Shown: positions 1-62,859, numbered from the stretch's first letter. The stretch is 62,859 nt of DNA from Methanolobus psychrotolerans (GCF_002243045.1 NZ_MBKP01000016.1:1-62859); one strand, 5' to 3'. Notes: generated by a model from the letters alone, not told the origin. Program-made: numbers and translations.

Positions 1-192
1 AAGATCAATGCAGATGTCTATTTCAGTCTGAAGGAGAAGGCAGCTCATGTTAAATGGTTCACTGAAAGAAAAGAGTATTTTGCACTCATCAGTAAGTCTG
101 GTTTTACTAAGAACTTGCATGAGATAGCAAAGCAGGAAAATGTTTTGCTGCTGACATTGGAAGATTACTTTTCAGATTCTATTGTAGAGTGA
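1..192 (+). CDS. DUF234-type ATPase, C-terminal tail (partial)
   Basis: The window opens inside a reading frame that runs 63 codons to TGA at 190-192. The residues (a KAAHVKWF segment, then ALISKSGFT, then LLTLEDYF) look like the extreme C-terminus of archaeal AAA ATPases that carry a DUF234 domain, where an 'xxSKSGFT' strand is typical. The ATPase core lies upstream of the window and cannot be checked. In archaea these ATPases are common beside mobile or decaying DNA; their role is unknown. The family call rests on a short tail and is moderate. Confidence 0.5.
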   Translation, partial: KINADVYFSLKEKAAHVKWFTERKEYFALISKSGFTKNLHEIAKQENVLLLTLEDYFSDSIVE

Positions 193-286
193 GTGACAAA
201 GTTATTATTGCCGGTTATTGAAATTGCAATCGGAAATGTATGCAAAAACCTCTTTCCATGAAGAACAATAAAGAAAAAGAAGCGAG

Positions 287-304
287 CTGGGTAATAATAC
301 CCAG
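287..304 (+). terminator. possible hairpin terminator after the DUF234 ATPase
   Basis: A perfect 6-bp inverted repeat (CTGGGT, six-base loop, ACCCAG) lies 95 bases after the stop codon. A run of seven T follows about 45 bases further on (348-354), which is too far for a classical terminator. It may be a transcript-end hairpin or chance. Confidence 0.25.
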
Positions 305-1010
305 TGTCTACTTCAAAACAACTATTGAATACACAACCTGACTTCCGTTTTTTTAGGCTCATAAAAGTCTCTTGATACGGAAATATGTGCTTGTATTTTA
401 CTACATTATTTAGTTTGGCAAGAAGTAAAAATCAAATTCTAGTGGCATTTTCTATTTACATCTCCTGTTGATATGCGCTTAAAACTTGGGAACTCAGGTT
501 TAAAACAACCAGTGGACTGGCCAACTTTTTTAATAAATTGTTTACATTCATGAATCGGAGGAGGTTCAATACAGGAATCTGTAAAGGTAAGTTTCCACTC
601 GAGATAGCACGAAACAAATATGGATGATGCCCCTACGAAACTGTGTTTATACTTTTGTAGTAGTGGTAACCATCTGTTAATAACAACTATTTAACTCTTA
701 TTTTTTAAAATAAGAATGCAAAAGAGTGTATTAAGACAACGGATTATTTAAGGGAGAGATTTTTAAGAGGGTTTGGCCGGATTTGAAGGGTGATCCGAAA
801 ATAATAGAAAAGTCTCTAATTTATGGAGATTTAATAATGTTTAGATAATAAGGAAGCAAAAATAAAGAAATGTTTTAAGTATGAATTATATTGGCATTTT
901 GATTGATTTATGTGATTGTTTTTTTCTTGAACAAATTGTATACTACAAATAATTTTTTTGTGGTAATTTAGAACCAGTTGATATCTGTTTAATACTTCGG
1001 CAAAACCAGC
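305..1010. other. A+T-rich intergenic stretch without convincing genes
   Basis: No reading frame here looks like a protein. The only structure I see is a short stretch at 337-361 that begins CCTGACTTCC and ends TAGGCTC, resembling the terminal repeat of the IS1634-type element at 32121-33795. It may be a solo remnant of such an element. Confidence 0.4.
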
Positions 1011-2045
1011 CTATATCTTGCAAAGTATCCGAATTGTGGTATAATTGTTCATCAGCAAAACAAGCCCTCTGATATTAAGCTTCTGAAGGGCATCGTCAAA
1101 TGCAAACTCATTTAGTACCGTCGCTTTATTTGCTTCCTCTACAGATACATCGACATCGGTGCCAAAGGCGTTGCACAGGTCCTTGTAGAGTGTTTCCTCA
1201 TCCCTTTTAAGAGAATAACGTTCAGAGGGCTTAAGAGGAGTGGGGAGTTCCCTGTTTGTCCAGTGTATCATATCCATACTGAAGTCGAAAACCTCCTTTA
1301 CATCATCTTTGAACATTCGGCCTTATGCTGAAGCCTTGATACGCCATACTCATCAAGGGGGGCGAAGAACCCAAATCTTGATTGTATTTCAAACCGCCCA
1401 TGTCTATTACGTCGTTCTTGAACTCATAGGTCTTCTCAACAATGTAGCTATCCAGGTTCCCGGGAATGGAGGGATTCATCAAGAGTGAATCGATAAGATA
1501 TGCATTGAGGATGGGATAATCTTCCCTGCAGTATTCATTGATTTTCTTTCTGCTTTTGACATTATCTACATCAAGTATTATGGGAATTTGCATTGGCGTC
1601 ATTTCCAGGTTAAGATATGACAGGCTGATTTCTCTTCTCTGTCCGAGATCGACTGCCTTATCCTGCTCTGAGATCCTGTAGAAATAATCCGATGATACTC
1701 TTTTAAAATCAGAAGGAATGACAGAATTCATTGAGCCCGTATAACCGTTCCAGTTCTTCTGTTTTCCAAGAACTGCTGCATTAATGCCTCCTGTCTTTCT
1801 GCCACATGGAGGAGTTGAATTGATATAGATGCCACTGCCAAGGCCTATACATTCAATTATTCCTTTATCTCCTACATAGGGCATCTGCAGATAGTCTATC
1901 ACCTCTTCAAAGTCCAGGATGCTTCTGGGCCTGGTGCTGGTGTTAAGGTCAACAGGTTCCCATGAAGCTACTATTTTGATGATAGTTTTGGAGAACCCAT
2001 CAATGACCTAGTCGTGGACAACTTCTGTGTCTATTACGTGCACCT
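1011..2045 (-). pseudogene. decayed unidentified gene(s)
   Basis: Two overlapping minus-strand frames (1303-1902, GTG start, and 1011-1316) carry protein-like sequence. The first stays open upstream to a TAG at 2008-2010, past its apparent start, so it seems to be an interrupted longer gene. The second begins inside the end of the first in another frame (14-base overlap), which suggests a frameshift near 1310. I do not recognise the family: no P-loop, nuclease or membrane motif is visible. Together with the broken ATPase just upstream on the same strand, the region looks like eroding DNA at the island edge. Confidence 0.4.
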
Positions 2046-2511
2046 TTACAAGCTCATTTTGGGAAGGTGCCTGCCTGTAAGGTGAGTTCCAAGTTCACGG
2101 CTTAGCATACTTGCATTCGAACCTGTGACGTACACCTTTTTCTTATCATCATGAAGGCGTATGACAAACCTTTCCCAACCCTGTATGTTCTGTATCTCGT
2201 CAAAAAAGAAGGTATCTCTTTCACCATACAGCTCTATCAGCAATTCATACATTGTCTGAAAGTCTTCTATTGTAAAATCAAAGAACCTTTCATCGTCAAA
2301 GTTTACAAAATAGCTCTCATTCAGATGGTCTTTTCTGATCTCGTTCATGAGCGTTGATTTACCAGCTCTTCTAAGTCCGGATACAATAATGATAAGGTCT
2401 GATGTTTTATCTGTAATCTTATCCAGCAGCTCTCTTTTTTACCAGGCCCTCAACTTCTTTTATTGTATCGTTCTGCTCTTTTAGAATGACCTTTAGTTTA
2501 TCTTTGTCCAT
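2046..2511 (-). pseudogene. AAA_14/DUF4143-type ATPase, frameshifted N-terminal remnant
   Basis: An ATG at 2511 opens a frame that stops after about 30 codons. One base out of phase, the sequence continues with a Walker A motif (SGLRRAGKST), a Walker B-like strand (TFFFDEIQNI) and YVTGSNASML followed by LTGRH, all typical of AAA_14 ATPases with a C-terminal DUF4143. The slip is at a run of six T (2435-2440); one fewer base would restore the frame. After LTGRH the family sequence is lost and a stop follows, so the C-terminal half is missing. These ATPases are common in archaea and of unknown role. It is almost certainly nonfunctional. Confidence 0.75.
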
Positions 2512-2542
2512 GATTCTTAGTTGTCTTTTGTTGTTTATAGTC

Positions 2543-2565
2543 TATTTGGTTTGCCAGACCAAATA
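2543..2565. promoter_or_regulatory. palindrome between divergent genes
   Basis: TATTTGGT and ACCAAATA form a perfect 8-bp inverted repeat with a 7-base spacer; a related half site (TGGTTTGC) recurs at about 2580. It lies upstream of the broken ATPase and of the lipoprotein gene, and is a plausible operator for the former. Confidence 0.4.
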
Positions 2566-2644
2566 ATATATGCTTTTCTTGGTTTGCTAGAGTATATATT
2601 TTTACCACAAGATTATTATATTCAAATATTAATTCATTTTACAT

Positions 2645-4033
2645 ATGGTCTTTTTAAAGTTTTTTCCATGGATTGTGTTGTTTTTGGTCATATGTTCTTT
2701 CAGTGGATGCGTTGAGGATGACCAGAGTTCTGTGCATAGTGATCCGGTTAGTGATGTTGCAGATGATAAGAACGCCGACCTTAACTACGAAATTCACAAT
2801 GCAAGCTTGAAAAAAACAGCTATCTTCGAATTAGAGAACGGATATTCCCTTAAGGTTCTTGAGATCAAACGAAAAGAAGAGTTTGTACGGATTTCATTCC
2901 GGAAAGATAATCAGGAATATGCCACACAAACAATCTATCTTGGACAGACATATGATGTTAAAGATCCGAATAAGAAGAATGTTGTGTACTCTGTGCATGT
3001 AGACAGAATACTTGACAACAGCTTCGTCGTAGAACTGACATGTACCATAAGACCGGAGATCGATTTTGATTCATCCGTTCCTGAAAGCATGCTGGAGGCT
3101 AAAGCGGAAGTCAAGATCGATACTGATACCATGACCCGTACCTACACCTGGGACTATGATGCTTATGAGTTCACGATCCAATCCGAGTATTACATAGATG
3201 CGTATGATGACTATTCTGAAAGAAGTAGGGCTCGTAACTATGATCGTTTTGTAACGGACCCTTATGATGACGAACTGATCTCCCAGATCAGCAGCCAGCT
3301 GGAAGATCTTGCTCATAACGCGGGTTATGGGGACGATGAGATCCCATATATTGCCATGACATTTGTTCAGTCGCTTCCCTATATCAGTGATAGTGTATCG
3401 TCAGGGTATGACGAGTACCCAAGGTTCCCGTTCGAGACACTCTACAATGGTGGAGGGGATTGTGAAGATTCATCTATACTGCTTGCATCGATCCTTTACG
3501 ATATGGGTTATGGGGTTGCCCTGATTGAGCTGCCCGGACATATGGCGGTTGGAGTGAAGGGAGCTGACAGTCTCGAAGGGGCTTACTATGAGTATGCAGG
3601 AACTAAGTTCTATTACCTTGAAACAACAAATTCCGGGTGGGATGTCGGTGAGATACCTGACGAGTTCCTGGATGATGAAGCACTTATATATCCCATTTAC
3701 TACGGTTTTCCGGAGCTGAGTATCGACTTTGAGGGTATGTCCGTTAACGATGCTTACTACAGGTATGTGGACCTGGACATCGAGCTTGAGAATGTGGGTT
3801 CTGCAACTGCAGAGGATGTGGTCATATATACCTCTCTTGAGACAAGAACTGAAGGGAGGGTATGGGACCAGATTGCAAGTGACGTTATTCCTGCATTGAA
3901 TGCAGAGGAAGGTATTAAGTACAGCGTATCAAACCTTAAAGCACCTGTGGGAGAGCGGTATCGTGTCCGTATCGTTGCGTGGGGTTCGAACACCGAGTCG
4001 GTATATGTTTATAGTGATTGGACGACTGCTTGA
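2645..4033 (+). CDS. transglutaminase-like lipoprotein
   Basis: This 462-residue protein starts with a hydrophobic signal segment and a lipobox (FSGC, Cys22), so it is likely exported and lipid-anchored on the outer face of the membrane. A transglutaminase-like/cysteine-protease core is visible: GGDCEDSS holds the candidate nucleophile Cys273, LPGHMAVG the candidate His299, and the ETTNSGWD strand at about 327-333 an acidic residue. The last ~100 residues (DLDIELENVGSATAEDVVIY onward) resemble a CARDB-like beta-sandwich used for cell-surface adhesion. Similar secreted transglutaminase-like proteins occur in Methanosarcinales, with unknown substrates. It ends 18 bp from the convergent CARF-type gene and shows no link to the defence genes. 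Function is inferred from the fold. Confidence 0.7.
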   Translation: MVFLKFFPWIVLFLVICSFSGCVEDDQSSVHSDPVSDVADDKNADLNYEIHNASLKKTAIFELENGYSLKVLEIKRKEEFVRISFRKDNQEYATQTIYLGQTYDVKDPNKKNVVYSVHVDRILDNSFVVELTCTIRPEIDFDSSVPESMLEAKAEVKIDTDTMTRTYTWDYDAYEFTIQSEYYIDAYDDYSERSRARNYDRFVTDPYDDELISQISSQLEDLAHNAGYGDDEIPYIAMTFVQSLPYISDSVSSGYDEYPRFPFETLYNGGGDCEDSSILLASILYDMGYGVALIELPGHMAVGVKGADSLEGAYYEYAGTKFYYLETTNSGWDVGEIPDEFLDDEALIYPIYYGFPELSIDFEGMSVNDAYYRYVDLDIELENVGSATAEDVVIYTSLETRTEGRVWDQIASDVIPALNAEEGIKYSVSNLKAPVGERYRVRIVAWGSNTESVYVYSDWTTA

Positions 4034-4051
4034 GGTCAGCATTTTCGAATC

Positions 4052-4834
4052 CTATTTTCCTTTCAGGCTCACAAACTTCAATGTGAACTCCCCATCAGAG
4101 GTCAAAATATACTCCTTTTCCTTCTTACTTCCTTCGATATGCTTTTCATCGATAAGATTCCAGTTGAGAAGGTCTCTTGTTAAGGAATTGAATACGCCAT
4201 CTTTAAGGTTCCTGTCAGCTCTTTTCTTATCTCTTATTGGAATATATTCCTTTGAGAGTTTTTCAAACAATTTTTTTCTTGGCAGTTTTTTCAATTTTTC
4301 ATCACTCGAAGGCTTTTGTTCGTCCAGAATTCTAAGTATAGTTACCCTGTTAGGGTTTGCCTGGAAATCTTCAATGTGAACTTTTGGTATTGAGATTGTT
4401 TTAGCTGTTTTTTCCATATCTACATGGTAAGGTATTGCTTCGAACCACAAAGCCATCATGAACAAGCCTATTGATAGTGCTTTAGTTCCTCCTGATACGT
4501 TAAAGTAGTACTCAGCATCGGGATTCTTCTTATATATCTCAAAAACTGCATCCTTGATATGATCAAGAGTGTCGGCTTCTATAATTTTCTCATGCACTCC
4601 TTTTTTTGCAATCGGTGTGGCTAGTTCTTTTAAATTCTCTATAGACCTTCTGATAGCTTCTCTTGTTTTCTGTTTGTCTGGATCATCTGAATCCTCATAG
4701 ATTCTCTTTTCAGCAATGACATATACCTCGAATGCCGGTGAGATGTTGTAGATTGCTATGGAAAATGTGTTATGCACATTCGCCCCGGCACTCATTATGT
4801 GAATTTTCTCTTTTTTTGTCATTCTATGTTTCAT
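4052..4834 (-). CDS. CARF-type winged-helix regulator 1 (HFX_2341/DUF6293-like)
   Basis: A 260-residue protein. The N-terminal ~150 residues form a Rossmann-type sensor: a first strand IHIMSAG, an alternating helix/strand region, and FNVSGGTKALS at 111-121, which matches the Gly-Gly-Thr-Lys ligand-loop signature of CARF and HFX_2341-type domains. The C-terminal ~90 residues look like a winged helix (NRVTILRILDE, then a lysine-rich helix and YILTSDGEF). CARF domains bind cyclic oligoadenylates in type III CRISPR systems, but no CRISPR genes are present here and the ligand is unknown. It is divergent from the viperin gene across 60 bp that hold an A/T palindrome, so it probably regulates itself and the viperin operon. 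An internal Met5 is an alternative start. Confidence 0.75.
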   Translation of the reverse strand: MKHRMTKKEKIHIMSAGANVHNTFSIAIYNISPAFEVYVIAEKRIYEDSDDPDKQKTREAIRRSIENLKELATPIAKKGVHEKIIEADTLDHIKDAVFEIYKKNPDAEYYFNVSGGTKALSIGLFMMALWFEAIPYHVDMEKTAKTISIPKVHIEDFQANPNRVTILRILDEQKPSSDEKLKKLPRKKLFEKLSKEYIPIRDKKRADRNLKDGVFNSLTRDLLNWNLIDEKHIEGSKKEKEYILTSDGEFTLKFVSLKGK

Positions 4835-4840
4835 TTTAAG

Positions 4841-4882
4841 TTTATTAATTAATAAATCTATTTATTAAATAATTAGTAAATT
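4841..4882. promoter_or_regulatory. candidate operator between CARF regulator 1 and viperin
   Basis: TTTATTAATTAATAAA (4841-4856) is a perfect 16-bp palindrome, followed at 4860-4882 by a looser copy (TTTATTAAATAATTAGTAAA). It starts 7 bp from the regulator's ATG and lies 39-54 bp from the viperin ATG, so a bound dimer would cover both promoters. A/T palindromes occur by chance in such DNA, but the placement favours an operator. Confidence 0.5.
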
Positions 4883-4894
4883 TAAAAAATTATT

Positions 4895-5752
4895 ATGTAC
4901 ACTGGAACGAATTCTCAGTTGATGACGAATACAACAATAAAATCTGTAAACTGGCACGTGACCATGAATTGCAACTACAAATGCAGGTTTTGTTTCTACA
5001 AAAACATGAGTGGGGAATTCAAAGATATTGAAAAAGCCAGACATAAACTTGAAACTTTAAAGGAAAAAGGAATTGAGAAAATCAATTTTGCTGGCGGAGA
5101 GCCTTTGTTATACAAAAATCTGAACTACCTTCTAACGATGGCAAAGGATATGGGATTCATCGTTAGCATTGTCACAAACGCAGCTCTGCTCAATGAGAAT
5201 AATCTCAGGCAAATGAGTGAGTGTGTGGACTGGGTAGGTATATCAGTAGATTCTGCGGATGAATTAATCGAAAAAGAACTGGGGAGGGGAAACGGGAATC
5301 ATGTGGAACATGTCCGTAAGGTTTCCGAACTTGTCCACGACTATGGCATGAAGTTAAAGATCAACACTACAGTCACCAGGATGAACTACTCTGAAGATAT
5401 GAAGCCGTTCATATCATCCTTGTGTCCGGAAAGGTGGAAGGTCTTCCAGATACTTCATATGAAAGGCCAGAATGATGATGCTCTTGATCTTATTCTTAAC
5501 CAGGAAGAATTTGATATCTTCAGGAATATAAACGATGGACTTGTATTCAAAAATGGCACCTCACCTGTCTTTGAATCTGTTGAAGATATGCTGGAATCAT
5601 ATTTCATCATAGGTCCGGATGGTGATATTCTTCTAAGTAAAGGCAATCAGCGCTCAACAATTACTTTTGAATCGCTTCATCATATGGAGCTTGCAGATCT
5701 GGTTGATGCAGACAAGTACAATGGAAGGAGAGCTGTCTATGACTGGAACTAA
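4895..5752 (+). CDS. pVip: prokaryotic viperin (radical SAM nucleotide dehydratase)
   Basis: This 285-residue protein is a viperin homologue. It has the radical-SAM cluster motif CNYKCRFC (Cys26, Cys30, Cys33), the SAM-binding strand KINFAGGEP, and viperin-specific blocks: GRGNGNHVEHV, LKINTTVTRMN...EDM and ERWKVFQ, close to the human KINSVINRFN...EDM and RWKVFQ. It ends YDWN, like the conserved C-terminal tryptophan of viperin. Viperins use a 4Fe-4S cluster and SAM to turn CTP (and in some prokaryotes GTP or UTP) into 3'-deoxy-3',4'-didehydro nucleotides that terminate viral RNA chains. The N-terminal amphipathic helix of animal viperin is absent. The gene overlaps the downstream kinase by 14 bp and faces a CARF-type regulator, so co-regulation is likely. 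Met10 is an alternative start. Substrate preference cannot be read from sequence. Confidence 0.92.
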   Translation: MYTGTNSQLMTNTTIKSVNWHVTMNCNYKCRFCFYKNMSGEFKDIEKARHKLETLKEKGIEKINFAGGEPLLYKNLNYLLTMAKDMGFIVSIVTNAALLNENNLRQMSECVDWVGISVDSADELIEKELGRGNGNHVEHVRKVSELVHDYGMKLKINTTVTRMNYSEDMKPFISSLCPERWKVFQILHMKGQNDDALDLILNQEEFDIFRNINDGLVFKNGTSPVFESVEDMLESYFIIGPDGDILLSKGNQRSTITFESLHHMELADLVDADKYNGRRAVYDWN

Positions 5753-6347
5753 ACCGGTCTTTTCTTTTTCAGATTCTTCTCTGGATAATCTGAATTCATT
5801 GAGAAGGATCTGCTTTACAGGTGTAAGGGGAGTTGGAAAGTCACGTGTGCTTAAAGAGATTAACAAAGAAAAGCTGAATTTTATTTTCACTTCAGGCTCT
5901 GATATTCTTCAGGATATGATGGGGGAAGCTTACTCTCAATTTGAATTCTTACCTGAATACAAAAAATATGCTTACAGGTTGAAAATCAGGGATTCACTTC
6001 ATAAAATGCAGGAAGTAAATGGAAAGGATTTGCTGGTTGATTCCCACCTTACGGTCTACAATTTGAAGTCTGGAGAAATTGATGTAATCTTTACCCATGA
6101 GGATTACGGATTTTATACGGACATTATCCTGCTTGATTCATATCCTGAACGTATTCTTGACCATCGACAAAGAGATACTAACAAGAAAAGGATCATTGAT
6201 CTGGATGTTATCAGGAAAGAGCTTGATTTCGAAAGGAGGAAGGCTTCAGAAATATCAGAGGAGTATGGGATACTACTTCATGTGATTCAGATGGGTGAGG
6301 ACGCTGCTGAAAAAATGCTCGATATTTTACACAGGTGCAAAGTATGA
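5739..6347 (+). CDS. archaeal adenylate-kinase-like nucleotide kinase
   Basis: A 202-residue P-loop protein with Walker A FTGVRGVGKS (26-35). The later layout matches archaeal adenylate kinases (AdkA type): a strand with LLVDSHLTVYN (AdkA: vdtHatI), ILLDSYPERILDHRQRD (AdkA: lieaePeeIl-RR-RD), and a final helix KASEISEEYGILLHVIQ. I expect it to phosphorylate a nucleoside mono- or diphosphate. Its overlap with both flanking viperin genes (14 bp and 4 bp) argues that it supplies viperin substrate or processes viperin product. In vertebrates viperin sits beside CMPK2, a UMP/CMP kinase, which is an independent parallel. The start at 5739 was chosen because the kinase sequence begins there; longer in-frame starts lie deep within viperin. 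Confidence 0.75.
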   Translation: MTGTKPVFSFSDSSLDNLNSLRRICFTGVRGVGKSRVLKEINKEKLNFIFTSGSDILQDMMGEAYSQFEFLPEYKKYAYRLKIRDSLHKMQEVNGKDLLVDSHLTVYNLKSGEIDVIFTHEDYGFYTDIILLDSYPERILDHRQRDTNKKRIIDLDVIRKELDFERRKASEISEEYGILLHVIQMGEDAAEKMLDILHRCKV

Positions 6348-7084
6348 AAAATCTCACAAAAGGTTTTCAATCAAGTACTTTCCTTGATTCAATCAATTGG
6401 CATATTACATTGAAATGTAATTACAATTGCAAATTTTGTTCTGTCAAAAAACAAAAATCAACGATTACTGAAATACTAGACGCCGAAACTATATTGTTCA
6501 GATTATATGATATGGGATTTGAGAAAATAAACCTTGTTGGTGGAGAACCTTTACTTTATCCTTTTATATATGACATTACAAAAATTGCAAAAAAGATGGG
6601 ATTTGTAATAACTCTCAGAACTAATGGATCACTTTTAACAAGCTCGAAAATTGCAATATTATCCCCTTATCTTGATTGGATAGAACTTCCTCTTGATTCA
6701 AGTAAAGAAGAAATTGAAAAAGAACTGGGAAGAGGATGTGGAAAACACATACAGAACATTCAGAGGGTTTCGAATATTCTCAAATGTACGGATGTAAAAT
6801 TGAAGATTAACACCATTATTACAAAACTAAACTGCAAAGAGGATTTGAAACCATTTATAAGAGCCTTAAATCCTGACAAATGGGAAATATTTAAGGCACC
6901 TAACATAAAGGATGAAATTTATTCAAAATTCTTAATAAGTGATCAAGAATTTCTAAATTACCAAAAATTGAATGAAGATATTATATTGAAATCAGGAGAT
7001 AAACCTGTTTTTAATCAACATAAAAACACTATTGATTTATGTTCTGTGTTACTAGCTTCAAAAGACATTAATAGTGTCTCATAA
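6344..7084 (+). CDS. second viperin-like radical SAM protein, shortened C-terminus
   Basis: A paralogue of the first viperin, 246 residues from the ATG that overlaps the kinase stop (ATGA). It keeps CNYNCKFC (Cys25, 29, 32), KINLVGGEP, ELGRGCGKHIQNIQRV, LKINTIITKLN...EDL and a weaker DKWEIFK block. It then ends at SKDINSVS, about 40 residues before the position of the C-terminal Trp in the first copy. The missing segment contributes to substrate closure in viperin, so this copy may be inactive, have other specificity or act as a partner subunit. It is more A+T-rich than the first copy, which argues against a very recent duplication. No restored viperin C-terminus is visible in the next 100 bp. 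Confidence 0.75.
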   Translation: MKNLTKGFQSSTFLDSINWHITLKCNYNCKFCSVKKQKSTITEILDAETILFRLYDMGFEKINLVGGEPLLYPFIYDITKIAKKMGFVITLRTNGSLLTSSKIAILSPYLDWIELPLDSSKEEIEKELGRGCGKHIQNIQRVSNILKCTDVKLKINTIITKLNCKEDLKPFIRALNPDKWEIFKAPNIKDEIYSKFLISDQEFLNYQKLNEDIILKSGDKPVFNQHKNTIDLCSVLLASKDINSVS

Positions 7085-7198
7085 AATATATATTCGATGT
7101 TGGCATTAAATAGTGGTGAAAGTATTGCAGCAATTGAAAAAAAGTATTCATTATTGAATTCATCTGTGTAGTAATTTTTCTTTGAAGTGAGTGAAAGA

Positions 7199-10100
7199 AT
7201 GAGTAAAATAGACTATAACATAATTAAAGAATTTTTCTTTGACACATATCTAATTGATAGTCATCTCAAAGTAAGGGAGAAATTCAAACAGTGCACCACA
7301 AAGATGGAAAAAGAAGAGCTTTACCATCATTTTCAATTGAATAATCTTTTTTTGATCAGAAGATGTCATGATCCTGGTTTTTACCTATATGTTCTCGATA
7401 AAGTAAATAAAAATGAAAAAATCAAAGCAACTGTAAAAAAATATACTAACAAATTAGTCACTTCAAGCTTAAATTTTGAACAAGAATTATTTGGATCATT
7501 CTCTAATGAAGTTGAAGATAAATTGATTGACAAAGAGATTAAAAATCCAATAACTTGGCCATTTTCATCGTCATTAGACAAAGCCAAGAACTTTGATGAA
7601 GTAAATGACAATTCCTTATATTATTTTTCTAAAAGACTTCAGCATGCGATTGATAATGGGGAAGAAAACGAATTCTTTGTACTCTCACAACTTATTAGCG
7701 ATTATAAATCTGGATATTTCAAGGGTTATCAGATATTTAGTGAGGATAATTTATATGGGGAACAAGTAGGTTCACATCGCTGGTTATACTCTCAGAGCCA
7801 ATACATGCTTGAAAATATAAAATTTTGTTCACATTACTACTATTCCCATTCTTTTAATATTCACAATTTAGTGAAATTAAATCCTCATGATGTTAAATTT
7901 GTGAAAAAGCTTGTGAAAATAATAAAAGAAATGACTGATGATAAAGAACTCTCAATGCTAGATACTTTAATGAACTATAATAAATTCATAAATGATGCTT
8001 TTTCAGTTGCTTCTCTCATTTGGTTCAATTCGCATAACGAAATGGATAAAATAAATATTTTGAATAGTGAATACCCTTTCGAAATATCTGATAATATACT
8101 TGAAGAATATAAGTCCGCTCTATGCGAATATCGATTTTGTAATAATGAGAAAAATGATTATTTTGAGTTATCTATATTTGCAAATGAACTTTTTCAGTCA
8201 TGTTTTTTTGAAGAAGCAAGGATAATTTGGACCTCTATCCTGAAAAGCACTGAGAATACAAATACTAAGTTCAGTTGCTATGATAATTTAGCAACAACTC
8301 TTCGGGAACTTGGAAAATTTGATGAAGCTATAGATTATTACAAAAAATCACTTGTTTTAGCGGAAGAACTTAGCAAATCAAAGGAACTGAACGAAAAAAA
8401 TAATGTTGACTGGAATCAATTGACCACCGATGAAACTGAAAAACAATTATTAAGACACATCGGTAAATATGTTGACAAAAACTGCAATTATACACATAAA
8501 ATGGCAGTTGAGTTAAAGAATATTGGGGAAATGTATTATCAATTAGGTGAAACTGAAATTGCCGAAAAATATTTCCTTGAAACTGAAGACAAATGTTCAG
8601 AATTATCTCCCTCTGAAAAAAGTAATATTTATTTCAATTTAGCCTGCGCAAATAGAAGATTGGGCAGATTCAATGAAGAATTCACGTATTTATCAAAAAT
8701 ATTAAATGAAAACGGCATAAATCCACTGGCAGAAGAACGTGCTCTAGAGAGAATGAGTATACTTAATTCTATGGAATTTATGCTGCAAGATGGTAGTTTT
8801 GATTATAATAAATTGAACAAAATTGAAAACATAATAAAAGTTGATGAACTATCAAAAAATGGAACATCACTTTTCCATACATTTCAATTCGCAAAATCAA
8901 TGGACTATTTTGAAAAGGAGTATAAGATTGAAAAACTCCATGGCTTTTCTTGTTTCAATTCTTTAAATTATAATGCGACGTATAATCTATATTGCGGTAA
9001 TTTTCTAAAAGCAAAGGACTTGTGCAAAGAACTAATCGATAACTCTCAGGAGCCCGTTTATGCTGCCATTGCTAAAATCGATATTGGTTTAATTGACATT
9101 AAAGAAAATAATTTTGATGAGGGGATTAAGCATCTCGAAGATTCTTGTGACATATTTACTCAATTAAACAATGGATTATTGGAATTTATAATTACGATTA
9201 TTAACACATCAACTTTGTTGTGGTCAAAGGGAAATGTAGATAAAATCATTGATTCACTTGAAACGAAAATAATCTCAAAGGATATTAATTTTCATCTAAT
9301 AGCTGGCTGTGCCTACCTGGAAGTAGGATTCTTCGAAAATGCATTTGACTATTTTGAACGTGGACTGAATACAAAAGCAGACAATGAAACAAAATCACTT
9401 CTCTTATACAATAAAGGACTTGCATATTCTGGCATTGGTAAAACAGATAAAGCGATAGAGAACTATCAAAAATCTCTTGATTGTTTGAAAAGTGTTTATG
9501 CCTGGGAATCAATGGCAAAAGAATATAGAAGAGACTTAGAGACCATAAAAGCAAAAGAATGCATTGAAGAAGCAATAAATTTATCTTCAGAAGATGACAA
9601 AAAGAGACTCGAAAATATTAAGGAAGAACTTGATGCACTCTCAAGCAAAAGGCTGAACCTAAGCTCTTTAAAAGATGATAATATCAGAAAAACATTGTAT
9701 TCTGCTGAAAAACTGATGATCAGCGACATCAAGAAAATGGAAGATATCAATGAACGTGATTTCTCTACATCTTTGCATTATTATGGCAAAGCCCTGGAGA
9801 ATATGCTTGACAGTCAGATCTCAAACCAAATACGTCAAATTATTTATGATGAATTTGGATATTGTGTTTGTGAAGATTACAGCAAATTTAAAAGAAAAGA
9901 ATTCCCTCAATACCTAAAGTACATGCTGGATAAAAACAAAAAAGGGTCTATTGGACTAAATGGTTGGAGAACAATACTGCAATATGTAAATGAAAAAAGT
10001 AAGAATCCTGTATACCAAAAGTTCAAAGACGAATTAATAAAACGTTATTCTCCAGAAGATATGCAAAAAATCAAATTTGCATGTGGTATGATTAGTTCTT

Positions 10101-10210
10101 ATAGGAATGACTCGGTACATAAAAATGTAAAAAGTTATGATGAGGTGCTAAATGTAAGGCAAAAGATTGTATTGCACTTGAATAATGCAATCTATATCTT
10201 GTATAAGTAG
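7199..10210 (+). CDS. large TPR protein with candidate C-terminal HEPN RNase motif
   Basis: A 1003-residue, largely helical protein. Residues ~360-830 carry repeated TPR-like helical pairs (for example YDNLATTLRELGKFDEAIDYY, YFNLACANRRLGRFNEE, LLYNKGLAYSGIGKTDKAIENY). The N-terminal third is unrecognised. The last ~150 residues form a separate helical unit (YYGKALENML ... SSYRNDSVHKNVKSYDEV) whose RNDSVH at 969-974 fits the R-x4-H catalytic motif of HEPN ribonucleases, in the usual R-N-x3-H form. TPR repeats usually bind protein partners or sense, so a sensor-effector RNase is a reasonable inference. It follows the shortened viperin by 114 bp on the same strand. ATG 7199 is preferred over GTG 7187 because an AGTGAGTGA stretch sits just upstream. 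No family name is certain. Confidence 0.6.
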   Translation: MSKIDYNIIKEFFFDTYLIDSHLKVREKFKQCTTKMEKEELYHHFQLNNLFLIRRCHDPGFYLYVLDKVNKNEKIKATVKKYTNKLVTSSLNFEQELFGSFSNEVEDKLIDKEIKNPITWPFSSSLDKAKNFDEVNDNSLYYFSKRLQHAIDNGEENEFFVLSQLISDYKSGYFKGYQIFSEDNLYGEQVGSHRWLYSQSQYMLENIKFCSHYYYSHSFNIHNLVKLNPHDVKFVKKLVKIIKEMTDDKELSMLDTLMNYNKFINDAFSVASLIWFNSHNEMDKINILNSEYPFEISDNILEEYKSALCEYRFCNNEKNDYFELSIFANELFQSCFFEEARIIWTSILKSTENTNTKFSCYDNLATTLRELGKFDEAIDYYKKSLVLAEELSKSKELNEKNNVDWNQLTTDETEKQLLRHIGKYVDKNCNYTHKMAVELKNIGEMYYQLGETEIAEKYFLETEDKCSELSPSEKSNIYFNLACANRRLGRFNEEFTYLSKILNENGINPLAEERALERMSILNSMEFMLQDGSFDYNKLNKIENIIKVDELSKNGTSLFHTFQFAKSMDYFEKEYKIEKLHGFSCFNSLNYNATYNLYCGNFLKAKDLCKELIDNSQEPVYAAIAKIDIGLIDIKENNFDEGIKHLEDSCDIFTQLNNGLLEFIITIINTSTLLWSKGNVDKIIDSLETKIISKDINFHLIAGCAYLEVGFFENAFDYFERGLNTKADNETKSLLLYNKGLAYSGIGKTDKAIENYQKSLDCLKSVYAWESMAKEYRRDLETIKAKECIEEAINLSSEDDKKRLENIKEELDALSSKRLNLSSLKDDNIRKTLYSAEKLMISDIKKMEDINERDFSTSLHYYGKALENMLDSQISNQIRQIIYDEFGYCVCEDYSKFKRKEFPQYLKYMLDKNKKGSIGLNGWRTILQYVNEKSKNPVYQKFKDELIKRYSPEDMQKIKFACGMISSYRNDSVHKNVKSYDEVLNVRQKIVLHLNNAIYILYK

Positions 10211-10250
10211 AGTTCTATACTTTCCTCTATTCTACGTTTTTTATCAAAAG

Positions 10251-10799
10251 ATGGGTAATCAAATGTCAATAAAAAAGAACTGTAATCATCATACCAATAT
10301 CCAATACAGAATTTACCTTGATATGGACAATGTAATCACCGACTTTGACAATGCCTGCAACAGCATTTCATCTGGGCTTATCAAACTACATAGTTCAGAC
10401 AAAGATGAGTTCTGGAAGATAATCGAATCTCAAAAAATCACTTTTTGGTCAGAAATGCCCTGGAAAAAAGATGGCAGAGAACTTGTTGATTATCTACTGA
10501 ATTACAATACAACAATACTATCAGCACATCCAAATCCTAAAAGAGGAAACGTAGCAGAATTCAGTAAAAATGGAAAATATGACTGGCTGGCCAGAGAGAT
10601 TGGTAAGGACTTTGCAGATAAAGCTATTATCTGTAGACGTTCTGATAAAAAGACATATTCATCTCCTAATTGCATTCTTGTAGATGATAATGCTCAAAAT
10701 ATTAAAAGTTGGGAAGAAGCAGGTGGAATCGGCATCTTGCATTTTACTGCTGAAAGTGCTATAGGTAAATTAGAGCAGTTATTTGTAGATATGGATTAG
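10251..10799 (+). CDS. HAD-family 5'(3')-deoxyribonucleotidase-like protein
   Basis: A 182-residue protein with the HAD nucleophile motif IYLDMDNVITDF (DxDxV) near the start, a threonine/serine motif II in TTILSAHP, a conserved lysine region (KAIICRRSDKKTY) and motif III CILVDDNAQNIKSWEEAGGIGIL. This layout is that of the NT5C/YorS-like 5'-nucleotidases, which dephosphorylate deoxy- or ribonucleoside monophosphates. It follows the TPR-HEPN gene by 40 bp on the same strand and may belong to that operon. Beside a viperin and a nucleotide kinase it could recycle or clear chain-terminator monophosphates, or deplete nucleotides (inference). ATG 10263 is an alternative start. Confidence 0.7.
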   Translation: MGNQMSIKKNCNHHTNIQYRIYLDMDNVITDFDNACNSISSGLIKLHSSDKDEFWKIIESQKITFWSEMPWKKDGRELVDYLLNYNTTILSAHPNPKRGNVAEFSKNGKYDWLAREIGKDFADKAIICRRSDKKTYSSPNCILVDDNAQNIKSWEEAGGIGILHFTAESAIGKLEQLFVDMD

Positions 10800-10804
10800 C
10801 TTAC

Positions 10805-10924
10805 ATGAAAGATAAAAACATGAAAAGGTTTGTAGCAGAAGATGCTGTCTTTCACAATTTAGGAAGGTATCTGGTTATGGAAGAAGATCAATGGAGATTT
10901 TTAGTTTATTTTTCACAGCAATAA
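10805..10924 (+). CDS. short unknown reading frame (39 aa)
   Basis: Starts 5 bp after the nucleotidase stop and encodes a charged peptide (MKDKNMKRFVAEDAVFHNLG...). It might be a small gene of the operon or the start of a gene cut by the IS1-type insertion that begins nearby. No family recognised. Confidence 0.3.
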   Translation: MKDKNMKRFVAEDAVFHNLGRYLVMEEDQWRFLVYFSQQ

Positions 10925-10932
10925 TATGATAT

Positions 10933-10947
10933 ACCGCCTGAGGCGGT
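10933..10947. repeat. G+C-rich 15-bp palindrome
   Basis: ACCGCCTGAGGCGGT is a perfect palindrome about the central G, in A+T-rich DNA, at the boundary between the viperin block and the IS1-type element. It could end the upstream transcript or mark an insertion end. Confidence 0.4.
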
Positions 10948-11006
10948 TGGCTGCACTATTTTTAGCTAAGCAGACATGGTTGCAAGGTATATTTCTTTTG
11001 GCATTG

Positions 11007-11689
11007 TTATTCAAACATAGCTAACTCTTTATTCCTATGTTTCATTAAGAGCAAAACAGAATATTTCAGCATTTCAAGGCTTTTTGTATAACACTTTGAC
11101 TTTCTCCTTAGTCTTGTCAGAAAGTGTCTGAGTATGCTGTTGTATCCTTCGACAGTATACGTTTCTGCTTTTGATCGTGTGTGAATTTTTCTAGGAAGAA
11201 ATGCCGCGTATGCTTTCCAGTAATCAGTCATTATTTGGCCAACTGCTTTTGTTTCTAACTTTCTCCATAGTTGTATTCCTGTTTCTGTGCCCCTGCTGCC
11301 AAAAGAGCAGTCGATGAATTTTTTCCCAACTCTATCAACAGCAATCCAGATCCAGCAATATTTTTTTTGTTACTGATATAAGTGTGCATCTCATCTAATT
11401 CAACGATCTCTATCTCATTTTCACTTTTTAGGGCTTCTAACTCCTCGCCAAATTTCTTAATCCATTTATATACTGAAACATGGCTTACTCCTAGAACTCG
11501 TCCGATAGAACGAAAACCTAATCCTTCAAGATAAAGTTGTAACGCCTGCCTTTTAACAGAAATGGAACTAGCAGTTGATTTTACCTCGACGGTATAATTA
11601 TAGCCACAATCGTGACATTTGTAGCGTTGACGTCCACCGACTTTTCCATTCTTTTTGTGATCGGAACTCTTGCATCTAGGACAGTTCAT
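11007..11689 (-). CDS. IS1-family transposase in two frames
   Basis: The first frame (11689 to 11255) begins with a zinc ribbon (CPRCKSSDH...CHDCGYN), then a helix-turn-helix (SIGRVLGVSHVSVYKWIKKFG) and the first catalytic aspartate in VELDEMHTY. Just after this, at a run of eight A on the coding strand (11361-11368), the normal transposase sequence switches to the -1 frame (YCWIWIAVDRVGKKFIDCSFGS..., then MTDYWKAY... and YTVEGYNSILRHFL) and runs to 11007. IS1-type elements use programmed -1 frameshifting at A-rich slippery sites, but usually earlier in the gene, so this may instead be a one-base loss. Both halves are otherwise undamaged. The second frame read alone from 11231 would lack the catalytic core. 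Confidence 0.8.
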
Positions 11690-11776
11690 GTTGAAGTATA
11701 AGCTCTCATCTATCTATCGATCTATGTTTGATTAACAAAGTCCTTTATTTTTCTCCTGATCGGACACTTATAGAAA

Positions 11777-12574
11777 TTATTCCATAAAACCACTCACATA
11801 CGCAATATACTGCCCTGCTTCAGTGATCTTAGTTACTGTTATTCTGCCAACCTTTTCCCGCTGAATGTATCCCATTATCTCCAGTTTGTCTAAATATCGC
11901 TTATTAAGTAGCATAATTAAATTCCTTTTTTTACTTCTCCGCTCATATCTATCCATATCTTCGGGCAGCTCCTCAAAACCCTGGACCTCTTTGTCTTTCA
12001 GAATCCTGAATATCTCTTCATTATCCATTCCATCAGGTTTCAGGGAAAGCCTTGATAATAACATTTTACTAACATTGTCAGGCATCATTATCTGGAAATT
12101 GTGAATAGGGGTAATTTTCAAATTTTCACATCTGCTGATACCGTGCTCCTGAATCTCTTCTTCTGACGAGGAATAATTATCTGCATGAACATAATAGACA
12201 TTTACCTGATGAACCATGGCAGCAAGTGTAACTCCCACCGAAGTCAATCTCCCACAGGCTGACATGTTGATGTTGATTATGTTGTTCATCTCTTTTTCTT
12301 TCATTATGATTGAGGATACCCTTTTCATTACTTCTTTGATATCAAACATATCAACATTAATTGATATTACTTCGATACCTTTTGATTGCAATAGTGTCTC
12401 TACTTTTTTCACATAATCTCGCTGCTTTTTCAGCATCATCTTTTTCAGTGCAGCATTTTTCGTAACTGCAAGGATATAGACCCTGTCAGCCTTGTATTTT
12501 TCAAATGGTTTTAAAGCTCTGTCAACTTCATGACCTAAAGGAATGATATGAACTATTTCTTGTAAGCCTTTCAT
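11777..12574 (-). CDS. CARF-type winged-helix regulator 2
   Basis: A 265-residue protein from ATG 12574. The sensor half starts with EIVHIIPLGHEVDRAL and RVYILAV strands and has a ligand-loop-like INMSACGRLTSVG at about 102-114, in the place where other CARF-type proteins have N-x-S/T-G-G. The C-terminal ~90 residues are a winged helix (LSLKPDGMDNEEIFRILKD..., then LEIMGYIQREKVGRITVTKITEAG). Upstream Met codons would place the start inside or beyond a palindrome at 12591-12621, so the 12574 start is preferred. It is divergent from the HhH/zinc-ribbon/XPD-like/helicase genes and probably controls them. The ligand is unknown; the GG-to-AC change in the loop may alter or abolish nucleotide binding. 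Confidence 0.7.
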   Translation of the reverse strand: MKGLQEIVHIIPLGHEVDRALKPFEKYKADRVYILAVTKNAALKKMMLKKQRDYVKKVETLLQSKGIEVISINVDMFDIKEVMKRVSSIIMKEKEMNNIININMSACGRLTSVGVTLAAMVHQVNVYYVHADNYSSSEEEIQEHGISRCENLKITPIHNFQIMMPDNVSKMLLSRLSLKPDGMDNEEIFRILKDKEVQGFEELPEDMDRYERRSKKRNLIMLLNKRYLDKLEIMGYIQREKVGRITVTKITEAGQYIAYVSGFME

Positions 12575-12590
12575 AGAATCACTATTGTTC

Positions 12591-12621
12591 ATTATGTTCA
12601 TAATGTTATATTGAACATAAT
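12591..12621. promoter_or_regulatory. operator candidate of CARF regulator 2
   Basis: ATTATGTTCA (12591-12600) and TTGAACATAAT (12611-12621) form a 10-bp inverted repeat with a 10-base spacer. An extra TGTTCA half site lies just before it (about 12586). It sits 17 bp upstream of the chosen regulator start and 138 bp before the divergent HhH gene. Confidence 0.6.
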
Positions 12622-12758
12622 TATTAACTTTCCTGTTCATCAGAAATCTAGAGGTAAAAACCTTGAGAGAACAATACACAGGAATTTCGGAGAACTATAT
12701 AGACACAGTAGAGAACATTGAAGAAGCTTGTAGAAAAGTAAGCATGTGGTGATTGATC

Positions 12759-13490
12759 ATGACTTTTGAACCTAAATTTTTAGATAAAGAACGAGTGAAA
12801 AGAGTTGATTCGTTCTTAGATCTTGTTGATATTGCAGAGTGGTACAAAAATTATAGTTGGAACAGAGACACATGGAAAAGTGGTTTTCCTGAAATTTTAA
12901 AACTAGAGATTGCAATTGGTGGAGCTGCAAAGAACAATGCTATCGATAAATCTCATTTGATCCAGATAGCAGAATGGGGAAGACTTAGGGACCCACATAG
13001 AGTAGAGCTGACAGGCAATCTGGATATACCTTTTTATGATGAAGATACAATATTTGAGTGGGTTGAAAGGTACCCTGGGATGCACCTTGATCGCTTAAGC
13101 AAGGTTATTACTGGCTTTGGTCCCACATATTCAACAAAACTTCTTCGTTTTGCAGTCCCATCTGAATTTGGTGCACTTGATACCAGACTTGTAAGAGTAT
13201 TTGGCCGAGGGGATAGCAAGAATAAAAAAATAGATTTTCTGAAACTTGCCGTCCAGAGTTCTAATGGTGGGTCAATAAAAACAAGTAGAGATACATGGCC
13301 AAGTGAATACGCCATCTGGATCAATATTTTGAGATACATTGCACATAAGCTGAATGATTCAAGTATCCTCTGTCCTCATCCTGAGGGGTTTGTTGAAGCA
13401 GGATTGAGAGAAGATGGAATCTGGCAATGTGCAGATGTTGAGATGGCTCTCTTTTCTTATGCCACACACTGCATTTACAGCGGGAAATGA
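12759..13490 (+). CDS. HhH-GPD DNA-glycosylase-like protein
   Basis: A 243-residue protein, start chosen at ATG 12759 behind a GGTGAT ribosome site. I do not recognise a named family. The middle (LDRLSKVITGFGPTYSTKLLRF, then PSEFGALDTRLVRVFG) resembles the helix-hairpin-helix plus Gly/Pro plus catalytic Asp layout of HhH-GPD base-excision glycosylases, with GFGP as the hairpin and the Asp of ALDTR as the acid. A C-terminal stretch has Cys and His residues (CPHPEG, QCADVE) but no clear iron-sulfur motif. If correct, it would remove or bind modified bases. It is first of four close-packed plus-strand genes facing CARF regulator 2. The link is fold-level pattern matching, not a firm assignment. 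Confidence 0.4.
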   Translation: MTFEPKFLDKERVKRVDSFLDLVDIAEWYKNYSWNRDTWKSGFPEILKLEIAIGGAAKNNAIDKSHLIQIAEWGRLRDPHRVELTGNLDIPFYDEDTIFEWVERYPGMHLDRLSKVITGFGPTYSTKLLRFAVPSEFGALDTRLVRVFGRGDSKNKKIDFLKLAVQSSNGGSIKTSRDTWPSEYAIWINILRYIAHKLNDSSILCPHPEGFVEAGLREDGIWQCADVEMALFSYATHCIYSGK

Positions 13491-13496
13491 TGTACT

Positions 13497-13718
13497 ATGT
13501 CCCGAATAAAAGTATGTCCCATGTGTGGAGCAAGGAAGGCATTGCCAATGGTCTATGGACTTCCAAGATTTGAAAGTTTTGCTAATAAAGAAGAGCAGGA
13601 TTGTATCTGGATGGGGTGTTGCATGCCTTCTAATCACAAAACAATGTACAGGTGCACGAATTGTGGTCAGGTGTTGACAAAAGATGAGGTTAAGGACGAG
13701 GCTGGTAACAATGAATAA
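13497..13718 (+). CDS. small zinc-ribbon protein
   Basis: A 73-residue protein with CPMCGA (Cys8, Cys11) and CTNCG near the C-terminus, giving a four-cysteine zinc ribbon with a long loop that contains further Cys residues (QDCIWMGCC). It starts 6 bp after the HhH gene and overlaps the XPD-like helicase start by 8 bp, so it is translated with it. It may bind nucleic acid or bridge the glycosylase-like and helicase proteins. Family unknown. Confidence 0.65.
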   Translation: MSRIKVCPMCGARKALPMVYGLPRFESFANKEEQDCIWMGCCMPSNHKTMYRCTNCGQVLTKDEVKDEAGNNE

Positions 13719-15786
13719 CAATACATGTTCCGAAATATATGATTGGTTCCCTTACGCTGAATATCGTCAACATCAGCGTGAAATGCTTGAAGTTGCACAA
13801 CAAATAGGATTAGAAGGAAGTATTGGTCTGATCGATGCTCCCACAGGGTCTGGGAAATCAAGTATAGTAGCTTCACTTCTGAGCGTTCTCGAAAAGAAGA
13901 AGGCATCAGGTGAAGATAAAAAAATTCTGGTGGCAGTAAGGACGAAATCTCAATTGAATACCTTTATCAATGAACTTGACAGGATCAGAAAGGAAAAAAG
14001 AAGTGATCTTACATTTTGTTCTCTGATTGGTAAGCAGGATTTATGTCTTATTCCATGTAAAGAGGATAAATATGAAGTATGCAAGGTACTTCAACACAAT
14101 TCCAGAGAACTAATACAAAAGGGAATTGTTCCTGAAGGTCATAAAGAAGAGCATTTGACCAACTATGATTTTACAGATGCACCTATATTTGAACAAACAA
14201 AGGTCTGCCCTTTTTATCTTAATAGCAGAGAGACTAATGATAAAGGACAGATGGTCTTCACAAAAGAACTTGAATCACTAGCTAATTTCATTCTTAAAAA
14301 TACATTATATTTAGACGACACTGTTAATCTCTGTAAACGTGAAAACGTTTGTCCCTACGAAGCTGTTCTGGCAGCAACGAAGAATGCAGATGTGATCATT
14401 GTTAATTTCCTGCACATCTTTAACGATAAACTCAATCCTGGCGAAATACCGACCAATTCACTTATTCTGATAGATGAAGCACATAATATTGGAAATACAG
14501 TTCAATCCATTCAGACAACTGACATTGTGAAAAAAGATTTTGATTTCATCAGGGAAGATATTGATGCTCTTCTAAAAGATCGTCCACAATTAAAGAATCA
14601 TGCTGATAACATATTCAGTCTTGTTGAAGCAATCGAGCTTTTTTCCCATATGCATGTCATAGCTGAGGACAAAAATGATGTATTTCTCTATGAGAATCTA
14701 AAAGAGATTATTTTCAGGAAATGTGGTCCGGAAAAAAGAGAATTCTGTGAGGATAATTACTTGAAGGTTTATTCCAAGTTAAAGGATGATCTCAACATAA
14801 TCTCCCATGAGATAGAAGCACGGAAGATCAATTCAATGGACCTTACAGGTAATTCTATCCAGAGGCTTCAGGCTTTCATGGAAAATCTGGAAAAGTTGAA
14901 ATCGATTTCATCATTTTTGCCTGTTTATTCAATTGATGATAAATCTGAAGTGAATCTGGAGATAAGGAATATCGATCCAAGTGAAAGGATAAAGCAGGTT
15001 GCAAATGAATATGATTGCTGCCTGATGGTCAGTGGTACGTTATCCCCTCTGGAGGTCTTCAGTCAATATTATTTTGGGAATGAGAAAGTGGTTACACATT
15101 TCGTACCAAATGCATTTCCAGAAGAAAATAGAAGACTCATATGCATAAAAGATGTGACTTCAGCCTATAAGAAACGAAATTGTCTGGACAATCTCGAAAG
15201 AACTCTCAGGTGCATGGAAACATTCTGCAGCATAGATGGAAATCTGGCCATATTTTTCCCTTCATACGAGGTTCTGAATATCTACAGGACTGAAATTGAA
15301 GCCCGGATCAGTAATAAAGAGTTGTTCATTGAACCACGTGATTCAAAAGAAGCGGAAGAGGTAATCAAAAAGTTCAAGTCCTTGCCTGGTGATGGAAAAT
15401 CAGGATTGATACTCGGTGTTTGTGGCGGTAAGTTGTGTGAAGGTATTGATTACCCAGGAGACATGCTTGTCGGAGCATTTGTCTATGGTCTGCCACTTGC
15501 ACAATGGAACAATATCCAGAAACGGATCAATGCATATTATGAGAGTAAATATGGTTCTGATGGAACATTTATAGCATATAATCTTCCAGCCATCAATAAA
15601 ACTATCCAATCCCTTGGAAGAGTTATCAGAAATAAGGATGATAAAGGTTTCTTGGTAATAGCTGATGAACGCTATTCATTCCCATTATACAGGAACAATC
15701 TTTCACCATGGATGAAAGAGGAAATCATCTATTGTGATTCTGTGGATTTCGAGGGATATGTCGGGGACTGGACAAAAGACGAATAA
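13711..15786 (+). CDS. XPD/DinG-like superfamily 2 helicase
   Basis: A 691-residue helicase. Walker A is IDAPTGSGKSS (41-51), the DEAH box is LILIDEAHNIG, later motifs are MVSGTLSPLE and SLGRVIRNKDD. Between motifs I and II are clustered cysteines (CSLIGKQDLCLIPC...CKVL, then CPFY and CKRENVCPYE), as expected for the iron-sulfur domain of XPD, DinG and Rad3 helicases, which unwind 5'-to-3'. Starting at 13711 removes nine upstream codons that lie within the zinc-ribbon gene. DinG/XPD-like helicases recur in defence islands and mobile elements. Beside a glycosylase-like protein and a helicase-nuclease, a DNA-damage-style attack on foreign DNA is possible (inference). Confidence 0.8.
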   Translation: MNNNTCSEIYDWFPYAEYRQHQREMLEVAQQIGLEGSIGLIDAPTGSGKSSIVASLLSVLEKKKASGEDKKILVAVRTKSQLNTFINELDRIRKEKRSDLTFCSLIGKQDLCLIPCKEDKYEVCKVLQHNSRELIQKGIVPEGHKEEHLTNYDFTDAPIFEQTKVCPFYLNSRETNDKGQMVFTKELESLANFILKNTLYLDDTVNLCKRENVCPYEAVLAATKNADVIIVNFLHIFNDKLNPGEIPTNSLILIDEAHNIGNTVQSIQTTDIVKKDFDFIREDIDALLKDRPQLKNHADNIFSLVEAIELFSHMHVIAEDKNDVFLYENLKEIIFRKCGPEKREFCEDNYLKVYSKLKDDLNIISHEIEARKINSMDLTGNSIQRLQAFMENLEKLKSISSFLPVYSIDDKSEVNLEIRNIDPSERIKQVANEYDCCLMVSGTLSPLEVFSQYYFGNEKVVTHFVPNAFPEENRRLICIKDVTSAYKKRNCLDNLERTLRCMETFCSIDGNLAIFFPSYEVLNIYRTEIEARISNKELFIEPRDSKEAEEVIKKFKSLPGDGKSGLILGVCGGKLCEGIDYPGDMLVGAFVYGLPLAQWNNIQKRINAYYESKYGSDGTFIAYNLPAINKTIQSLGRVIRNKDDKGFLVIADERYSFPLYRNNLSPWMKEEIIYCDSVDFEGYVGDWTKDE

Positions 15787-15954
15787 TGATGCATAGATTC
15801 TCACTTTGACAGTTTATTCTATGAAACTAATATGGAGACTGTTTGCAGATTTGACATGAATTTAATATAAAAGATTTGCCTTAATTACGTTACTTAATAT
15901 GTGTATACTATACTACATCCAATTCACCTCTACCTTCTAAATTTGGTAACTATA

Positions 15955-18513
15955 ATGTCATGCGAAAAAATGGAACAACTCAAATCCGTAGTAACAGAAA
16001 TCAAACAGCAGAACCGCCTGATATTTGCAGGTTACATATTAATCCCTTTAATTGTTGGCATATTCCTGATCAAAACTGCCAATCGAAAAAAGAATGAGCT
16101 ATTGAAACTGAAAGAAACTATCATTCATGACGTTAAGAAGGAGAATGAAAATAGATTAAAGGAATTAGTTGATATCGTTGATTCCATAAATGATACTTAT
16201 TTTTCTTACCACAAAAGATATTCAACAATCGTAAAATGCGATCTGTGCATTGACGATTTTCAATTCCTCAATAAACATAAAAATCTGTTTTTAAATGATT
16301 TCAATGAATACGTTAATGAATTAATCAATTCTATGATAACACTGAGAAATAAATTTAAAGCTTATGATAATACTGCTTTTGTCGAGGAAATGATTACAGA
16401 ATATGACTATCTTTTCAAGAAATCTCCTTTCCCGCTTGATCAATCCCAAAAGATTGCAGTCGTAACGGATGATACTCATAACTTAGTTGTTGCTGGAGCA
16501 GGTTCAGGTAAGACAGAGGTTCTGATTACAAGGGTTGCGTACCTAATCGAACGTAAACCAGATACAATAGATCCTAAAAGAATTCTTGTTCTTGCTTTTC
16601 AAAGCAAAGCTGCCAAAGAAGTATATGAAAGACTCTATTCAAGATTTGGTTTTGATGTCAAAATAAAAACGTTCCACTCGTTGGGTCGTGAGATTCTAAT
16701 GAAAGTGCATCGAGATTCGGGAATGGACACACCTCTAATAGTTGATGAAAATGAACAACGACAACTTATTCTTTCAATTTACAATGAAAAACTGATGGAT
16801 AGTAAGTTTCAAAATGAGATTGTTAACTACATGAAAGCATACGGTGACAGTGAAGTACGCAAGTCTAAATCTGATTTTGATGAAAAAAAGGCATACTACG
16901 AATATATGCGTAATTTGACATATAAGGCATTAGATGGTACCATAGTGAAAAGTGAAGCCGAAAGAGAAATTCTCAACTTTTTTATAACTCATGATCTGAA
17001 CGGAAGAAGAATGAAAGTTCTCTACGAAAATCTTGCTGAATGGATGGCTTATAATAATGAAAATGGTGAGACTCATATTCCAAAACCTGATTTTTTCTTC
17101 CCGGATTATGATATTTATCTTGAACACTGGGGTATAGACGAACATGGCAAAGTTCCTGAGTGGTTTGAAGGGACCAATCCTTCAAAAGCCTACAAAGAAG
17201 GCATGGAGCAAAAAAAGAAGAAGTTTGCAGAACAAGATAAGTATTTACTTGTGGAAACGACACATAAAGATTATAGGCAAAATGATTTTATCGAAATTTT
17301 TAAAAAACGGCTGCTTAAAGCATTAAATGAAAAAAATCCAGGGACTCATTTTGAGTTCACCAGTATTCCATATGAAAAACTTGTAAAAAGAGTATGGGAA
17401 GAATGTGTAGTTTCTGTACGGAATCTTCCTCATCATATTGGCAATTTCATAACTATAGCTAAAACATATAATTTAACTCCAGAAGAAATAGAACTAAGAA
17501 TCAAGAATGAACCTTGGTCTTTGAAACAAATAGAATTTACGAATATAGCCCTTAATGTTTACTCTGGTTATGAAGAAAGACTGCAGTTTGAGAACAAAAT
17601 CGATTTCTCAGATATGATTAATCTGGCAGTCAAAAATCTCAAGCACAACGAAGATTTATACAAAAACAGGTTTGACCATATTCTTGTTGATGAATATCAG
17701 GATATCAGTCAGCAAAGATATGAACTCATTGAATCTCTTATGGACAAAAATAATGGCTGCAAGTTATTTTGTGTTGGAGATGACTGGCAGAGTATAATGG
17801 GTTTCTCTGGTTCGAACCTGGATTTTTTCGTTCATTTTGATCAATATTTTGATCATCCTTCTGTAACGTATCTTACTGTGAACTATAGAAGTTGTAAATC
17901 AATTGTGGATACAGGAGCAGAAATAATTAAACATAATGGTGGTGCTCAGCTAAAAAAAGATGCATTTGCCCAAAAAGATGCCGTGAAACCTTTAAGAGCT
18001 TTTATTTCTGTCCACGAATCAAAATCAATGAATGATTATTATTCACAGGTTGCTCAGCATTGTGTAATTGCCATTAATAGTTACTTACAAAAAGGGTATG
18101 AACCACAGGAAATAATGATCCTCTCAAGGATAGCCAATAATCCTAAAATGAAAGGGAAATTACAAGAATATTCAACACTCTTTAATGTACCCATTTCTTT
18201 TGAAACAAAATCAATAAACAAAATTCGTTTTATGTCGGTTCATTCAAGTAAAGGCTTGCAAGCAAGGGTAGTATTTTTACTTAATGTTGTAGAAGGACTA
18301 TATGGTTTCCCATGTGAGAAAGAAAATCCTGATATTTTTGAACCTGCTGCAAAAGGAAGAAAAAAGGATAAAGAGGAAGAGGAAAGAAGACTTTTCTATG
18401 TGGCAGTAACCAGGGCAATGGAAGATCTGGTCATTTACAGCCAAATGGGTTCGGAAAGTAAGTTTCTTGAAGAAATTAAGGATCATGTTGTTGTAGATAA
18501 TTTACGAAATTGA
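15955..18513 (+). CDS. UvrD-like helicase with membrane anchor and inserted nuclease-like segment
   Basis: 852 residues from ATG 15955. An N-terminal hydrophobic helix (IFAGYILIPLIVGIFLI, about 19-38) suggests a membrane anchor, which is unusual for a helicase. Superfamily 1 motifs follow: AGAGSGKTEVL near 180, a FHSLGREI motif, LVDEYQDISQQ, GDDWQSIMGF, VNYRSCKS and VHSSKGLQARVVFL. Between motifs Ia and II, residues ~325-440 carry KSEAEREILNFF, PKPDFFFPDYDIYLEHWGI and YLLVETTHKDY, the pattern of a PD-(D/E)XK-like domain also seen inside helicase IV-type proteins. It starts 168 bp after the XPD-like gene, so it may have its own promoter, and it is followed by a BREX locus. Met 15970 is an alternative start. 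Confidence 0.75.
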   Translation: MSCEKMEQLKSVVTEIKQQNRLIFAGYILIPLIVGIFLIKTANRKKNELLKLKETIIHDVKKENENRLKELVDIVDSINDTYFSYHKRYSTIVKCDLCIDDFQFLNKHKNLFLNDFNEYVNELINSMITLRNKFKAYDNTAFVEEMITEYDYLFKKSPFPLDQSQKIAVVTDDTHNLVVAGAGSGKTEVLITRVAYLIERKPDTIDPKRILVLAFQSKAAKEVYERLYSRFGFDVKIKTFHSLGREILMKVHRDSGMDTPLIVDENEQRQLILSIYNEKLMDSKFQNEIVNYMKAYGDSEVRKSKSDFDEKKAYYEYMRNLTYKALDGTIVKSEAEREILNFFITHDLNGRRMKVLYENLAEWMAYNNENGETHIPKPDFFFPDYDIYLEHWGIDEHGKVPEWFEGTNPSKAYKEGMEQKKKKFAEQDKYLLVETTHKDYRQNDFIEIFKKRLLKALNEKNPGTHFEFTSIPYEKLVKRVWEECVVSVRNLPHHIGNFITIAKTYNLTPEEIELRIKNEPWSLKQIEFTNIALNVYSGYEERLQFENKIDFSDMINLAVKNLKHNEDLYKNRFDHILVDEYQDISQQRYELIESLMDKNNGCKLFCVGDDWQSIMGFSGSNLDFFVHFDQYFDHPSVTYLTVNYRSCKSIVDTGAEIIKHNGGAQLKKDAFAQKDAVKPLRAFISVHESKSMNDYYSQVAQHCVIAINSYLQKGYEPQEIMILSRIANNPKMKGKLQEYSTLFNVPISFETKSINKIRFMSVHSSKGLQARVVFLLNVVEGLYGFPCEKENPDIFEPAAKGRKKDKEEEERRLFYVAVTRAMEDLVIYSQMGSESKFLEEIKDHVVVDNLRN

Positions 18514-18571
18514 AACTATGGATTATTGTTCATACATATTTTCCTATGAAATTGGTGATAATAAGATTGAT

Positions 18572-18664
18572 TGATTGAATAAGACTCAATCATAAACAAA
18601 ATACAGTAGTCATCTAAATAAAAAGACCATCTTTAAATAATTTTAGAGATAATAAGCAGCAATC
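18572..18664 (+). promoter_or_regulatory. BREX promoter region
   Basis: An inverted repeat TGATTGA / TCAATCA with a 7-base spacer lies at 18572-18592; it could be an operator or end the upstream transcript. A TATA-like TTTAAATA at about 18632-18639 is 26-33 bases before the brxB ATG, so the transcript probably has little or no leader, as is common in archaea. Confidence 0.45.
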
Positions 18665-19252
18665 ATGAAGCTCGAAGAAAGACTGGAACTTTTAAAAGAA
18701 GAACTCCAAAAAGAGGATTTTTTAAAAGCAAGGGGTCTTGGAAACGAAGTTCCTTTCTGGATATTTGATTACCCTCCTGAAAAAGAATTACTTGTCCGGG
18801 ATACAATAGCAAAGATAATACCGGCTTTAGATAAAAAATCAATTCGGGTCCTTGAGATCGATCTTTATGAGGTATGTCTTGCGATTATAGAAAAGAAAAT
18901 ATCTGCAGAAAAGATCAGTGCTTTTGAAGAGAGCAAAGGTTCTGATGAACTGCTCAAAAAACTAAAGTTAATGTTAAAACCTGATATCCTAAAAACTGCC
19001 ATTCAACAAAAAATGAATGAGAATGGTGGTTTCCAGCTAATATTTCTGACTGGTGTGGGTAAGGCCTGGCCAATTGTTCGCTCTCACAGTGTTCTAAATA
19101 ATTTGCAGCCGCTTCTTGGCAATATACCACTTGTTACATTCTATCCCGGAAAATATAGTGGTTTTGATCTTAGCCTTTTCGGAAAATTCAGGGACGCAAA
19201 TTATTACCGTGCTTTTAGGCTTATAAACACGGATAATACTTCTCAAAGTTAA
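18665..19252 (+). CDS. brxB: BREX protein BrxB (DUF1788)
   Basis: A 195-residue protein that fits DUF1788: start MKLEERLELLKEELQKEDFL, central IRVLEIDLYEVCL, then LIFLTGVGKAWPIVRSHSVLNNL and a C-terminal VTFYPGKYSGFDLSLFG strand typical of BrxB. It is an essential BREX component of uncertain biochemical role, thought to be part of the BREX complex. It is first in the locus, 13 bp before brxC. In canonical type 1 BREX it is preceded by brxA (DUF1819); none is visible upstream. Confidence 0.85.
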   Translation: MKLEERLELLKEELQKEDFLKARGLGNEVPFWIFDYPPEKELLVRDTIAKIIPALDKKSIRVLEIDLYEVCLAIIEKKISAEKISAFEESKGSDELLKKLKLMLKPDILKTAIQQKMNENGGFQLIFLTGVGKAWPIVRSHSVLNNLQPLLGNIPLVTFYPGKYSGFDLSLFGKFRDANYYRAFRLINTDNTSQS

Positions 19253-19265
19253 GGTTGTTGAGTTA

Positions 19266-22200
19266 ATGACGAATGAGATTGAAATACAGGACCTCTTTCT
19301 GAAAGACATCAAAAGAGAGATCAATGGTGTTATTAAGGTCGATCAGGAAGACGATGAGAATATCTATACTGAACTTGATGAATATGTGGTCACTAAAGAA
19401 TCACTGAAGCATCTGGACCTTTTCTTTGAGAGATACTTCAATGCTACAGAAACTCCAACGGATAAGGTTGGTGTCTGGGTATCTGGTTTCTTTGGTTCGG
19501 GTAAATCCCACTTCATCAAGATGCTGTCCTATCTTCTGGAGAACAGAGTCGTTAGGGGCAAATCTGCCTTGGAGTTCTTCAGGGAGAAGATAGATGATCC
19601 ACAGTTGTTTGCTAGCATTGAAAAAGCTGTTAATAACGGAACAAAGGACGTTATTCTCTTCAACATTGATTCTAAGGCTAACACACTTAATCGAAACGAT
19701 GAACTCATTGTTAATATACTGATGAGGGTTTTCAATGAGAAAAGAGGGTTTTTCGGGGATGTTCTTTGGATCGCTGAAATGGAAGAAGATCTGACCAACA
19801 AAGGCCTCTATGAGAAGTTCAAGGATGAGTTCAAGCAAATAAATGGTGATACTTGGGAAGATAAACGGGACACCTATGCTTTTGAGACGGATGACATTAT
19901 AGATGCCCTTGTCAAGTGTGAGTATCAAAGCAGGGACGCTCTGGTTGGATTGTTCAATACTGATGGCAGTAACTATCATTTCAGCAATGAGAAATTTGCG
20001 GAGAAGGTGAAGAAGTACTGTGATTCAAAGGGTAAGGATCATCAGATAATCTTCCTTATTGATGAGGTTGGTCAGTATATTGGTGAGAATAGTGAATTGA
20101 TGCTGAACCTGCAGACCGTTGTTGAGGAACTTGGAACGAAGCTTGCAGGGAAGGCGTGGGTTGTTGTTACATCACAGGCAGACATTGACACGGTCACGAA
20201 AGACCAGGTCAAAGGATATGATTTCTCAAAGATCCAGGGGCGTTTTGATACACGTTTAAGCCTGTCCAGTGCGAATGTGGACGAGGTTATCAAGAAGAGG
20301 ATCCTGGCAAAGAAACAGGTGTATGTGGAGTCTTTGACCTCTTATTATACGGACAAGAAGACGATAATGAAAAACCTGTTGACCTTCTCTCCAGGCGGAG
20401 CTGAGATGAAGCTGTACAAGGGAGATGAGGACTTTGTTAATGTGTATCCTTTTGTACCTTATCAGTTCCTTGTGCTGCAGAAGGTATTCGATAAGATAAG
20501 GCAGACAGGTTTTACGGGAAAACACCTTGCAAAGGGTGAGCGTTCCATGCTCAGTGCTTTTAAGGAGGCAACTGAGAAGTACGCTGAGAACGAGCTTGGA
20601 GTACTGGTGCCTTTTTCCACATTCTACAACACGATAGAGAGTTTCCTTGATCCTATTATTACACGGACTATTGAGCAGGCAAAGGACAACGATTGCCTTG
20701 AGGATGGAGATTGCGAGATCCTGAAGATACTTTTCATGATAAGGCATGTGAATGTGCTGCAACCGAGTCTGGATAACCTTGTGGTGCTTTCGATATCTCA
20801 TGTTGATGAAGATAAAAGGAAGTTGAAAGACAGGATATCTGCATCACTGCAGCGTCTGGAGGCACAGACCCTGATTCACAAGTCCGGTGACAGGTATTAT
20901 TTCCTTACCAATGAGGAACAGGAGATAAATAGGGAGATCAAGAACATCGATATTGAAAAGCACAGAATCCTTGATGAGATGTTCTCTTACATTTTTGATG
21001 AGATATGTCCTGCTAAGTACAAGGATTATAAGTTCCATAAATCCATTGATGACAAGACCAAGCCTACAAGTGGTGCAGATCTGACCATCAAGTTCATGAC
21101 GCCTTTGTCTGACGATATATTGAGAGGAAGCGGGCAGAGGTCTTTGAGCGGGGAGAACTTAAGCAATGTGGATTCCACTGATACTCTTCTTTTTGTGTTC
21201 CCGCAGGATGCTGAGTTTGTTAATCAGATACGGAATTACTTGCGGATAAACAAATACCTGACACAGAATACCTCTAATACGAATATTGGTGAGGTCAGGG
21301 AGATCCTCAGTGCCAAGAGGGGGGATGAGGAAAAGCTTCGGGAAGCTGCGAAGAAGTCGATGGAGGATGGAGTTTCCGAGGCCAGGATATTCGTTGATGG
21401 GAAGGAAGTCACAAGCATTGAGAAGAAGAATCCTAAGGAAAGGATAAAGGATGGCCTAGACCTGCTCTTTGAGAATGTTTACAAAAAGGCCGGTTATGTT
21501 AACAGGGATATTGTAAGTGACAGTGAGATCCTGAGGATACTTCAGGCAGATGACCTTGAGAAGTTCGGTGTTGGGACGTCTGAAACTAACCAGCTTGCTC
21601 TTCGGGAAATACTGGAACATTTGAATGTAAAGAATCAGAAGAATGATGTTGTTGTGCTGCAGGATATCAAAGATAGGTTCAGACGCAAACCATTTGGCTG
21701 GAATGAAATGACGATATCGGGTCTTGTAGCTACGCTGTTTGCAAAGGATGAGATAAAACTCAGGTATCAGAAAACATACCTGATCCTTAAGAAACCAAAT
21801 GCTGAAGAGATCGTGAGATATCTCACACGGAAGGAATATGCGGACAAACTTGTGCTTGAGATAAGGGAAAAGGCAAATGTTGAAGTTATCAAGACTGTCA
21901 GGTCGGTCCTGAGGGATGTATTCGAGAAGACAAATATCCATGAGAAGGAGAATGATCTCTTTGATTTCACGCATGGCCTGTTCAATGATGAATATATCAG
22001 GACAGAGCAGATCGAAGCAAAGTATGAAGAGGAGCAGAGATTCCCTGGCAGAGAGGAGATCAGGGGTTATGCTGCCTTCCTTAAGCGTATCCTGAATGTA
22101 ACTGACCCTTCTTCATTCCTTCAAAATGTTGCTGATGAAAAAGATGAATTAATACGATTGCGTGAAGAGGTCGAACCTGTTACCTCTTTCTTTGGAAGCA

Positions 22201-22823
22201 CTAAGGTGGAGATATTCAGAAGGGTTTTGAAGAAGGTAGAGAATTTCAGAAGGGACCTGCAATTCATGGATGAAGGGACAAAGTCCAAGGTGCAGGAAAT
22301 TGCAGTCATTCTTGAATCAAAGGAGCCGTATTCTGATATCAAGTCACTCCCACCATTGGAGAATGAGATTGAAAGTGCCCTTTCGGAAACTCTTTCTGAG
22401 CTTAAGGAGGAGACTTTCAAAGATATAGGGACTATTACATCCGAGCTGGAAAAGGAGATGGTGGCACATCCTGAGTTCACCCAGGTGTTCATGGATTCTG
22501 TGCTGCAACCGTTCTCTGAGATCAAAAAACGTATCTCACAAGCCGGGGATTGTGTGTTCGTGCAGGCACAATCCACTACATTGGATTCTCTTGAAAGCCA
22601 GGCATATGATAAGATAAGCAAGCAATTGCAGATAATCAAGGAACCTGAAGCAGGTTCAGAAGAGGTTGTCGTTCCTGTACGGTCTACAAGGGTGATAAAG
22701 GATTCTTCGATATTCAGGTCAAAGGATACGATCAAAACTGAAGAGGAGCTTGACAAATACCTCAAAGAACTGCGTGCATCCCTGCTAAAGATACTTAATG
22801 ATAACGATATCAGGTTGTTCTGA
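19266..22823 (+). CDS. brxC: BREX P-loop protein BrxC
   Basis: 1185 residues, normal for BrxC. Walker A is SGFFGSGKSHF (73-83); a Walker B-type strand is IIFLIDEVGQYIG. The N-terminal segment IEIQDLFLKDIKREINGVIKVDQ is characteristic of BrxC/PglY-type ATPases. It probably drives assembly or remodelling of the BREX complex on DNA. It is 13 bp after brxB and 2 bp before pglX, and is richer in G+C than the Gabija genes downstream. No damage is seen. Confidence 0.92.
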   Translation: MTNEIEIQDLFLKDIKREINGVIKVDQEDDENIYTELDEYVVTKESLKHLDLFFERYFNATETPTDKVGVWVSGFFGSGKSHFIKMLSYLLENRVVRGKSALEFFREKIDDPQLFASIEKAVNNGTKDVILFNIDSKANTLNRNDELIVNILMRVFNEKRGFFGDVLWIAEMEEDLTNKGLYEKFKDEFKQINGDTWEDKRDTYAFETDDIIDALVKCEYQSRDALVGLFNTDGSNYHFSNEKFAEKVKKYCDSKGKDHQIIFLIDEVGQYIGENSELMLNLQTVVEELGTKLAGKAWVVVTSQADIDTVTKDQVKGYDFSKIQGRFDTRLSLSSANVDEVIKKRILAKKQVYVESLTSYYTDKKTIMKNLLTFSPGGAEMKLYKGDEDFVNVYPFVPYQFLVLQKVFDKIRQTGFTGKHLAKGERSMLSAFKEATEKYAENELGVLVPFSTFYNTIESFLDPIITRTIEQAKDNDCLEDGDCEILKILFMIRHVNVLQPSLDNLVVLSISHVDEDKRKLKDRISASLQRLEAQTLIHKSGDRYYFLTNEEQEINREIKNIDIEKHRILDEMFSYIFDEICPAKYKDYKFHKSIDDKTKPTSGADLTIKFMTPLSDDILRGSGQRSLSGENLSNVDSTDTLLFVFPQDAEFVNQIRNYLRINKYLTQNTSNTNIGEVREILSAKRGDEEKLREAAKKSMEDGVSEARIFVDGKEVTSIEKKNPKERIKDGLDLLFENVYKKAGYVNRDIVSDSEILRILQADDLEKFGVGTSETNQLALREILEHLNVKNQKNDVVVLQDIKDRFRRKPFGWNEMTISGLVATLFAKDEIKLRYQKTYLILKKPNAEEIVRYLTRKEYADKLVLEIREKANVEVIKTVRSVLRDVFEKTNIHEKENDLFDFTHGLFNDEYIRTEQIEAKYEEEQRFPGREEIRGYAAFLKRILNVTDPSSFLQNVADEKDELIRLREEVEPVTSFFGSTKVEIFRRVLKKVENFRRDLQFMDEGTKSKVQEIAVILESKEPYSDIKSLPPLENEIESALSETLSELKEETFKDIGTITSELEKEMVAHPEFTQVFMDSVLQPFSEIKKRISQAGDCVFVQAQSTTLDSLESQAYDKISKQLQIIKEPEAGSEEVVVPVRSTRVIKDSSIFRSKDTIKTEEELDKYLKELRASLLKILNDNDIRLF

Positions 22824-22825
22824 TC

Positions 22826-24682
22826 ATGGATAAGGCAAGCATCATCAAATTCTCGGACACTGTGCGGGATAAGCTTCACCAGGAAGTAAAGGACAGAGCT
22901 GCATTCTATGGTATACGTCCGAAAGAGATCCTTCCTGTGGATTCCGAGCATTCGGATTCCATGGTTATCGGTGGTAAGGTATTCAACAGGAAGATAAAGG
23001 AACAGAGAGAGCATCTGGTGAAGGAGGTTAAACTCAAGGGTTATGAGAAGGTGATGGATGAGGTCACTTATACCTGGTTCAACCGCTTTGTTGCTTTGAA
23101 GTTCATGGAGGTTAATGATTACATCCCGGTAAAGGTGTTCACTTCCGATGATGCGGACAGGACCGAGCCGGGGATCATTACCCATGCCCTTACGCTGGAT
23201 TTTCTGGAACTTGACTCTGACCTTGTGCTTGACATGAAGGCTGAGAATGAGGAGGAAGAACTGTACAAGTACCTGATACTGCGGCTGTGCAATTACCTTA
23301 ACCGTACCATGCCTTTCATGTTCGAGAACATAGCTGATTACACGGAGCTTTTGTTCCCTGAGAAGCTGTTACATATTGATTCCATTGTGAAGGACATGAA
23401 CGGGATCATTTCTGAGGACGATTGGAGAGAAGTGGAAGTTATCGGCTGGATCTACCAGGATTATATTGCTCCCAAAAAAGATGAGGTTTTCAAAAAACTG
23501 AAGACGAACGTCAAGATAAGCAAGGAGAATATCCCGGCAGCGACCCAGTTGTTCACGCCTCACTGGATAGTTCGCTACCTGGTGGAGAACTCACTGGGCC
23601 GTTTGTGGATGCTGAACCGACCCGGTTCCAGGCTGCATGAGCGGATGGACTATTACATCAGGCCGGAACAAAGTGAAACGGATTTCCTGAAGGTCAATTC
23701 CCCTGAGGATATCAAGGTGTGCGACCCGGCATGTGGTTCAGGACATATGCTGGTCTATGCTTTTGACCTGCTGTATGCTATCTATGAAGAGGAGGGCTAT
23801 GACCACTCCGAGATACCTGAAATGATATTGACCCACAATCTTTTTGGCATTGAGATAGACGAGCGTGCCGGAGAGCTGGCGGCTTTTGCGCTAACCATGA
23901 AGGCCAGGAGAAAGAACCGCAATTTCTTCCGCAAACCAGTCCATCCCAATATATGCGTTTTGGAGAACGTTTCCTTTGAGGAGGGCGAGCTCAATGCCTA
24001 CATCACAGCCGTTGGCCGGGAGCTGTTCACCACTGAGGTAAGGGCCACGCTGCTTCAGTTCAATGAGGCTGACAATTTCGGTTCCCTCATCCGTCCGAAA
24101 GCCGCGGATGTTTCGGCTATTCTGAAAATACCGAAGTCAAAGGTTCTTTCTGAAAATCTCACTCTTCTTTCCACTCACCAGAAGGTACTCCAGGCCCTGA
24201 AGCAGGCAGATTATCTTAGCCCTAAATATCATGTAGTGGTTGCCAACCCGCCGTACATGGGTGGCAAGGGGATGAATGACAGACTTAAGAGCTTTGCACA
24301 GGACAATTATCTCAATAGTAAATCTGATTTCTTTGCGATGTTCATTGACCGCAACCTTGACCTTGCAATGCAGAAAGGCATGGTGGCTATGATCACCATG
24401 CAGAGCTGGATGTTCCTTTCTTCCTATGAGAAACTCCGGACAAGCATTCTGGACGACCGTACCATATTGTCCATGGCACATCTTGGGCCGAGGGCTTTTG
24501 ACAGTATTGGTGGGGAGGTTGTTTCTACTACTGCTTTTGTTATTGAGAATGCACAGCATCCGGATTATAAGGGAGCTTATATACGGCTTGTGGATGGTAA
24601 TAGTGAGGCTGAGAAAGACGCTTGGCTGCGTGAGGCAGTGATGCAGGCCAGAGATATTGATACAGATCAAATGGAGGCCTAA
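22826..24682 (+). CDS. pglX: BREX adenine methyltransferase PglX, N-terminal polypeptide
   Basis: 618 residues carrying the methyltransferase half of PglX: the SAM-binding loop CDPACGSGHMLV at about 299-310 and the catalytic NPPY (474-477) of N6-adenine methyltransferases. The frame ends at residue 618, about halfway through a normal ~1200-residue PglX, after RLVDGNSEAEKDAWLREA. The matching remainder resumes at 26632 after an inserted gene. PglX marks host DNA at a non-palindromic site so that BREX spares it. Whether this half works with the C-terminal half as two subunits, as HsdM does with HsdS, cannot be told from sequence. Both halves are free of internal damage, which favours function. 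Confidence 0.88.
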   Translation: MDKASIIKFSDTVRDKLHQEVKDRAAFYGIRPKEILPVDSEHSDSMVIGGKVFNRKIKEQREHLVKEVKLKGYEKVMDEVTYTWFNRFVALKFMEVNDYIPVKVFTSDDADRTEPGIITHALTLDFLELDSDLVLDMKAENEEEELYKYLILRLCNYLNRTMPFMFENIADYTELLFPEKLLHIDSIVKDMNGIISEDDWREVEVIGWIYQDYIAPKKDEVFKKLKTNVKISKENIPAATQLFTPHWIVRYLVENSLGRLWMLNRPGSRLHERMDYYIRPEQSETDFLKVNSPEDIKVCDPACGSGHMLVYAFDLLYAIYEEEGYDHSEIPEMILTHNLFGIEIDERAGELAAFALTMKARRKNRNFFRKPVHPNICVLENVSFEEGELNAYITAVGRELFTTEVRATLLQFNEADNFGSLIRPKAADVSAILKIPKSKVLSENLTLLSTHQKVLQALKQADYLSPKYHVVVANPPYMGGKGMNDRLKSFAQDNYLNSKSDFFAMFIDRNLDLAMQKGMVAMITMQSWMFLSSYEKLRTSILDDRTILSMAHLGPRAFDSIGGEVVSTTAFVIENAQHPDYKGAYIRLVDGNSEAEKDAWLREAVMQARDIDTDQMEA

Positions 24683-24711
24683 TTATTCTCCCTATCTCCC
24701 AGCTCATCACC

Positions 24712-26166
24712 ATGCCTGAGGGCAAGACGCTGGAGTTCAAGCGTGATATTTCCTCGCCAAAGAACATTATCAAGACGCTTGTAGCATTTGCCAACACTGC
24801 TGGAGGGCGTTTGCTCATAGGGGTGGAGGATGACACCAGAGAGGTGCGGGGGGTAGAGAATCCCCTTGATGAGGAGGAGCGCCTGTGCGATATTATTGCT
24901 GATAATATAGCTCCACGCTTAGTGCCTAATGTGGAGTTGATGTCCGTTGAGGATAAGACCCTGCTGAGCGTGGAGGTGTATCCGAGCGGGCAGCGTCCTC
25001 ATTGGGTGAGAAAGGAAGGGCCTGATGAGGGTGTTTATGTACGACTGGGGTCTACTAACAGGAAGGCTGACCGGGAACTTATTGCAGAGTTGAAGCGTAC
25101 CTCAGCAGGTACTTCTTTTGATGAATTGCCTTTGCCTGATCTTAGTGTGGAAGCACTGGATATAGTAGCAGCAAAGGAGTTATTCAAGGGGAAGCGTGAT
25201 CTGGGTGAGCGAGAGATAGTATCTTTGAAAATGCTCACAGAGGCGCAGGGACACCTGGTTCCAACTATTGGTGGAGTGTTGCTTTTTGGGAAGGAGCGTG
25301 AAGAACGCTTTCCCGATGTCTGGATACAGTGCGGTCGTTTTGAGGGCACTACAAAAAGCGTGATTTTTGATCATATCGAGATACATGAACATTTGCCAAT
25401 AGCTGTTGAGCAGGCAATAGATTTTATTAAGAAACATTCCATGCGAGGTGCGGATCTCTCACAGATCAAACGGCGGGATGTGTGGAGTATTCCTCTTGAC
25501 ATTGTGCGTGAGGCTGTTATAAATGCGATAGTGCATGCTGATTATTCGCAGATAGGTGCTCCTTTGAGAGTTGCCATCTATGATGATAGAGTGGAGATAG
25601 AGAATCCTGGTATCCTTGTGCCAGGTATGACCGTTGAGGATGTCAAGCAAGGTGTGTCCAAGATACGCAATCGTGTTATTGCCCGTGTTTTCAGAGAACT
25701 GGGCCTTGTGGAGCAATGGGGCAGTGGTGTTCCCCGTATCTTTGAAGAGGCAGAGGCTTTGCAATTGCCAGAACCTAAGATCGAAGAGATAGGAATGAGA
25801 GTTCGTTTTACTATCTATCTGAAGGGGTCAGCGATCAGGCCTCCATATAAGGGACCAAGTGGGGACCAAGTGGGGACCAAGTGGGGACCAAGTAGGGACC
25901 AAGTAGGGACCATGTTTGAATTAACTACAGAGCATATCAAGGTCTTGCATGCCTGCATTGAAGATTCCGGGATACTGGAACTGATGAGCGTTACCGAGCG
26001 CAGTAACAGGACCAAGTTCAGGAATAATGTCCTGGTCCCATTATTGTCGAATGATCTTATCGAAATGACCATCCCCGAAAAACCCCGCAGCAGCAAGCAG
26101 AAATACCGCCTGACGCCCAAAGGCCGCGCATTCTTAGCCCAGGAAAAGAAGGTGAAGAAAGAATGA
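24712..26166 (+). CDS. AlbA_2 / RecG-like ATP-binding regulator inserted in pglX
   Basis: 484 residues of the COG2865 type. An AlbA_2 DNA-binding/Schlafen-like domain opens the protein (EGKTLEFKRD, then FANTAGGRLLIGVEDD at about 25-40), followed by a GHKL-like ATP-binding segment (REAVINAIVHADY, DRVEIENPGILVPGM, RELGLVEQWGSGVPRIFEE). After residue ~379 comes a linker coded by six 11-bp repeats, then a winged-helix tail (YRLTPKGRAFL). Similar genes occur between the M and S genes of type I restriction systems; here one sits between the two parts of pglX, 29 bp after the first. It may regulate modification or act as a separate effector. The stop overlaps the next ATG (ATGA). Confidence 0.8.
   Translation: MPEGKTLEFKRDISSPKNIIKTLVAFANTAGGRLLIGVEDDTREVRGVENPLDEEERLCDIIADNIAPRLVPNVELMSVEDKTLLSVEVYPSGQRPHWVRKEGPDEGVYVRLGSTNRKADRELIAELKRTSAGTSFDELPLPDLSVEALDIVAAKELFKGKRDLGEREIVSLKMLTEAQGHLVPTIGGVLLFGKEREERFPDVWIQCGRFEGTTKSVIFDHIEIHEHLPIAVEQAIDFIKKHSMRGADLSQIKRRDVWSIPLDIVREAVINAIVHADYSQIGAPLRVAIYDDRVEIENPGILVPGMTVEDVKQGVSKIRNRVIARVFRELGLVEQWGSGVPRIFEEAEALQLPEPKIEEIGMRVRFTIYLKGSAIRPPYKGPSGDQVGTKWGPSRDQVGTMFELTTEHIKVLHACIEDSGILELMSVTERSNRTKFRNNVLVPLLSNDLIEMTIPEKPRSSKQKYRLTPKGRAFLAQEKKVKKE
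25850..25915 (+). repeat. six 11-bp tandem repeats inside the AlbA_2 gene
   Basis: Consecutive units of (A/G)GGGACCAAGT fill 66 bp: one AGGGACCAAGT, three GGGGACCAAGT, one AGGGACCAAGT and a last AGGGACCATGT. Because 11 is not a multiple of 3, each unit is read in a new frame (GPS, GDQV, GTKW...). Loss or gain of one or two units would shift the frame and remove the winged-helix tail; three units would not. Confidence 0.9.
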
Positions 26167-26642
26167 CCTTCCGACACCATGTTAGTGAACTTGTTGCCAT
26201 AAATGGCACTAAGTCATGGCCCAAGTCACAGTCTAAGTTACGGCCCGAGTCGGGACCAAGTGGGGACCATGTAGGGACTAAGTCAGGACCCAGTTGGGAC
26301 CAAGTAATATTCAAATCACCGACCCAGTTATCGACCCAGTCGCCGACCCAGTTGCATAAGATTTCCTTGCCGAACTATTGTATCAGATCTGTTACCGATC
26401 AAGTAGGCGAACAAGTAACCGAACATGTAATCGAACAAGTATCCGCTACAAACCACAGAGGACACAGAGATATTGCAGATGAAATCACAAATCTGCAAAT
26501 TTGTCACAAGCCATGTGATGAATTGACCACTCAACAGATGATCTATACAATTCGCTACCCAATGGGTAACGAATTAAACACTGCTTTTAATCCTCAGCTT
26601 GATCACATTGTAGTCAAAATAGAGGTTAATTATGACAACTGA
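26163..26642 (+). CDS. repeat-rich reading frame between the two pglX parts
   Basis: 159 codons that start in an ATGA overlap with the AlbA_2 stop and end 11 bp inside the second pglX part, so translational coupling is plausible. The first half is built from degenerate 11-12-bp repeats related to those in the AlbA_2 gene; the middle reads [19 protein letters not shown], the V-x-x-Q repeat typical of AlbA_2-family linkers. The rest is unrecognised. It may be the decayed tail of a second AlbA_2 gene or a spacer kept open to couple translation. No catalytic motif is seen. Confidence 0.4.
26206..26445 (+). repeat. degenerate 11-12-bp repeat array
   Basis: From about 26206 to 26357 are imperfect units such as CGGGACCAAGT, GGGGACCATGT, AGGGACTAAGT, TGGGACCAAGT and CGCCGACCCAGT. 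A second set of 12-bp units (GTAGGCGAACAA type) lies at about 26391-26445. They match the array at 25850-25915 and show how 12-bp in-phase units (V-x-x-Q) and 11-bp units interchange. Confidence 0.75.
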
Positions 26643-28284
26643 TAATAATTCATCAACCACCCCCGTCCCCAATTTCTATCGCGCCTCTGCGGCTGATTTC
26701 AAGAAGATTCCCGGAAGTCCGATTGCTTACTGGACTACTGAGAGAGTTAGAAGCATCTTTGAGGAAAATCCCTTAATTGAAAACAAAGCACTTCCTAAGC
26801 AGGGGTCAACAATTGGAGATAACGATCGTTTTCTGAGGGTCTGGTATGAAATATCTTTTCCATGGAAGCCGAAATGGATAAAATGTGTAAAGGGTGGAGA
26901 TTATCGCCGTTGGTTCGGAAATTGTCTTTATCTTGTAAATTGGGGAGAAAACGGTCAAGAAATTAAATCGACAGGTAGAGCTACTATCAGAAATTCGGAT
27001 TATCTTTTTGAACCCGGTATTGAATGGAGTCGTATTTCTAGTGCAATTACGTCCTTCCGATTGATGCAAAGTGGTTTTTTTCATGAAAGCGCCAGTGGTG
27101 TAGCATTTCCCCCAATAGATGATTGCAAAACTGTCCTTGGATTGTTTAATACGACGATTTCAAGATATTTTCTTGGAATGTTGAATCAAACCTTAACTTT
27201 TCAGTCAGGTGACATTTCAAGAATTCCTTACATAAAAGTTGATTGCGATGCTAATGTCGAAAACTTAATTAGTTTTGCAAAATCCGACTGGGACTCCTAC
27301 GAAACCTCCTGGGACTTCACCACCCTACCCCTCCTCCAACCCGAATACCACCAGTCAACCCTCCGCGAAACCTACACCAAACTCCGCACCCACTGGAAAG
27401 AAATGACACTGGAGATGCAGCGGCTGGAGGAAGAGAACAACCGCATTTTCATAGAAGCCTACGGCTTGCAGGATGAACTCACACCTGAAGTGCCATTTTC
27501 GGAAATCACACTGACATGCAACCCGCATTATCGCTATAATGGAGATAGAAGTGAGGATGAACTGGAAGTATTGCTGCTTACGGATACGATAAAGGAGTTC
27601 ATCTCCTATGCTGTTGGCTGCATGTTCGGGCGGTCTTCGCTGGACAAACCGGGGTTGGTGCTTGCAAACCAGGGTGAGAAGATAGGAGATTATCTGGAAC
27701 AGGTGCCAGAGCCTAGCTTTATGCCGGACAGAGATAACATTATACCCATACTTGAAGACGAGTACTTCGAGGATGACATTGTGGGCAGGTTCAAGGAGTT
27801 TCTGAAGGTGACGTTTGGAGAAGAAACGCTTTCCGAGAATCTGGATTTCATTGCAGAGGCTCTTGGCGGTAATGGAAAGAAGTCCTCGGAGGCTGTGATA
27901 AGGGACTATTTCCTGAAGTCGTTCTACAAGGACCATGTGAAGATGTACAAGAAACGACCCATCTACTGGCTGTTCAGCTCAGGCAAGGGCAGGGCTTTTA
28001 ATGCGCTGATTTACATGCACAGGTACAATAAGGAGACGCTGGCAATGATGAGGACGGATTATCTGCTGGAGCTTGAAGGGAAGCTGGATGCTAAGAGGGA
28101 GATGATCAAAGCGGATATTGGGAAGGATGCTCAGGAGAAGGCGAGGTTGGGGAAGATGATCGACGAGATCATGGCTTATGATGAGGTGCTGAAGAACAAG
28201 GCTGATGAGTATATTGAGATCGATCTGGATGATGGGGTTGTGGTGAATTATGGGAAGTTTGAGGGGTTGGTGGAGAAGATATGA
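26632..28284 (+). CDS. pglX: BREX PglX, C-terminal (target-recognition) polypeptide
   Basis: 550 residues that continue Pgl[26 protein letters not shown] is the family sequence expected shortly after the end of the N-terminal polypeptide, and the ending [16 protein letters not shown] is the usual PglX C-terminus. The region 26700-27300 is more A+T-rich than its flanks and probably holds the variable target-recognition domain. A proper ATG (26632) overlaps the preceding frame by 11 bp. The stop overlaps the gajA start (ATGA). It lacks the NPPY motif and so cannot methylate alone; it would need the first polypeptide. Confidence 0.85.
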
Positions 28285-30320
28285 TTCTTAAAAACGCTTA
28301 CATCGAAAATTTTAGGAACATCAAAGAGTTGAAAATAGAATTTTCAAAATTAACAGTAATTGTAGGTGAGAATAACATCGGAAAAACTACAGTACTAAAA
28401 GCGATTAACAAGATACTAAAAATGGGGGAAAGTCCACGCAGAGTTAGATTTTCAGAAGAAGATTTCTACATAGACACAAAGACAAATGAAAGAAGTCAGA
28501 AGATTGTAATTGAATTAACTTTTTCAGAATTATGTGAATCGGAGAAGAGTGCTTTTGTCTGGGCAGGTATAAACTTAGATAATGATGAAATAGCTGTTCG
28601 TCTTGAAGCAAAATGGGAAGAATTGAATAATGATGCTAGTGTGGAAATATATTTTGTTAGAACCGATGATATTGATGATGAAAAAGGTGAACATGTTTCT
28701 TTGGCAGATAAAACATATATTCCATTTTACTACATAGATGCTTATAGGGATCTTTGGAAAGAAGTGAATTCCTCTAAAGGTGATTTGAAGCAGATTTTTA
28801 AGGAGCATAACAAACACTATTTGAAACCCTTAAATGAGCAAATTACTCTAGCAACAAAAAATATCGATGACTATCTTGTCAATTATTCTAAATCAGAAGA
28901 TCCCAACATCATAACTGCATTAGAAGAGATTAAAGATGATTTAGAATCTTCAAGTTCAGATCTTATTCATAAGGAAGAGATACTTCAAATTTATATTTCA
29001 GGTATAAAAGAGGATATAAAAACTTTAACCCCAAAAGATGAAGGTTTGTTAAATAAAATATTAAACATATTAATCAGCATTTACCATAAAATAGGGATAC
29101 AACTATCAATCGAGAAATTGCAACTCAAAGTCAACAATTTGGATGAAATAACCAAAATAAAAGCAAATTTGCAAGAAAACTTATCCATATTTGTTCCGAA
29201 TAATGATATAAGTGTGGAATTAGGAAAGATTGACGAATCAACGTTGTTTGATGAAAACAATATTTGTGTGGAAGATATTTCAATCTTTAACCAAGGTAGT
29301 GGTTTCCAAGGATCATTTGTAATTGCTTTAAAATTAAGCAGATTATTTACTCAGTTAATGTTTTCTGATGAATCAGCTAAAAGTCTAATAATTGGAATAG
29401 AAGAACCAGAAGCCCACATGCATCCACATCTTCAGCGAAGTTTTATAAAAAAGCTAAAAATGAGGCAAAACAAGTTACATGAAGATGGTTACACTGTTCA
29501 GATAATAATTACTACACATTCACCATCAATTTTATCACGAATTGATAAATCAGAAATCGTTCTTTTGAAGAAGGAAAATGATGGAATTTGCAAATCCATT
29601 TCCTTTGATACTAATTTCATAGAGGAAATCAAAAGAGACACGTCTCCTGGGCAAATCAAACATTTTGACTACATATTCCGCATGTATCCTGAAATATTTC
29701 TTTCTAGAGCTGTAATCATTGTCGAAGGTAAAACTGAATTTGGTGCACTACCTGAATTTGCAAAAATAATTGAGAATGTTGATCTTGACGAATTGGGCCT
29801 ATCAATTATTAATGCAGAAGGCAAAGATGCAATAAAACCTCTCTATATAATTCTTAATAAATTCATTAAATGCGTTGCTATTAGGGACAACGAAGGTACC
29901 AATTCTGATGAAGATTTAATTGCTGATTTAAATGAAGCTTATTATAAAACAAGTTATAAAGACTATGAAGAAGAACTGGTTCATTCTGTAGAACCATTAA
30001 AGTTAGTAAAGATTCTAATTGAAATGAATGAAAAACCCGATAACTTCTATTTGCATCGTATTTATATGCATATTCCTGCAACAAGAGGGTTGAGTAGAGA
30101 AGAAGTTTTAGAATGCTGGGATTCCATTGATTTCAATCCTTTTTTGGAAGAGATGAACGATTCAATTGAAGATGAGTTTCTTAAAAGTTTAAAAGAAGAC
30201 TACAAGACATCACTTTCAGCTTCAATTGTTTCCTCTAAATTGAGTGAAGACGAGATTCCAAGTTGCTACAAAAATGTATTGTTAAAAGCAAAAGAGTTGG
30301 TGCTTGAAAATGAAAGATGA
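28281..30320 (+). CDS. gajA: Gabija GajA-like OLD-family ATPase/TOPRIM nuclease
   Basis: 679 residues. The ABC-type ATPase part has Walker [10 protein letters not shown] (28-36), Walker [12 protein letters not shown] and the H-loop TTHSPSIL. The TOPRIM part begins [15 protein letters not shown] (Glu at about 483) and has AIRDNEG as the second acidic site, the layout of OLD nucleases and GajA, which cuts DNA when nucleotide levels fall. It is longer than Bacillus GajA (about 580), with extra helical sequence between Walker A and the signature region. Its start overlaps the pglX stop and its end overlaps gajB, so Gabija is translated as part of the BREX operon. The very A+T-rich sequence suggests separate acquisition. 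Confidence 0.85.
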
Positions 30321-32085
30321 CTCTCAATTGAAAGCAATTTATCATCCAGTTGAATCATCTGCTTTTGTGACAGCTCCTCCAGGATATGGTAAAACATACG
30401 TTATGACTAAAAGGATTGAATATTTAATTTCAGAAGGTGCTGTGAAACTTCCTCATAAACTTCTTGCTTTAACATTTTCAAATGCCGCTGCAGATCAGAT
30501 GAAAAAGCGAATAAAAACAAACATACCTCAATGTGAGAATTATGTTGACGTAATGACCTTTCACACGTTTGCATATAAGCTTTTAAGATGCTATGGAAAT
30601 CACGTTGGTCTGAAAAGGAAATTCTCAATACTTAATGAGAGAACTAAATATCAATATAAAAGTGATTACTATAATTCAGAGATATCTGGAGAATCATCAG
30701 ATTACTGGGGAAGAAGAGTTTCTTCCTTTATCTCGGGTTACAATGAGTGGTATAATACTAAATATTTACAGGGGAATTCTGTGTACGAAGTTCCTGGACA
30801 AGACATATATGATAAATTAAATAATTCAATGAAAGAGGATTTAATCAATGAATACACCATTGATTTTGATAATTTATTATTCAAATCTATTGAATTACTA
30901 GAAACTAATGAAATCATCAAGAATCTTATTTTTAACAAATATTCTTTTCTATTAGCAGATGAATTTCAAGATACGAACCATGCTCAATATACTCTATTTA
31001 AACAAATAGCTACAAACACATTTAGTGAAAAAAAGAGAGTCTATGTTTTAGGTGATAAACGACAATCAATAATGAGATTTCAAGGTGCAAATCCAGATAA
31101 TATTGATTTTTTAATAGAGGATTTTGGTTGTGAACCACTTGAACTGGAAATAAATCACCGTACTGACTCAGAGAATATTTCAACTTTAACTTCAAAACTG
31201 CGGGATTCATCCTTTGTTGTTAGCAAACCCCAACATATATTGTACATAAACGAATCTGTAGAAGATGAAATGAATCGAATCGTCGACTACATTTCATATC
31301 TATCAAAAAACGAAGTTAAGTTGCATGACATTTGCGTATTGTTTCCACATAAAGCAACTTCGTCTGTACTAAAACAATACTTGGAACAAGGAGATATTGA
31401 TTATATTGATATAACTGACTTTAAAGTAGATTCTATTTGCAAAAATTATTCTGAACTAATAAAAGAAATTGAGCAGTACATAAATGACAAAAAATTTACA
31501 GGATCAGTAAGTTCTATAGTTAATGAATTAATCCACAAATATTATTCTTCTGAGCAAAATAATATAGTACTCAAAACTTTCCGTGATTTTTCGAGGATTT
31601 TTGATGGAGGCAATTATTCATCTTTCAAAACTTGGGAACGCCTACAAGAGTTTTATAATTATTTCCAAATGGAAATTGATTGGAGTACTATCATCAAATC
31701 CCATGTTAAAAACAAACTATATTTATCAACAATACATAGTTCAAAAGGCTTAGAATTCGATTATGTATTTATGTTTGGAATCACTCATCACAGAATGCCA
31801 TTTTTTACAAAATGCTTCCCTTGTCAAGACTTTAGGAGTCCTAAAAGGGTTGATGTAACTGAGTCAAAAGACTTGTTTTATGTGGGTGTAAGCAGAGCTA
31901 TTAAAGACGTAATTTTCTTTTTTAGTCAACAGGATGAACAAAATCTTACTAAAACAACAAGAAAAATAAGTTGCGTGTTTAAGGATGCAATTGATTGTTT
32001 AAAATTCATAGATTACTCTAATAACGAATATAGTTTCGAAGATGGATTTGTTCAAGATTTGTTTTGTCAACCTAGATGTCAATAA
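30310..32085 (+). CDS. gajB: Gabija GajB-like UvrD helicase
   Basis: 591 residues. Superfamily 1 motifs: Walker A TAPPGYGKTYV (21-31), MTFHTFAYKLL, LADEFQDTNHAQ, LGDKRQSIMRFQGA, LEINHRTDS and TIHSSKGLEFDYVFM, then YVGVSRAIKDV. It matches GajB, which joins GajA in a large complex and is thought to sense DNA ends and use nucleotides. ATG 30310 overlaps gajA by 11 bp; a TTG six bases earlier is less likely. The pairing with an OLD-type nuclease is the main reason for the Gabija call. Lone UvrD helicases look similar, but the coupling supports it. Confidence 0.82.
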   Translation: MKDDSQLKAIYHPVESSAFVTAPPGYGKTYVMTKRIEYLISEGAVKLPHKLLALTFSNAAADQMKKRIKTNIPQCENYVDVMTFHTFAYKLLRCYGNHVGLKRKFSILNERTKYQYKSDYYNSEISGESSDYWGRRVSSFISGYNEWYNTKYLQGNSVYEVPGQDIYDKLNNSMKEDLINEYTIDFDNLLFKSIELLETNEIIKNLIFNKYSFLLADEFQDTNHAQYTLFKQIATNTFSEKKRVYVLGDKRQSIMRFQGANPDNIDFLIEDFGCEPLELEINHRTDSENISTLTSKLRDSSFVVSKPQHILYINESVEDEMNRIVDYISYLSKNEVKLHDICVLFPHKATSSVLKQYLEQGDIDYIDITDFKVDSICKNYSELIKEIEQYINDKKFTGSVSSIVNELIHKYYSSEQNNIVLKTFRDFSRIFDGGNYSSFKTWERLQEFYNYFQMEIDWSTIIKSHVKNKLYLSTIHSSKGLEFDYVFMFGITHHRMPFFTKCFPCQDFRSPKRVDVTESKDLFYVGVSRAIKDVIFFFSQQDEQNLTKTTRKISCVFKDAIDCLKFIDYSNNEYSFEDGFVQDLFCQPRCQ

Positions 32086-32120
32086 CTACTCTTTATGAAT
32101 GTAAAATGAAATAATTGAAA

Positions 32121-33795
32121 CCTGACTTCCCATTGAATTAGGCACATATTCCAAGTGCACATAATATCTCCTTTTGTTTTTTTGTCCTTTCCATAACAAT
32201 TTGTTCTCCTTCTGCAAGAAGGAGAATTTTGTTCTTTTCAAGCTGCATGATCAAGCTTTCAACAGAGAACTTTTTGTTGAGGTTGGCCTCTTTCATTTCC
32301 TTCATCAGCTTCATTCTAATGATCAAAGAAACAAAACAAATGAACAAATACCCTTTGAAAGTACTGTTTTTCCTGACATTGGCTGGTGTAACTTCTATGT
32401 AATTTTTAAGTGAATAGAACCCCTTCTCAACTATATCCTTGCTTCTGTAAAGCGACAGACACTCATCCCACTCCAGATTTCCCCTATACAGCAGAATGAA
32501 TTTTCCCATCTTGTTTACTCTTTGGGACACTGCATTCTTCTTTACTGTAATTTCAAACTTGTTGTCCTTAACTTTCCATGTCAAATACGAAGCATATCTC
32601 TTTGCCACACTAATGAACACCGTTTTAGGATCCATCCAAGGTCTTAATTCTGCCTTCTCAAGCATTTCAAGTGTTGCATGAAGGCCCTTGAAAAAACTAT
32701 TTCTTTCCTGTTGCTCTCGCTTTTGATCGTAATAAGCATAACCCTTTACGTTCAGTTCTCCAATGTTGAGGTCTATTTGCATCGTGAAAACAGGTTCCCC
32801 TTCGTAGACGTTGAGGTTTTGTGGTTCATATATCGTTTTGTGTATCTCAGACATTTTTTCCTTCACATTTTTAATCGTTTGTGAAGGCGGAACTATGAAG
32901 GAGAGATCGTTGGATACAAGTGATTCTATGTTAGCTGTTGAAAAGAATCCTTTGTCCATGATCAAAGTATAATCATGAACTCCCTCCTGCTGAAGCTTCT
33001 TGATCGTGTTTTTCAATGTAGTTACATCCGATATGCTTCCAGGATACAGGTCGTACATCAGAGGAATCCCTTTTTCCTTATCCACGATCATCGAGAAGTT
33101 TATTTGTGGCAGTTCAAGGTTGTCTCTGTTATAACCATACTCCAGGAGGCTGATCATCTGTGAATAAGTCGAAATGGAGGTGATGTCATAAATGAGAGTG
33201 TTGGAAGTGCATATCTCTTTTATCAAGGACCTTGAGAAATCAATATGTACAGCACTATTTCCAATTGAGTCCAGAAGGTTTGAGATGGATTGGGAAGATA
33301 GAGGCAGCTCTGGATGGTCCTTAGAGAGAATAGTACCTTCATACCATTCCTCAATATGATCATATGCCAGCGGCTTTATTATGTGGTTCATCGCAAGGGT
33401 CAGGATCGACCACGCTTGTTTTTCTGTGAAGGTTCTGCTAAGCAGCAGATCAAGTTTTAGCTCCTCAACTATTTTTAAGAGGGGAAGGTACTCTCCATAG
33501 GAGAGTACCTTTTCAGGGATGGATATCAGTGGTTTCTTTTGAGAGCGGACTTTTAGTGGTTGATCATTCACAAGTTTCCCAAGATACTTGCTCTTCTGTC
33601 GGATTTTCTTTTGTACAGGATCGTAATAGGGCGTGATCTCATAGAGGTATTCGATTCCCTTTATGACTTTGACTCTTGTAAACGATTTCATTGTGCATAA
33701 TAATTAGGCACATAATAATAAATACTTTTCGCTAAGAGAAGAAACGAAAAAAGAGTAAAAAGCAGGAGTTGTGCCTAACTTATTGGGAAGTCAGG
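32121..33795 (-). mobile_element. complete IS1634-type insertion sequence, 1675 bp
   Basis: The ends are 25-bp inverted repeats (32121-32145 and 33771-33795) that match at 22 of 25 positions and begin CCTGACTTCCCA. They are flanked by a perfect 6-bp direct repeat TTGAAA (32115-32120 and 33796-33801), the target duplication. The intact transposase and perfect duplication point to a recent insertion. It sits between gajB and the dGTPase gene, without breaking a gene. Confidence 0.92.
32138..33691 (-). CDS. IS1634/IS4-type DDE transposase
   Basis: 517 residues, intact. The N-terminal part (YLYEITPYYDPVQKKIRQKSKYLGKL) is typical of IS1634-type transposases. DDE residues are likely the Asp in TLIYDITSIST, the Asp in YTLIMDKGFFS and the Glu in KDIVEKGFYSLKN (the Y-(2)-R-(3)-E-(6)-K type motif reads YRSKDIVEKGFYSLK). 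It moves the element by cut and paste. The gene fills the element and is opposite to the BREX genes, so its insertion may weaken transcription of the genes downstream. Confidence 0.88.
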   Translation of the reverse strand: MKSFTRVKVIKGIEYLYEITPYYDPVQKKIRQKSKYLGKLVNDQPLKVRSQKKPLISIPEKVLSYGEYLPLLKIVEELKLDLLLSRTFTEKQAWSILTLAMNHIIKPLAYDHIEEWYEGTILSKDHPELPLSSQSISNLLDSIGNSAVHIDFSRSLIKEICTSNTLIYDITSISTYSQMISLLEYGYNRDNLELPQINFSMIVDKEKGIPLMYDLYPGSISDVTTLKNTIKKLQQEGVHDYTLIMDKGFFSTANIESLVSNDLSFIVPPSQTIKNVKEKMSEIHKTIYEPQNLNVYEGEPVFTMQIDLNIGELNVKGYAYYDQKREQQERNSFFKGLHATLEMLEKAELRPWMDPKTVFISVAKRYASYLTWKVKDNKFEITVKKNAVSQRVNKMGKFILLYRGNLEWDECLSLYRSKDIVEKGFYSLKNYIEVTPANVRKNSTFKGYLFICFVSLIIRMKLMKEMKEANLNKKFSVESLIMQLEKNKILLLAEGEQIVMERTKKQKEILCALGICA

Positions 33796-33998
33796 TTGAA
33801 AAGAAAGAACATTGTCTTCATGTAATAACAAAGATTGATTGTCTATGTGACAGACTAAACAGAGGAATAATGTGTTGTACTCGGGTTTATGAGACTGAAA
33901 CCTTCAAATTTGTAAAGAGATTAGATGTTTGAAGTAGACGTTAACAAAAAGACTCTGGACGTGAGTTTAAAGATTATTTAAATGGTTGTGAAAAAGAT

Positions 33999-35630
33999 AT
34001 GAAACATAAATTAAAGCAAGAATTTCAGCCATCTGACAGATTGAATCAAGATGTTGAAAAGAAGTTGCCTCTATCTTGTAAGATATTCGAAGATATCGAA
34101 AGAAGCGAATTTTCAAAAGATAGAGATCGTATTCTATTTTCACGACCTTTTAGGCGATTACAACATAAAGCACAAGTATTCTCTAACGAAGCCGGAGATC
34201 ACTATCGAACAAGATTAACACACACTTTAGAGGTTTCCCAGATATCACGCAGTTTAGCAAGATATTTGGATGCAAATGAAGATCTTGTAGAAGCTATAGC
34301 TCTTGGGCATGATATCGGGCATACACCATTTGGTCATCAAGGAGAAAGAGTTTTAGACGAGGTTATGAGTGGCGAAGACAAACTTGGACTAATAAAATAT
34401 CCTTTCAACTTTGGTGGATTCAAGCATAATTTTAATGGTTTGCGTGTTTTGGATGTAGTTCAATCAAAATTTGAAAATTATGATGGATTAAATCTTTCAT
34501 GGCAGGTTTTGGAAGGAATTCTGAAGCATACAAAGGTAAAAAGGCACAAAGAATGTGAGAATTGTGGGGAATGTTGGGACATCAAGCGGTTTGTTGGTAG
34601 TCCCATTTTGATAGAAAGATTATGCATGGAACACGAATTCTCGGTTACACTTGAAGGGCAGATTGTGGCTATAGCCGATGAAATTGCTCAACGACAACAC
34701 GATATAGATGATGGTTTAAGATATAAAGAACTGGGCTTTCAATTAAATAAATTGTATGAAGAAATAGATGACATTATCCTTAAAATCCTTTCTGAAACAT
34801 CAAAATATGAAACTATGGACAAAGAGCATTTTGGGAGCTTGATTGAGTTATTGACCCGACTTAGAGATAATTTACTCAAGAACAAAGACACACCCAAATT
34901 GCTTAAAACAGATTATTTGGTAAGGAACATTATTGAATACTTTATCCTTGATGTTTTTGCCAATTCCCGTATGTCTATTATGGAAAATTCTAGATTAACC
35001 CAAGATGGAGAACGTAAAATATTATTAAAATCTCTTGTTGATTTCTCTCCATTAGGTAAGGAATTAAATAAGGAACTGGAAAAGGTTGTCAAGCACCGAA
35101 TCTTAAACTCATATGAAGTAAATAAATTTGATGGGAAATCCCGTTTTATAATAAGGCAGCTCTTCAAAGCATATTATACGAATCCCCATCAAATGCCATC
35201 ATATGTATTGGGTAGGCTTGCAAAAGAATTGAATCAGAATTGTACAATTGATACAATTCATCTCACCAATGAGAATGAGAACATATCATTAGATTGTATA
35301 GATTTTAATAAGTTGAGTCGTTCTGAAGGAAAAATATTAATCGATTCTTTGAAATTGGAAAACTTGAATCATTGTTTAGTAGCACCACCCAAGTTGAAAG
35401 CAATACTTCAGGGACCAAAAAATGAAAAAGGGATTAATGAAGCATTCTATACAGCTTTGCAATCGACTAACTCTCTTGAATCAAATAAAACAATTACTAA
35501 TATGGACAAAATGTTAAAATGTCTGGTGGAAAATCACTATGCTTATCTTTCTACAATTTGTGATTATATAGCTGGAATGTCAGATAACTTCGCAAAAAGT
35601 GAATACAAGAAATTGTATTTAGTAGACTGA
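33999..35630 (+). CDS. dgt: dGTPase-family HD-domain dNTP triphosphohydrolase
   Basis: 543 residues. The HD metal site is clear: RLTHTLEVS (His75), GHDIGHTPFGHQG (His104, Asp105, His108) and the later Asp in AIADEIAQRQHDIDDGL. A four-cysteine-like patch CENCGECWD lies in between. The family hydrolyses dGTP (or other dNTPs) to the deoxynucleoside and triphosphate; homologues protect bacteria by draining dNTPs on infection. It stands 200 bp after the IS element with a TATA-like TTTAAAGATTATTTAAAT upstream (about 33967-33984), so it can be transcribed alone. It could equally be housekeeping, but its place inside BREX favours defence. Confidence 0.85.
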   Translation: MKHKLKQEFQPSDRLNQDVEKKLPLSCKIFEDIERSEFSKDRDRILFSRPFRRLQHKAQVFSNEAGDHYRTRLTHTLEVSQISRSLARYLDANEDLVEAIALGHDIGHTPFGHQGERVLDEVMSGEDKLGLIKYPFNFGGFKHNFNGLRVLDVVQSKFENYDGLNLSWQVLEGILKHTKVKRHKECENCGECWDIKRFVGSPILIERLCMEHEFSVTLEGQIVAIADEIAQRQHDIDDGLRYKELGFQLNKLYEEIDDIILKILSETSKYETMDKEHFGSLIELLTRLRDNLLKNKDTPKLLKTDYLVRNIIEYFILDVFANSRMSIMENSRLTQDGERKILLKSLVDFSPLGKELNKELEKVVKHRILNSYEVNKFDGKSRFIIRQLFKAYYTNPHQMPSYVLGRLAKELNQNCTIDTIHLTNENENISLDCIDFNKLSRSEGKILIDSLKLENLNHCLVAPPKLKAILQGPKNEKGINEAFYTALQSTNSLESNKTITNMDKMLKCLVENHYAYLSTICDYIAGMSDNFAKSEYKKLYLVD

Positions 35631-35733
35631 TTGCCTACAGCAATTAATTTAAATATAATCGAGTTTTATCTTCAATATACCCGCAAAAATCACAAAAATA
35701 TCAATTAAATCTGTATAATGGGTTGTTATCAAC

Positions 35734-36996
35734 ATGTTAATTGAATTTAAAGCTGAGAACTTTCGATCAATAAGAAATGAGATTACTTTTAGTTTATTGG
35801 CATCATCTGACAGGGCGCTTGAGGAGAATCTGATCGAGCCGGATGCCCTGAAGAAGAATGACAGGCTGGTGAAAAGTGCTGTTATTTATGGGGCCAATGC
35901 ATCCGGAAAGAGCAATGTTCTTTTAGCAATGTTCAACCTGCAGAACCTGGTGATGACATCGGTCAAGAATCAGGACGGAGACCTGCTTCCGTTTGAGCCG
36001 TTCAAACTGACCCCGGAGTGCATGTCAAAGCCTGGCAAGTTCAGTGTTTTTTTTGTGAAGAATAATATCAGGTACAAATATGCTGTATCTTTTGACAGAA
36101 CTAAAGTAATTGATGAAGACCTTTATTATTACCCGAACAACAGGGAAGCACTGGTCTTTGAACGAAGGAACACCACCGAGTTCAAATTCACAACCGATAA
36201 AAGGGTCCAGAGTGACATCTCAAAGAGGACTTTGAGCAATGTTCTTTATCTCTCCAACTCCGCACAGCAGAATTACGATAAGACCCTGGAAGCCTTCAAA
36301 TGGTTCAGGGAAGACCTGAGAATAATAGGTGCAAGGACATTATCTGAACAGGGCGAATATACTATAAGAATGCTCAATCAGGACGACGATTCGAAGAGAG
36401 CCATCCTTGAATCACTTGAAAGAGCGGACCTGGGCCTAAAGGATATTATTGCAAGCATAGAAGATATAGATCCGACCGACCTTCCTGTTGAAATACTGAA
36501 CCGCCTTCCCCAGAGCTTTGACAAAGCCGGTGGGAAACTGCAAAGGATAGATATCAACACATTCCACCTTGCTAAAGATAAAAATGGCAAGGAACACAAC
36601 ATCCAGTTCGATTTCAATAAAGAAGAATCTGAGGGAACAAAGAGATTCTTCTCTCTGATAGGTCCCTGGCTTAATGCACTCAACAAAGGACAGGTCCTGT
36701 TTGTTGATGAGATGGAACTAAAACTACACCCAATGCTGAGTGAACACCTAATAAAACTCTTCCACGATAAGAGCTACAATAAGAACAATGCCCAGCTGAT
36801 AATAACAACCCACAACACAAACCTGCTCAACGATGAGCTCTTCAGAAGAGACCAGATATGGTTCACAGAAAAAGATGCAGATGTGGGAAACACAAATCTG
36901 TATTCGTTGCTGGAATTTCAGGTTCGTAAAGATCAGAATATCCTTAAAGGCTACCTGATGGGAAGATACGGAGCATTGCCCTTCATTTCATCCTGA
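35734..36996 (+). CDS. AAA15-family ATPase (COG1106, RloA/AbiL-like)
   Basis: 420 residues. The start MLIEFKAENFRSI and Walker A VIYGANASGKSN (50-61) are typical of COG1106 ATPases. Walker B is VLFVDEMELKLHPML and the switch histidine is in IITTHNTNLL. Such ATPases form defence pairs with RloB or TOPRIM-type partners (for example RloAB, AbiLi/AbiLii). No RloB gene follows; instead come a 51-codon frame and the AIPR nuclease-like gene, which may be its partner. A clear G+C rise relative to the dGTPase gene begins about 25 codons in. Confidence 0.78.
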   Translation: MLIEFKAENFRSIRNEITFSLLASSDRALEENLIEPDALKKNDRLVKSAVIYGANASGKSNVLLAMFNLQNLVMTSVKNQDGDLLPFEPFKLTPECMSKPGKFSVFFVKNNIRYKYAVSFDRTKVIDEDLYYYPNNREALVFERRNTTEFKFTTDKRVQSDISKRTLSNVLYLSNSAQQNYDKTLEAFKWFREDLRIIGARTLSEQGEYTIRMLNQDDDSKRAILESLERADLGLKDIIASIEDIDPTDLPVEILNRLPQSFDKAGGKLQRIDINTFHLAKDKNGKEHNIQFDFNKEESEGTKRFFSLIGPWLNALNKGQVLFVDEMELKLHPMLSEHLIKLFHDKSYNKNNAQLIITTHNTNLLNDELFRRDQIWFTEKDADVGNTNLYSLLEFQVRKDQNILKGYLMGRYGALPFISS

Positions 36997-37013
36997 GAGG
37001 GGTTTTGACATCA

Positions 37014-37169
37014 ATGACAGACACAGCGATCAGAAACTCTGAAAAACTGGAACAACTGCATATTAATAACGGAACAGAAATAAATACTACTAAAAGCAAT
37101 CCATCAACACAGGTTTGTAACATCATTGAAGTAATTCAACAATTCAATAATATTTCTGAAACAAAGTAA
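37014..37169 (+). CDS. small unknown protein (51 aa)
   Basis: An ATG 17 bp after the AAA15 stop, preceded by a good ribosome site (GAGAGGGG), opens 51 codons of polar sequence (EKLEQLHINNGTEINTTKSN...VIQQFNNISETK). It may be a small partner of the ATPase or a remnant of a lost RloB-like gene. No family recognised. Confidence 0.4.
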   Translation: MTDTAIRNSEKLEQLHINNGTEINTTKSNPSTQVCNIIEVIQQFNNISETK

Positions 37170-37239
37170 CTTTCCTATAAACTCTAATTATGGATGTCCG
37201 ACCGTGTTAAACCCCGAAAAAGCTCCCTGAGCCTAATAT

Positions 37240-37290
37240 AAGAAGGTTTAAATCTATTTAAAAGACAGGATATATAAATGATGACACTAA
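37240..37290 (+). promoter_or_regulatory. promoter of the AIPR gene
   Basis: TTTAAATCTATTTAAA (about 37248-37262) and GATATATAAAT (about 37269-37279) are two TATA-like boxes before the AIPR ATG at 37309, which also has a GAGG ribosome site about 10 bases upstream. Confidence 0.4.
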
Positions 37291-37308
37291 ATCTCACAGA
37301 GGAATATT

Positions 37309-39081
37309 ATGGCAAACAAGGACCTTTTCATCAGTTCTTATCTTGAAAAGATATCTGGTAAGTTTGGAATAAACGAAGACCAGGCATTTGAGATATTTTC
37401 AATAGCTGCAATGCTGGACAAGACATTCGATGAGGTTTTTGACGATGTAATCATTAATCAATATTCCGAAAAAAATGGTGTTCCTGACGGTGGGATAGAT
37501 GGCGTATATTTCAATGAACAGGACGGCTTCTATGTAATGGAAGTGTTCCAGTGTAAAAACTCGAAAAGTCTCAAACAGAATGAACTCGAAAAGTTCAGGC
37601 AAGACTTTATAGAGGTTTTTGAAAAAGGCAGGCGTGATAAGCCAAACACTCAAAACCTAATGCCTAAACTGGATGAATATATATCGATAACCCAGAAAGG
37701 ATACATAATTGAACATCGCCTCAACTTCCTTTTTAATGGAAGTATTGAAGATAAAAAGTATGCTGCAAACAAAGATATGTTCAGGTCATATCATGATCCT
37801 CGGAACAAATTCTTAATCTATGATTCAGATGAACTCTATAGGAAGATAGAGACCCTCATAAAGACAGATAAACGTCGTAATGAAGTCAAATTCACATTCA
37901 GGGCACAAAAGTCTAATATCTCACCCAAAGAGCCACAGGCTATAATATCATACTCAATACTTAATATCAAAGCTGTTAACTTCAGAATGGAAGCTCTTCA
38001 GCTATGCGAACTTGTTGATGAAGAGATTAGGGTAAACGGCGTTGAAGACAAATTGTTTGCCGAAAACATCAGGGGATTCCTCGGATACACCAATAAGACA
38101 AACCGAAAAATCCAGCAGACATTAAACACAGAATCAGAATCTATCTACTTCCCTTTCCTTAATAATGGTATCACTATACTGTGTAATGAAATGCAGATTC
38201 CCTCCAACCCGCAGGCAGGAGATTATATAATCCCTACTTATAATCCTGTGATAGTAAACGGTCTTCAGACCAGTAAAATTCTATATGATACTTACAAAAA
38301 AGACAAAGAGCGAATTAAAGATATTTACGTCACCATAAGATTATACGAAACAAAAAACCAGGATCTTGTTGACAAAATAACTGAAGCTACTAATACTCAG
38401 TCAGCTATAAACTTCCGCGATAAAATCAGCACCAAGGATTTCCAAAAATATGTAAAAGTACTTTTTGAAAACAAAGGCATAGGTTATCTTTCAAAAAGAG
38501 GGGAAACATTCACCAATGAACTAAGCAAAACAATGCAGGAATCCATCACCAGCGAGAAAGCCATCAAATTCTGGTATGCTACATATTATGAAAAACCAGA
38601 AGTCGCAAAAAACTCCATTTCAAGTGTTCTGGAAGAAGTTTTTGATGCAGTAAATGAAGAGAACCCTCTTGCAAAACTTTTTGACGGATCAAAAGATTCC
38701 CCTGTATATGAACAGATCTATAATGCCTACTTAATAATGCGAACAGTTTCCGAAAATAAAAAGAAGCAAGATGTTAAAGAGGACTATATTAATCACTGTG
38801 ATGAATTGCTTTCCTATGGCATATATAAACGTCTTTCTTCTAACAAATCGAAAATAAACTTGGAAAATATAGACATCATTTATGATGCTGTAAGCAAAAT
38901 AATCAAAAAGATAGTCAGTAATGAAAAAAAGAAGCGAGAGGAGAATAACTCCACCTACTCGCACAGTAGTTATTTTAAAAGTGCCCAATCTCGTATTGAC
39001 TATAATAGAGAAGCAAATATCACTGAAACCTATGACCTGGTAGACAAATTGCTTAATAATGATTTGTCAACAATTGGCTGA
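37309..39081 (+). CDS. AIPR-family abortive infection protein with nuclease-like N-terminus
   Basis: 590 residues. The central part fits the AIPR domain: FPFLNNGITILCNEM, YNPVIVNGLQTSKILYDTY, then KITEATNTQSAINFRD. The N-terminal 90 residues read PDGGIDGVYF and then VMEVFQCKNSK, so Asp64, Glu78 or Gln81 and Lys83 fit the D-(E/Q)xK site of Mrr-like PD-(D/E)XK nucleases. AIPR proteins are linked to phage abortive infection and often occur with restriction systems. The gene lies between the AAA15 ATPase and pglZ. The end is 51 bp before pglZ. A full length is present and no damage is seen. Confidence 0.82.
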   Translation: MANKDLFISSYLEKISGKFGINEDQAFEIFSIAAMLDKTFDEVFDDVIINQYSEKNGVPDGGIDGVYFNEQDGFYVMEVFQCKNSKSLKQNELEKFRQDFIEVFEKGRRDKPNTQNLMPKLDEYISITQKGYIIEHRLNFLFNGSIEDKKYAANKDMFRSYHDPRNKFLIYDSDELYRKIETLIKTDKRRNEVKFTFRAQKSNISPKEPQAIISYSILNIKAVNFRMEALQLCELVDEEIRVNGVEDKLFAENIRGFLGYTNKTNRKIQQTLNTESESIYFPFLNNGITILCNEMQIPSNPQAGDYIIPTYNPVIVNGLQTSKILYDTYKKDKERIKDIYVTIRLYETKNQDLVDKITEATNTQSAINFRDKISTKDFQKYVKVLFENKGIGYLSKRGETFTNELSKTMQESITSEKAIKFWYATYYEKPEVAKNSISSVLEEVFDAVNEENPLAKLFDGSKDSPVYEQIYNAYLIMRTVSENKKKQDVKEDYINHCDELLSYGIYKRLSSNKSKINLENIDIIYDAVSKIIKKIVSNEKKKREENNSTYSHSSYFKSAQSRIDYNREANITETYDLVDKLLNNDLSTIG

Positions 39082-39132
39082 ATAATCTGTAAAAACCCGG
39101 TTCTTGGAAACTTGGTAATTAAAGGCAATAAT

Positions 39133-41754
39133 ATGCTAAACCCCGAAAAAACCACCCAGAGCATACTTAAAAAGTTCGAGACACTTGGCGAGTTCGAGAA
39201 GAGGAAGATAGTTTTTTGGTATGATAAGGACCCGACAGCAGATGAAGAAGGTCTAGCATACATAAGCGAGGCTCTGGTTGAGAAAGGGATCAAACTGCAT
39301 GTGCTTGACAACAATTTCTTTGCCACCAAGAAAATGCTGGAGAAGGATGATACGGAGTCCAGTTATCTGATATATTCAGATGAGGCCGAGAGGGACCCGG
39401 AACTGAACTGGCTGCTGGACATCCAGTTGTATTCGGGGAGGTTCGAGAACAGCAGGATATCGGACATCAAGAGCGAATTCGGTATTGGAGGGTATGACCT
39501 GGATAGGTTCCTGGAAAAGCACCAGCAGTTCTTTGCAAGCAAGAAAAGGGTTGTGCCACTTAAGAGGATGTACCAGGCCGACTGGAGGGACGAGGAGTTC
39601 ACACTTGGGTTCCTGGGGGTGCTTTCCGGTTCAGCTACTACAGATCTCAAGGAGATAGTAAGGAAGATACTCATCAACTCACTGGATGAGAGCTCCAACA
39701 CCGTATGGGCGGATATCGTCAGGTTCGAGCTGGTTGAAGAGTTCTGGGACATGGTAAACAGGTACTTTGGCTACAAGTCCGAAGAACCCACATTGAAGAA
39801 ACTCTTCCTGAGCTTTGTGATCACGCACATCTCAAGGAACACTGACATCGACCTCAAGAAGTATAAGGCTTACAGCAATTCCCTAAGCAACGAATGTGAG
39901 ATATTCATCAAAGGCTGGATGGACAACTCCAAGGATTCAGGATTTTTTGACGAGTATTGCAGGCTGCTGCTTGAAGATAACAACGGTCAGTTGAACAAGT
40001 ACCTCAACACCGAGATCAAGAAGCATGATATTACCGACTACATGGAAGCTGAATCTCTGGAACTGTTCGATAAACATATCGTCCGCAAGATAGTCGATGA
40101 ACTCGATAACGACAAAGAGGACTTTGAAACCTATCTCGACTGGATAGCCAACAGGAAGACAAAACACTGGTATCCTGACTTTGAGAACATCTACAATGCC
40201 CTGGAATATGCTGTAAAACTGCACCAGTTCGCAAAAGAGTTCAACGAAGAGAACCTCAACGACCAGAATCTCAACCGCTTCTTCAGGAATTACACCGAAC
40301 GTTACTACTTAATGGACTATTACTATCGCAAGTTCTACTATCACCATGACAAGGACAGGGAAAAAGAGGACCTGAAAACAACAAGAGAAGGCGTAGAAAA
40401 ACTCTACAATAACAGGCTCCTTGACAAACTGCTCACAAGATGGAGTGAACTCATATCCAAAGAAATGGACGGACGATGGAACATAGAACTCATCGACCGC
40501 CAGGACGAATTCTACAAGCTCTACATAAAGAACATCATCAACCGCAATGACAAAGATAAGATAGCGGTCGTCATCTCCGATGCCATGCGCTATGAGGTAG
40601 CTGCAGAGCTTCAGGACGTCCTTAACAAGGACACCAGAGGCACAGTTGAACTCAAGTACATGACCGGTTCTCTGCCATCATATACCAAACTGGGTATGGC
40701 AAGCCTGCTCCCGCATGAGAAACTGGAATACAGGAACCAGAGTGTCTTTGCAGACGGCATCAGCACCGAAGGAACAGATAACCGTGGTAAAATACTGGAG
40801 AAAATGACACCTGACTCCATCGCTATAAGCTATGAAGAGCTTATGAACATAACAAGAGACAAGGCCCGTGAACAGTTCAAAGGTATCAGATTATTCTACA
40901 TATATCATGACAAGATCGATGCCACAGGTGATCACTCAGCATCAGAACACGGTGTATTTAATGCAGCTGAAGATACCATTTCAGATGTCAAGAAGATAAT
41001 TGAGAAACTAACTAACTTCCAGATACTTAATAATCTCATAGTCACAGCAGACCATGGTTTCATCTATCAGAGAGATGCATTGGAGAGCTATGATAAAGTC
41101 GAAACAGGCAATTTTGACAAGGAAAAAATAATAGCTTCAAGTAAGCGTTTCATCCTTAGTGAAGAAGATATCGAACTCATGAACGTACATAAGTTCAACA
41201 TGAACTATGTGATCAGATCCGAAGCCCAAAAAGAGATATTCGCATACGTTCCCCAGGCAGACCTAAGATTCAAGATGCAGGGTGCCAACAAAAACTTTGT
41301 GCATGGAGGAGCTGCTCCTCAGGAAATAGTCGTACCTGTACTCAAGTACACCTACAACAGGGTAATTGATCTTGATAGAAAAGGCATAAAACACGGAAAA
41401 GTAGGCTTAGCCGTAATCAATCCAAGCAGGAAGATAACAAGCAGTCCATTCTCAATAAACATCCTTCAGACGGAAAGAGTCACAGACAAGTTGCTTCCAA
41501 GAAGGTTCAGAATAGCCCTGTGGGATATGGACGGCGATGAATTCAAGGTGAGCGATGAAAAACGTGTCATTGCCGAAGGCACATCCGATGAAGCCTCTGC
41601 CAGGCAGTACAAAGTCACCCTCACATTGAGCGGTGAAGTTGAGAATAAGGTATATTATATAAGACTGATAGATGAAGACCCTACAGAGATCAACAAGGAA
41701 ATCATAGATCCCATGCCCTTTGAAGTAGACCTGTTGATAGTGGATGATTTTTGA
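39133..41754 (+). CDS. pglZ: BREX protein PglZ (alkaline phosphatase superfamily)
   Basis: 873 residues from the ATG at 39133 (a TTG 21 bases earlier is less likely). PglZ features: VVISDAMRYEVAAELQ (metal-binding Asp), the LPSYTKLGMASLLPH segment with the expected Ser/Thr, and VTADHGFIYQRDAL (Asp-His metal site). The N-terminal part EKRKIVFWYDKD is typical for BREX PglZ. It is the hallmark BREX protein, binding BrxB and PglX and hydrolysing nucleotides or phosphodiesters in vitro in some systems. It starts the second conserved block of the locus (pglZ-brxL), 26 bp before brxL. Confidence 0.92.
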   Translation: MLNPEKTTQSILKKFETLGEFEKRKIVFWYDKDPTADEEGLAYISEALVEKGIKLHVLDNNFFATKKMLEKDDTESSYLIYSDEAERDPELNWLLDIQLYSGRFENSRISDIKSEFGIGGYDLDRFLEKHQQFFASKKRVVPLKRMYQADWRDEEFTLGFLGVLSGSATTDLKEIVRKILINSLDESSNTVWADIVRFELVEEFWDMVNRYFGYKSEEPTLKKLFLSFVITHISRNTDIDLKKYKAYSNSLSNECEIFIKGWMDNSKDSGFFDEYCRLLLEDNNGQLNKYLNTEIKKHDITDYMEAESLELFDKHIVRKIVDELDNDKEDFETYLDWIANRKTKHWYPDFENIYNALEYAVKLHQFAKEFNEENLNDQNLNRFFRNYTERYYLMDYYYRKFYYHHDKDREKEDLKTTREGVEKLYNNRLLDKLLTRWSELISKEMDGRWNIELIDRQDEFYKLYIKNIINRNDKDKIAVVISDAMRYEVAAELQDVLNKDTRGTVELKYMTGSLPSYTKLGMASLLPHEKLEYRNQSVFADGISTEGTDNRGKILEKMTPDSIAISYEELMNITRDKAREQFKGIRLFYIYHDKIDATGDHSASEHGVFNAAEDTISDVKKIIEKLTNFQILNNLIVTADHGFIYQRDALESYDKVETGNFDKEKIIASSKRFILSEEDIELMNVHKFNMNYVIRSEAQKEIFAYVPQADLRFKMQGANKNFVHGGAAPQEIVVPVLKYTYNRVIDLDRKGIKHGKVGLAVINPSRKITSSPFSINILQTERVTDKLLPRRFRIALWDMDGDEFKVSDEKRVIAEGTSDEASARQYKVTLTLSGEVENKVYYIRLIDEDPTEINKEIIDPMPFEVDLLIVDDF

Positions 41755-41780
41755 AAATGAGCATACATTGAGCGGATATC

Positions 41781-43823
41781 ATGCTGACAGATGACACAGA
41801 CATTGGAACTGACGAAAAACTGAACTTATACTTCCAGGGAAAAGTGGTCAGGAAAGATCTGACAAAACTGGTAAAAGTAGGCCACAACGTTCCGGTCTAT
41901 GTCCTGGAATACCTGCTGGGTGCCAACTGTGCCACCAATGATGAGGAACTTATACAGCAAGGTGTCAAGAAGGTCAAAAGCATCCTGTCAGACAACTACG
42001 TCCGCCCCGACGAAGCAGAGAGGATAAAATCAAAGATAAGAGAAACAGGCTACTACACCATCATCGACAAAGTCACTGTCACACTTAACGAAAAAAGGGA
42101 CATATATGAGGCTCTCTTCTCCAACCTTGGCCTGTCAAAAGTACAGATAGAACCGGAATATGTCACAAAATACGACAAGCTCCTCGGCGGTGGCATCTGG
42201 TGCATAATCAAGATGGAATACAGCGCAGAAATGGTGCCTTCCCCATTTGTCATATCAAGCCTAAAACCCATACAGATCCCGAACATCAACATCTCAGAAG
42301 TTATTGAGCAGCGCAAGAACTTCACTAAAGATGAATGGATAGATGTCCTTCTCCGTTCCATAGGTATGGAGCCAACACAACTGGAAAAGCCTGCCAAATG
42401 GCACCTGTTGGAACGCATGGTGCCTCTTGTGGAGAATAACTACAACCTCTGTGAACTTGGCCCTCGTAGTACTGGAAAGTCGCATATCTACAAGGAAATA
42501 TCCCCAAACTCCATACTGATATCCGGCGGACAGACAACCGTGGCAAACCTCTTCTATAATATGAGCACACGCCATGTAGGTCTGGTAGGACTCTGGGACG
42601 TCGTAGCTTTTGATGAGGTAGCAGGCATTCGTTTCAAGGACAAAGATGGCATCCAGATCTTAAAGGATTTCATGGCATCCGGCTCCTTTGCAAGAGGCAA
42701 GGACCAGATCAATGCCAACGCATCCGTTGTCTTTGTTGGTAACGTGAACCAGAGCATCTCATCCTTACTAAAAACATCCCATCTTTTCTCCCCATTCCCC
42801 GAGGCAATGAACAGTGACAGTGCATTCTTCGACAGGATACACTACTACCTGCCAGGATGGGAAGTTCCAAAGTTCAGGCCAGAACACTTCACTGACAGAT
42901 ATGGTTTCATTGTTGATTACCTGGCAGAATTCCTGAGAGAGCTGCGAAAACGTTCCTACAGTGATGTAATATTCAAGTACTTCACCCTAGGTAACAACCT
43001 CAACCAGAGGGACGTCATTGGGGTCAAAAAGACCTTTTCAGGACTTGCAAAGCTCATCCATCCCGATGAGGATATCTCAAAAGAAGATGCTAAGGAAATA
43101 CTCGAATATGCACTTGTAGGAAGGCGAAGGGTCAAAGAGCAACTGAAAAAGATTGGTGGCATGGAGTTCTTCGATGTGAACTTCTCCTATATCGACAATG
43201 ATGACATGGAAGAGCACTTTGTCAATGTCCCTGAGAGCGGAGGAAACAAGATAATACCACCCGGCCTTACAAAACCAGGTCAAGTATATGCGGTAGCTGC
43301 AACCGAGTCTGGAAAGATAGGCATCTACAAGACAGAACTCCAGGTAGTATCAGGTTCAGGCAAGTATGAAGCATCGGGCCTCAATTCGAATGCAAAAGCA
43401 AAGGAATCCGTAAAAACAGCGATCAACTATTTCAAAGCCAACGCCAAGTCCATAAGCCAATCGATCTCCACTAAAGAAAGAGATTATTTCATGAATCTGC
43501 AGGATGTCTATGGAGTAGGCATATCTGATGGCCTGTCACTGGCTGCTTTCATCAGTCTCTGTTCAGGAGCCTTGGAAAGACCTGTGCAGGAACAGACGGC
43601 CATTATCGGGACAATGACCATCGGCGGTTCCATTTTGAATATTGACAATCTGTCAGACCTTCTGCAAGTCTCCCTCGATGCCGGGGCCAGGAAGGTATTG
43701 ATTCCTGCATCTGCAACATCGAAGTTGGGAACTGTGCCTGCTGATCTGTTGAGTAAGTTCCAGCTTGCATTCTATGCTGATCCGGTTGATGCGGTGCATA
43801 AGGCGTTGTTCTTTTCATCTTGA
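41781..43823 (+). CDS. brxL: BREX Lon-like protein BrxL
   Basis: 680 residues. An AAA+ core (ELGPRSTGKSHIY Walker A at about 227-239; DVVAFDEVAGI Walker B; VFVGNVNQS sensor) is followed from about residue 560 by a Lon-like protease domain, where GISDG (about 580-584) sits in place of the catalytic GPSAG and ARKVLIPA supplies the lysine strand. BrxL binds DNA as stacked hexamers and is needed for BREX defence in type 1 systems. It is last in the locus and converges on jetD with 56 bp between. No damage seen. Confidence 0.92.
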   Translation: MLTDDTDIGTDEKLNLYFQGKVVRKDLTKLVKVGHNVPVYVLEYLLGANCATNDEELIQQGVKKVKSILSDNYVRPDEAERIKSKIRETGYYTIIDKVTVTLNEKRDIYEALFSNLGLSKVQIEPEYVTKYDKLLGGGIWCIIKMEYSAEMVPSPFVISSLKPIQIPNINISEVIEQRKNFTKDEWIDVLLRSIGMEPTQLEKPAKWHLLERMVPLVENNYNLCELGPRSTGKSHIYKEISPNSILISGGQTTVANLFYNMSTRHVGLVGLWDVVAFDEVAGIRFKDKDGIQILKDFMASGSFARGKDQINANASVVFVGNVNQSISSLLKTSHLFSPFPEAMNSDSAFFDRIHYYLPGWEVPKFRPEHFTDRYGFIVDYLAEFLRELRKRSYSDVIFKYFTLGNNLNQRDVIGVKKTFSGLAKLIHPDEDISKEDAKEILEYALVGRRRVKEQLKKIGGMEFFDVNFSYIDNDDMEEHFVNVPESGGNKIIPPGLTKPGQVYAVAATESGKIGIYKTELQVVSGSGKYEASGLNSNAKAKESVKTAINYFKANAKSISQSISTKERDYFMNLQDVYGVGISDGLSLAAFISLCSGALERPVQEQTAIIGTMTIGGSILNIDNLSDLLQVSLDAGARKVLIPASATSKLGTVPADLLSKFQLAFYADPVDAVHKALFFSS

Positions 43824-43879
43824 CTTTAAAGAAAAGAAGAGACGTAAAAAGTATCTACAACTGGACCTAATACCTTCAT

Positions 43880-45067
43880 TTATTGTGAATTTACAATTTC
43901 ATGTATATTCTTCAAAGCATATGCATGAGGAATCTTTTCTTGTTCCAGTCGATTATTTTCTTTTAAATTGATCAGGTGCTCAAAAAGCTCATGTTCTTCA
44001 GGAGTAAGATATTCAAGTGCTGTCACCTTAGTATCTGTTCCTGTAACGGCCAGATTTTTAAATTCTCTGAAGGTTTCAAAATCCATCATGCAAGACTGGG
44101 TTTGAGGAAAATATCCTCTTATCTGGGACAATATCTGAAAACCATGAGCATCAATATCTCCCCAGTAAATGATTTGCTTGTTGGATAACCATACTGCATT
44201 TTTCAATACACCGATACCAAATCCTTTTCCAAAGATGGAGATGGAGTCTTTTATCACAGGAAGAGATAGGAAATTGAATATGTTGGAATAATTCGTCTTG
44301 TTTTCAAGGATAAAAACCCTACTGCAAGGTATATTTAATTTATTGAATTGGCTTTGAGGAATGCTAAGGTCATCTACTCCACTGAAAAGTTCTTGTGCCA
44401 TCTCATAATCAAGGATCCGTAATCGTATCAAAGGTTCACTATATTTCAGATTAAAACGCATCTTGAAATCGGATTCATCTTTATTTAGGTGCTCTCCGAT
44501 GAGGATATCCAGAAGGGTTCTAATAATGGCTTCATTTTCCTCAACAAACTTTGTGGATATATCAAGGGGTAGCTCTCGAATGTAAATATTTGGTTTTGGG
44601 CATTCAATGAAATACCTGCATACTTTGATTATGTCATTCCAGTTATCAATATTATCAAGTACTTTCTTTGGATTGGATTCTATCCATGGCTGCAACTGTG
44701 GAAGTTGAGCGATGATCTGTTGTACTGCCTGCATGAAAAGATGGTATTCTTTTTCTTTATGAAGGAACTTGAGATAATCATTGAGATCTTCAAAATATAT
44801 TCTGCTTGGGAAATACTGTTTGCCAATTTTCCGGTCATTTTTCAGAATATATTCTGTAGAGTAACCATACCCCTTTTTTTCTTTAGATTCATTTCTCAGC
44901 TTCTTGATTTCATTATTGATAACTGAAAAGTTCTCAAGGGTTTCATTGGCCTTAATCTTTCCAAATGAGATCTCTATGGGAAAGGAAAGTGTACCCTGCA
45001 CAGAGGAACTTAAAATATTCAAATACATACGCGAAGCTTTTGTTTTGATCTCTTCCGGATGTATCAT
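43880..45067 (-). CDS. jetD: Wadjet nuclease JetD (DUF3322/DUF2220)
   Basis: 395 residues. The C-terminal TOPRIM nuclease shows VFILENKTNY (Glu255) and IIYWGDIDAHGFQIL (Asp304, Asp306, His308), the metal-binding site of JetD and topoisomerase VI-like nucleases. The N-terminal part fits DUF3322. JetD cuts closed circular DNA after the JetABC motor extrudes a loop. Its ATG overlaps the jetC stop by 4 bp (ATGA). It is last in the jetABCD operon. Confidence 0.9.
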   Translation of the reverse strand: MIHPEEIKTKASRMYLNILSSSVQGTLSFPIEISFGKIKANETLENFSVINNEIKKLRNESKEKKGYGYSTEYILKNDRKIGKQYFPSRIYFEDLNDYLKFLHKEKEYHLFMQAVQQIIAQLPQLQPWIESNPKKVLDNIDNWNDIIKVCRYFIECPKPNIYIRELPLDISTKFVEENEAIIRTLLDILIGEHLNKDESDFKMRFNLKYSEPLIRLRILDYEMAQELFSGVDDLSIPQSQFNKLNIPCSRVFILENKTNYSNIFNFLSLPVIKDSISIFGKGFGIGVLKNAVWLSNKQIIYWGDIDAHGFQILSQIRGYFPQTQSCMMDFETFREFKNLAVTGTDTKVTALEYLTPEEHELFEHLINLKENNRLEQEKIPHAYALKNIHEIVNSQ

Positions 45068-48000
45068 ATTATCATTCCACTTTGTTGGATGAATTTGTCC
45101 TCTCTATATTGTTCAATAGTGATATCTCTGGTCTTTGAGTATTCTCCATTTTCGTTCGATAACAGATGAACATAGTTAATATAATCCTCAACAACATTGA
45201 TCTTTTGGAGTGGAGTAACTATCAGGAGTTGTAGGTTCAGCTTTTTGAATAGATCAAGACCATATCGAGTACTGTCATCTGAACTGCGGCCAAACGCTTC
45301 ATCAATTATTACAAATCGGAATGAGTTTGATACTGGTTGATCTCCTGCCGGACCAAAGCGATATGCTAAAGCTGATGCGAGGATAGTATATGCAAGCTTT
45401 TCTTTTTGCCCTCCGGATTTTCCAGATGAGTCACTGTAAAACTCTTTTTCGGTATCGTCTATGCAGAAATTCTCAGCTGCAGAAAAGATCAACCATTTTC
45501 TAACATCAGTTACATTCTTAGTCCAGTTGCTATCGGCTGTATTTGCACCTTTGAACTTATCCAGCAATCGTTTGACCTTATGGAACCGTTCTTCATTATA
45601 AACATCTTCGTTACCAAGGGTTTCTGCAAGGCAATCCTTTAATTCTGCCCTGAATTCTCTTATATTGCCATCTGGACTATTGTCTGATCTTAATTCAATA
45701 TATGTACCAGGGTTATACTCAAGTTGTCTCAAGAATTCGTTTATTTTTCGAATGTTCTTGTTTATTTCTGTAACTTCATTATCCAGTTTCGATTTGAAAG
45801 TAGCAATTGATTGAATGGTATGCTCACGAAGTTCTTTTTTGAAATTCTCTTCATACTTTGGCAGGTTTTCTTCTTTTAGTTTATTATATATCTTAACGAA
45901 TTCCTGCATAGAATCAATAACTGTTGGAATATCATTTGTCTCTGCAGGATAGTTGCCTTTGTACTGAGATATTTGGGCTACGATATTTTGGCTTAATTTT
46001 GTTCTTTGACTACCATGTTGACGTTGCTTCAGTTCTATTCGTTCTTTGGTATCTGCTTGTTCTTGATCTATAGAAACAATCTCAAGAACCTTAGTTTGCA
46101 TATACTTAGTGATATCTGGTAATTCCTGTTTATCTTTAAACGGATTAATCTTTAGCTCAAGTTCACATTTTTGTTGTTTTTCCTTATATATATCAATCTT
46201 CTCTTCGAGTTTACCTTTGTTTATCTCAAGTTTACTTTTGCTACCATCTTCTTTTTGAATTTGTTCTCTTATAGAGATCAATTGCTCATTCAATGTTCTC
46301 AATTGGTCAGAGGTTTCTTCGAGGTCTTTAATATCCTGTCTCCTTTTTTCAATTTCAGTAACATCTTTTTCCCAGTTGAGATCATCAAAATCATTAATTT
46401 TCAGAATATCACGGATATCATTTTTCCGTTGCTCGATAATTTTTCCTTCTTTCTTGAAAGAGTCATGCTCACTAATACATTCATTGATTTTATTATACAG
46501 AGATGCCATTTGTTCTTTGATACTATCAACTTTTTCCAGATTGTTCCATCCAAGGACATAGTTTTGTTGGTCATGGATATTCGTCCGATCGTCTTTCTCA
46601 TGACGGCCTCTACTTCCCTTGATCTGTCCGTTTTTAGTGATTGATTTGCTTTCTTCCTGAAATTGTTCAATAGAATCACAACATGCGAAATCAAATTTAT
46701 CAATTAATTCATTCTTTACCCAGCTATGAAAAGCAGAGTCTGCCTTGATCTCTAATTTATTGACCACAGATGTTTTGCCAGGTTCATTTGTAAGTATGCT
46801 CGAAGCAGAAGCAGGTACTCTGAAGTAAACAAGTCGTCCTTTGAGATCATTTTGGTTAACATACTTGCTTATTGTCTTATAATGGTCCTCTGAAACCAGA
46901 ATGCTCAGGCCAAAGTTATGGAGAAGTCTCTCCAATGCACCCTCCCATTCTTTTTCACTGGGTTTAACCTGAATGAGTTCACCGATAAAAGGTAGTTCTA
47001 TGCCTTTTAATGAACAGTTTTCAAGGATGGAATTGCGAATACTTAGATTCTTGCCTGGGATCTTTGTTTTCCTCTGGCTCAATGACTTGAGCTCGGATTC
47101 ATGTATGTTATATTCGCTCTGAAGCTTTTCCCTGGATGCGAATGCTTTGCTCCTTTCATCTTGTTTTCTTTCCAAGTCTTCATCTACTTGCAATAAGAGC
47201 TGGTTTGCTGTGTCAATTGACTTTTTGAATGTATGTTCGTCATCTGCAGGTGAGATTCCAATTGATGAGCATAGCTTGTAGTATTCCTCTCTTTTTTTAG
47301 ATTTCAATGCTTTTGTTTTATCGAGATCAGTTATTTCTCTTTTTAACTGTTCTATTCGTTGACCTTCTATGTTTTGATGCAGTGCAATTGAAGTCTCGTT
47401 TTCACTGTTCCTTAATTGTCCAATAATTTCTGTTTTCTGTGTTATTTGACCAGTTAAGGTGTCCATGTCTTTGGTAGAGGATTCTATTGCTTTTTTAAGC
47501 AGCCCGTATTTTCTATCTGCAAAGAAGAATGGTAAATAATTCAGGTACTCCTGCAGTTCGTTAATCTTCTGTGAAGTTTCCTCATATTTACCTATGTCTT
47601 TGACCATGGGCTCCAGCTGGTTTATTTGTTTCTTGGCTTTTTGGACTAATTCATATGATGTTGTGAGATCGTTATAATTATTGATCATTGCCTCAATCTC
47701 TTTTCTAAAATCAGTTTCTTCCAGCATATGATCGCGCATGAATTCTGTTAATTTACCGATGGATTTCATTGAAACTGTCTGGAAAAACAGTTCAAGCACT
47801 TTATCAGATTCAATTCCAAAAAATGGGCGGAACGCATCGCTATATCCTTTAAAACTATCATGGACATTTGTTTTATCAATTTTCTTGATACGCTTCTTTA
47901 AATAAGCGATATCTGTTTCTCCATCTATAAGTGAGAAATGTTCCATGATGTTCAGGTCTGTTTCGGATGTCACAAAAAATCGGTCTACGCTTCCATTTTT

Positions 48001-48417
48001 CATCCAGAATACCTGTGCTAAAGTAAATCCTTTGTTAAAGCCCTTGTTATAAAAATAACTCAGTATTACGGAATAATCTTCTTCTTTCCTCAGGTATACA
48101 GGTTTTGAATTATTATACTCGTCTCTTTCGTTTTTATGCTCACCACGGACATACGACAGAAGGTTCCTTTCCTTTTTTTCGGCTCCAGCTGCTTTGTTGT
48201 AGGTAATTTTGTGTGGCTGGACCAGGAGGGTGGTTATAGCATCTACAAGTGTTGATTTTCCAGATCCATTGTCACCTGTAAGAAGAGAATTAAATCCCAT
48301 AGGTTCAATTTTCCAAACCCTTTTGTTAAAAGTACCCCAATTGAATACTTCTAAGCGATGCAGACGAAAACCTTTCTGGAGATCATCTCCTGAATAATCA
48401 ATGAGTGAGTTTTGCAT
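45064..48417 (-). CDS. jetC: Wadjet SMC-like ATPase JetC
   Basis: 1117 residues. Walker A LLTGDNGSGKSTLVDA (45-60) is near the N-terminus; long coiled coils fill about 250-900 with a hinge-like globular part at about 450-620; the ABC signature SGGQKEKLAY and Walker B RFVIIDEAFGRSSDD are near the C-terminus. It is the loop-extruding motor of Wadjet, related to MukB and SMC proteins. It overlaps jetB by 20 bp and jetD by 4 bp. A complete P-loop and signature indicate an active motor. Confidence 0.92.
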   Translation of the reverse strand: MQNSLIDYSGDDLQKGFRLHRLEVFNWGTFNKRVWKIEPMGFNSLLTGDNGSGKSTLVDAITTLLVQPHKITYNKAAGAEKKERNLLSYVRGEHKNERDEYNNSKPVYLRKEEDYSVILSYFYNKGFNKGFTLAQVFWMKNGSVDRFFVTSETDLNIMEHFSLIDGETDIAYLKKRIKKIDKTNVHDSFKGYSDAFRPFFGIESDKVLELFFQTVSMKSIGKLTEFMRDHMLEETDFRKEIEAMINNYNDLTTSYELVQKAKKQINQLEPMVKDIGKYEETSQKINELQEYLNYLPFFFADRKYGLLKKAIESSTKDMDTLTGQITQKTEIIGQLRNSENETSIALHQNIEGQRIEQLKREITDLDKTKALKSKKREEYYKLCSSIGISPADDEHTFKKSIDTANQLLLQVDEDLERKQDERSKAFASREKLQSEYNIHESELKSLSQRKTKIPGKNLSIRNSILENCSLKGIELPFIGELIQVKPSEKEWEGALERLLHNFGLSILVSEDHYKTISKYVNQNDLKGRLVYFRVPASASSILTNEPGKTSVVNKLEIKADSAFHSWVKNELIDKFDFACCDSIEQFQEESKSITKNGQIKGSRGRHEKDDRTNIHDQQNYVLGWNNLEKVDSIKEQMASLYNKINECISEHDSFKKEGKIIEQRKNDIRDILKINDFDDLNWEKDVTEIEKRRQDIKDLEETSDQLRTLNEQLISIREQIQKEDGSKSKLEINKGKLEEKIDIYKEKQQKCELELKINPFKDKQELPDITKYMQTKVLEIVSIDQEQADTKERIELKQRQHGSQRTKLSQNIVAQISQYKGNYPAETNDIPTVIDSMQEFVKIYNKLKEENLPKYEENFKKELREHTIQSIATFKSKLDNEVTEINKNIRKINEFLRQLEYNPGTYIELRSDNSPDGNIREFRAELKDCLAETLGNEDVYNEERFHKVKRLLDKFKGANTADSNWTKNVTDVRKWLIFSAAENFCIDDTEKEFYSDSSGKSGGQKEKLAYTILASALAYRFGPAGDQPVSNSFRFVIIDEAFGRSSDDSTRYGLDLFKKLNLQLLIVTPLQKINVVEDYINYVHLLSNENGEYSKTRDITIEQYREDKFIQQSGMII

Positions 48418-48979
48418 GTTCCATCAATTTTTCCTTGATTTCCAGAAGGGTATCAGCTGGTATTTTAGCCATGAGTATTTTCCGGACTTCTAGCTTATTC
48501 TCATCCGTACTCAACCGCTTTAGGAAACCATAATTTACTAATTTATTGATATCGCTGTCAATGTCACGTATAAATTTTGTTTCGTTAGAGGTTTCGGGAA
48601 GGTAGGTCCTCATTAAACTGTAAATATCTTTTTTGTCCAGAATAAGCCTGGGAGAATCCCCGCCTTTAAAATCGTGTTCAATTAACTTTTCTTCAAGCAG
48701 GACACAAAGTAATGTAACAGAATAACTAAGTGGTGTTTTTCCAATCAGTGATGGTAAGGATACATCCGATGATTCCTCATATTCTTTTTGTGTAAGAAAT
48801 GCATATCCATCAGCTTCATTGATAAATACCTCAACTCCGATACTTGAAAAATGTTTTTTGATACCCTGTTGGTATTGAATAAGACTATTCCATGTTTCGA
48901 TGTCATCTTTGAATAGATTGCCTTTAAGCAGTTTTATAACTACTGCACTATAGGGAAGGAGATCATCATTGTCTGTCAT
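48398..48979 (-). CDS. jetB: Wadjet subunit JetB (DUF4194, KITE-like)
   Basis: 193 residues, the usual size of JetB. Recognised from its position and DUF4194-like features: a winged-helix N-terminal half (YSAVVIKLLKGNLFKDD), TLLCVLLEEKLIEHD and a C-terminal NKLVNYGFLKRLS winged helix. It corresponds to MukE/KITE subunits, which bridge JetA and JetC. It overlaps jetA by 4 bp and jetC by 20 bp. Confidence 0.85.
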   Translation of the reverse strand: MTDNDDLLPYSAVVIKLLKGNLFKDDIETWNSLIQYQQGIKKHFSSIGVEVFINEADGYAFLTQKEYEESSDVSLPSLIGKTPLSYSVTLLCVLLEEKLIEHDFKGGDSPRLILDKKDIYSLMRTYLPETSNETKFIRDIDSDINKLVNYGFLKRLSTDENKLEVRKILMAKIPADTLLEIKEKLMEHAKLTH

Positions 48980-50421
48980 ATTTCGCTCCTGCAGAAGATC
49001 ACTTGGGGGATTTCAATTTTGAAATGTTTTTTACTGGTTGCGTTCCAGATGATGAATGTTTCAGAGACATTCTCGTTAATAACAGCTCTTTTGTTTTTAG
49101 CTGCAATATCTATATACGTTAATATCTCGACCAGGCCCTTGTTGACCGGGTATTTCTCGACTATCGCCCTCAATGTGATCTGTGTGTTTGTTTTCAGGAA
49201 TTCCTGTATCCTGTCCTTGAGTTCTTTGGGGTCGATATTGAATTGATTATACAATACTGATGTATTGACTTCTTCCGGAGAACCATATTTCATATCCGGT
49301 TTGCGTAGTTTTGTGTTTGAAGACCCTTTCCATAAAGGCCTGTCCATGATCATTTCAATAATAGGCTTGCTTTCAAGAGTAATGAACTCATTATTATCCG
49401 GAGAATTGTTTTTCATTTCAACTGCATTTGATTTGATGTCTTTGATTATTCCTATTATTTTTTTGTTTTCCAGATATACCCTTTCATCAAGGAACTTTCG
49501 CAGCTGTTCTGCAAGGGAGTAATTGATCTTGTTAACTCTGTCACCTGCGCGGATAAGGCGTATTTTCATTTCTTCGAGGGTATCATCGTTTTTAATGCTC
49601 CGGACTTCCGGGAGAGCTAAGGTCATTTCGATCAACTTGTCCAGTTCATCCTGTTGTCTTGAAGAGAGCAGAAGTTCCCAGAATGCGTCAAGGCTTCTAC
49701 CCTGATCAGTATTTTTGAGTTGGTCTTTAGCAAAGAAGATATCATGCAGGATCTTATCTTTTTTAATGCCATCTTTTATTTGTTTTTCTCTGATTTCCAT
49801 ATCAAGCTGTTTGAAATTGTATTCTATTTCTCCAAATTCAGAAAGCATTTTGTGTATTGTGTCACATATTTCAAAGTAGCGTTCTTTGATCTGGGTCTCA
49901 CTTAGCTTTTCAATAATACCAGCGTTGATATTGTCTATCTGAGTTTCAATTTCTCGTTTTTGTTTTTCCAGTTCTGCCAATTTTTCAGTGGGGTCATCTG
50001 TGTTCTCATAAGCAATTTCTTTCAATGTGCTTATTATCTTAAGCAGCCGGGATTCAGTTGCGACAAATTTCCTTTCCTCTACCAAGTCCCGAATCCATTC
50101 AAGTGCTTTTTCAGTATAGTGGGTTATATCAAAATATGCTACATCATCTGAAGAATAGTATGATCTTAAAAAATTAGCATTTGTCCAATCTTCAAGGTAT
50201 TCTGAAGGCGTTTTAGGATATGTCTCACTACCTTCTGTTTTTCTTAAATGGAATAGATAATCAGAGAGGTTTGATTCCAGTTCATTTTTTGAGATAGTGG
50301 AGATATTATTCTCTTTGAACTTATGGTAAAGAAAACTGATAATTAATGGACTATTGTCTGCATTTAGTAACCTAATAGACGGATGTTTTTCCTTTAGATT
50401 TTGTATTTGCTGATGGTCCAT
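48976..50421 (-). CDS. jetA: Wadjet kleisin-like subunit JetA (DUF3375)
   Basis: 481 residues. The N-terminal winged helix (NADNSPLIISFLYHKFKE, then EYLEDWTNANFLR) and a long middle coiled coil with a C-terminal globular part fit DUF3375, the MukF-like kleisin of Wadjet. It joins the two JetC heads and helps recognise small circular DNA such as plasmids. It is first in jetABCD (50421 to 43880). The gap to the upstream giant helicase is 161 bp and has no clear TATA box. Confidence 0.88.
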   Translation of the reverse strand: MDHQQIQNLKEKHPSIRLLNADNSPLIISFLYHKFKENNISTISKNELESNLSDYLFHLRKTEGSETYPKTPSEYLEDWTNANFLRSYYSSDDVAYFDITHYTEKALEWIRDLVEERKFVATESRLLKIISTLKEIAYENTDDPTEKLAELEKQKREIETQIDNINAGIIEKLSETQIKERYFEICDTIHKMLSEFGEIEYNFKQLDMEIREKQIKDGIKKDKILHDIFFAKDQLKNTDQGRSLDAFWELLLSSRQQDELDKLIEMTLALPEVRSIKNDDTLEEMKIRLIRAGDRVNKINYSLAEQLRKFLDERVYLENKKIIGIIKDIKSNAVEMKNNSPDNNEFITLESKPIIEMIMDRPLWKGSSNTKLRKPDMKYGSPEEVNTSVLYNQFNIDPKELKDRIQEFLKTNTQITLRAIVEKYPVNKGLVEILTYIDIAAKNKRAVINENVSETFIIWNATSKKHFKIEIPQVIFCRSEI

Positions 50422-50582
50422 ATTTTATCTCCAAAATTATCTTACATTGACATTACTCTTTTTCACTTTACCACTCACATATTCCCTTATAATCACAAAA
50501 TTTTTTACATAATTCTCTGTGTCTAGTTCTTACAGTCTTGATATTATCACTTCAGCACTGATTTTACAAGGATTTCTAATTT
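50422..50582. other. gap between the giant helicase and jetA
   Basis: 161 bp of A+T-rich DNA between two minus-strand genes. No gene or strong hairpin is visible; it may hold a separate jet promoter. Confidence 0.4.
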
Positions 50583-53500
50583 TCACTCAACAAGATCCAC
50601 CATACCATTTGGCAAAACCTTCAAGTCATTCTTACCAATCATTTCATTGATCACACCTTTTATCCTCTCTACAGTCATCCCACTGGTTGATCGTATTCCA
50701 AACAAACGTGATGTTTGCACCACAAGCTCATCGGGGGATGTAGCATGCTGGTTTTTAAGGACCAGCTTTGCAGCTTCAGCAATCTCCTCATTGCAGATCA
50801 TTTCGACTTTTGCAGGAACTCCATTACCACGCCGACGAATCTTTACATCATTAATGTCCAGCCAAAGGAAATCTCCACGCTTAGTAAGCTTTCCATTCTT
50901 TTCAGAATAATTTACAGCTTCTAAGATTGCATTTTTGATTTTCTGACCACTTCTTTTTAAGCCGTGGTTTTCACGAATTCGTTTTATCAACTCATCTATA
51001 TGCACAGGTGATTCAATTTTTAGGATTTGGGTGATGGCTCTTTCAAGTTCAGGGCGTGGTAGTTCATGTATTTGTGTTTGTGTATCTATATCGATTGTAG
51101 AACATGTTTGATATTCTGAAACAAGATCCAATAGTGATTCTTCATTAGAAACACAACATTTACTACTATCTTCCCGCTCAACACCTGAATCCATAATTTG
51201 TACTGGTTTTTCCAATGTACTTTTTGGAGTGATTGTAGGTTTGGGACTCTCCATCTTAGCCTTCTCAATGGTCTCCCTTAACTTTATTTGACAATCTTTT
51301 TTATTGCGATACCAGTCTGTAGACCATATACGATAAATTGTCCAGCCCAGATTTTCAAGGATCTGTTGGCGTAGTCTATCCCTGTCCCGTGCAACCCGGG
51401 ATGAATGGTATTTTGCACCATCACATTCAATTCCTAAAAGGTATCTTCCAGGGTATTTTGGATCAACAATTGCGAGATCTATACGATATCCAGCGCAACC
51501 AACCTGTTTTTGGACATCATAGCCACAATCACGAAGGAATTCATAAACCGACTCTTCAAAGGGTGAATCACTATCTTCTCCAATAGCACCAATGCTGTGA
51601 AGATTTCTGTTCTCAGCAAAGTCCAGGAACACTTTCAAAGATCTCAGACCAAACGGAATAGTTGGAGTGATTGCAAGATCTGATGCCTTGAAATTGGAGA
51701 ACACAACACATTTTTCACGTGCACGGGTTATAAGGACATTTAGTCTCCTTTCTCCACCTTCCCTATTGAGTGGACCGAAATTAAGGCTAAGCTTGTTGTC
51801 TCTATCAAAACCAAAACCAACGCTTATAAAAATAACATCTCTCTCGTCACCTTGTATTGTTTCTAGATTCTTTACGAAGAAATGATCTGGACGTTTAGTC
51901 TCGAAGAACTCAGTCATATCCGGGTTTTGAATAAGCAGCATTTCTACTTCTTCCAGTATGGCTTGCTGTTGTTTGATGTTAAAAGTACCAATTCCAAGAC
52001 TTTTATCTGGATATTTTGCGAAATGTTCCAGAGCGGCTTGAGCCACAGCTTTTGCTTCTTTCCTATTCGTAGAAGTTTTTCCCCGGTCATAGATGGTATC
52101 AGGTAAATGAACAAATTTCAGGCCCAGGTGTTCCATATCAGCTATAGGCGAGGGATATATCACAAGATTCTGATCATAGAATTCCTGATTAGAAACCGCA
52201 ATTAATGATTCGTGTCTACTACGATAATGCCAACGAAGATTTTTAGTTAGGAAACTGCGCTTACATAAGTGAAGAATGCTTTCGATATCCGATAAAGAAG
52301 TTGTATTCTCGTCATCGTAATTATCAATTGAATCCACTATTTTGTCAAAGAAACTTGTAGGCGGAAGCTGACGGGTATCTCCTATTATCACACACTGATT
52401 TGCACGCAATAGTGCTCCTAAAGCATCTTCCGGTCGCACCTGACTTGCCTCATCAAAAACAACTATATCAAAATTAACATTGAGAGGGTCAAGAAACTGC
52501 GCTATTGATAGTGGACTCATCATGAAACATGGTTTAATTTTTTGTATTAAGCCACCAGCATTCTTAATTAATTTTCTAATCGGCATATGATTACGCTTTC
52601 GATTGAATTCTCCTAGTAGAATTCCTGCTTCAGATTTAGGGGATACTCCTTTGGGAATTGATGGTTGCTTTTCATAAAGCAAATATGCCAACCTCTGCCG
52701 GTTTTCTAGAATTAGTTCACGATCAAGTTCGGTGAAAGTTTTTATCTTCTTTTCGTGAAGTTCACCCATAAAACTTGCCAGTGTTTGCCTTTCCATGAAT
52801 GCGCATCGAAGAAGCTCATCTGCAAAATTACCTTCAAAGCATGGAATTATATCATCTGATTCCAGGAGATCTGAATCAATAAGATTTATAATTGGAGCTG
52901 CAAACGTTTCAAGGCAATGCTCTCTACGAACAGTAAATTGACTCCATTTCTGTAGTTCTGAGACTCCTTCTTTCCACAACCTAAGTTTAGAATCAATGTT
53001 TTCAACATATACACTATCAGCATTAGTACCAAATACTTGTTCGTAATCTAGATTTATCCGACTAAATAATTTATCGCGGTGTTCAACAAAGATGCCAACT
53101 GCTATTGATGCATCTTCTATCGCTTTTTCCAGTTCTCCTTTGGAAACCCCTGAACTGATTTTATCGACAACCTGATTATTGAATGTATTTTTCAATAACT
53201 GCTGACGGAAGGATACAATCCATTCTGCAAAGGAATCAAGCATTTGCGGATTACTTTCTTCATCTTTCCAGTGTGAACCAAAAAGATTCAGCCCACTTTC
53301 ATGCAAGTCTCGAATTTGTTTTCGAGATTGAACACATGCCGATAATTCATGTAGATCCAAGATAACCGATTCTGTATTTTTAGGAGCAATGCCTTTGTAA
53401 AACGAAGATATTTCTTTTTTCAAGTAACGATACCTGCTATTAAATAATCGAATGATGACAAACTTAGCAGATAGTTCTTTATATTCTTTGAAAATAGACT

Positions 53501-55370
53501 CGATGTCCTGTTCAAATGCAGTCTCCCTAAATTTGGAATGCAAAGCAGAACTTTGACTCTGAAAATCATCTACCAGTTTAATTAATAATTTTGCTTTATT
53601 GCTCAGCTCATTCCATTCTTGATTTAATAAAACCTCTTTGTCTATAGGTTTTGATGCTGCCACAACCTTTGCAGCAGAAATAGAGGATTCTATTTCCCTT
53701 AAAGTGAGAGGATGATGGATCGAACCGCTCTCACATACTTTATTGATTGTATTCTTAAGAGTATCCAATGAGCTTTTACAGTCGTCAAGTAGTTTTTCAA
53801 TTTCGTATTCATCGGATGGAAGCACCATTCCCGGCTTACAGCCTTTCCATTTGTGATCATTGACTGGTTTTACAAGAGGTAATATATCCGAAATATTCGA
53901 GAGGGTGGATATTGATTCTGTCCACTCCTTTTGACTACATTTTTCAATATTGGAATATTTTATTTTTGCCATTTCTCTTCCAACACTTTCAAAATGGCGT
54001 AATGCACCCTCTTTCATACAAAAAAGATTAAATGGGGATTGCTTGATATATCCAAAAGGTTCCCGCAAAGCATTTGCATAATCATTTAATTCCGCTTTAA
54101 GCGATTCTAATTTATCAAAATGGTTGTCTAAGGATACTGATTTTGGAGGAGCTAGGGATACAGTGCGTTCGAGTTCTTTGAGTAACTCCTTTTTGTTTGC
54201 TTTTCTACTATGCAGTTCAAGACAAAAATCACCCAATCCTACTTGGTCAAGGCGACTTTTGACCACTTCAAGGGCTGCCATTTTTTCACTAACAAAAAGC
54301 ACTGATTTTCCTGCTGCAAGAAGTTCGGCAATGATGTTTGTGATAGTTTGCGATTTGCCTGTCCCTGGTGGCCCTTCTACTACCATGCTCATGCCTGATT
54401 TTACGTCTTCGATAACAGCAATTTGGGATGGGTCAGCATCCATTACATGATATACATTTCGGGCATTAACTTTTTTATCAACATCATCTTCCGAAAATTC
54501 GGTTTCACAAATTTGAGTGTCTGGATCAAATATACATTTTATCAATGGATGCTTGGCTGGAGAACTATTTTCTGGCCATGCCATAGGATCAAGATCTTTA
54601 TACATTACAAACTTTGTAAAGCTAAAAAAACCCAAGCTAATGTCAGATAAAACATTCCAGTTGGTTTTTTTTGCAATAGCTTCTACAACGTCCTGATAAT
54701 ATTGATCTATTTTTTCCTTCTCATCTGGCATTTCAAATTCAGGAAGGGAAATACCATCATCAATCAGTTTCGCCTGCAGAGAGACATTTGTGAATATATC
54801 CTCTCCCGTCCATGACAACTGAAAAGAACCACCGGCCATTGTACGAACCAGTTCAACGGGAATTAGAATTAATGGGGCTTGCCTTATTTTGGAAGTATCA
54901 GTAGGGTCTTCCCACTCCAAAAATCCAAGAGCCAGATACAGAACAGTATATCCCTGCTCCTCAAATACCGATTGAGATTGCTGACTAATATAATACATTC
55001 TTTTTTGAAGATCATCATTTTTGAGAGTTGTTTGAAGAAAACGGTCTATGTGTTTGCTTTCCAATTCTCCATTGGGCGGTGACATTTTCCAAAGTATAGA
55101 CGATTCATCATCGTCAATATCTTCGTTTGGCATGTCTGGCTTGCTTTCATCAACAAATGTATCATATTTCTTATCTTGGTTTTTTGATTTAGGATGAAAC
55201 TCCATTTTCTTTTCTTGAAGAACCAATCGATCATAAACCTCTTTTGGTATTTCATCCACCACTCTTATTTCTCTGGTTTTTGATGCATGGAAATTCAACA
55301 ATGAGTTGCGCATTGTGAGATCTAATAGATTATGTCTTGCTACTTCCAACTCCTTCTTAACAATACTCAT
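50583..55370 (-). CDS. giant DUF4011-helicase-Vsr/DUF3320 protein
   Basis: 1595 residues from the ATG at 55370. The N-terminal DUF4011 part (ARHNLLDLTMRNSLLNFHASKTR) precedes a superfamily 1 helicase: Walker A EGPPGTGKSQT (about 332-342), Walker B VVFDEASQVRPEDALG (about 970), then QGDERDVIFISVGF and LNVLITRAREKC. A Vsr/DUF559-like nuclease domain follows (YRIDLAIVDPKYPGRYLLGIECD, then DRDRLRQQILENLGWTIYRIWS at about 1280-1360) and the C-terminus carries a DUF3320-like helical part. Proteins of this layout protect against phages as single genes. The D...ECD residues suggest an active nuclease. It is 154 bp after a UvrD-like helicase on the same strand. A longer frame starts at 55448 but adds 26 residues unlike the family. 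Confidence 0.87.
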   Translation of the reverse strand: MSIVKKELEVARHNLLDLTMRNSLLNFHASKTREIRVVDEIPKEVYDRLVLQEKKMEFHPKSKNQDKKYDTFVDESKPDMPNEDIDDDESSILWKMSPPNGELESKHIDRFLQTTLKNDDLQKRMYYISQQSQSVFEEQGYTVLYLALGFLEWEDPTDTSKIRQAPLILIPVELVRTMAGGSFQLSWTGEDIFTNVSLQAKLIDDGISLPEFEMPDEKEKIDQYYQDVVEAIAKKTNWNVLSDISLGFFSFTKFVMYKDLDPMAWPENSSPAKHPLIKCIFDPDTQICETEFSEDDVDKKVNARNVYHVMDADPSQIAVIEDVKSGMSMVVEGPPGTGKSQTITNIIAELLAAGKSVLFVSEKMAALEVVKSRLDQVGLGDFCLELHSRKANKKELLKELERTVSLAPPKSVSLDNHFDKLESLKAELNDYANALREPFGYIKQSPFNLFCMKEGALRHFESVGREMAKIKYSNIEKCSQKEWTESISTLSNISDILPLVKPVNDHKWKGCKPGMVLPSDEYEIEKLLDDCKSSLDTLKNTINKVCESGSIHHPLTLREIESSISAAKVVAASKPIDKEVLLNQEWNELSNKAKLLIKLVDDFQSQSSALHSKFRETAFEQDIESIFKEYKELSAKFVIIRLFNSRYRYLKKEISSFYKGIAPKNTESVILDLHELSACVQSRKQIRDLHESGLNLFGSHWKDEESNPQMLDSFAEWIVSFRQQLLKNTFNNQVVDKISSGVSKGELEKAIEDASIAVGIFVEHRDKLFSRINLDYEQVFGTNADSVYVENIDSKLRLWKEGVSELQKWSQFTVRREHCLETFAAPIINLIDSDLLESDDIIPCFEGNFADELLRCAFMERQTLASFMGELHEKKIKTFTELDRELILENRQRLAYLLYEKQPSIPKGVSPKSEAGILLGEFNRKRNHMPIRKLIKNAGGLIQKIKPCFMMSPLSIAQFLDPLNVNFDIVVFDEASQVRPEDALGALLRANQCVIIGDTRQLPPTSFFDKIVDSIDNYDDENTTSLSDIESILHLCKRSFLTKNLRWHYRSRHESLIAVSNQEFYDQNLVIYPSPIADMEHLGLKFVHLPDTIYDRGKTSTNRKEAKAVAQAALEHFAKYPDKSLGIGTFNIKQQQAILEEVEMLLIQNPDMTEFFETKRPDHFFVKNLETIQGDERDVIFISVGFGFDRDNKLSLNFGPLNREGGERRLNVLITRAREKCVVFSNFKASDLAITPTIPFGLRSLKVFLDFAENRNLHSIGAIGEDSDSPFEESVYEFLRDCGYDVQKQVGCAGYRIDLAIVDPKYPGRYLLGIECDGAKYHSSRVARDRDRLRQQILENLGWTIYRIWSTDWYRNKKDCQIKLRETIEKAKMESPKPTITPKSTLEKPVQIMDSGVEREDSSKCCVSNEESLLDLVSEYQTCSTIDIDTQTQIHELPRPELERAITQILKIESPVHIDELIKRIRENHGLKRSGQKIKNAILEAVNYSEKNGKLTKRGDFLWLDINDVKIRRRGNGVPAKVEMICNEEIAEAAKLVLKNQHATSPDELVVQTSRLFGIRSTSGMTVERIKGVINEMIGKNDLKVLPNGMVDLVE

Positions 55371-55524
55371 ATCATTGCCCCGTCTTAAATATATTAATTG
55401 AAGTTCCTGCAGATTGCCGTCAAAAACTCTGCATAGGATGAATGGCATGCATCTAAATTAAAAATGCAGTAATATCTTAGAACAATCCAATCTTTATATA
55501 TTCCTTTTGAAAATGTTTTTCAAT

Positions 55525-57954
55525 TTATGTTTCATGAAACTCACATATTCTCTTATAATCACAGAACCGACAGGTCGGCTCCTCCCTTACCTCGAAGTCT
55601 TCCTTCAATATCCGATCCACAATCCCCTTAACTCTCTCAACCACTGCTCCCACAATCCCTTCACTCACATCCACCACTCTCAATTCAGCAAGTTCTGGAT
55701 GAACAAAGTCAAGATTATCAGGATTCCCACTTTTTTCCAGCTCCTTTAACTGGGCCAGCATTACAAGGGATTCAATTGCATGCGTCAATTGTCCCTGCTT
55801 AGAATACATATTGATGAGACTTTCCTGCTCTGCCATCTTTCTCTTAAGCGGTGAATCAGTATCCAGCTCGAATTGTTCTTCGACCTGCTCAGCCTCGATC
55901 AACTCTACCAGAGGGTTACTGGCAAACCTGATGTCTTCCAGGAACTGGCTGGATTTAACGCCTTTTACATTGCCAGTATATCTCTCAGGGAAAACAAGGT
56001 AAAGCTGCTCTTTTGCGCGGGTCATGGCAACGTATGCAAGTCTTCTTTCCTCTTCAAGATGCAATACTTTTTCATCCACATCCCGCTGCACACCTTTTAT
56101 AAGTTTAAAAGGCACCGTGAACTTCTTACTCTTGTATTGCAGGGGCAGATGCCTAGTGGCCATATCACAAACAAATACCACCTTTGCCTCTTTACCCTTG
56201 GATTGGTGGATGGTCATGACCTTTACAGTATTATCATCTGTTGACTCACTGCCCTCTATCTCAAGGTCAAAGACAAGTTCCAGGTGCTCCATGACCAGTT
56301 CAAACTCAGCACTACCGTCTATCAATTCAAGATCTTCCACTATCTTCACCAGGGAATTTAAAACCTCGATGTTCCTGTGGGAATTTTTGCTGTTCTCATG
56401 TGCCTGTGAGCGGTAAAGGTCCGTAATGTTCATCAGCAGGTGCTTCAGGGTATCCGAAGGAAGATGTTTCTTCTTGTATTCGATCAGCTCCTGCAATCTC
56501 TCAAGTATGGACTTGACAAGGTCTGCCTGTTCAAGGTCAAGTTCATCCAGATGATGCAGCAGTACAGAATAGATGCCATCTCCCTGCATATTATCCATTT
56601 CTTGAAGCTTGCCTGCCATTATATTGATCTTCTGCAAGGTATGCTCTGTCCCCCCTTCCCTAAAAAGGATATTGGCAAATGCAACTCCATTATTGAAAGG
56701 ATCAGCAACAAAATGCATGTAAGCCAGAGCGTCCTGTATCAATGGTAAATCATTGATCTGCAGGCTACCAACGTATTCCACCGGAACCATATGACGCTTA
56801 AGAGCATCACTGAACTTTTTCCCGTCGGCTCTCTTACGGGTAAGTATGTAGATATCTTTTTGTTCCACTATTTTCTCATCCAAAAGTCTGCATATCTCAC
56901 CGGCAACCCATTCTGCTTCGCTCACATCGTTTGGTGCCTTCACTACCTTAACAGGTGCAATCCCACCATTATTTGATACAAGCTGTTTTTCCTGTCTGTC
57001 AGGATTCTGGCTGATCAGCTCCTGTGAGAGTTTTACTATGGGCTCTGCAGACCTGTAATTGATCCCAAGGGCAATTTTCTCAAGAGATGGATATAATTCA
57101 CCCAGCTGATCGATATTTGAAAGATATGCACCCCTGAATCTGTAGATACACTGATCATCATCAGCTACACATGTCAGGTTTCCACCGCCGTCGGCCAGAA
57201 GATGTACCAGATGCAATTGTGCATAGTTCGTGTCCTGAAACTCATCAACAAGCATGTGATCATAGAGCTGTTGTATCCTTTTTCTGACAATCTCATTGCG
57301 CTCCAGCAGTCTGCATGCCAGAGTGATCATGTCATCGTAATCAATGAAGTTGTTATTCCATTTGTATTTCTGATAATTATGGTAGAACTTAGCAAGGTCT
57401 GCGAGTTTCTGTAGCTTATCGATCTCATCTACATTCATTTCTCCTTCGGATGACAATTGACCTTGTACATATTCACCCAGCTCTTCAGGAGAGATCAGCT
57501 GGTCATGGAATTGTGAAGTCCCTTCCAGTAAGTTTTTAATGAGGTCTGAAGGCATAATTGGAATAGGAATATATTCAAAATTGAATGAATCGATGTTCTT
57601 TATGCTCCATACATGTGAATGTTCTTTGGAGATGAGACGAATGCCGTGGTTGATGCCTATGTCCATGGAGAAATCCCTGATAAGATCATTACAAAACGAG
57701 TGAAAGGTAGAAATTGTAATTCCGGTAGCATTCCCAATTTTTTTCTCAATTCGGTTTTGTATTTCGTCTGCAGCTTTTTCAGAGAATGTGAGAGCGATGA
57801 TTTTTTCAGGAGGTGAAAAGCTTTCTATTAACCGTGCTACTTTGTCGGTTATTGTCAATGTCTTTCCGGAACCGGGGCCTGCAAGTATAAGCAAAGGCCC
57901 TCCTGTGCAGGAAACTGCTTTTAACTGATCATAATTGAGCTTTGCTTCAACCAA
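55525..57954 (-). CDS. UvrD/Rep-type helicase with C-terminal cysteine tail
   Basis: 809 residues. Motifs: LAGPGSGKTLT (25-35), STFHSFCNDL, MLVDEFQDTNYAQ, VADDDQCIYRFRGA, LGINYRSAEP, TIHQSKGKEAKVVFV and YVAMTRAKEQL. The last residues CRFCDYKRIC (Cys795, 798, 804) are the end of the iron-sulfur PD-(D/E)XK domain found in AddB/RecB-like nucleases, but the nuclease core before it is very short and I see no D-ExK site. It may be a helicase that has lost its nuclease. It is first in the minus-strand block leading to the giant helicase and Wadjet. Similar helicases are common in Methanosarcinales, with repair or defence roles. Confidence 0.82.
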   Translation of the reverse strand: MVEAKLNYDQLKAVSCTGGPLLILAGPGSGKTLTITDKVARLIESFSPPEKIIALTFSEKAADEIQNRIEKKIGNATGITISTFHSFCNDLIRDFSMDIGINHGIRLISKEHSHVWSIKNIDSFNFEYIPIPIMPSDLIKNLLEGTSQFHDQLISPEELGEYVQGQLSSEGEMNVDEIDKLQKLADLAKFYHNYQKYKWNNNFIDYDDMITLACRLLERNEIVRKRIQQLYDHMLVDEFQDTNYAQLHLVHLLADGGGNLTCVADDDQCIYRFRGAYLSNIDQLGELYPSLEKIALGINYRSAEPIVKLSQELISQNPDRQEKQLVSNNGGIAPVKVVKAPNDVSEAEWVAGEICRLLDEKIVEQKDIYILTRKRADGKKFSDALKRHMVPVEYVGSLQINDLPLIQDALAYMHFVADPFNNGVAFANILFREGGTEHTLQKINIMAGKLQEMDNMQGDGIYSVLLHHLDELDLEQADLVKSILERLQELIEYKKKHLPSDTLKHLLMNITDLYRSQAHENSKNSHRNIEVLNSLVKIVEDLELIDGSAEFELVMEHLELVFDLEIEGSESTDDNTVKVMTIHQSKGKEAKVVFVCDMATRHLPLQYKSKKFTVPFKLIKGVQRDVDEKVLHLEEERRLAYVAMTRAKEQLYLVFPERYTGNVKGVKSSQFLEDIRFASNPLVELIEAEQVEEQFELDTDSPLKRKMAEQESLINMYSKQGQLTHAIESLVMLAQLKELEKSGNPDNLDFVHPELAELRVVDVSEGIVGAVVERVKGIVDRILKEDFEVREEPTCRFCDYKRICEFHET

Positions 57955-58391
57955 TCACATTCCTCCATATCAAGATTCAACTAAAATCTGATTAAAATCT
58001 TCTATCACAAATTAAACATTATTACGATTCAAGAACATAGTAATTTGAAATATATTTTGTATTTTTTTAATTTCTTACTAAATATAAATATAAATACAGT
58101 TTATCTGATTAAAACCTTTTTATGTGCATCTGTTGAAGTTTCACAATTCAGAGATAATACCGTTTTTGAAGCAGCATAACCAAATTCGTGGCCATGCTGC
58201 ATTTCCAGTTACTTTTGTACCCCCAGCAGTCCCAACCCGCAACCACTATTCACCAAACTAAATACATATTGTATTTATTAGTGAATACCTACTATTAACA
58301 AACCTTGATGAATATATAACTTTCGACATTTATAGCAAAACACATATATCTACTAAATAAAATTATAGTATAAAGACCAATTAAAAATATA
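57955..58391. other. A+T-rich divergent region with a G+C-rich hairpin
   Basis: No gene seen. Several TATA-like stretches on the minus strand near 58080-58095 can serve the helicase/Wadjet genes. At 58171-58200 GCAGCAT and ATGCTGC pair around an inner CCA/TGG stem with a six-base loop, a neat hairpin in otherwise A+T-rich DNA. It could be a leader RNA structure or a protein site. Confidence 0.4.
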
Positions 58392-58405
58392 TAGTATTCA
58401 TACTA
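58392..58405. promoter_or_regulatory. operator candidate of CARF regulator 3
   Basis: TAGTATTCATACTA is a palindrome with 6-bp arms and a 2-base centre, 11 bp before the start codon of the regulator. Related TAGTA-type half sites recur upstream (for example near 58286-58302 and 58368). This fits negative autoregulation. Confidence 0.5.
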
Positions 58406-58416
58406 ATATAACGTCA

Positions 58417-59016
58417 ATGACAGATTCAACTCTGATAACCACTCTTTATAATCTCGAGCCTGTGCTGATATGCGTGACCCGACTATCTCCTTCAAAAGTG
58501 ATCATATTGACCGAAGAAGGTGCAGTCGATAGAAAAGTCCAGGCGGAAAACACTCTTGAAGCCACCTTTGGAAAATTTATAGAAATCAAAAAGGTTATTA
58601 CATCACTATATGATCCTGTCAGAGTTGCGAAAGATGTTGCAGACATTATCGAAAAAGAGCATGCTTTGAGCAGAAATGTCCTTATCAATGTGTCAGGTGG
58701 AAGAAAACCACAGGCTTTTGGTGCATTATATGGTGCTTTTGCACGAAGTGATATGGTCAAAAAGGTAGTCTATGTCACAGAAGAAGACAATTTCATGATA
58801 GAGTTCCCTATTCTTAGCTTCAATTTGTCCCCAACAAAAAAAATGATTCTTGAACTAATACAAAAAGGGACCATGTCAGTGGAAAATATTGCTGCTAATG
58901 TAGGCATCTCAAAAGGTATGACTTATAATCACTTGAGAGAACTGAAGACCATGGGATATATTTCAGATGAAGAAGGATATTCTCTGACAGATTCAGGGAG
59001 ACTTGCAGTGATATGA
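58417..59016 (+). CDS. CARF-type winged-helix regulator 3 (Csa3-like)
   Basis: 199 residues. The sensor half reads LYNLEPVLICVTRLSPSKVIILTEEG, then a helix and NVLINVSGGRKPQAFGALYGAF (88-109), a close match to the ligand-binding loop of Csa3-type CARF proteins. The C-terminal winged helix is compact (LSPTKKMILELIQKGTMSVENIAANVGISKGMTYNHLRELKTMGYI). Csa3 proteins regulate CRISPR loci in archaea, and their CARF domain can bind cyclic tetra-adenylate, but no cas gene is near. It is divergent from the minus-strand helicase/Wadjet block, 462 bp away. Confidence 0.75.
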   Translation: MTDSTLITTLYNLEPVLICVTRLSPSKVIILTEEGAVDRKVQAENTLEATFGKFIEIKKVITSLYDPVRVAKDVADIIEKEHALSRNVLINVSGGRKPQAFGALYGAFARSDMVKKVVYVTEEDNFMIEFPILSFNLSPTKKMILELIQKGTMSVENIAANVGISKGMTYNHLRELKTMGYISDEEGYSLTDSGRLAVI

Positions 59017-59277
59017 ATAATTCAGCTATGCAGAAATCATCATTTGAACGGTAATTGAAAATTTACTTTCATAAGTTAAATCAAAATAATCCTCTTCACA
59101 AAGGGTAAATATTTGTTAAACAATGTCTATGATCGAAAGGCAAAGATGATAACCATCGTTTTTCAACCGCTTAGTTAACAAGAGAACTTGTGATAACAGG
59201 TATGATATTATTTTAACTATCATTGTTGACACGAGGATCAGCGATACCCCTGTACACATATGAGTTCCAATTTATAG
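59017..59277. other. intergenic stretch without visible genes
   Basis: 261 bp after CARF regulator 3. I see no gene, hairpin or repeat that I trust. Confidence 0.4.
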
Positions 59278-59710
59278 TTAATTACTTAATTTTTCTAACT
59301 TATTATCCAGAAATTTCTCAATCCATTTTCTTGCAAAACTAAGATTTGATGAACAACTAATAAACGTCTCAGCAATCAGTTTTTTCATACAGTCGAGATC
59401 TTTGACAAAATTACAGGAAATTATTCTTTTGACACTCTTCCAGATGAATTCGATTGGGTTCAGGTCAGGCGAATATGGAGGTAAATAGACCAATTCGATA
59501 TTATTTTCCAATGAGAAATCCACTGTATCTTTTGCCCGATGTGATCTGAAATTGTCAAGAATGATCACTATTCTCTTTCCCATGTTGCTGTTTTTAATAG
59601 TTGATAGAAACGAGCACACGTCCTCTTTATTTCTCTAATGACTTGATATGTTTAAGCAATTCTTCGGATGAAAGATGGCGCTCTATAGGAATTTGTTCTG
59701 GTCTAGCCAT
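59278..59710 (-). mobile_element. IS630-family remnant with internal deletion
   Basis: On the minus strand, ATG at 59710 opens a normal-looking N-terminus (MARPEQIPIERHLSSEELL...) of only 26 codons. One frame over, the C-terminal third of an IS630 transposase follows at once (GKRIVIILDNFRSHRAK with the second Asp, then PPYSPDLNPIEFIWKSVK with the Glu), so about 190 internal residues, including the first catalytic Asp, are missing. The element cannot move itself. Loose A/T inverted repeats (about 59264-59285 and 59737-59759) may be the ends. Confidence 0.75.
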
Positions 59711-59859
59711 AAGGTATTATTTGTACTTAATTAGTAATAAATGTTTAGTTAATAACTATAATTTCATTTACCATCTAATATTCATTGGTAAAAATAAATT
59801 TGTGGCTTACACATATATAAAATAAAATTATAGCAAATATAAATTTATTTTGAAAAAGC

Positions 59860-60182
59860 ATTCCGCATATATAAGTGTTCCCTGAATTTGTTCAGAAAAA
59901 CTTATATAGCACTACTACGTTGCATTGCCTCTGCAATGCGATTACTAAAGGAATACAGATATATAGAATAAATTCCATGTATAGTTTGTACACAAAAATA
60001 ATGTGTACATAAGATAAATTATTTCAAAATCCCCAAAATTCAAGAAATCAAATAATTTGTAAAAATTATTATTATGGACATTAGTTGAAAACACAGACTC
60101 TTGATAAAATGAAGAAATTAAGCATGGGTTAATTTCCATACTAATTCTTTGCAAAAAAAAGGGGATTTGAAATGGATTTATT
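59860..60182 (+). promoter_or_regulatory. promoter and two hairpins ahead of an 89-residue gene
   Basis: A TATA-like AACTTATATAG (about 59899-59909) stands about 22 bases before a hairpin GCATTGC-CTCT-GCAATGC (59922-59939). A second inverted repeat TGTACACA/TGTGTACA with a 7-base spacer is at 59987-60009. The next possible gene starts only at 60183, so a transcript from this promoter would have a leader of about 250 bases or be a small RNA. Confidence 0.35.
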
Positions 60183-60452
60183 ATGAGTAAAGTAATAAAT
60201 GGTGAAAAAATGAATAACTGTAAAAAAGGAATTAATCGCATACGAATAGTTGATTGTATTTCAAAAGAAAATGTCGGCCCCATTGCAATGAAAGAGTTTC
60301 TGACAGAAGCTTACTACTTTACTGATGCAATGCCGAAAGTTCTTAGTCCAGAAATAATTGATATACTCGAAAATGATGTATATTCCAGTGATGAGATTGA
60401 AGCATTGTACGAGTGGGCTACAAAAAGATACGATGCCCTACTAGGATTATAA
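60183..60452 (+). CDS. small unknown protein (89 aa)
   Basis: A soluble, acidic C-terminal half (MPKVLSPEIIDILENDVYSSDEIEALYEWATKRYDALLGL) after a basic, cysteine-containing N-terminus. No known domain. A purine-rich AAAAGGGGATTTG lies 15-30 bases upstream. A good terminator follows directly, which supports a real transcription unit. Met 60210 is an alternative start. Confidence 0.5.
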   Translation: MSKVINGEKMNNCKKGINRIRIVDCISKENVGPIAMKEFLTEAYYFTDAMPKVLSPEIIDILENDVYSSDEIEALYEWATKRYDALLGL

Positions 60453-60464
60453 TAGGGATTGTAG

Positions 60465-60498
60465 AAGGTCACAATCAATATTGATTGATGGCCTTTTT
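60465..60498 (+). terminator. hairpin terminator
   Basis: AAGGTCA pairs with TGGCCTT around the 16-bp palindrome CAATCAATATTGATTG (60472-60487), with one bulged base, and runs into five T (60494-60498). It ends the 89-residue gene and may also act on the converging gene at 60507. Confidence 0.7.
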
Positions 60499-60506
60499 CA
60501 ATATAT

Positions 60507-61490
60507 TTAAAACTTAATCATCTCTCCTTTTTCGGTAACTCCCTTTCCAACTATCACAATTCCATCCTCTTTCATCTCCCAGATAGAAAACTGACTCCCA
60601 TATATCTGATCAGGATTCATTTGCTTTACATGCTGCCTTTCAAATTCTTTATTGCTCTTCGATAAAAACTCTACTGAATTGCTGGAATACCATTTAACTC
60701 CTTTTACCTTCACCGGTACTACATATCCCCATTCCTGAAAGAAATATACATCAAGATACATTCTGTTACTCAAATAGTATAATGCTACCTTTTTGCGGTG
60801 AATAGCAAGTTGTGATTGTTGATCTTCTCGCACCAGTTTAGATGGATTTACAGGTTCTGCTTTCTGTTTATTATTGAAAGATTGAGTTTTTTGATTTCGC
60901 AACTGCTGTTTTAATTTATAGTTTTCTAGGATTACCTCATTATATTTAATTTTCAAAGCATCATTTTCAGACATTGTTTCGACATAATACTTGTCATTGA
61001 CAATCAGATCCTCTTTTTTTTCTTCCATCTTCTCAATGAGATTAGTTATCATTCCAATGTCAGAATAATGAGTCCCTAGATTACTATTGACATATTGAAC
61101 TAATGTTTCAGGCGACATCTTGGATCTTTCTTCTGCCAGCTTTTGAAGAAATTCCGGTTGCTGTTCTATTAGTCGCATTATTCGTTGATGTATCCCTGTT
61201 TCTTTTAGCTGCAATCGTTCCTGAGGATTATCCAAAAATTTCTGGCCCCTGGATGTTAATGCATACATACGTTTCCGATGGAACGGATTTTTCGATGACT
61301 GACTAACACCGTCAAATCTAACGAACCCTCGTCGCTTTAACATATTAAGGCCACTTCTAGAGACTGTCGGAAAAGTCCTCAAACACGACAATTTTTGGCA
61401 TGTGTGCATAATTAAATAGTCATAAGCACTAATTAAATCACTATCTGTAGATACTTTGAAGAAAACTGGAATTGGTATGTTCTTGGCCAT
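60507..61490 (-). CDS. winged-helix and coiled-coil protein of unknown role
   Basis: 327 residues. Residues ~40-100 look like a winged helix (RTFPTVSRSGLNMLKRRGFVRFDG, then RKRMYALTSRGQKFLD). A charged middle (150-230) may be a coiled coil (KYNEVILENYKLKQQLRNQK). The C-terminal ~90 residues are beta-rich (VALYYLSNRMYLDVYFFQEWGYVVPVKVKGVKWYSS). I do not recognise the family; such proteins occur in archaeal plasmid- or virus-derived islands. One arm of a 19-bp inverted repeat lies inside codons 38-44, so the N-terminus may be variable. Confidence 0.6.
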   Translation of the reverse strand: MAKNIPIPVFFKVSTDSDLISAYDYLIMHTCQKLSCLRTFPTVSRSGLNMLKRRGFVRFDGVSQSSKNPFHRKRMYALTSRGQKFLDNPQERLQLKETGIHQRIMRLIEQQPEFLQKLAEERSKMSPETLVQYVNSNLGTHYSDIGMITNLIEKMEEKKEDLIVNDKYYVETMSENDALKIKYNEVILENYKLKQQLRNQKTQSFNNKQKAEPVNPSKLVREDQQSQLAIHRKKVALYYLSNRMYLDVYFFQEWGYVVPVKVKGVKWYSSNSVEFLSKSNKEFERQHVKQMNPDQIYGSQFSIWEMKEDGIVIVGKGVTEKGEMIKF

Positions 61491-61544
61491 TGTTGTTATA
61501 AGTAGTCCTAATATTCATACTGATCGACTTTTCCGACAGTCTCT
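61359..61544. repeat. 19-bp perfect inverted repeat around a 148-bp segment
   Basis: AGAGACTGTCGGAAAAGTC at 61359-61377 and its exact complement at 61526-61544 enclose 148 bp that contain the first codons of the 327-residue gene. The other arm lies in the end of a short winged-helix-like frame. This is the layout of an invertible segment, though no recombinase gene is adjacent. Confidence 0.85.
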
Positions 61545-61667
61545 TCTAAAGGAATTATAACTGCTTTTATATTCAATGTGTTTGAAAATATCCCCGCAGG
61601 TGATATGACCATCTGCAATAGCAGAGCATACTAGGTACTTCAGCTCCCCACTCTCATAGTTTTTCAT
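61515..61667 (-). pseudogene. N-terminal fragment of a winged-helix gene (50 aa)
   Basis: From ATG 61667 the frame reads MKNYESGELKYLVCSAIADG, then DIFKHIEYKSSYNSFRRDC, a plausible first half of a winged helix, and stops right after one arm of the 19-bp inverted repeat. A strong TATA box and operator precede it, so it is probably expressed. It looks like the start of a regulator separated from its remainder. A GTG at 61700 is an alternative start but lies within the operator. Confidence 0.45.
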
Positions 61668-61693
61668 TTGACCACTCCACAAATTTCTACTAA

Positions 61694-61728
61694 TGTCCAC
61701 TATTAATTGTGGACACTATATAAATTTA
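61694..61728 (-). promoter_or_regulatory. TATA box and operator of the winged-helix fragment
   Basis: Reading the minus strand, TAAATTTATATAG (61716-61728) is a TATA-like box directly followed by the perfect inverted repeat TGTCCAC / GTGGACA with an 8-base spacer (61694-61715), then the start codon. A protein bound here would block initiation, so autoregulation is likely. Confidence 0.6.
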
Positions 61729-62551
61729 ATTATAAACAAGATTTGAGAAACAGAATGCTATTGATAGATATTTCCTGAAAAGGCAAAGTAAAATGTTACT
61801 TAATTTTAAGGAAATATTTTAAACAGATATTCAAAGACGTAGTTAATTGATTTCCTATAATTTCATAACCCAAGGTAGAATTAACCATTCATTAAATAAT
61901 GGCTTGTAAAAACCTGTACTTAATTTTAACCACAAAGGTTGCAAAAAACTTCTTAAAGGAATTATGCCTCAAACGTCAGCTATCGGATACCATCTTTAAT
62001 TGAATACTTGCAAAAGATAACTGACAAGATATACTCTTGAGATGGCCTTGGTAAATCTCTATAATTCATTTGAGAGGTTTTTACAGATTATTAAGGTGAA
62101 TGTCTAGCTGAAGAGGATTAAGGCTTACAGGAGAATTATAGGCAATTTACAAGCACTCAATCTTCTCCGTCTGAAGGAGAATGAAGATTATCTAAGTCTC
62201 GATTCCTGCTACAATGAATAGTTGTTTCTGCTTTAAAAGCAAATCCTATTTTTCTATAAGCAATAACAAACATCCATTCTCATGGTCCTTCCGTCACCAG
62301 CGCCGCAGGCCCAAGTCGCCTGACACTAAGTACTAGGAAAACCATCTTTAAAATGAGTAGATATATGAGGCTTAACCATTTGCCTCTAAAATTCTTCTTT
62401 TCCCCTAATATCTTCTTAAAATACTTGTTTCTGTAAAAATTTGCATAAACATAGCTTAAATCAAAATCTAAGTTATATAGAAAGGATTATACTTAATTAA
62501 AGCTATTTTAGGTTTGCAAACATCAAAATAACTCGCAAAAAGGTATAATCC
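61729..62551. other. long A+T-rich region with decayed coding sequence
   Basis: No intact gene. At about 62060-62221 the plus strand reads protein-like (FERFLQIIKVNV, a stop, then AYRRIIGNLQALNLLRLKE), suggesting a dead gene. The same stretch holds a hairpin with AATCTTC/GAAGATT arms (62159-62189). A G+C-rich patch lies at about 62285-62320. Nothing else recognisable. Confidence 0.35.
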
Positions 62552-62859
62552 ATGATTAAGATTATTGGCAAGGGATATAAGAAAGTATTGCTTCAAGTAT
62601 GTGACTTTACAGGAAATTGTGAAGTAAAAACAATAAGTTTAAAAAGTGTCAACGGCATAAAAGAATACGAAAAATTATTTGGAAAAAAGATAGAGGCCAA
62701 AAAAGAAAATATAAAAGTCCGTATCATTCACATAACTCAGACAATGCTTAGCGATTTCTTTAACCTGTTTGAAAGAACCATATCCAAAGCCACAATATTA
62801 AGTTTGATAACACAGAACAATACAAAATTTAAATTTATATTCTCAACAAAAAATACACA
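62552..62859 (+). CDS. unknown protein, N-terminal part (runs off the window)
   Basis: ATG at 62552 opens at least 102 codons without a stop up to the window end. The protein is basic and mixed alpha/beta (MIKIIGKGYKKVLLQVCDFTG, then VRIIHITQTMLSDFFNLFERT). No motif is recognised. Confidence 0.55.
   Translation, partial: MIKIIGKGYKKVLLQVCDFTGNCEVKTISLKSVNGIKEYEKLFGKKIEAKKENIKVRIIHITQTMLSDFFNLFERTISKATILSLITQNNTKFKFIFSTKNT

Follow-up and report, generated by a model that had tools for sequence, protein, structure and literature searches.

At the core of this locus is a pair of divergently transcribed genes, encoding a CARF winged-helix regulator and a highly diverged HhH protein, which probably form an undescribed two-gene module whose role we infer to be antiviral. 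Positions are those of the window, the whole 62,859-nt stretch of Methanolobus psychrotolerans DNA that was analysed (GCF_002243045.1 NZ_MBKP01000016.1:1-62859), the region under study being 11777-18513. The original prediction had grouped five genes of this region (for the CARF regulator and HhH, zinc-ribbon, XPD-like and UvrD-like proteins) into one defence module, and the window sequence bears out all five at their predicted positions, with the regulator facing the plus-strand genes (see the table below). The HhH, zinc-ribbon and XPD-like genes are, as predicted, tightly packed or overlapping, and the UvrD-like gene follows after 168 bp if its start is the ATG at 15955. Absent from that prediction was brxB, the first gene of a BREX-1 island, which starts 150 bp 3′ of the UvrD-like gene. 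At the left edge of the CARF-HhH module there is a transposase-like ORF (11255-11689; IS1-like by eye).

Table. Features of the CARF-HhH locus, with positions in the window
Feature	Position	Strand	Role and basis
CARF + winged-helix transcription regulator	11777..12574	minus	core member; Pfam, PADLOC, pocket motifs
Operator, TTCAT direct repeats with overlapping palindrome	12587..12625	unstranded	sequence and conserved position
Possible 29-codon TTG ORF	12663..12752	plus	alignment and translation; weak
HhH protein, 243 aa, divergent HhH-GPD/OGG-like	12759..13490	plus	core member; alignment, Pfam OGG, AF2
Small zinc-ribbon protein	13497..13718	plus	same operon here, judged by position
XPD/DinG-like Fe-S superfamily 2 helicase	13711..15786	plus	occasional partner; Pfam, rad3, Fe-S Cys

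CARF proteins are known chiefly as CRISPR accessories. The regulator of this locus matches HFX_2341_N (126 bits, E 1e-36) and DUF6293_C (61 bits, E 1e-16) in Pfam, both above cut-off, and scores 345 bits with the PADLOC CARF3 model; it has both the CARF domain and the C-terminal winged helix of the CARF-wHTH (Csa3-like) class, in agreement with its predicted CARF type. For its start, the ATG ending at 12574 seems better placed than the GTG at 12679, because the GTG-extended reading crosses the operator and the conserved N-terminus starts MKGLQ. The ligand-pocket motifs IIPLGHExDRA and NMS[AS]CGR are kept among the CARF relatives that are paired with HhH genes. At 58417-59016 the window encodes yet another CARF regulator, its third (CasR/CARF3, 303 bits).

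The pairing of these two genes recurs well beyond the window. Among the 186 genomes of the order, the HhH protein was found in the window genome and in three others at about 50% identity, with one further weak match; a four-member HhH profile matched in 15 of the 393 genomes of the phylum (two of them marginally), and a profile scan of genome contigs gave six further HhH loci, four from named methanogens, where the single-protein scan of genome contigs gave no match. In 12 loci (the window and 11 others), spanning several methanogen families and one bacterial-labelled MAG, a CARF gene of the same subfamily adjoins the HhH gene and is transcribed away from it. The subfamily lies within 1.5 kb of 9/14 genomic HhH copies, against about 0.2% expected per copy, a figure uncorrected for phylogeny; of the eight genomes that hold a paired copy, four belong to one genus. 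Seen from the regulator, 16 genomes together gave 28 CARF-domain matches that pass the cut-off; 11 of these matches score at least 117 bits, and HhH adjoins nine of these 11 CARFs of the subfamily. The CARF and HhH distance matrices are strongly correlated (Mantel r 0.90, 12 pairs), a value inflated by shared ancestry; this is expected from co-inheritance of the two genes, with shared species history contributing too. At the level of sequence comparison, these counts establish the CARF-HhH pairing.

The copies themselves vary in state. One genome (G323) holds three copies, decayed copies occur (L044, L047 and a remnant in G113), and two HhH genes without a CARF partner (G092 and G135) are set among housekeeping genes. 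In G113, what is left of the module (L105, 9065-9421) is a truncated CARF gene whose product is 72% identical to the window CARF; a gene orthologous to window 35734-36996 (91%) lies close by, and the island that carries this remnant is a related one.

The best evidence that the pair acts as one regulatory unit is an operator that is kept where neutral DNA should not align. Between the CARF and HhH start codons lie TTCAC repeats (TTCAT in the window, at 12588 and 12597) with a period of 9 bp, together with a palindrome; the palindrome predicted at the regulator is thus real, and runs over 12591-12621 as ATTATGTTCA (12591-12600), an N11 spacer and TGAACATAAT (12612-12621). Ten CARF-HhH intergenic regions carry the operator at this position, mostly as TTCACaaTa repeats with TCACGTGAA, and the lineages that share it include some with CARFs just ~42-47% identical to the window CARF. 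As judged from these alignments, it is conserved and common to both divergent genes. The possible TTG ORF between operator and HhH gene has a Shine-Dalgarno-like GAGGT and occupies the place that a small gene, X, takes in other lineages; it may be a leader or a remnant.

The gene order and spacing in the window would suit a full system of CARF, HhH, zinc ribbon, XPD and UvrD, but the other genomes do not keep these genes together. No relative of the zinc ribbon turned up in the 186 genomes of the order. UvrD-like orthologues occur in 21 other genomes (47-75% identity), and in the eight contexts inspected (20 kb) the gene stands alone, in several cases amid housekeeping genes and never next to CARF, HhH or XPD. 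The XPD-like protein (Pfam DEAD_2 and Helicase_C_2; rad3, 250 bits) keeps four Fe-S cysteines and the Walker A motif, bearing out the predicted iron-sulfur helicase, and its sole close orthologue (47%) belongs to the module copy of G134, where an unrelated ORF of 89 residues stands instead of the zinc ribbon; of the XPD homologues in other families (35-37%), those inspected occupy other contexts. We therefore reject the five-gene system, contradicted for UvrD and zinc ribbon, as very improbable. What stands of the predicted single gene set is the CARF-HhH pair, recurring widely and often in or near defence islands, with XPD as an occasional partner. The UvrD-like protein, for which a membrane helix was predicted, has an N-terminal hydrophobic segment, and its predicted nuclease insert (helicase-IV-like by eye) is plausible.

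The partners of the module instead vary by lineage, being protein X, a TPR protein or, in the window and G134 only, XPD. Protein X (~125 residues, no Pfam match) is encoded beside HhH in seven loci, mostly between CARF and HhH, and a TPR/DUF7017 protein directly follows HhH in four. Relatives of X (35-36%) occur on two viral contigs (L168 and L169). On contig 2 of G389 (L179, 8409-11272), the place of HhH beside CARF and X is taken by a different gene, of 235 residues, and by a DUF6884 protein, which suggests that effectors are exchangeable under the same CARF. A DUF6884 gene also lies near the HhH gene of G092 (L007, 11578-12213).

We read the HhH protein as a highly divergent relative of the HhH-GPD superfamily, with putative glycosylase activity. 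Across the alignment of 17 relatives the FG..Y hairpin core (GFGPTY in the window protein) and Asp141 are invariant, the latter lost only in decayed-looking copies, so that the hairpin and catalytic-type Asp of HhH-GPD glycosylases are both present; the position of the AP-lyase Lys is taken by Thr123 in the window protein and by Val in two members. A profile-profile alignment with canonical HhH-GPD proteins, of negligible probability and not significant, sets the hairpin and D141 opposite GVGRKTAN...VDTH, so that Asp141 falls at the catalytic Asp and Thr123 at the lyase Lys. A C-terminal motif, CPHP...W.xADVEMALF, is also conserved. Weak Pfam OGG (PF21790) matches came from 13 of the 17 members, the best at E 2.7e-5 and that of the window protein below cut-off, and a PF21790 search of 197 genomes gave sub-threshold matches only; PF00730 did not match the protein, and a PDB sequence search with the family profile gave no match.

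The AlphaFold2 (AF2) model of the window protein (pLDDT 88, pTM 0.90) and a second model, of another family member (pLDDT 80), were compared with known structures by Foldseek. OGG/MutY enzymes made up 9 of the top 10 PDB matches for both models, none significant (E 0.17 or worse, nothing below E 0.001), with TM-scores of ~0.2-0.35. An unrelated fold for the HhH protein, which would have told against the original prediction, is thus not indicated: the evidence on the fold, albeit from non-significant matches and with an OGG score below cut-off, favours a highly diverged member of the HhH-GPD superfamily. The base-excision scheme of that prediction is possible but unproven. Two relatives on Pseudomonas plasmids (E ~5e-3), each adjoining a DNA methyltransferase gene, were set aside as too weak, and no virus-borne relatives were found in scans of viral sequences or in phage records.

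Phage amino acid:DNA transferases are relatives of the glycosylase fold, and one of them was the second-ranked viral fold match of the HhH protein, at a non-significant score. Together with the strong divergence of the protein from catalytic families and its missing lyase Lys, this would suit a use of the fold other than excision, in non-catalytic DNA binding or in base transfer or modification. We think this quite improbable, as Asp141 stands at the place of the catalytic Asp and is invariant in the 17-member alignment. On our main reading, with a catalytic-type Asp and no lyase Lys, the HhH protein would be a monofunctional glycosylase, leaving abasic sites.

The surroundings of the module are rich in defence genes at several loci. 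In the window, a viperin locus (4052-10210) has a Csa3-type CARF gene divergent from two pVip genes, together with genes for a VakA-type kinase and a large TPR protein, in the same divergent CARF layout as the CARF-HhH pair. On the 3′ side is the BREX-1 island, with brxB (18665), ahead of which no brxA was noticed, brxC (19266), pglX in two pieces, pglZ and brxL. Its pglX (22826-28284) is cleanly split: one ORF covers profile positions 2-649 and the other 653-1209 of 1210. Between them lie another two ORFs (24712-26642), of which the first looks AlbA/ATPase-like by eye; within the BREX gene set there is also a Gabija-like GajA/GajB pair (28281-32085). Further on, dGTPase, AbiLi-like, AbiU-like, Wadjet JetC/JetD and PDC-S37 matches share a single island (33999-55448).

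The position of brxB so close behind the UvrD-like gene could mean that the locus is an accessory cassette of BREX-1, but no other copy of the module was seen beside BREX-1; the BREX-3 system of G134 is ~10 kb or more away, and other copies are near Shango, RM or no system. BREX models matched none of the five genes among the matches listed, the BREX genes named above lying outside the locus. As a general explanation we reject the BREX cassette, to which we give hardly any credence.

Systems near the other copies include, besides BREX-3, Shango (G323), AbiU (L017), type I RM with DarT (G493) and type IIG enzymes (G301 and Methanogenium). In G493 (L038, 10418-12084) a DarT relative and then a probable macro-domain gene (DarTG-like by eye) lie directly beside HhH. 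Counted by locus, 7/15 HhH loci have defence systems against ~1/14 arbitrary loci of the same genomes (p 0.02), the arbitrary-locus count being one set of DISARM hits and the neighbouring systems having been identified by hand. Counts of PADLOC-matching proteins show little excess in HhH neighbourhoods over arbitrary loci, so the enrichment is carried by the by-locus count. The defence association of the module is thus supported but not overwhelming, and the patchy distribution, the three copies in G323 and the decayed copies also fit defence genes.

We propose, tentatively and at somewhat less than an even chance, that the regulator controls a DNA-directed antiviral enzyme. A dimeric CARF-winged-helix regulator would bind the TTCAC-repeat operator and control both its own gene and the HhH gene, as suggested by the conserved operator and the known behaviour of CARF-wHTH regulators. 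The regulator may be switched by a small nucleotide bound in its CARF pocket (perhaps a cyclic oligoadenylate or some other nucleotide tied to infection); the HhH-GPD-fold enzyme would then act on DNA bases, most likely those of invading or modified DNA, and lineage-specific partners may process or guard the products (the XPD-like helicase in the window and G134, X or the TPR protein elsewhere). This proposal is supported by the recurrent pairing, the conserved operator, the distance correlation, the invariant Asp and hairpin and the OGG/MutY-led matches; by the defence neighbours, patchy distribution and decayed copies; and by the same divergent CARF layout beside viperin, a known antiviral enzyme. 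It is weakened by the non-significant fold and profile matches and the modest defence enrichment. The more specific form, in which a ligand-sensing CARF repressor or activator switches on an HhH-fold glycosylase that excises modified viral bases, with exchangeable partners, as an archaeal immunity that is as yet undescribed, is possible but doubtful.

The main rival to an antiviral role has the pair repairing host DNA under stress: the CARF would sense a DNA-damage nucleotide and induce an OGG/AlkA-like glycosylase for the cell's own oxidised or alkylated bases, with XPD helping. The closest fold neighbours of HhH are indeed 8-oxoguanine and adenine glycosylases, genes that by eye resemble Mre11/Rad50 border the G134 module, and the CARF-less HhH copies of G092 and G135 sit in housekeeping surroundings; the last two observations also weaken the antiviral reading. 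A repair pair would not, however, readily account for such a patchy distribution, for multiple and decaying copies or for a defence-island location at several loci, and the relatives sampled each already own 2-5 standard HhH-GPD proteins. We consider it rather unlikely. With a conserved operator and a single conserved Asp, both halves of the module are directly testable.

CARF-wHTH regulators such as Csa3 are known from CRISPR loci (PMC4012209, PMC8699464), and the window regulator shares with them the CARF and winged-helix domains, the conserved ligand motifs and the regulator layout; unlike them, it is placed to control HhH, via the conserved operator, and not cas genes. Signalling by CARF proteins away from cas genes could be tested on such a recurrent DNA enzyme, if it is under CARF control, with an operator that can be read. 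In archaeal viperin systems (PADLOC), which comprise a Csa3-type CARF, VakA kinase and TPR, the CARF is likewise divergent from an antiviral enzyme gene, but the output is a radical-SAM viperin where here it is an HhH-GPD-like protein. With the HhH-GPD glycosylases (OGG1/OGG2, MutY, EndoIII) that protein shares the hairpin followed by a catalytic-type Asp and its leading fold matches, and it differs from them in lacking the lyase Lys, in its sub-threshold Pfam OGG score and in its low fold scores; its conserved C-terminal motif may be a further difference.

The known archaeal defence repertoire is thin, and a survey of 7747 archaeal genomes makes no mention of glycosylases (PMC12988326). In line with the original prediction, which could name no matching system, no description of a CARF-HhH or CARF-glycosylase pair was found in the openly licensed literature. 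The antiphage DNA glycosylases Brig1, Brig2 and Brig3 offer a close parallel, Brig1 and Brig3 being described as members of the uracil-DNA glycosylase superfamily (PMC11078745, PMC13160076). Membership of HhH in the Brig group is not supported, no UDG family match having been seen in Pfam or in the fold search. Both lie in defence islands, and in both a glycosylase would attack invading DNA to give abasic sites (as proposed for HhH); the differences are the UDG superfamily of Brig1/Brig3 as against the HhH-GPD/OGG resemblance, CARF regulator and putative activity of the HhH module. If the more specific form of our reading is true, glycosylase-based immunity would have arisen independently of the UDG-fold Brig enzymes, and, should HhH excise bases, this would be a second independent origin of glycosylase antiviral defence, in archaea. 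We file the effector family as new within CARF-regulated effector modules, themselves a known class.
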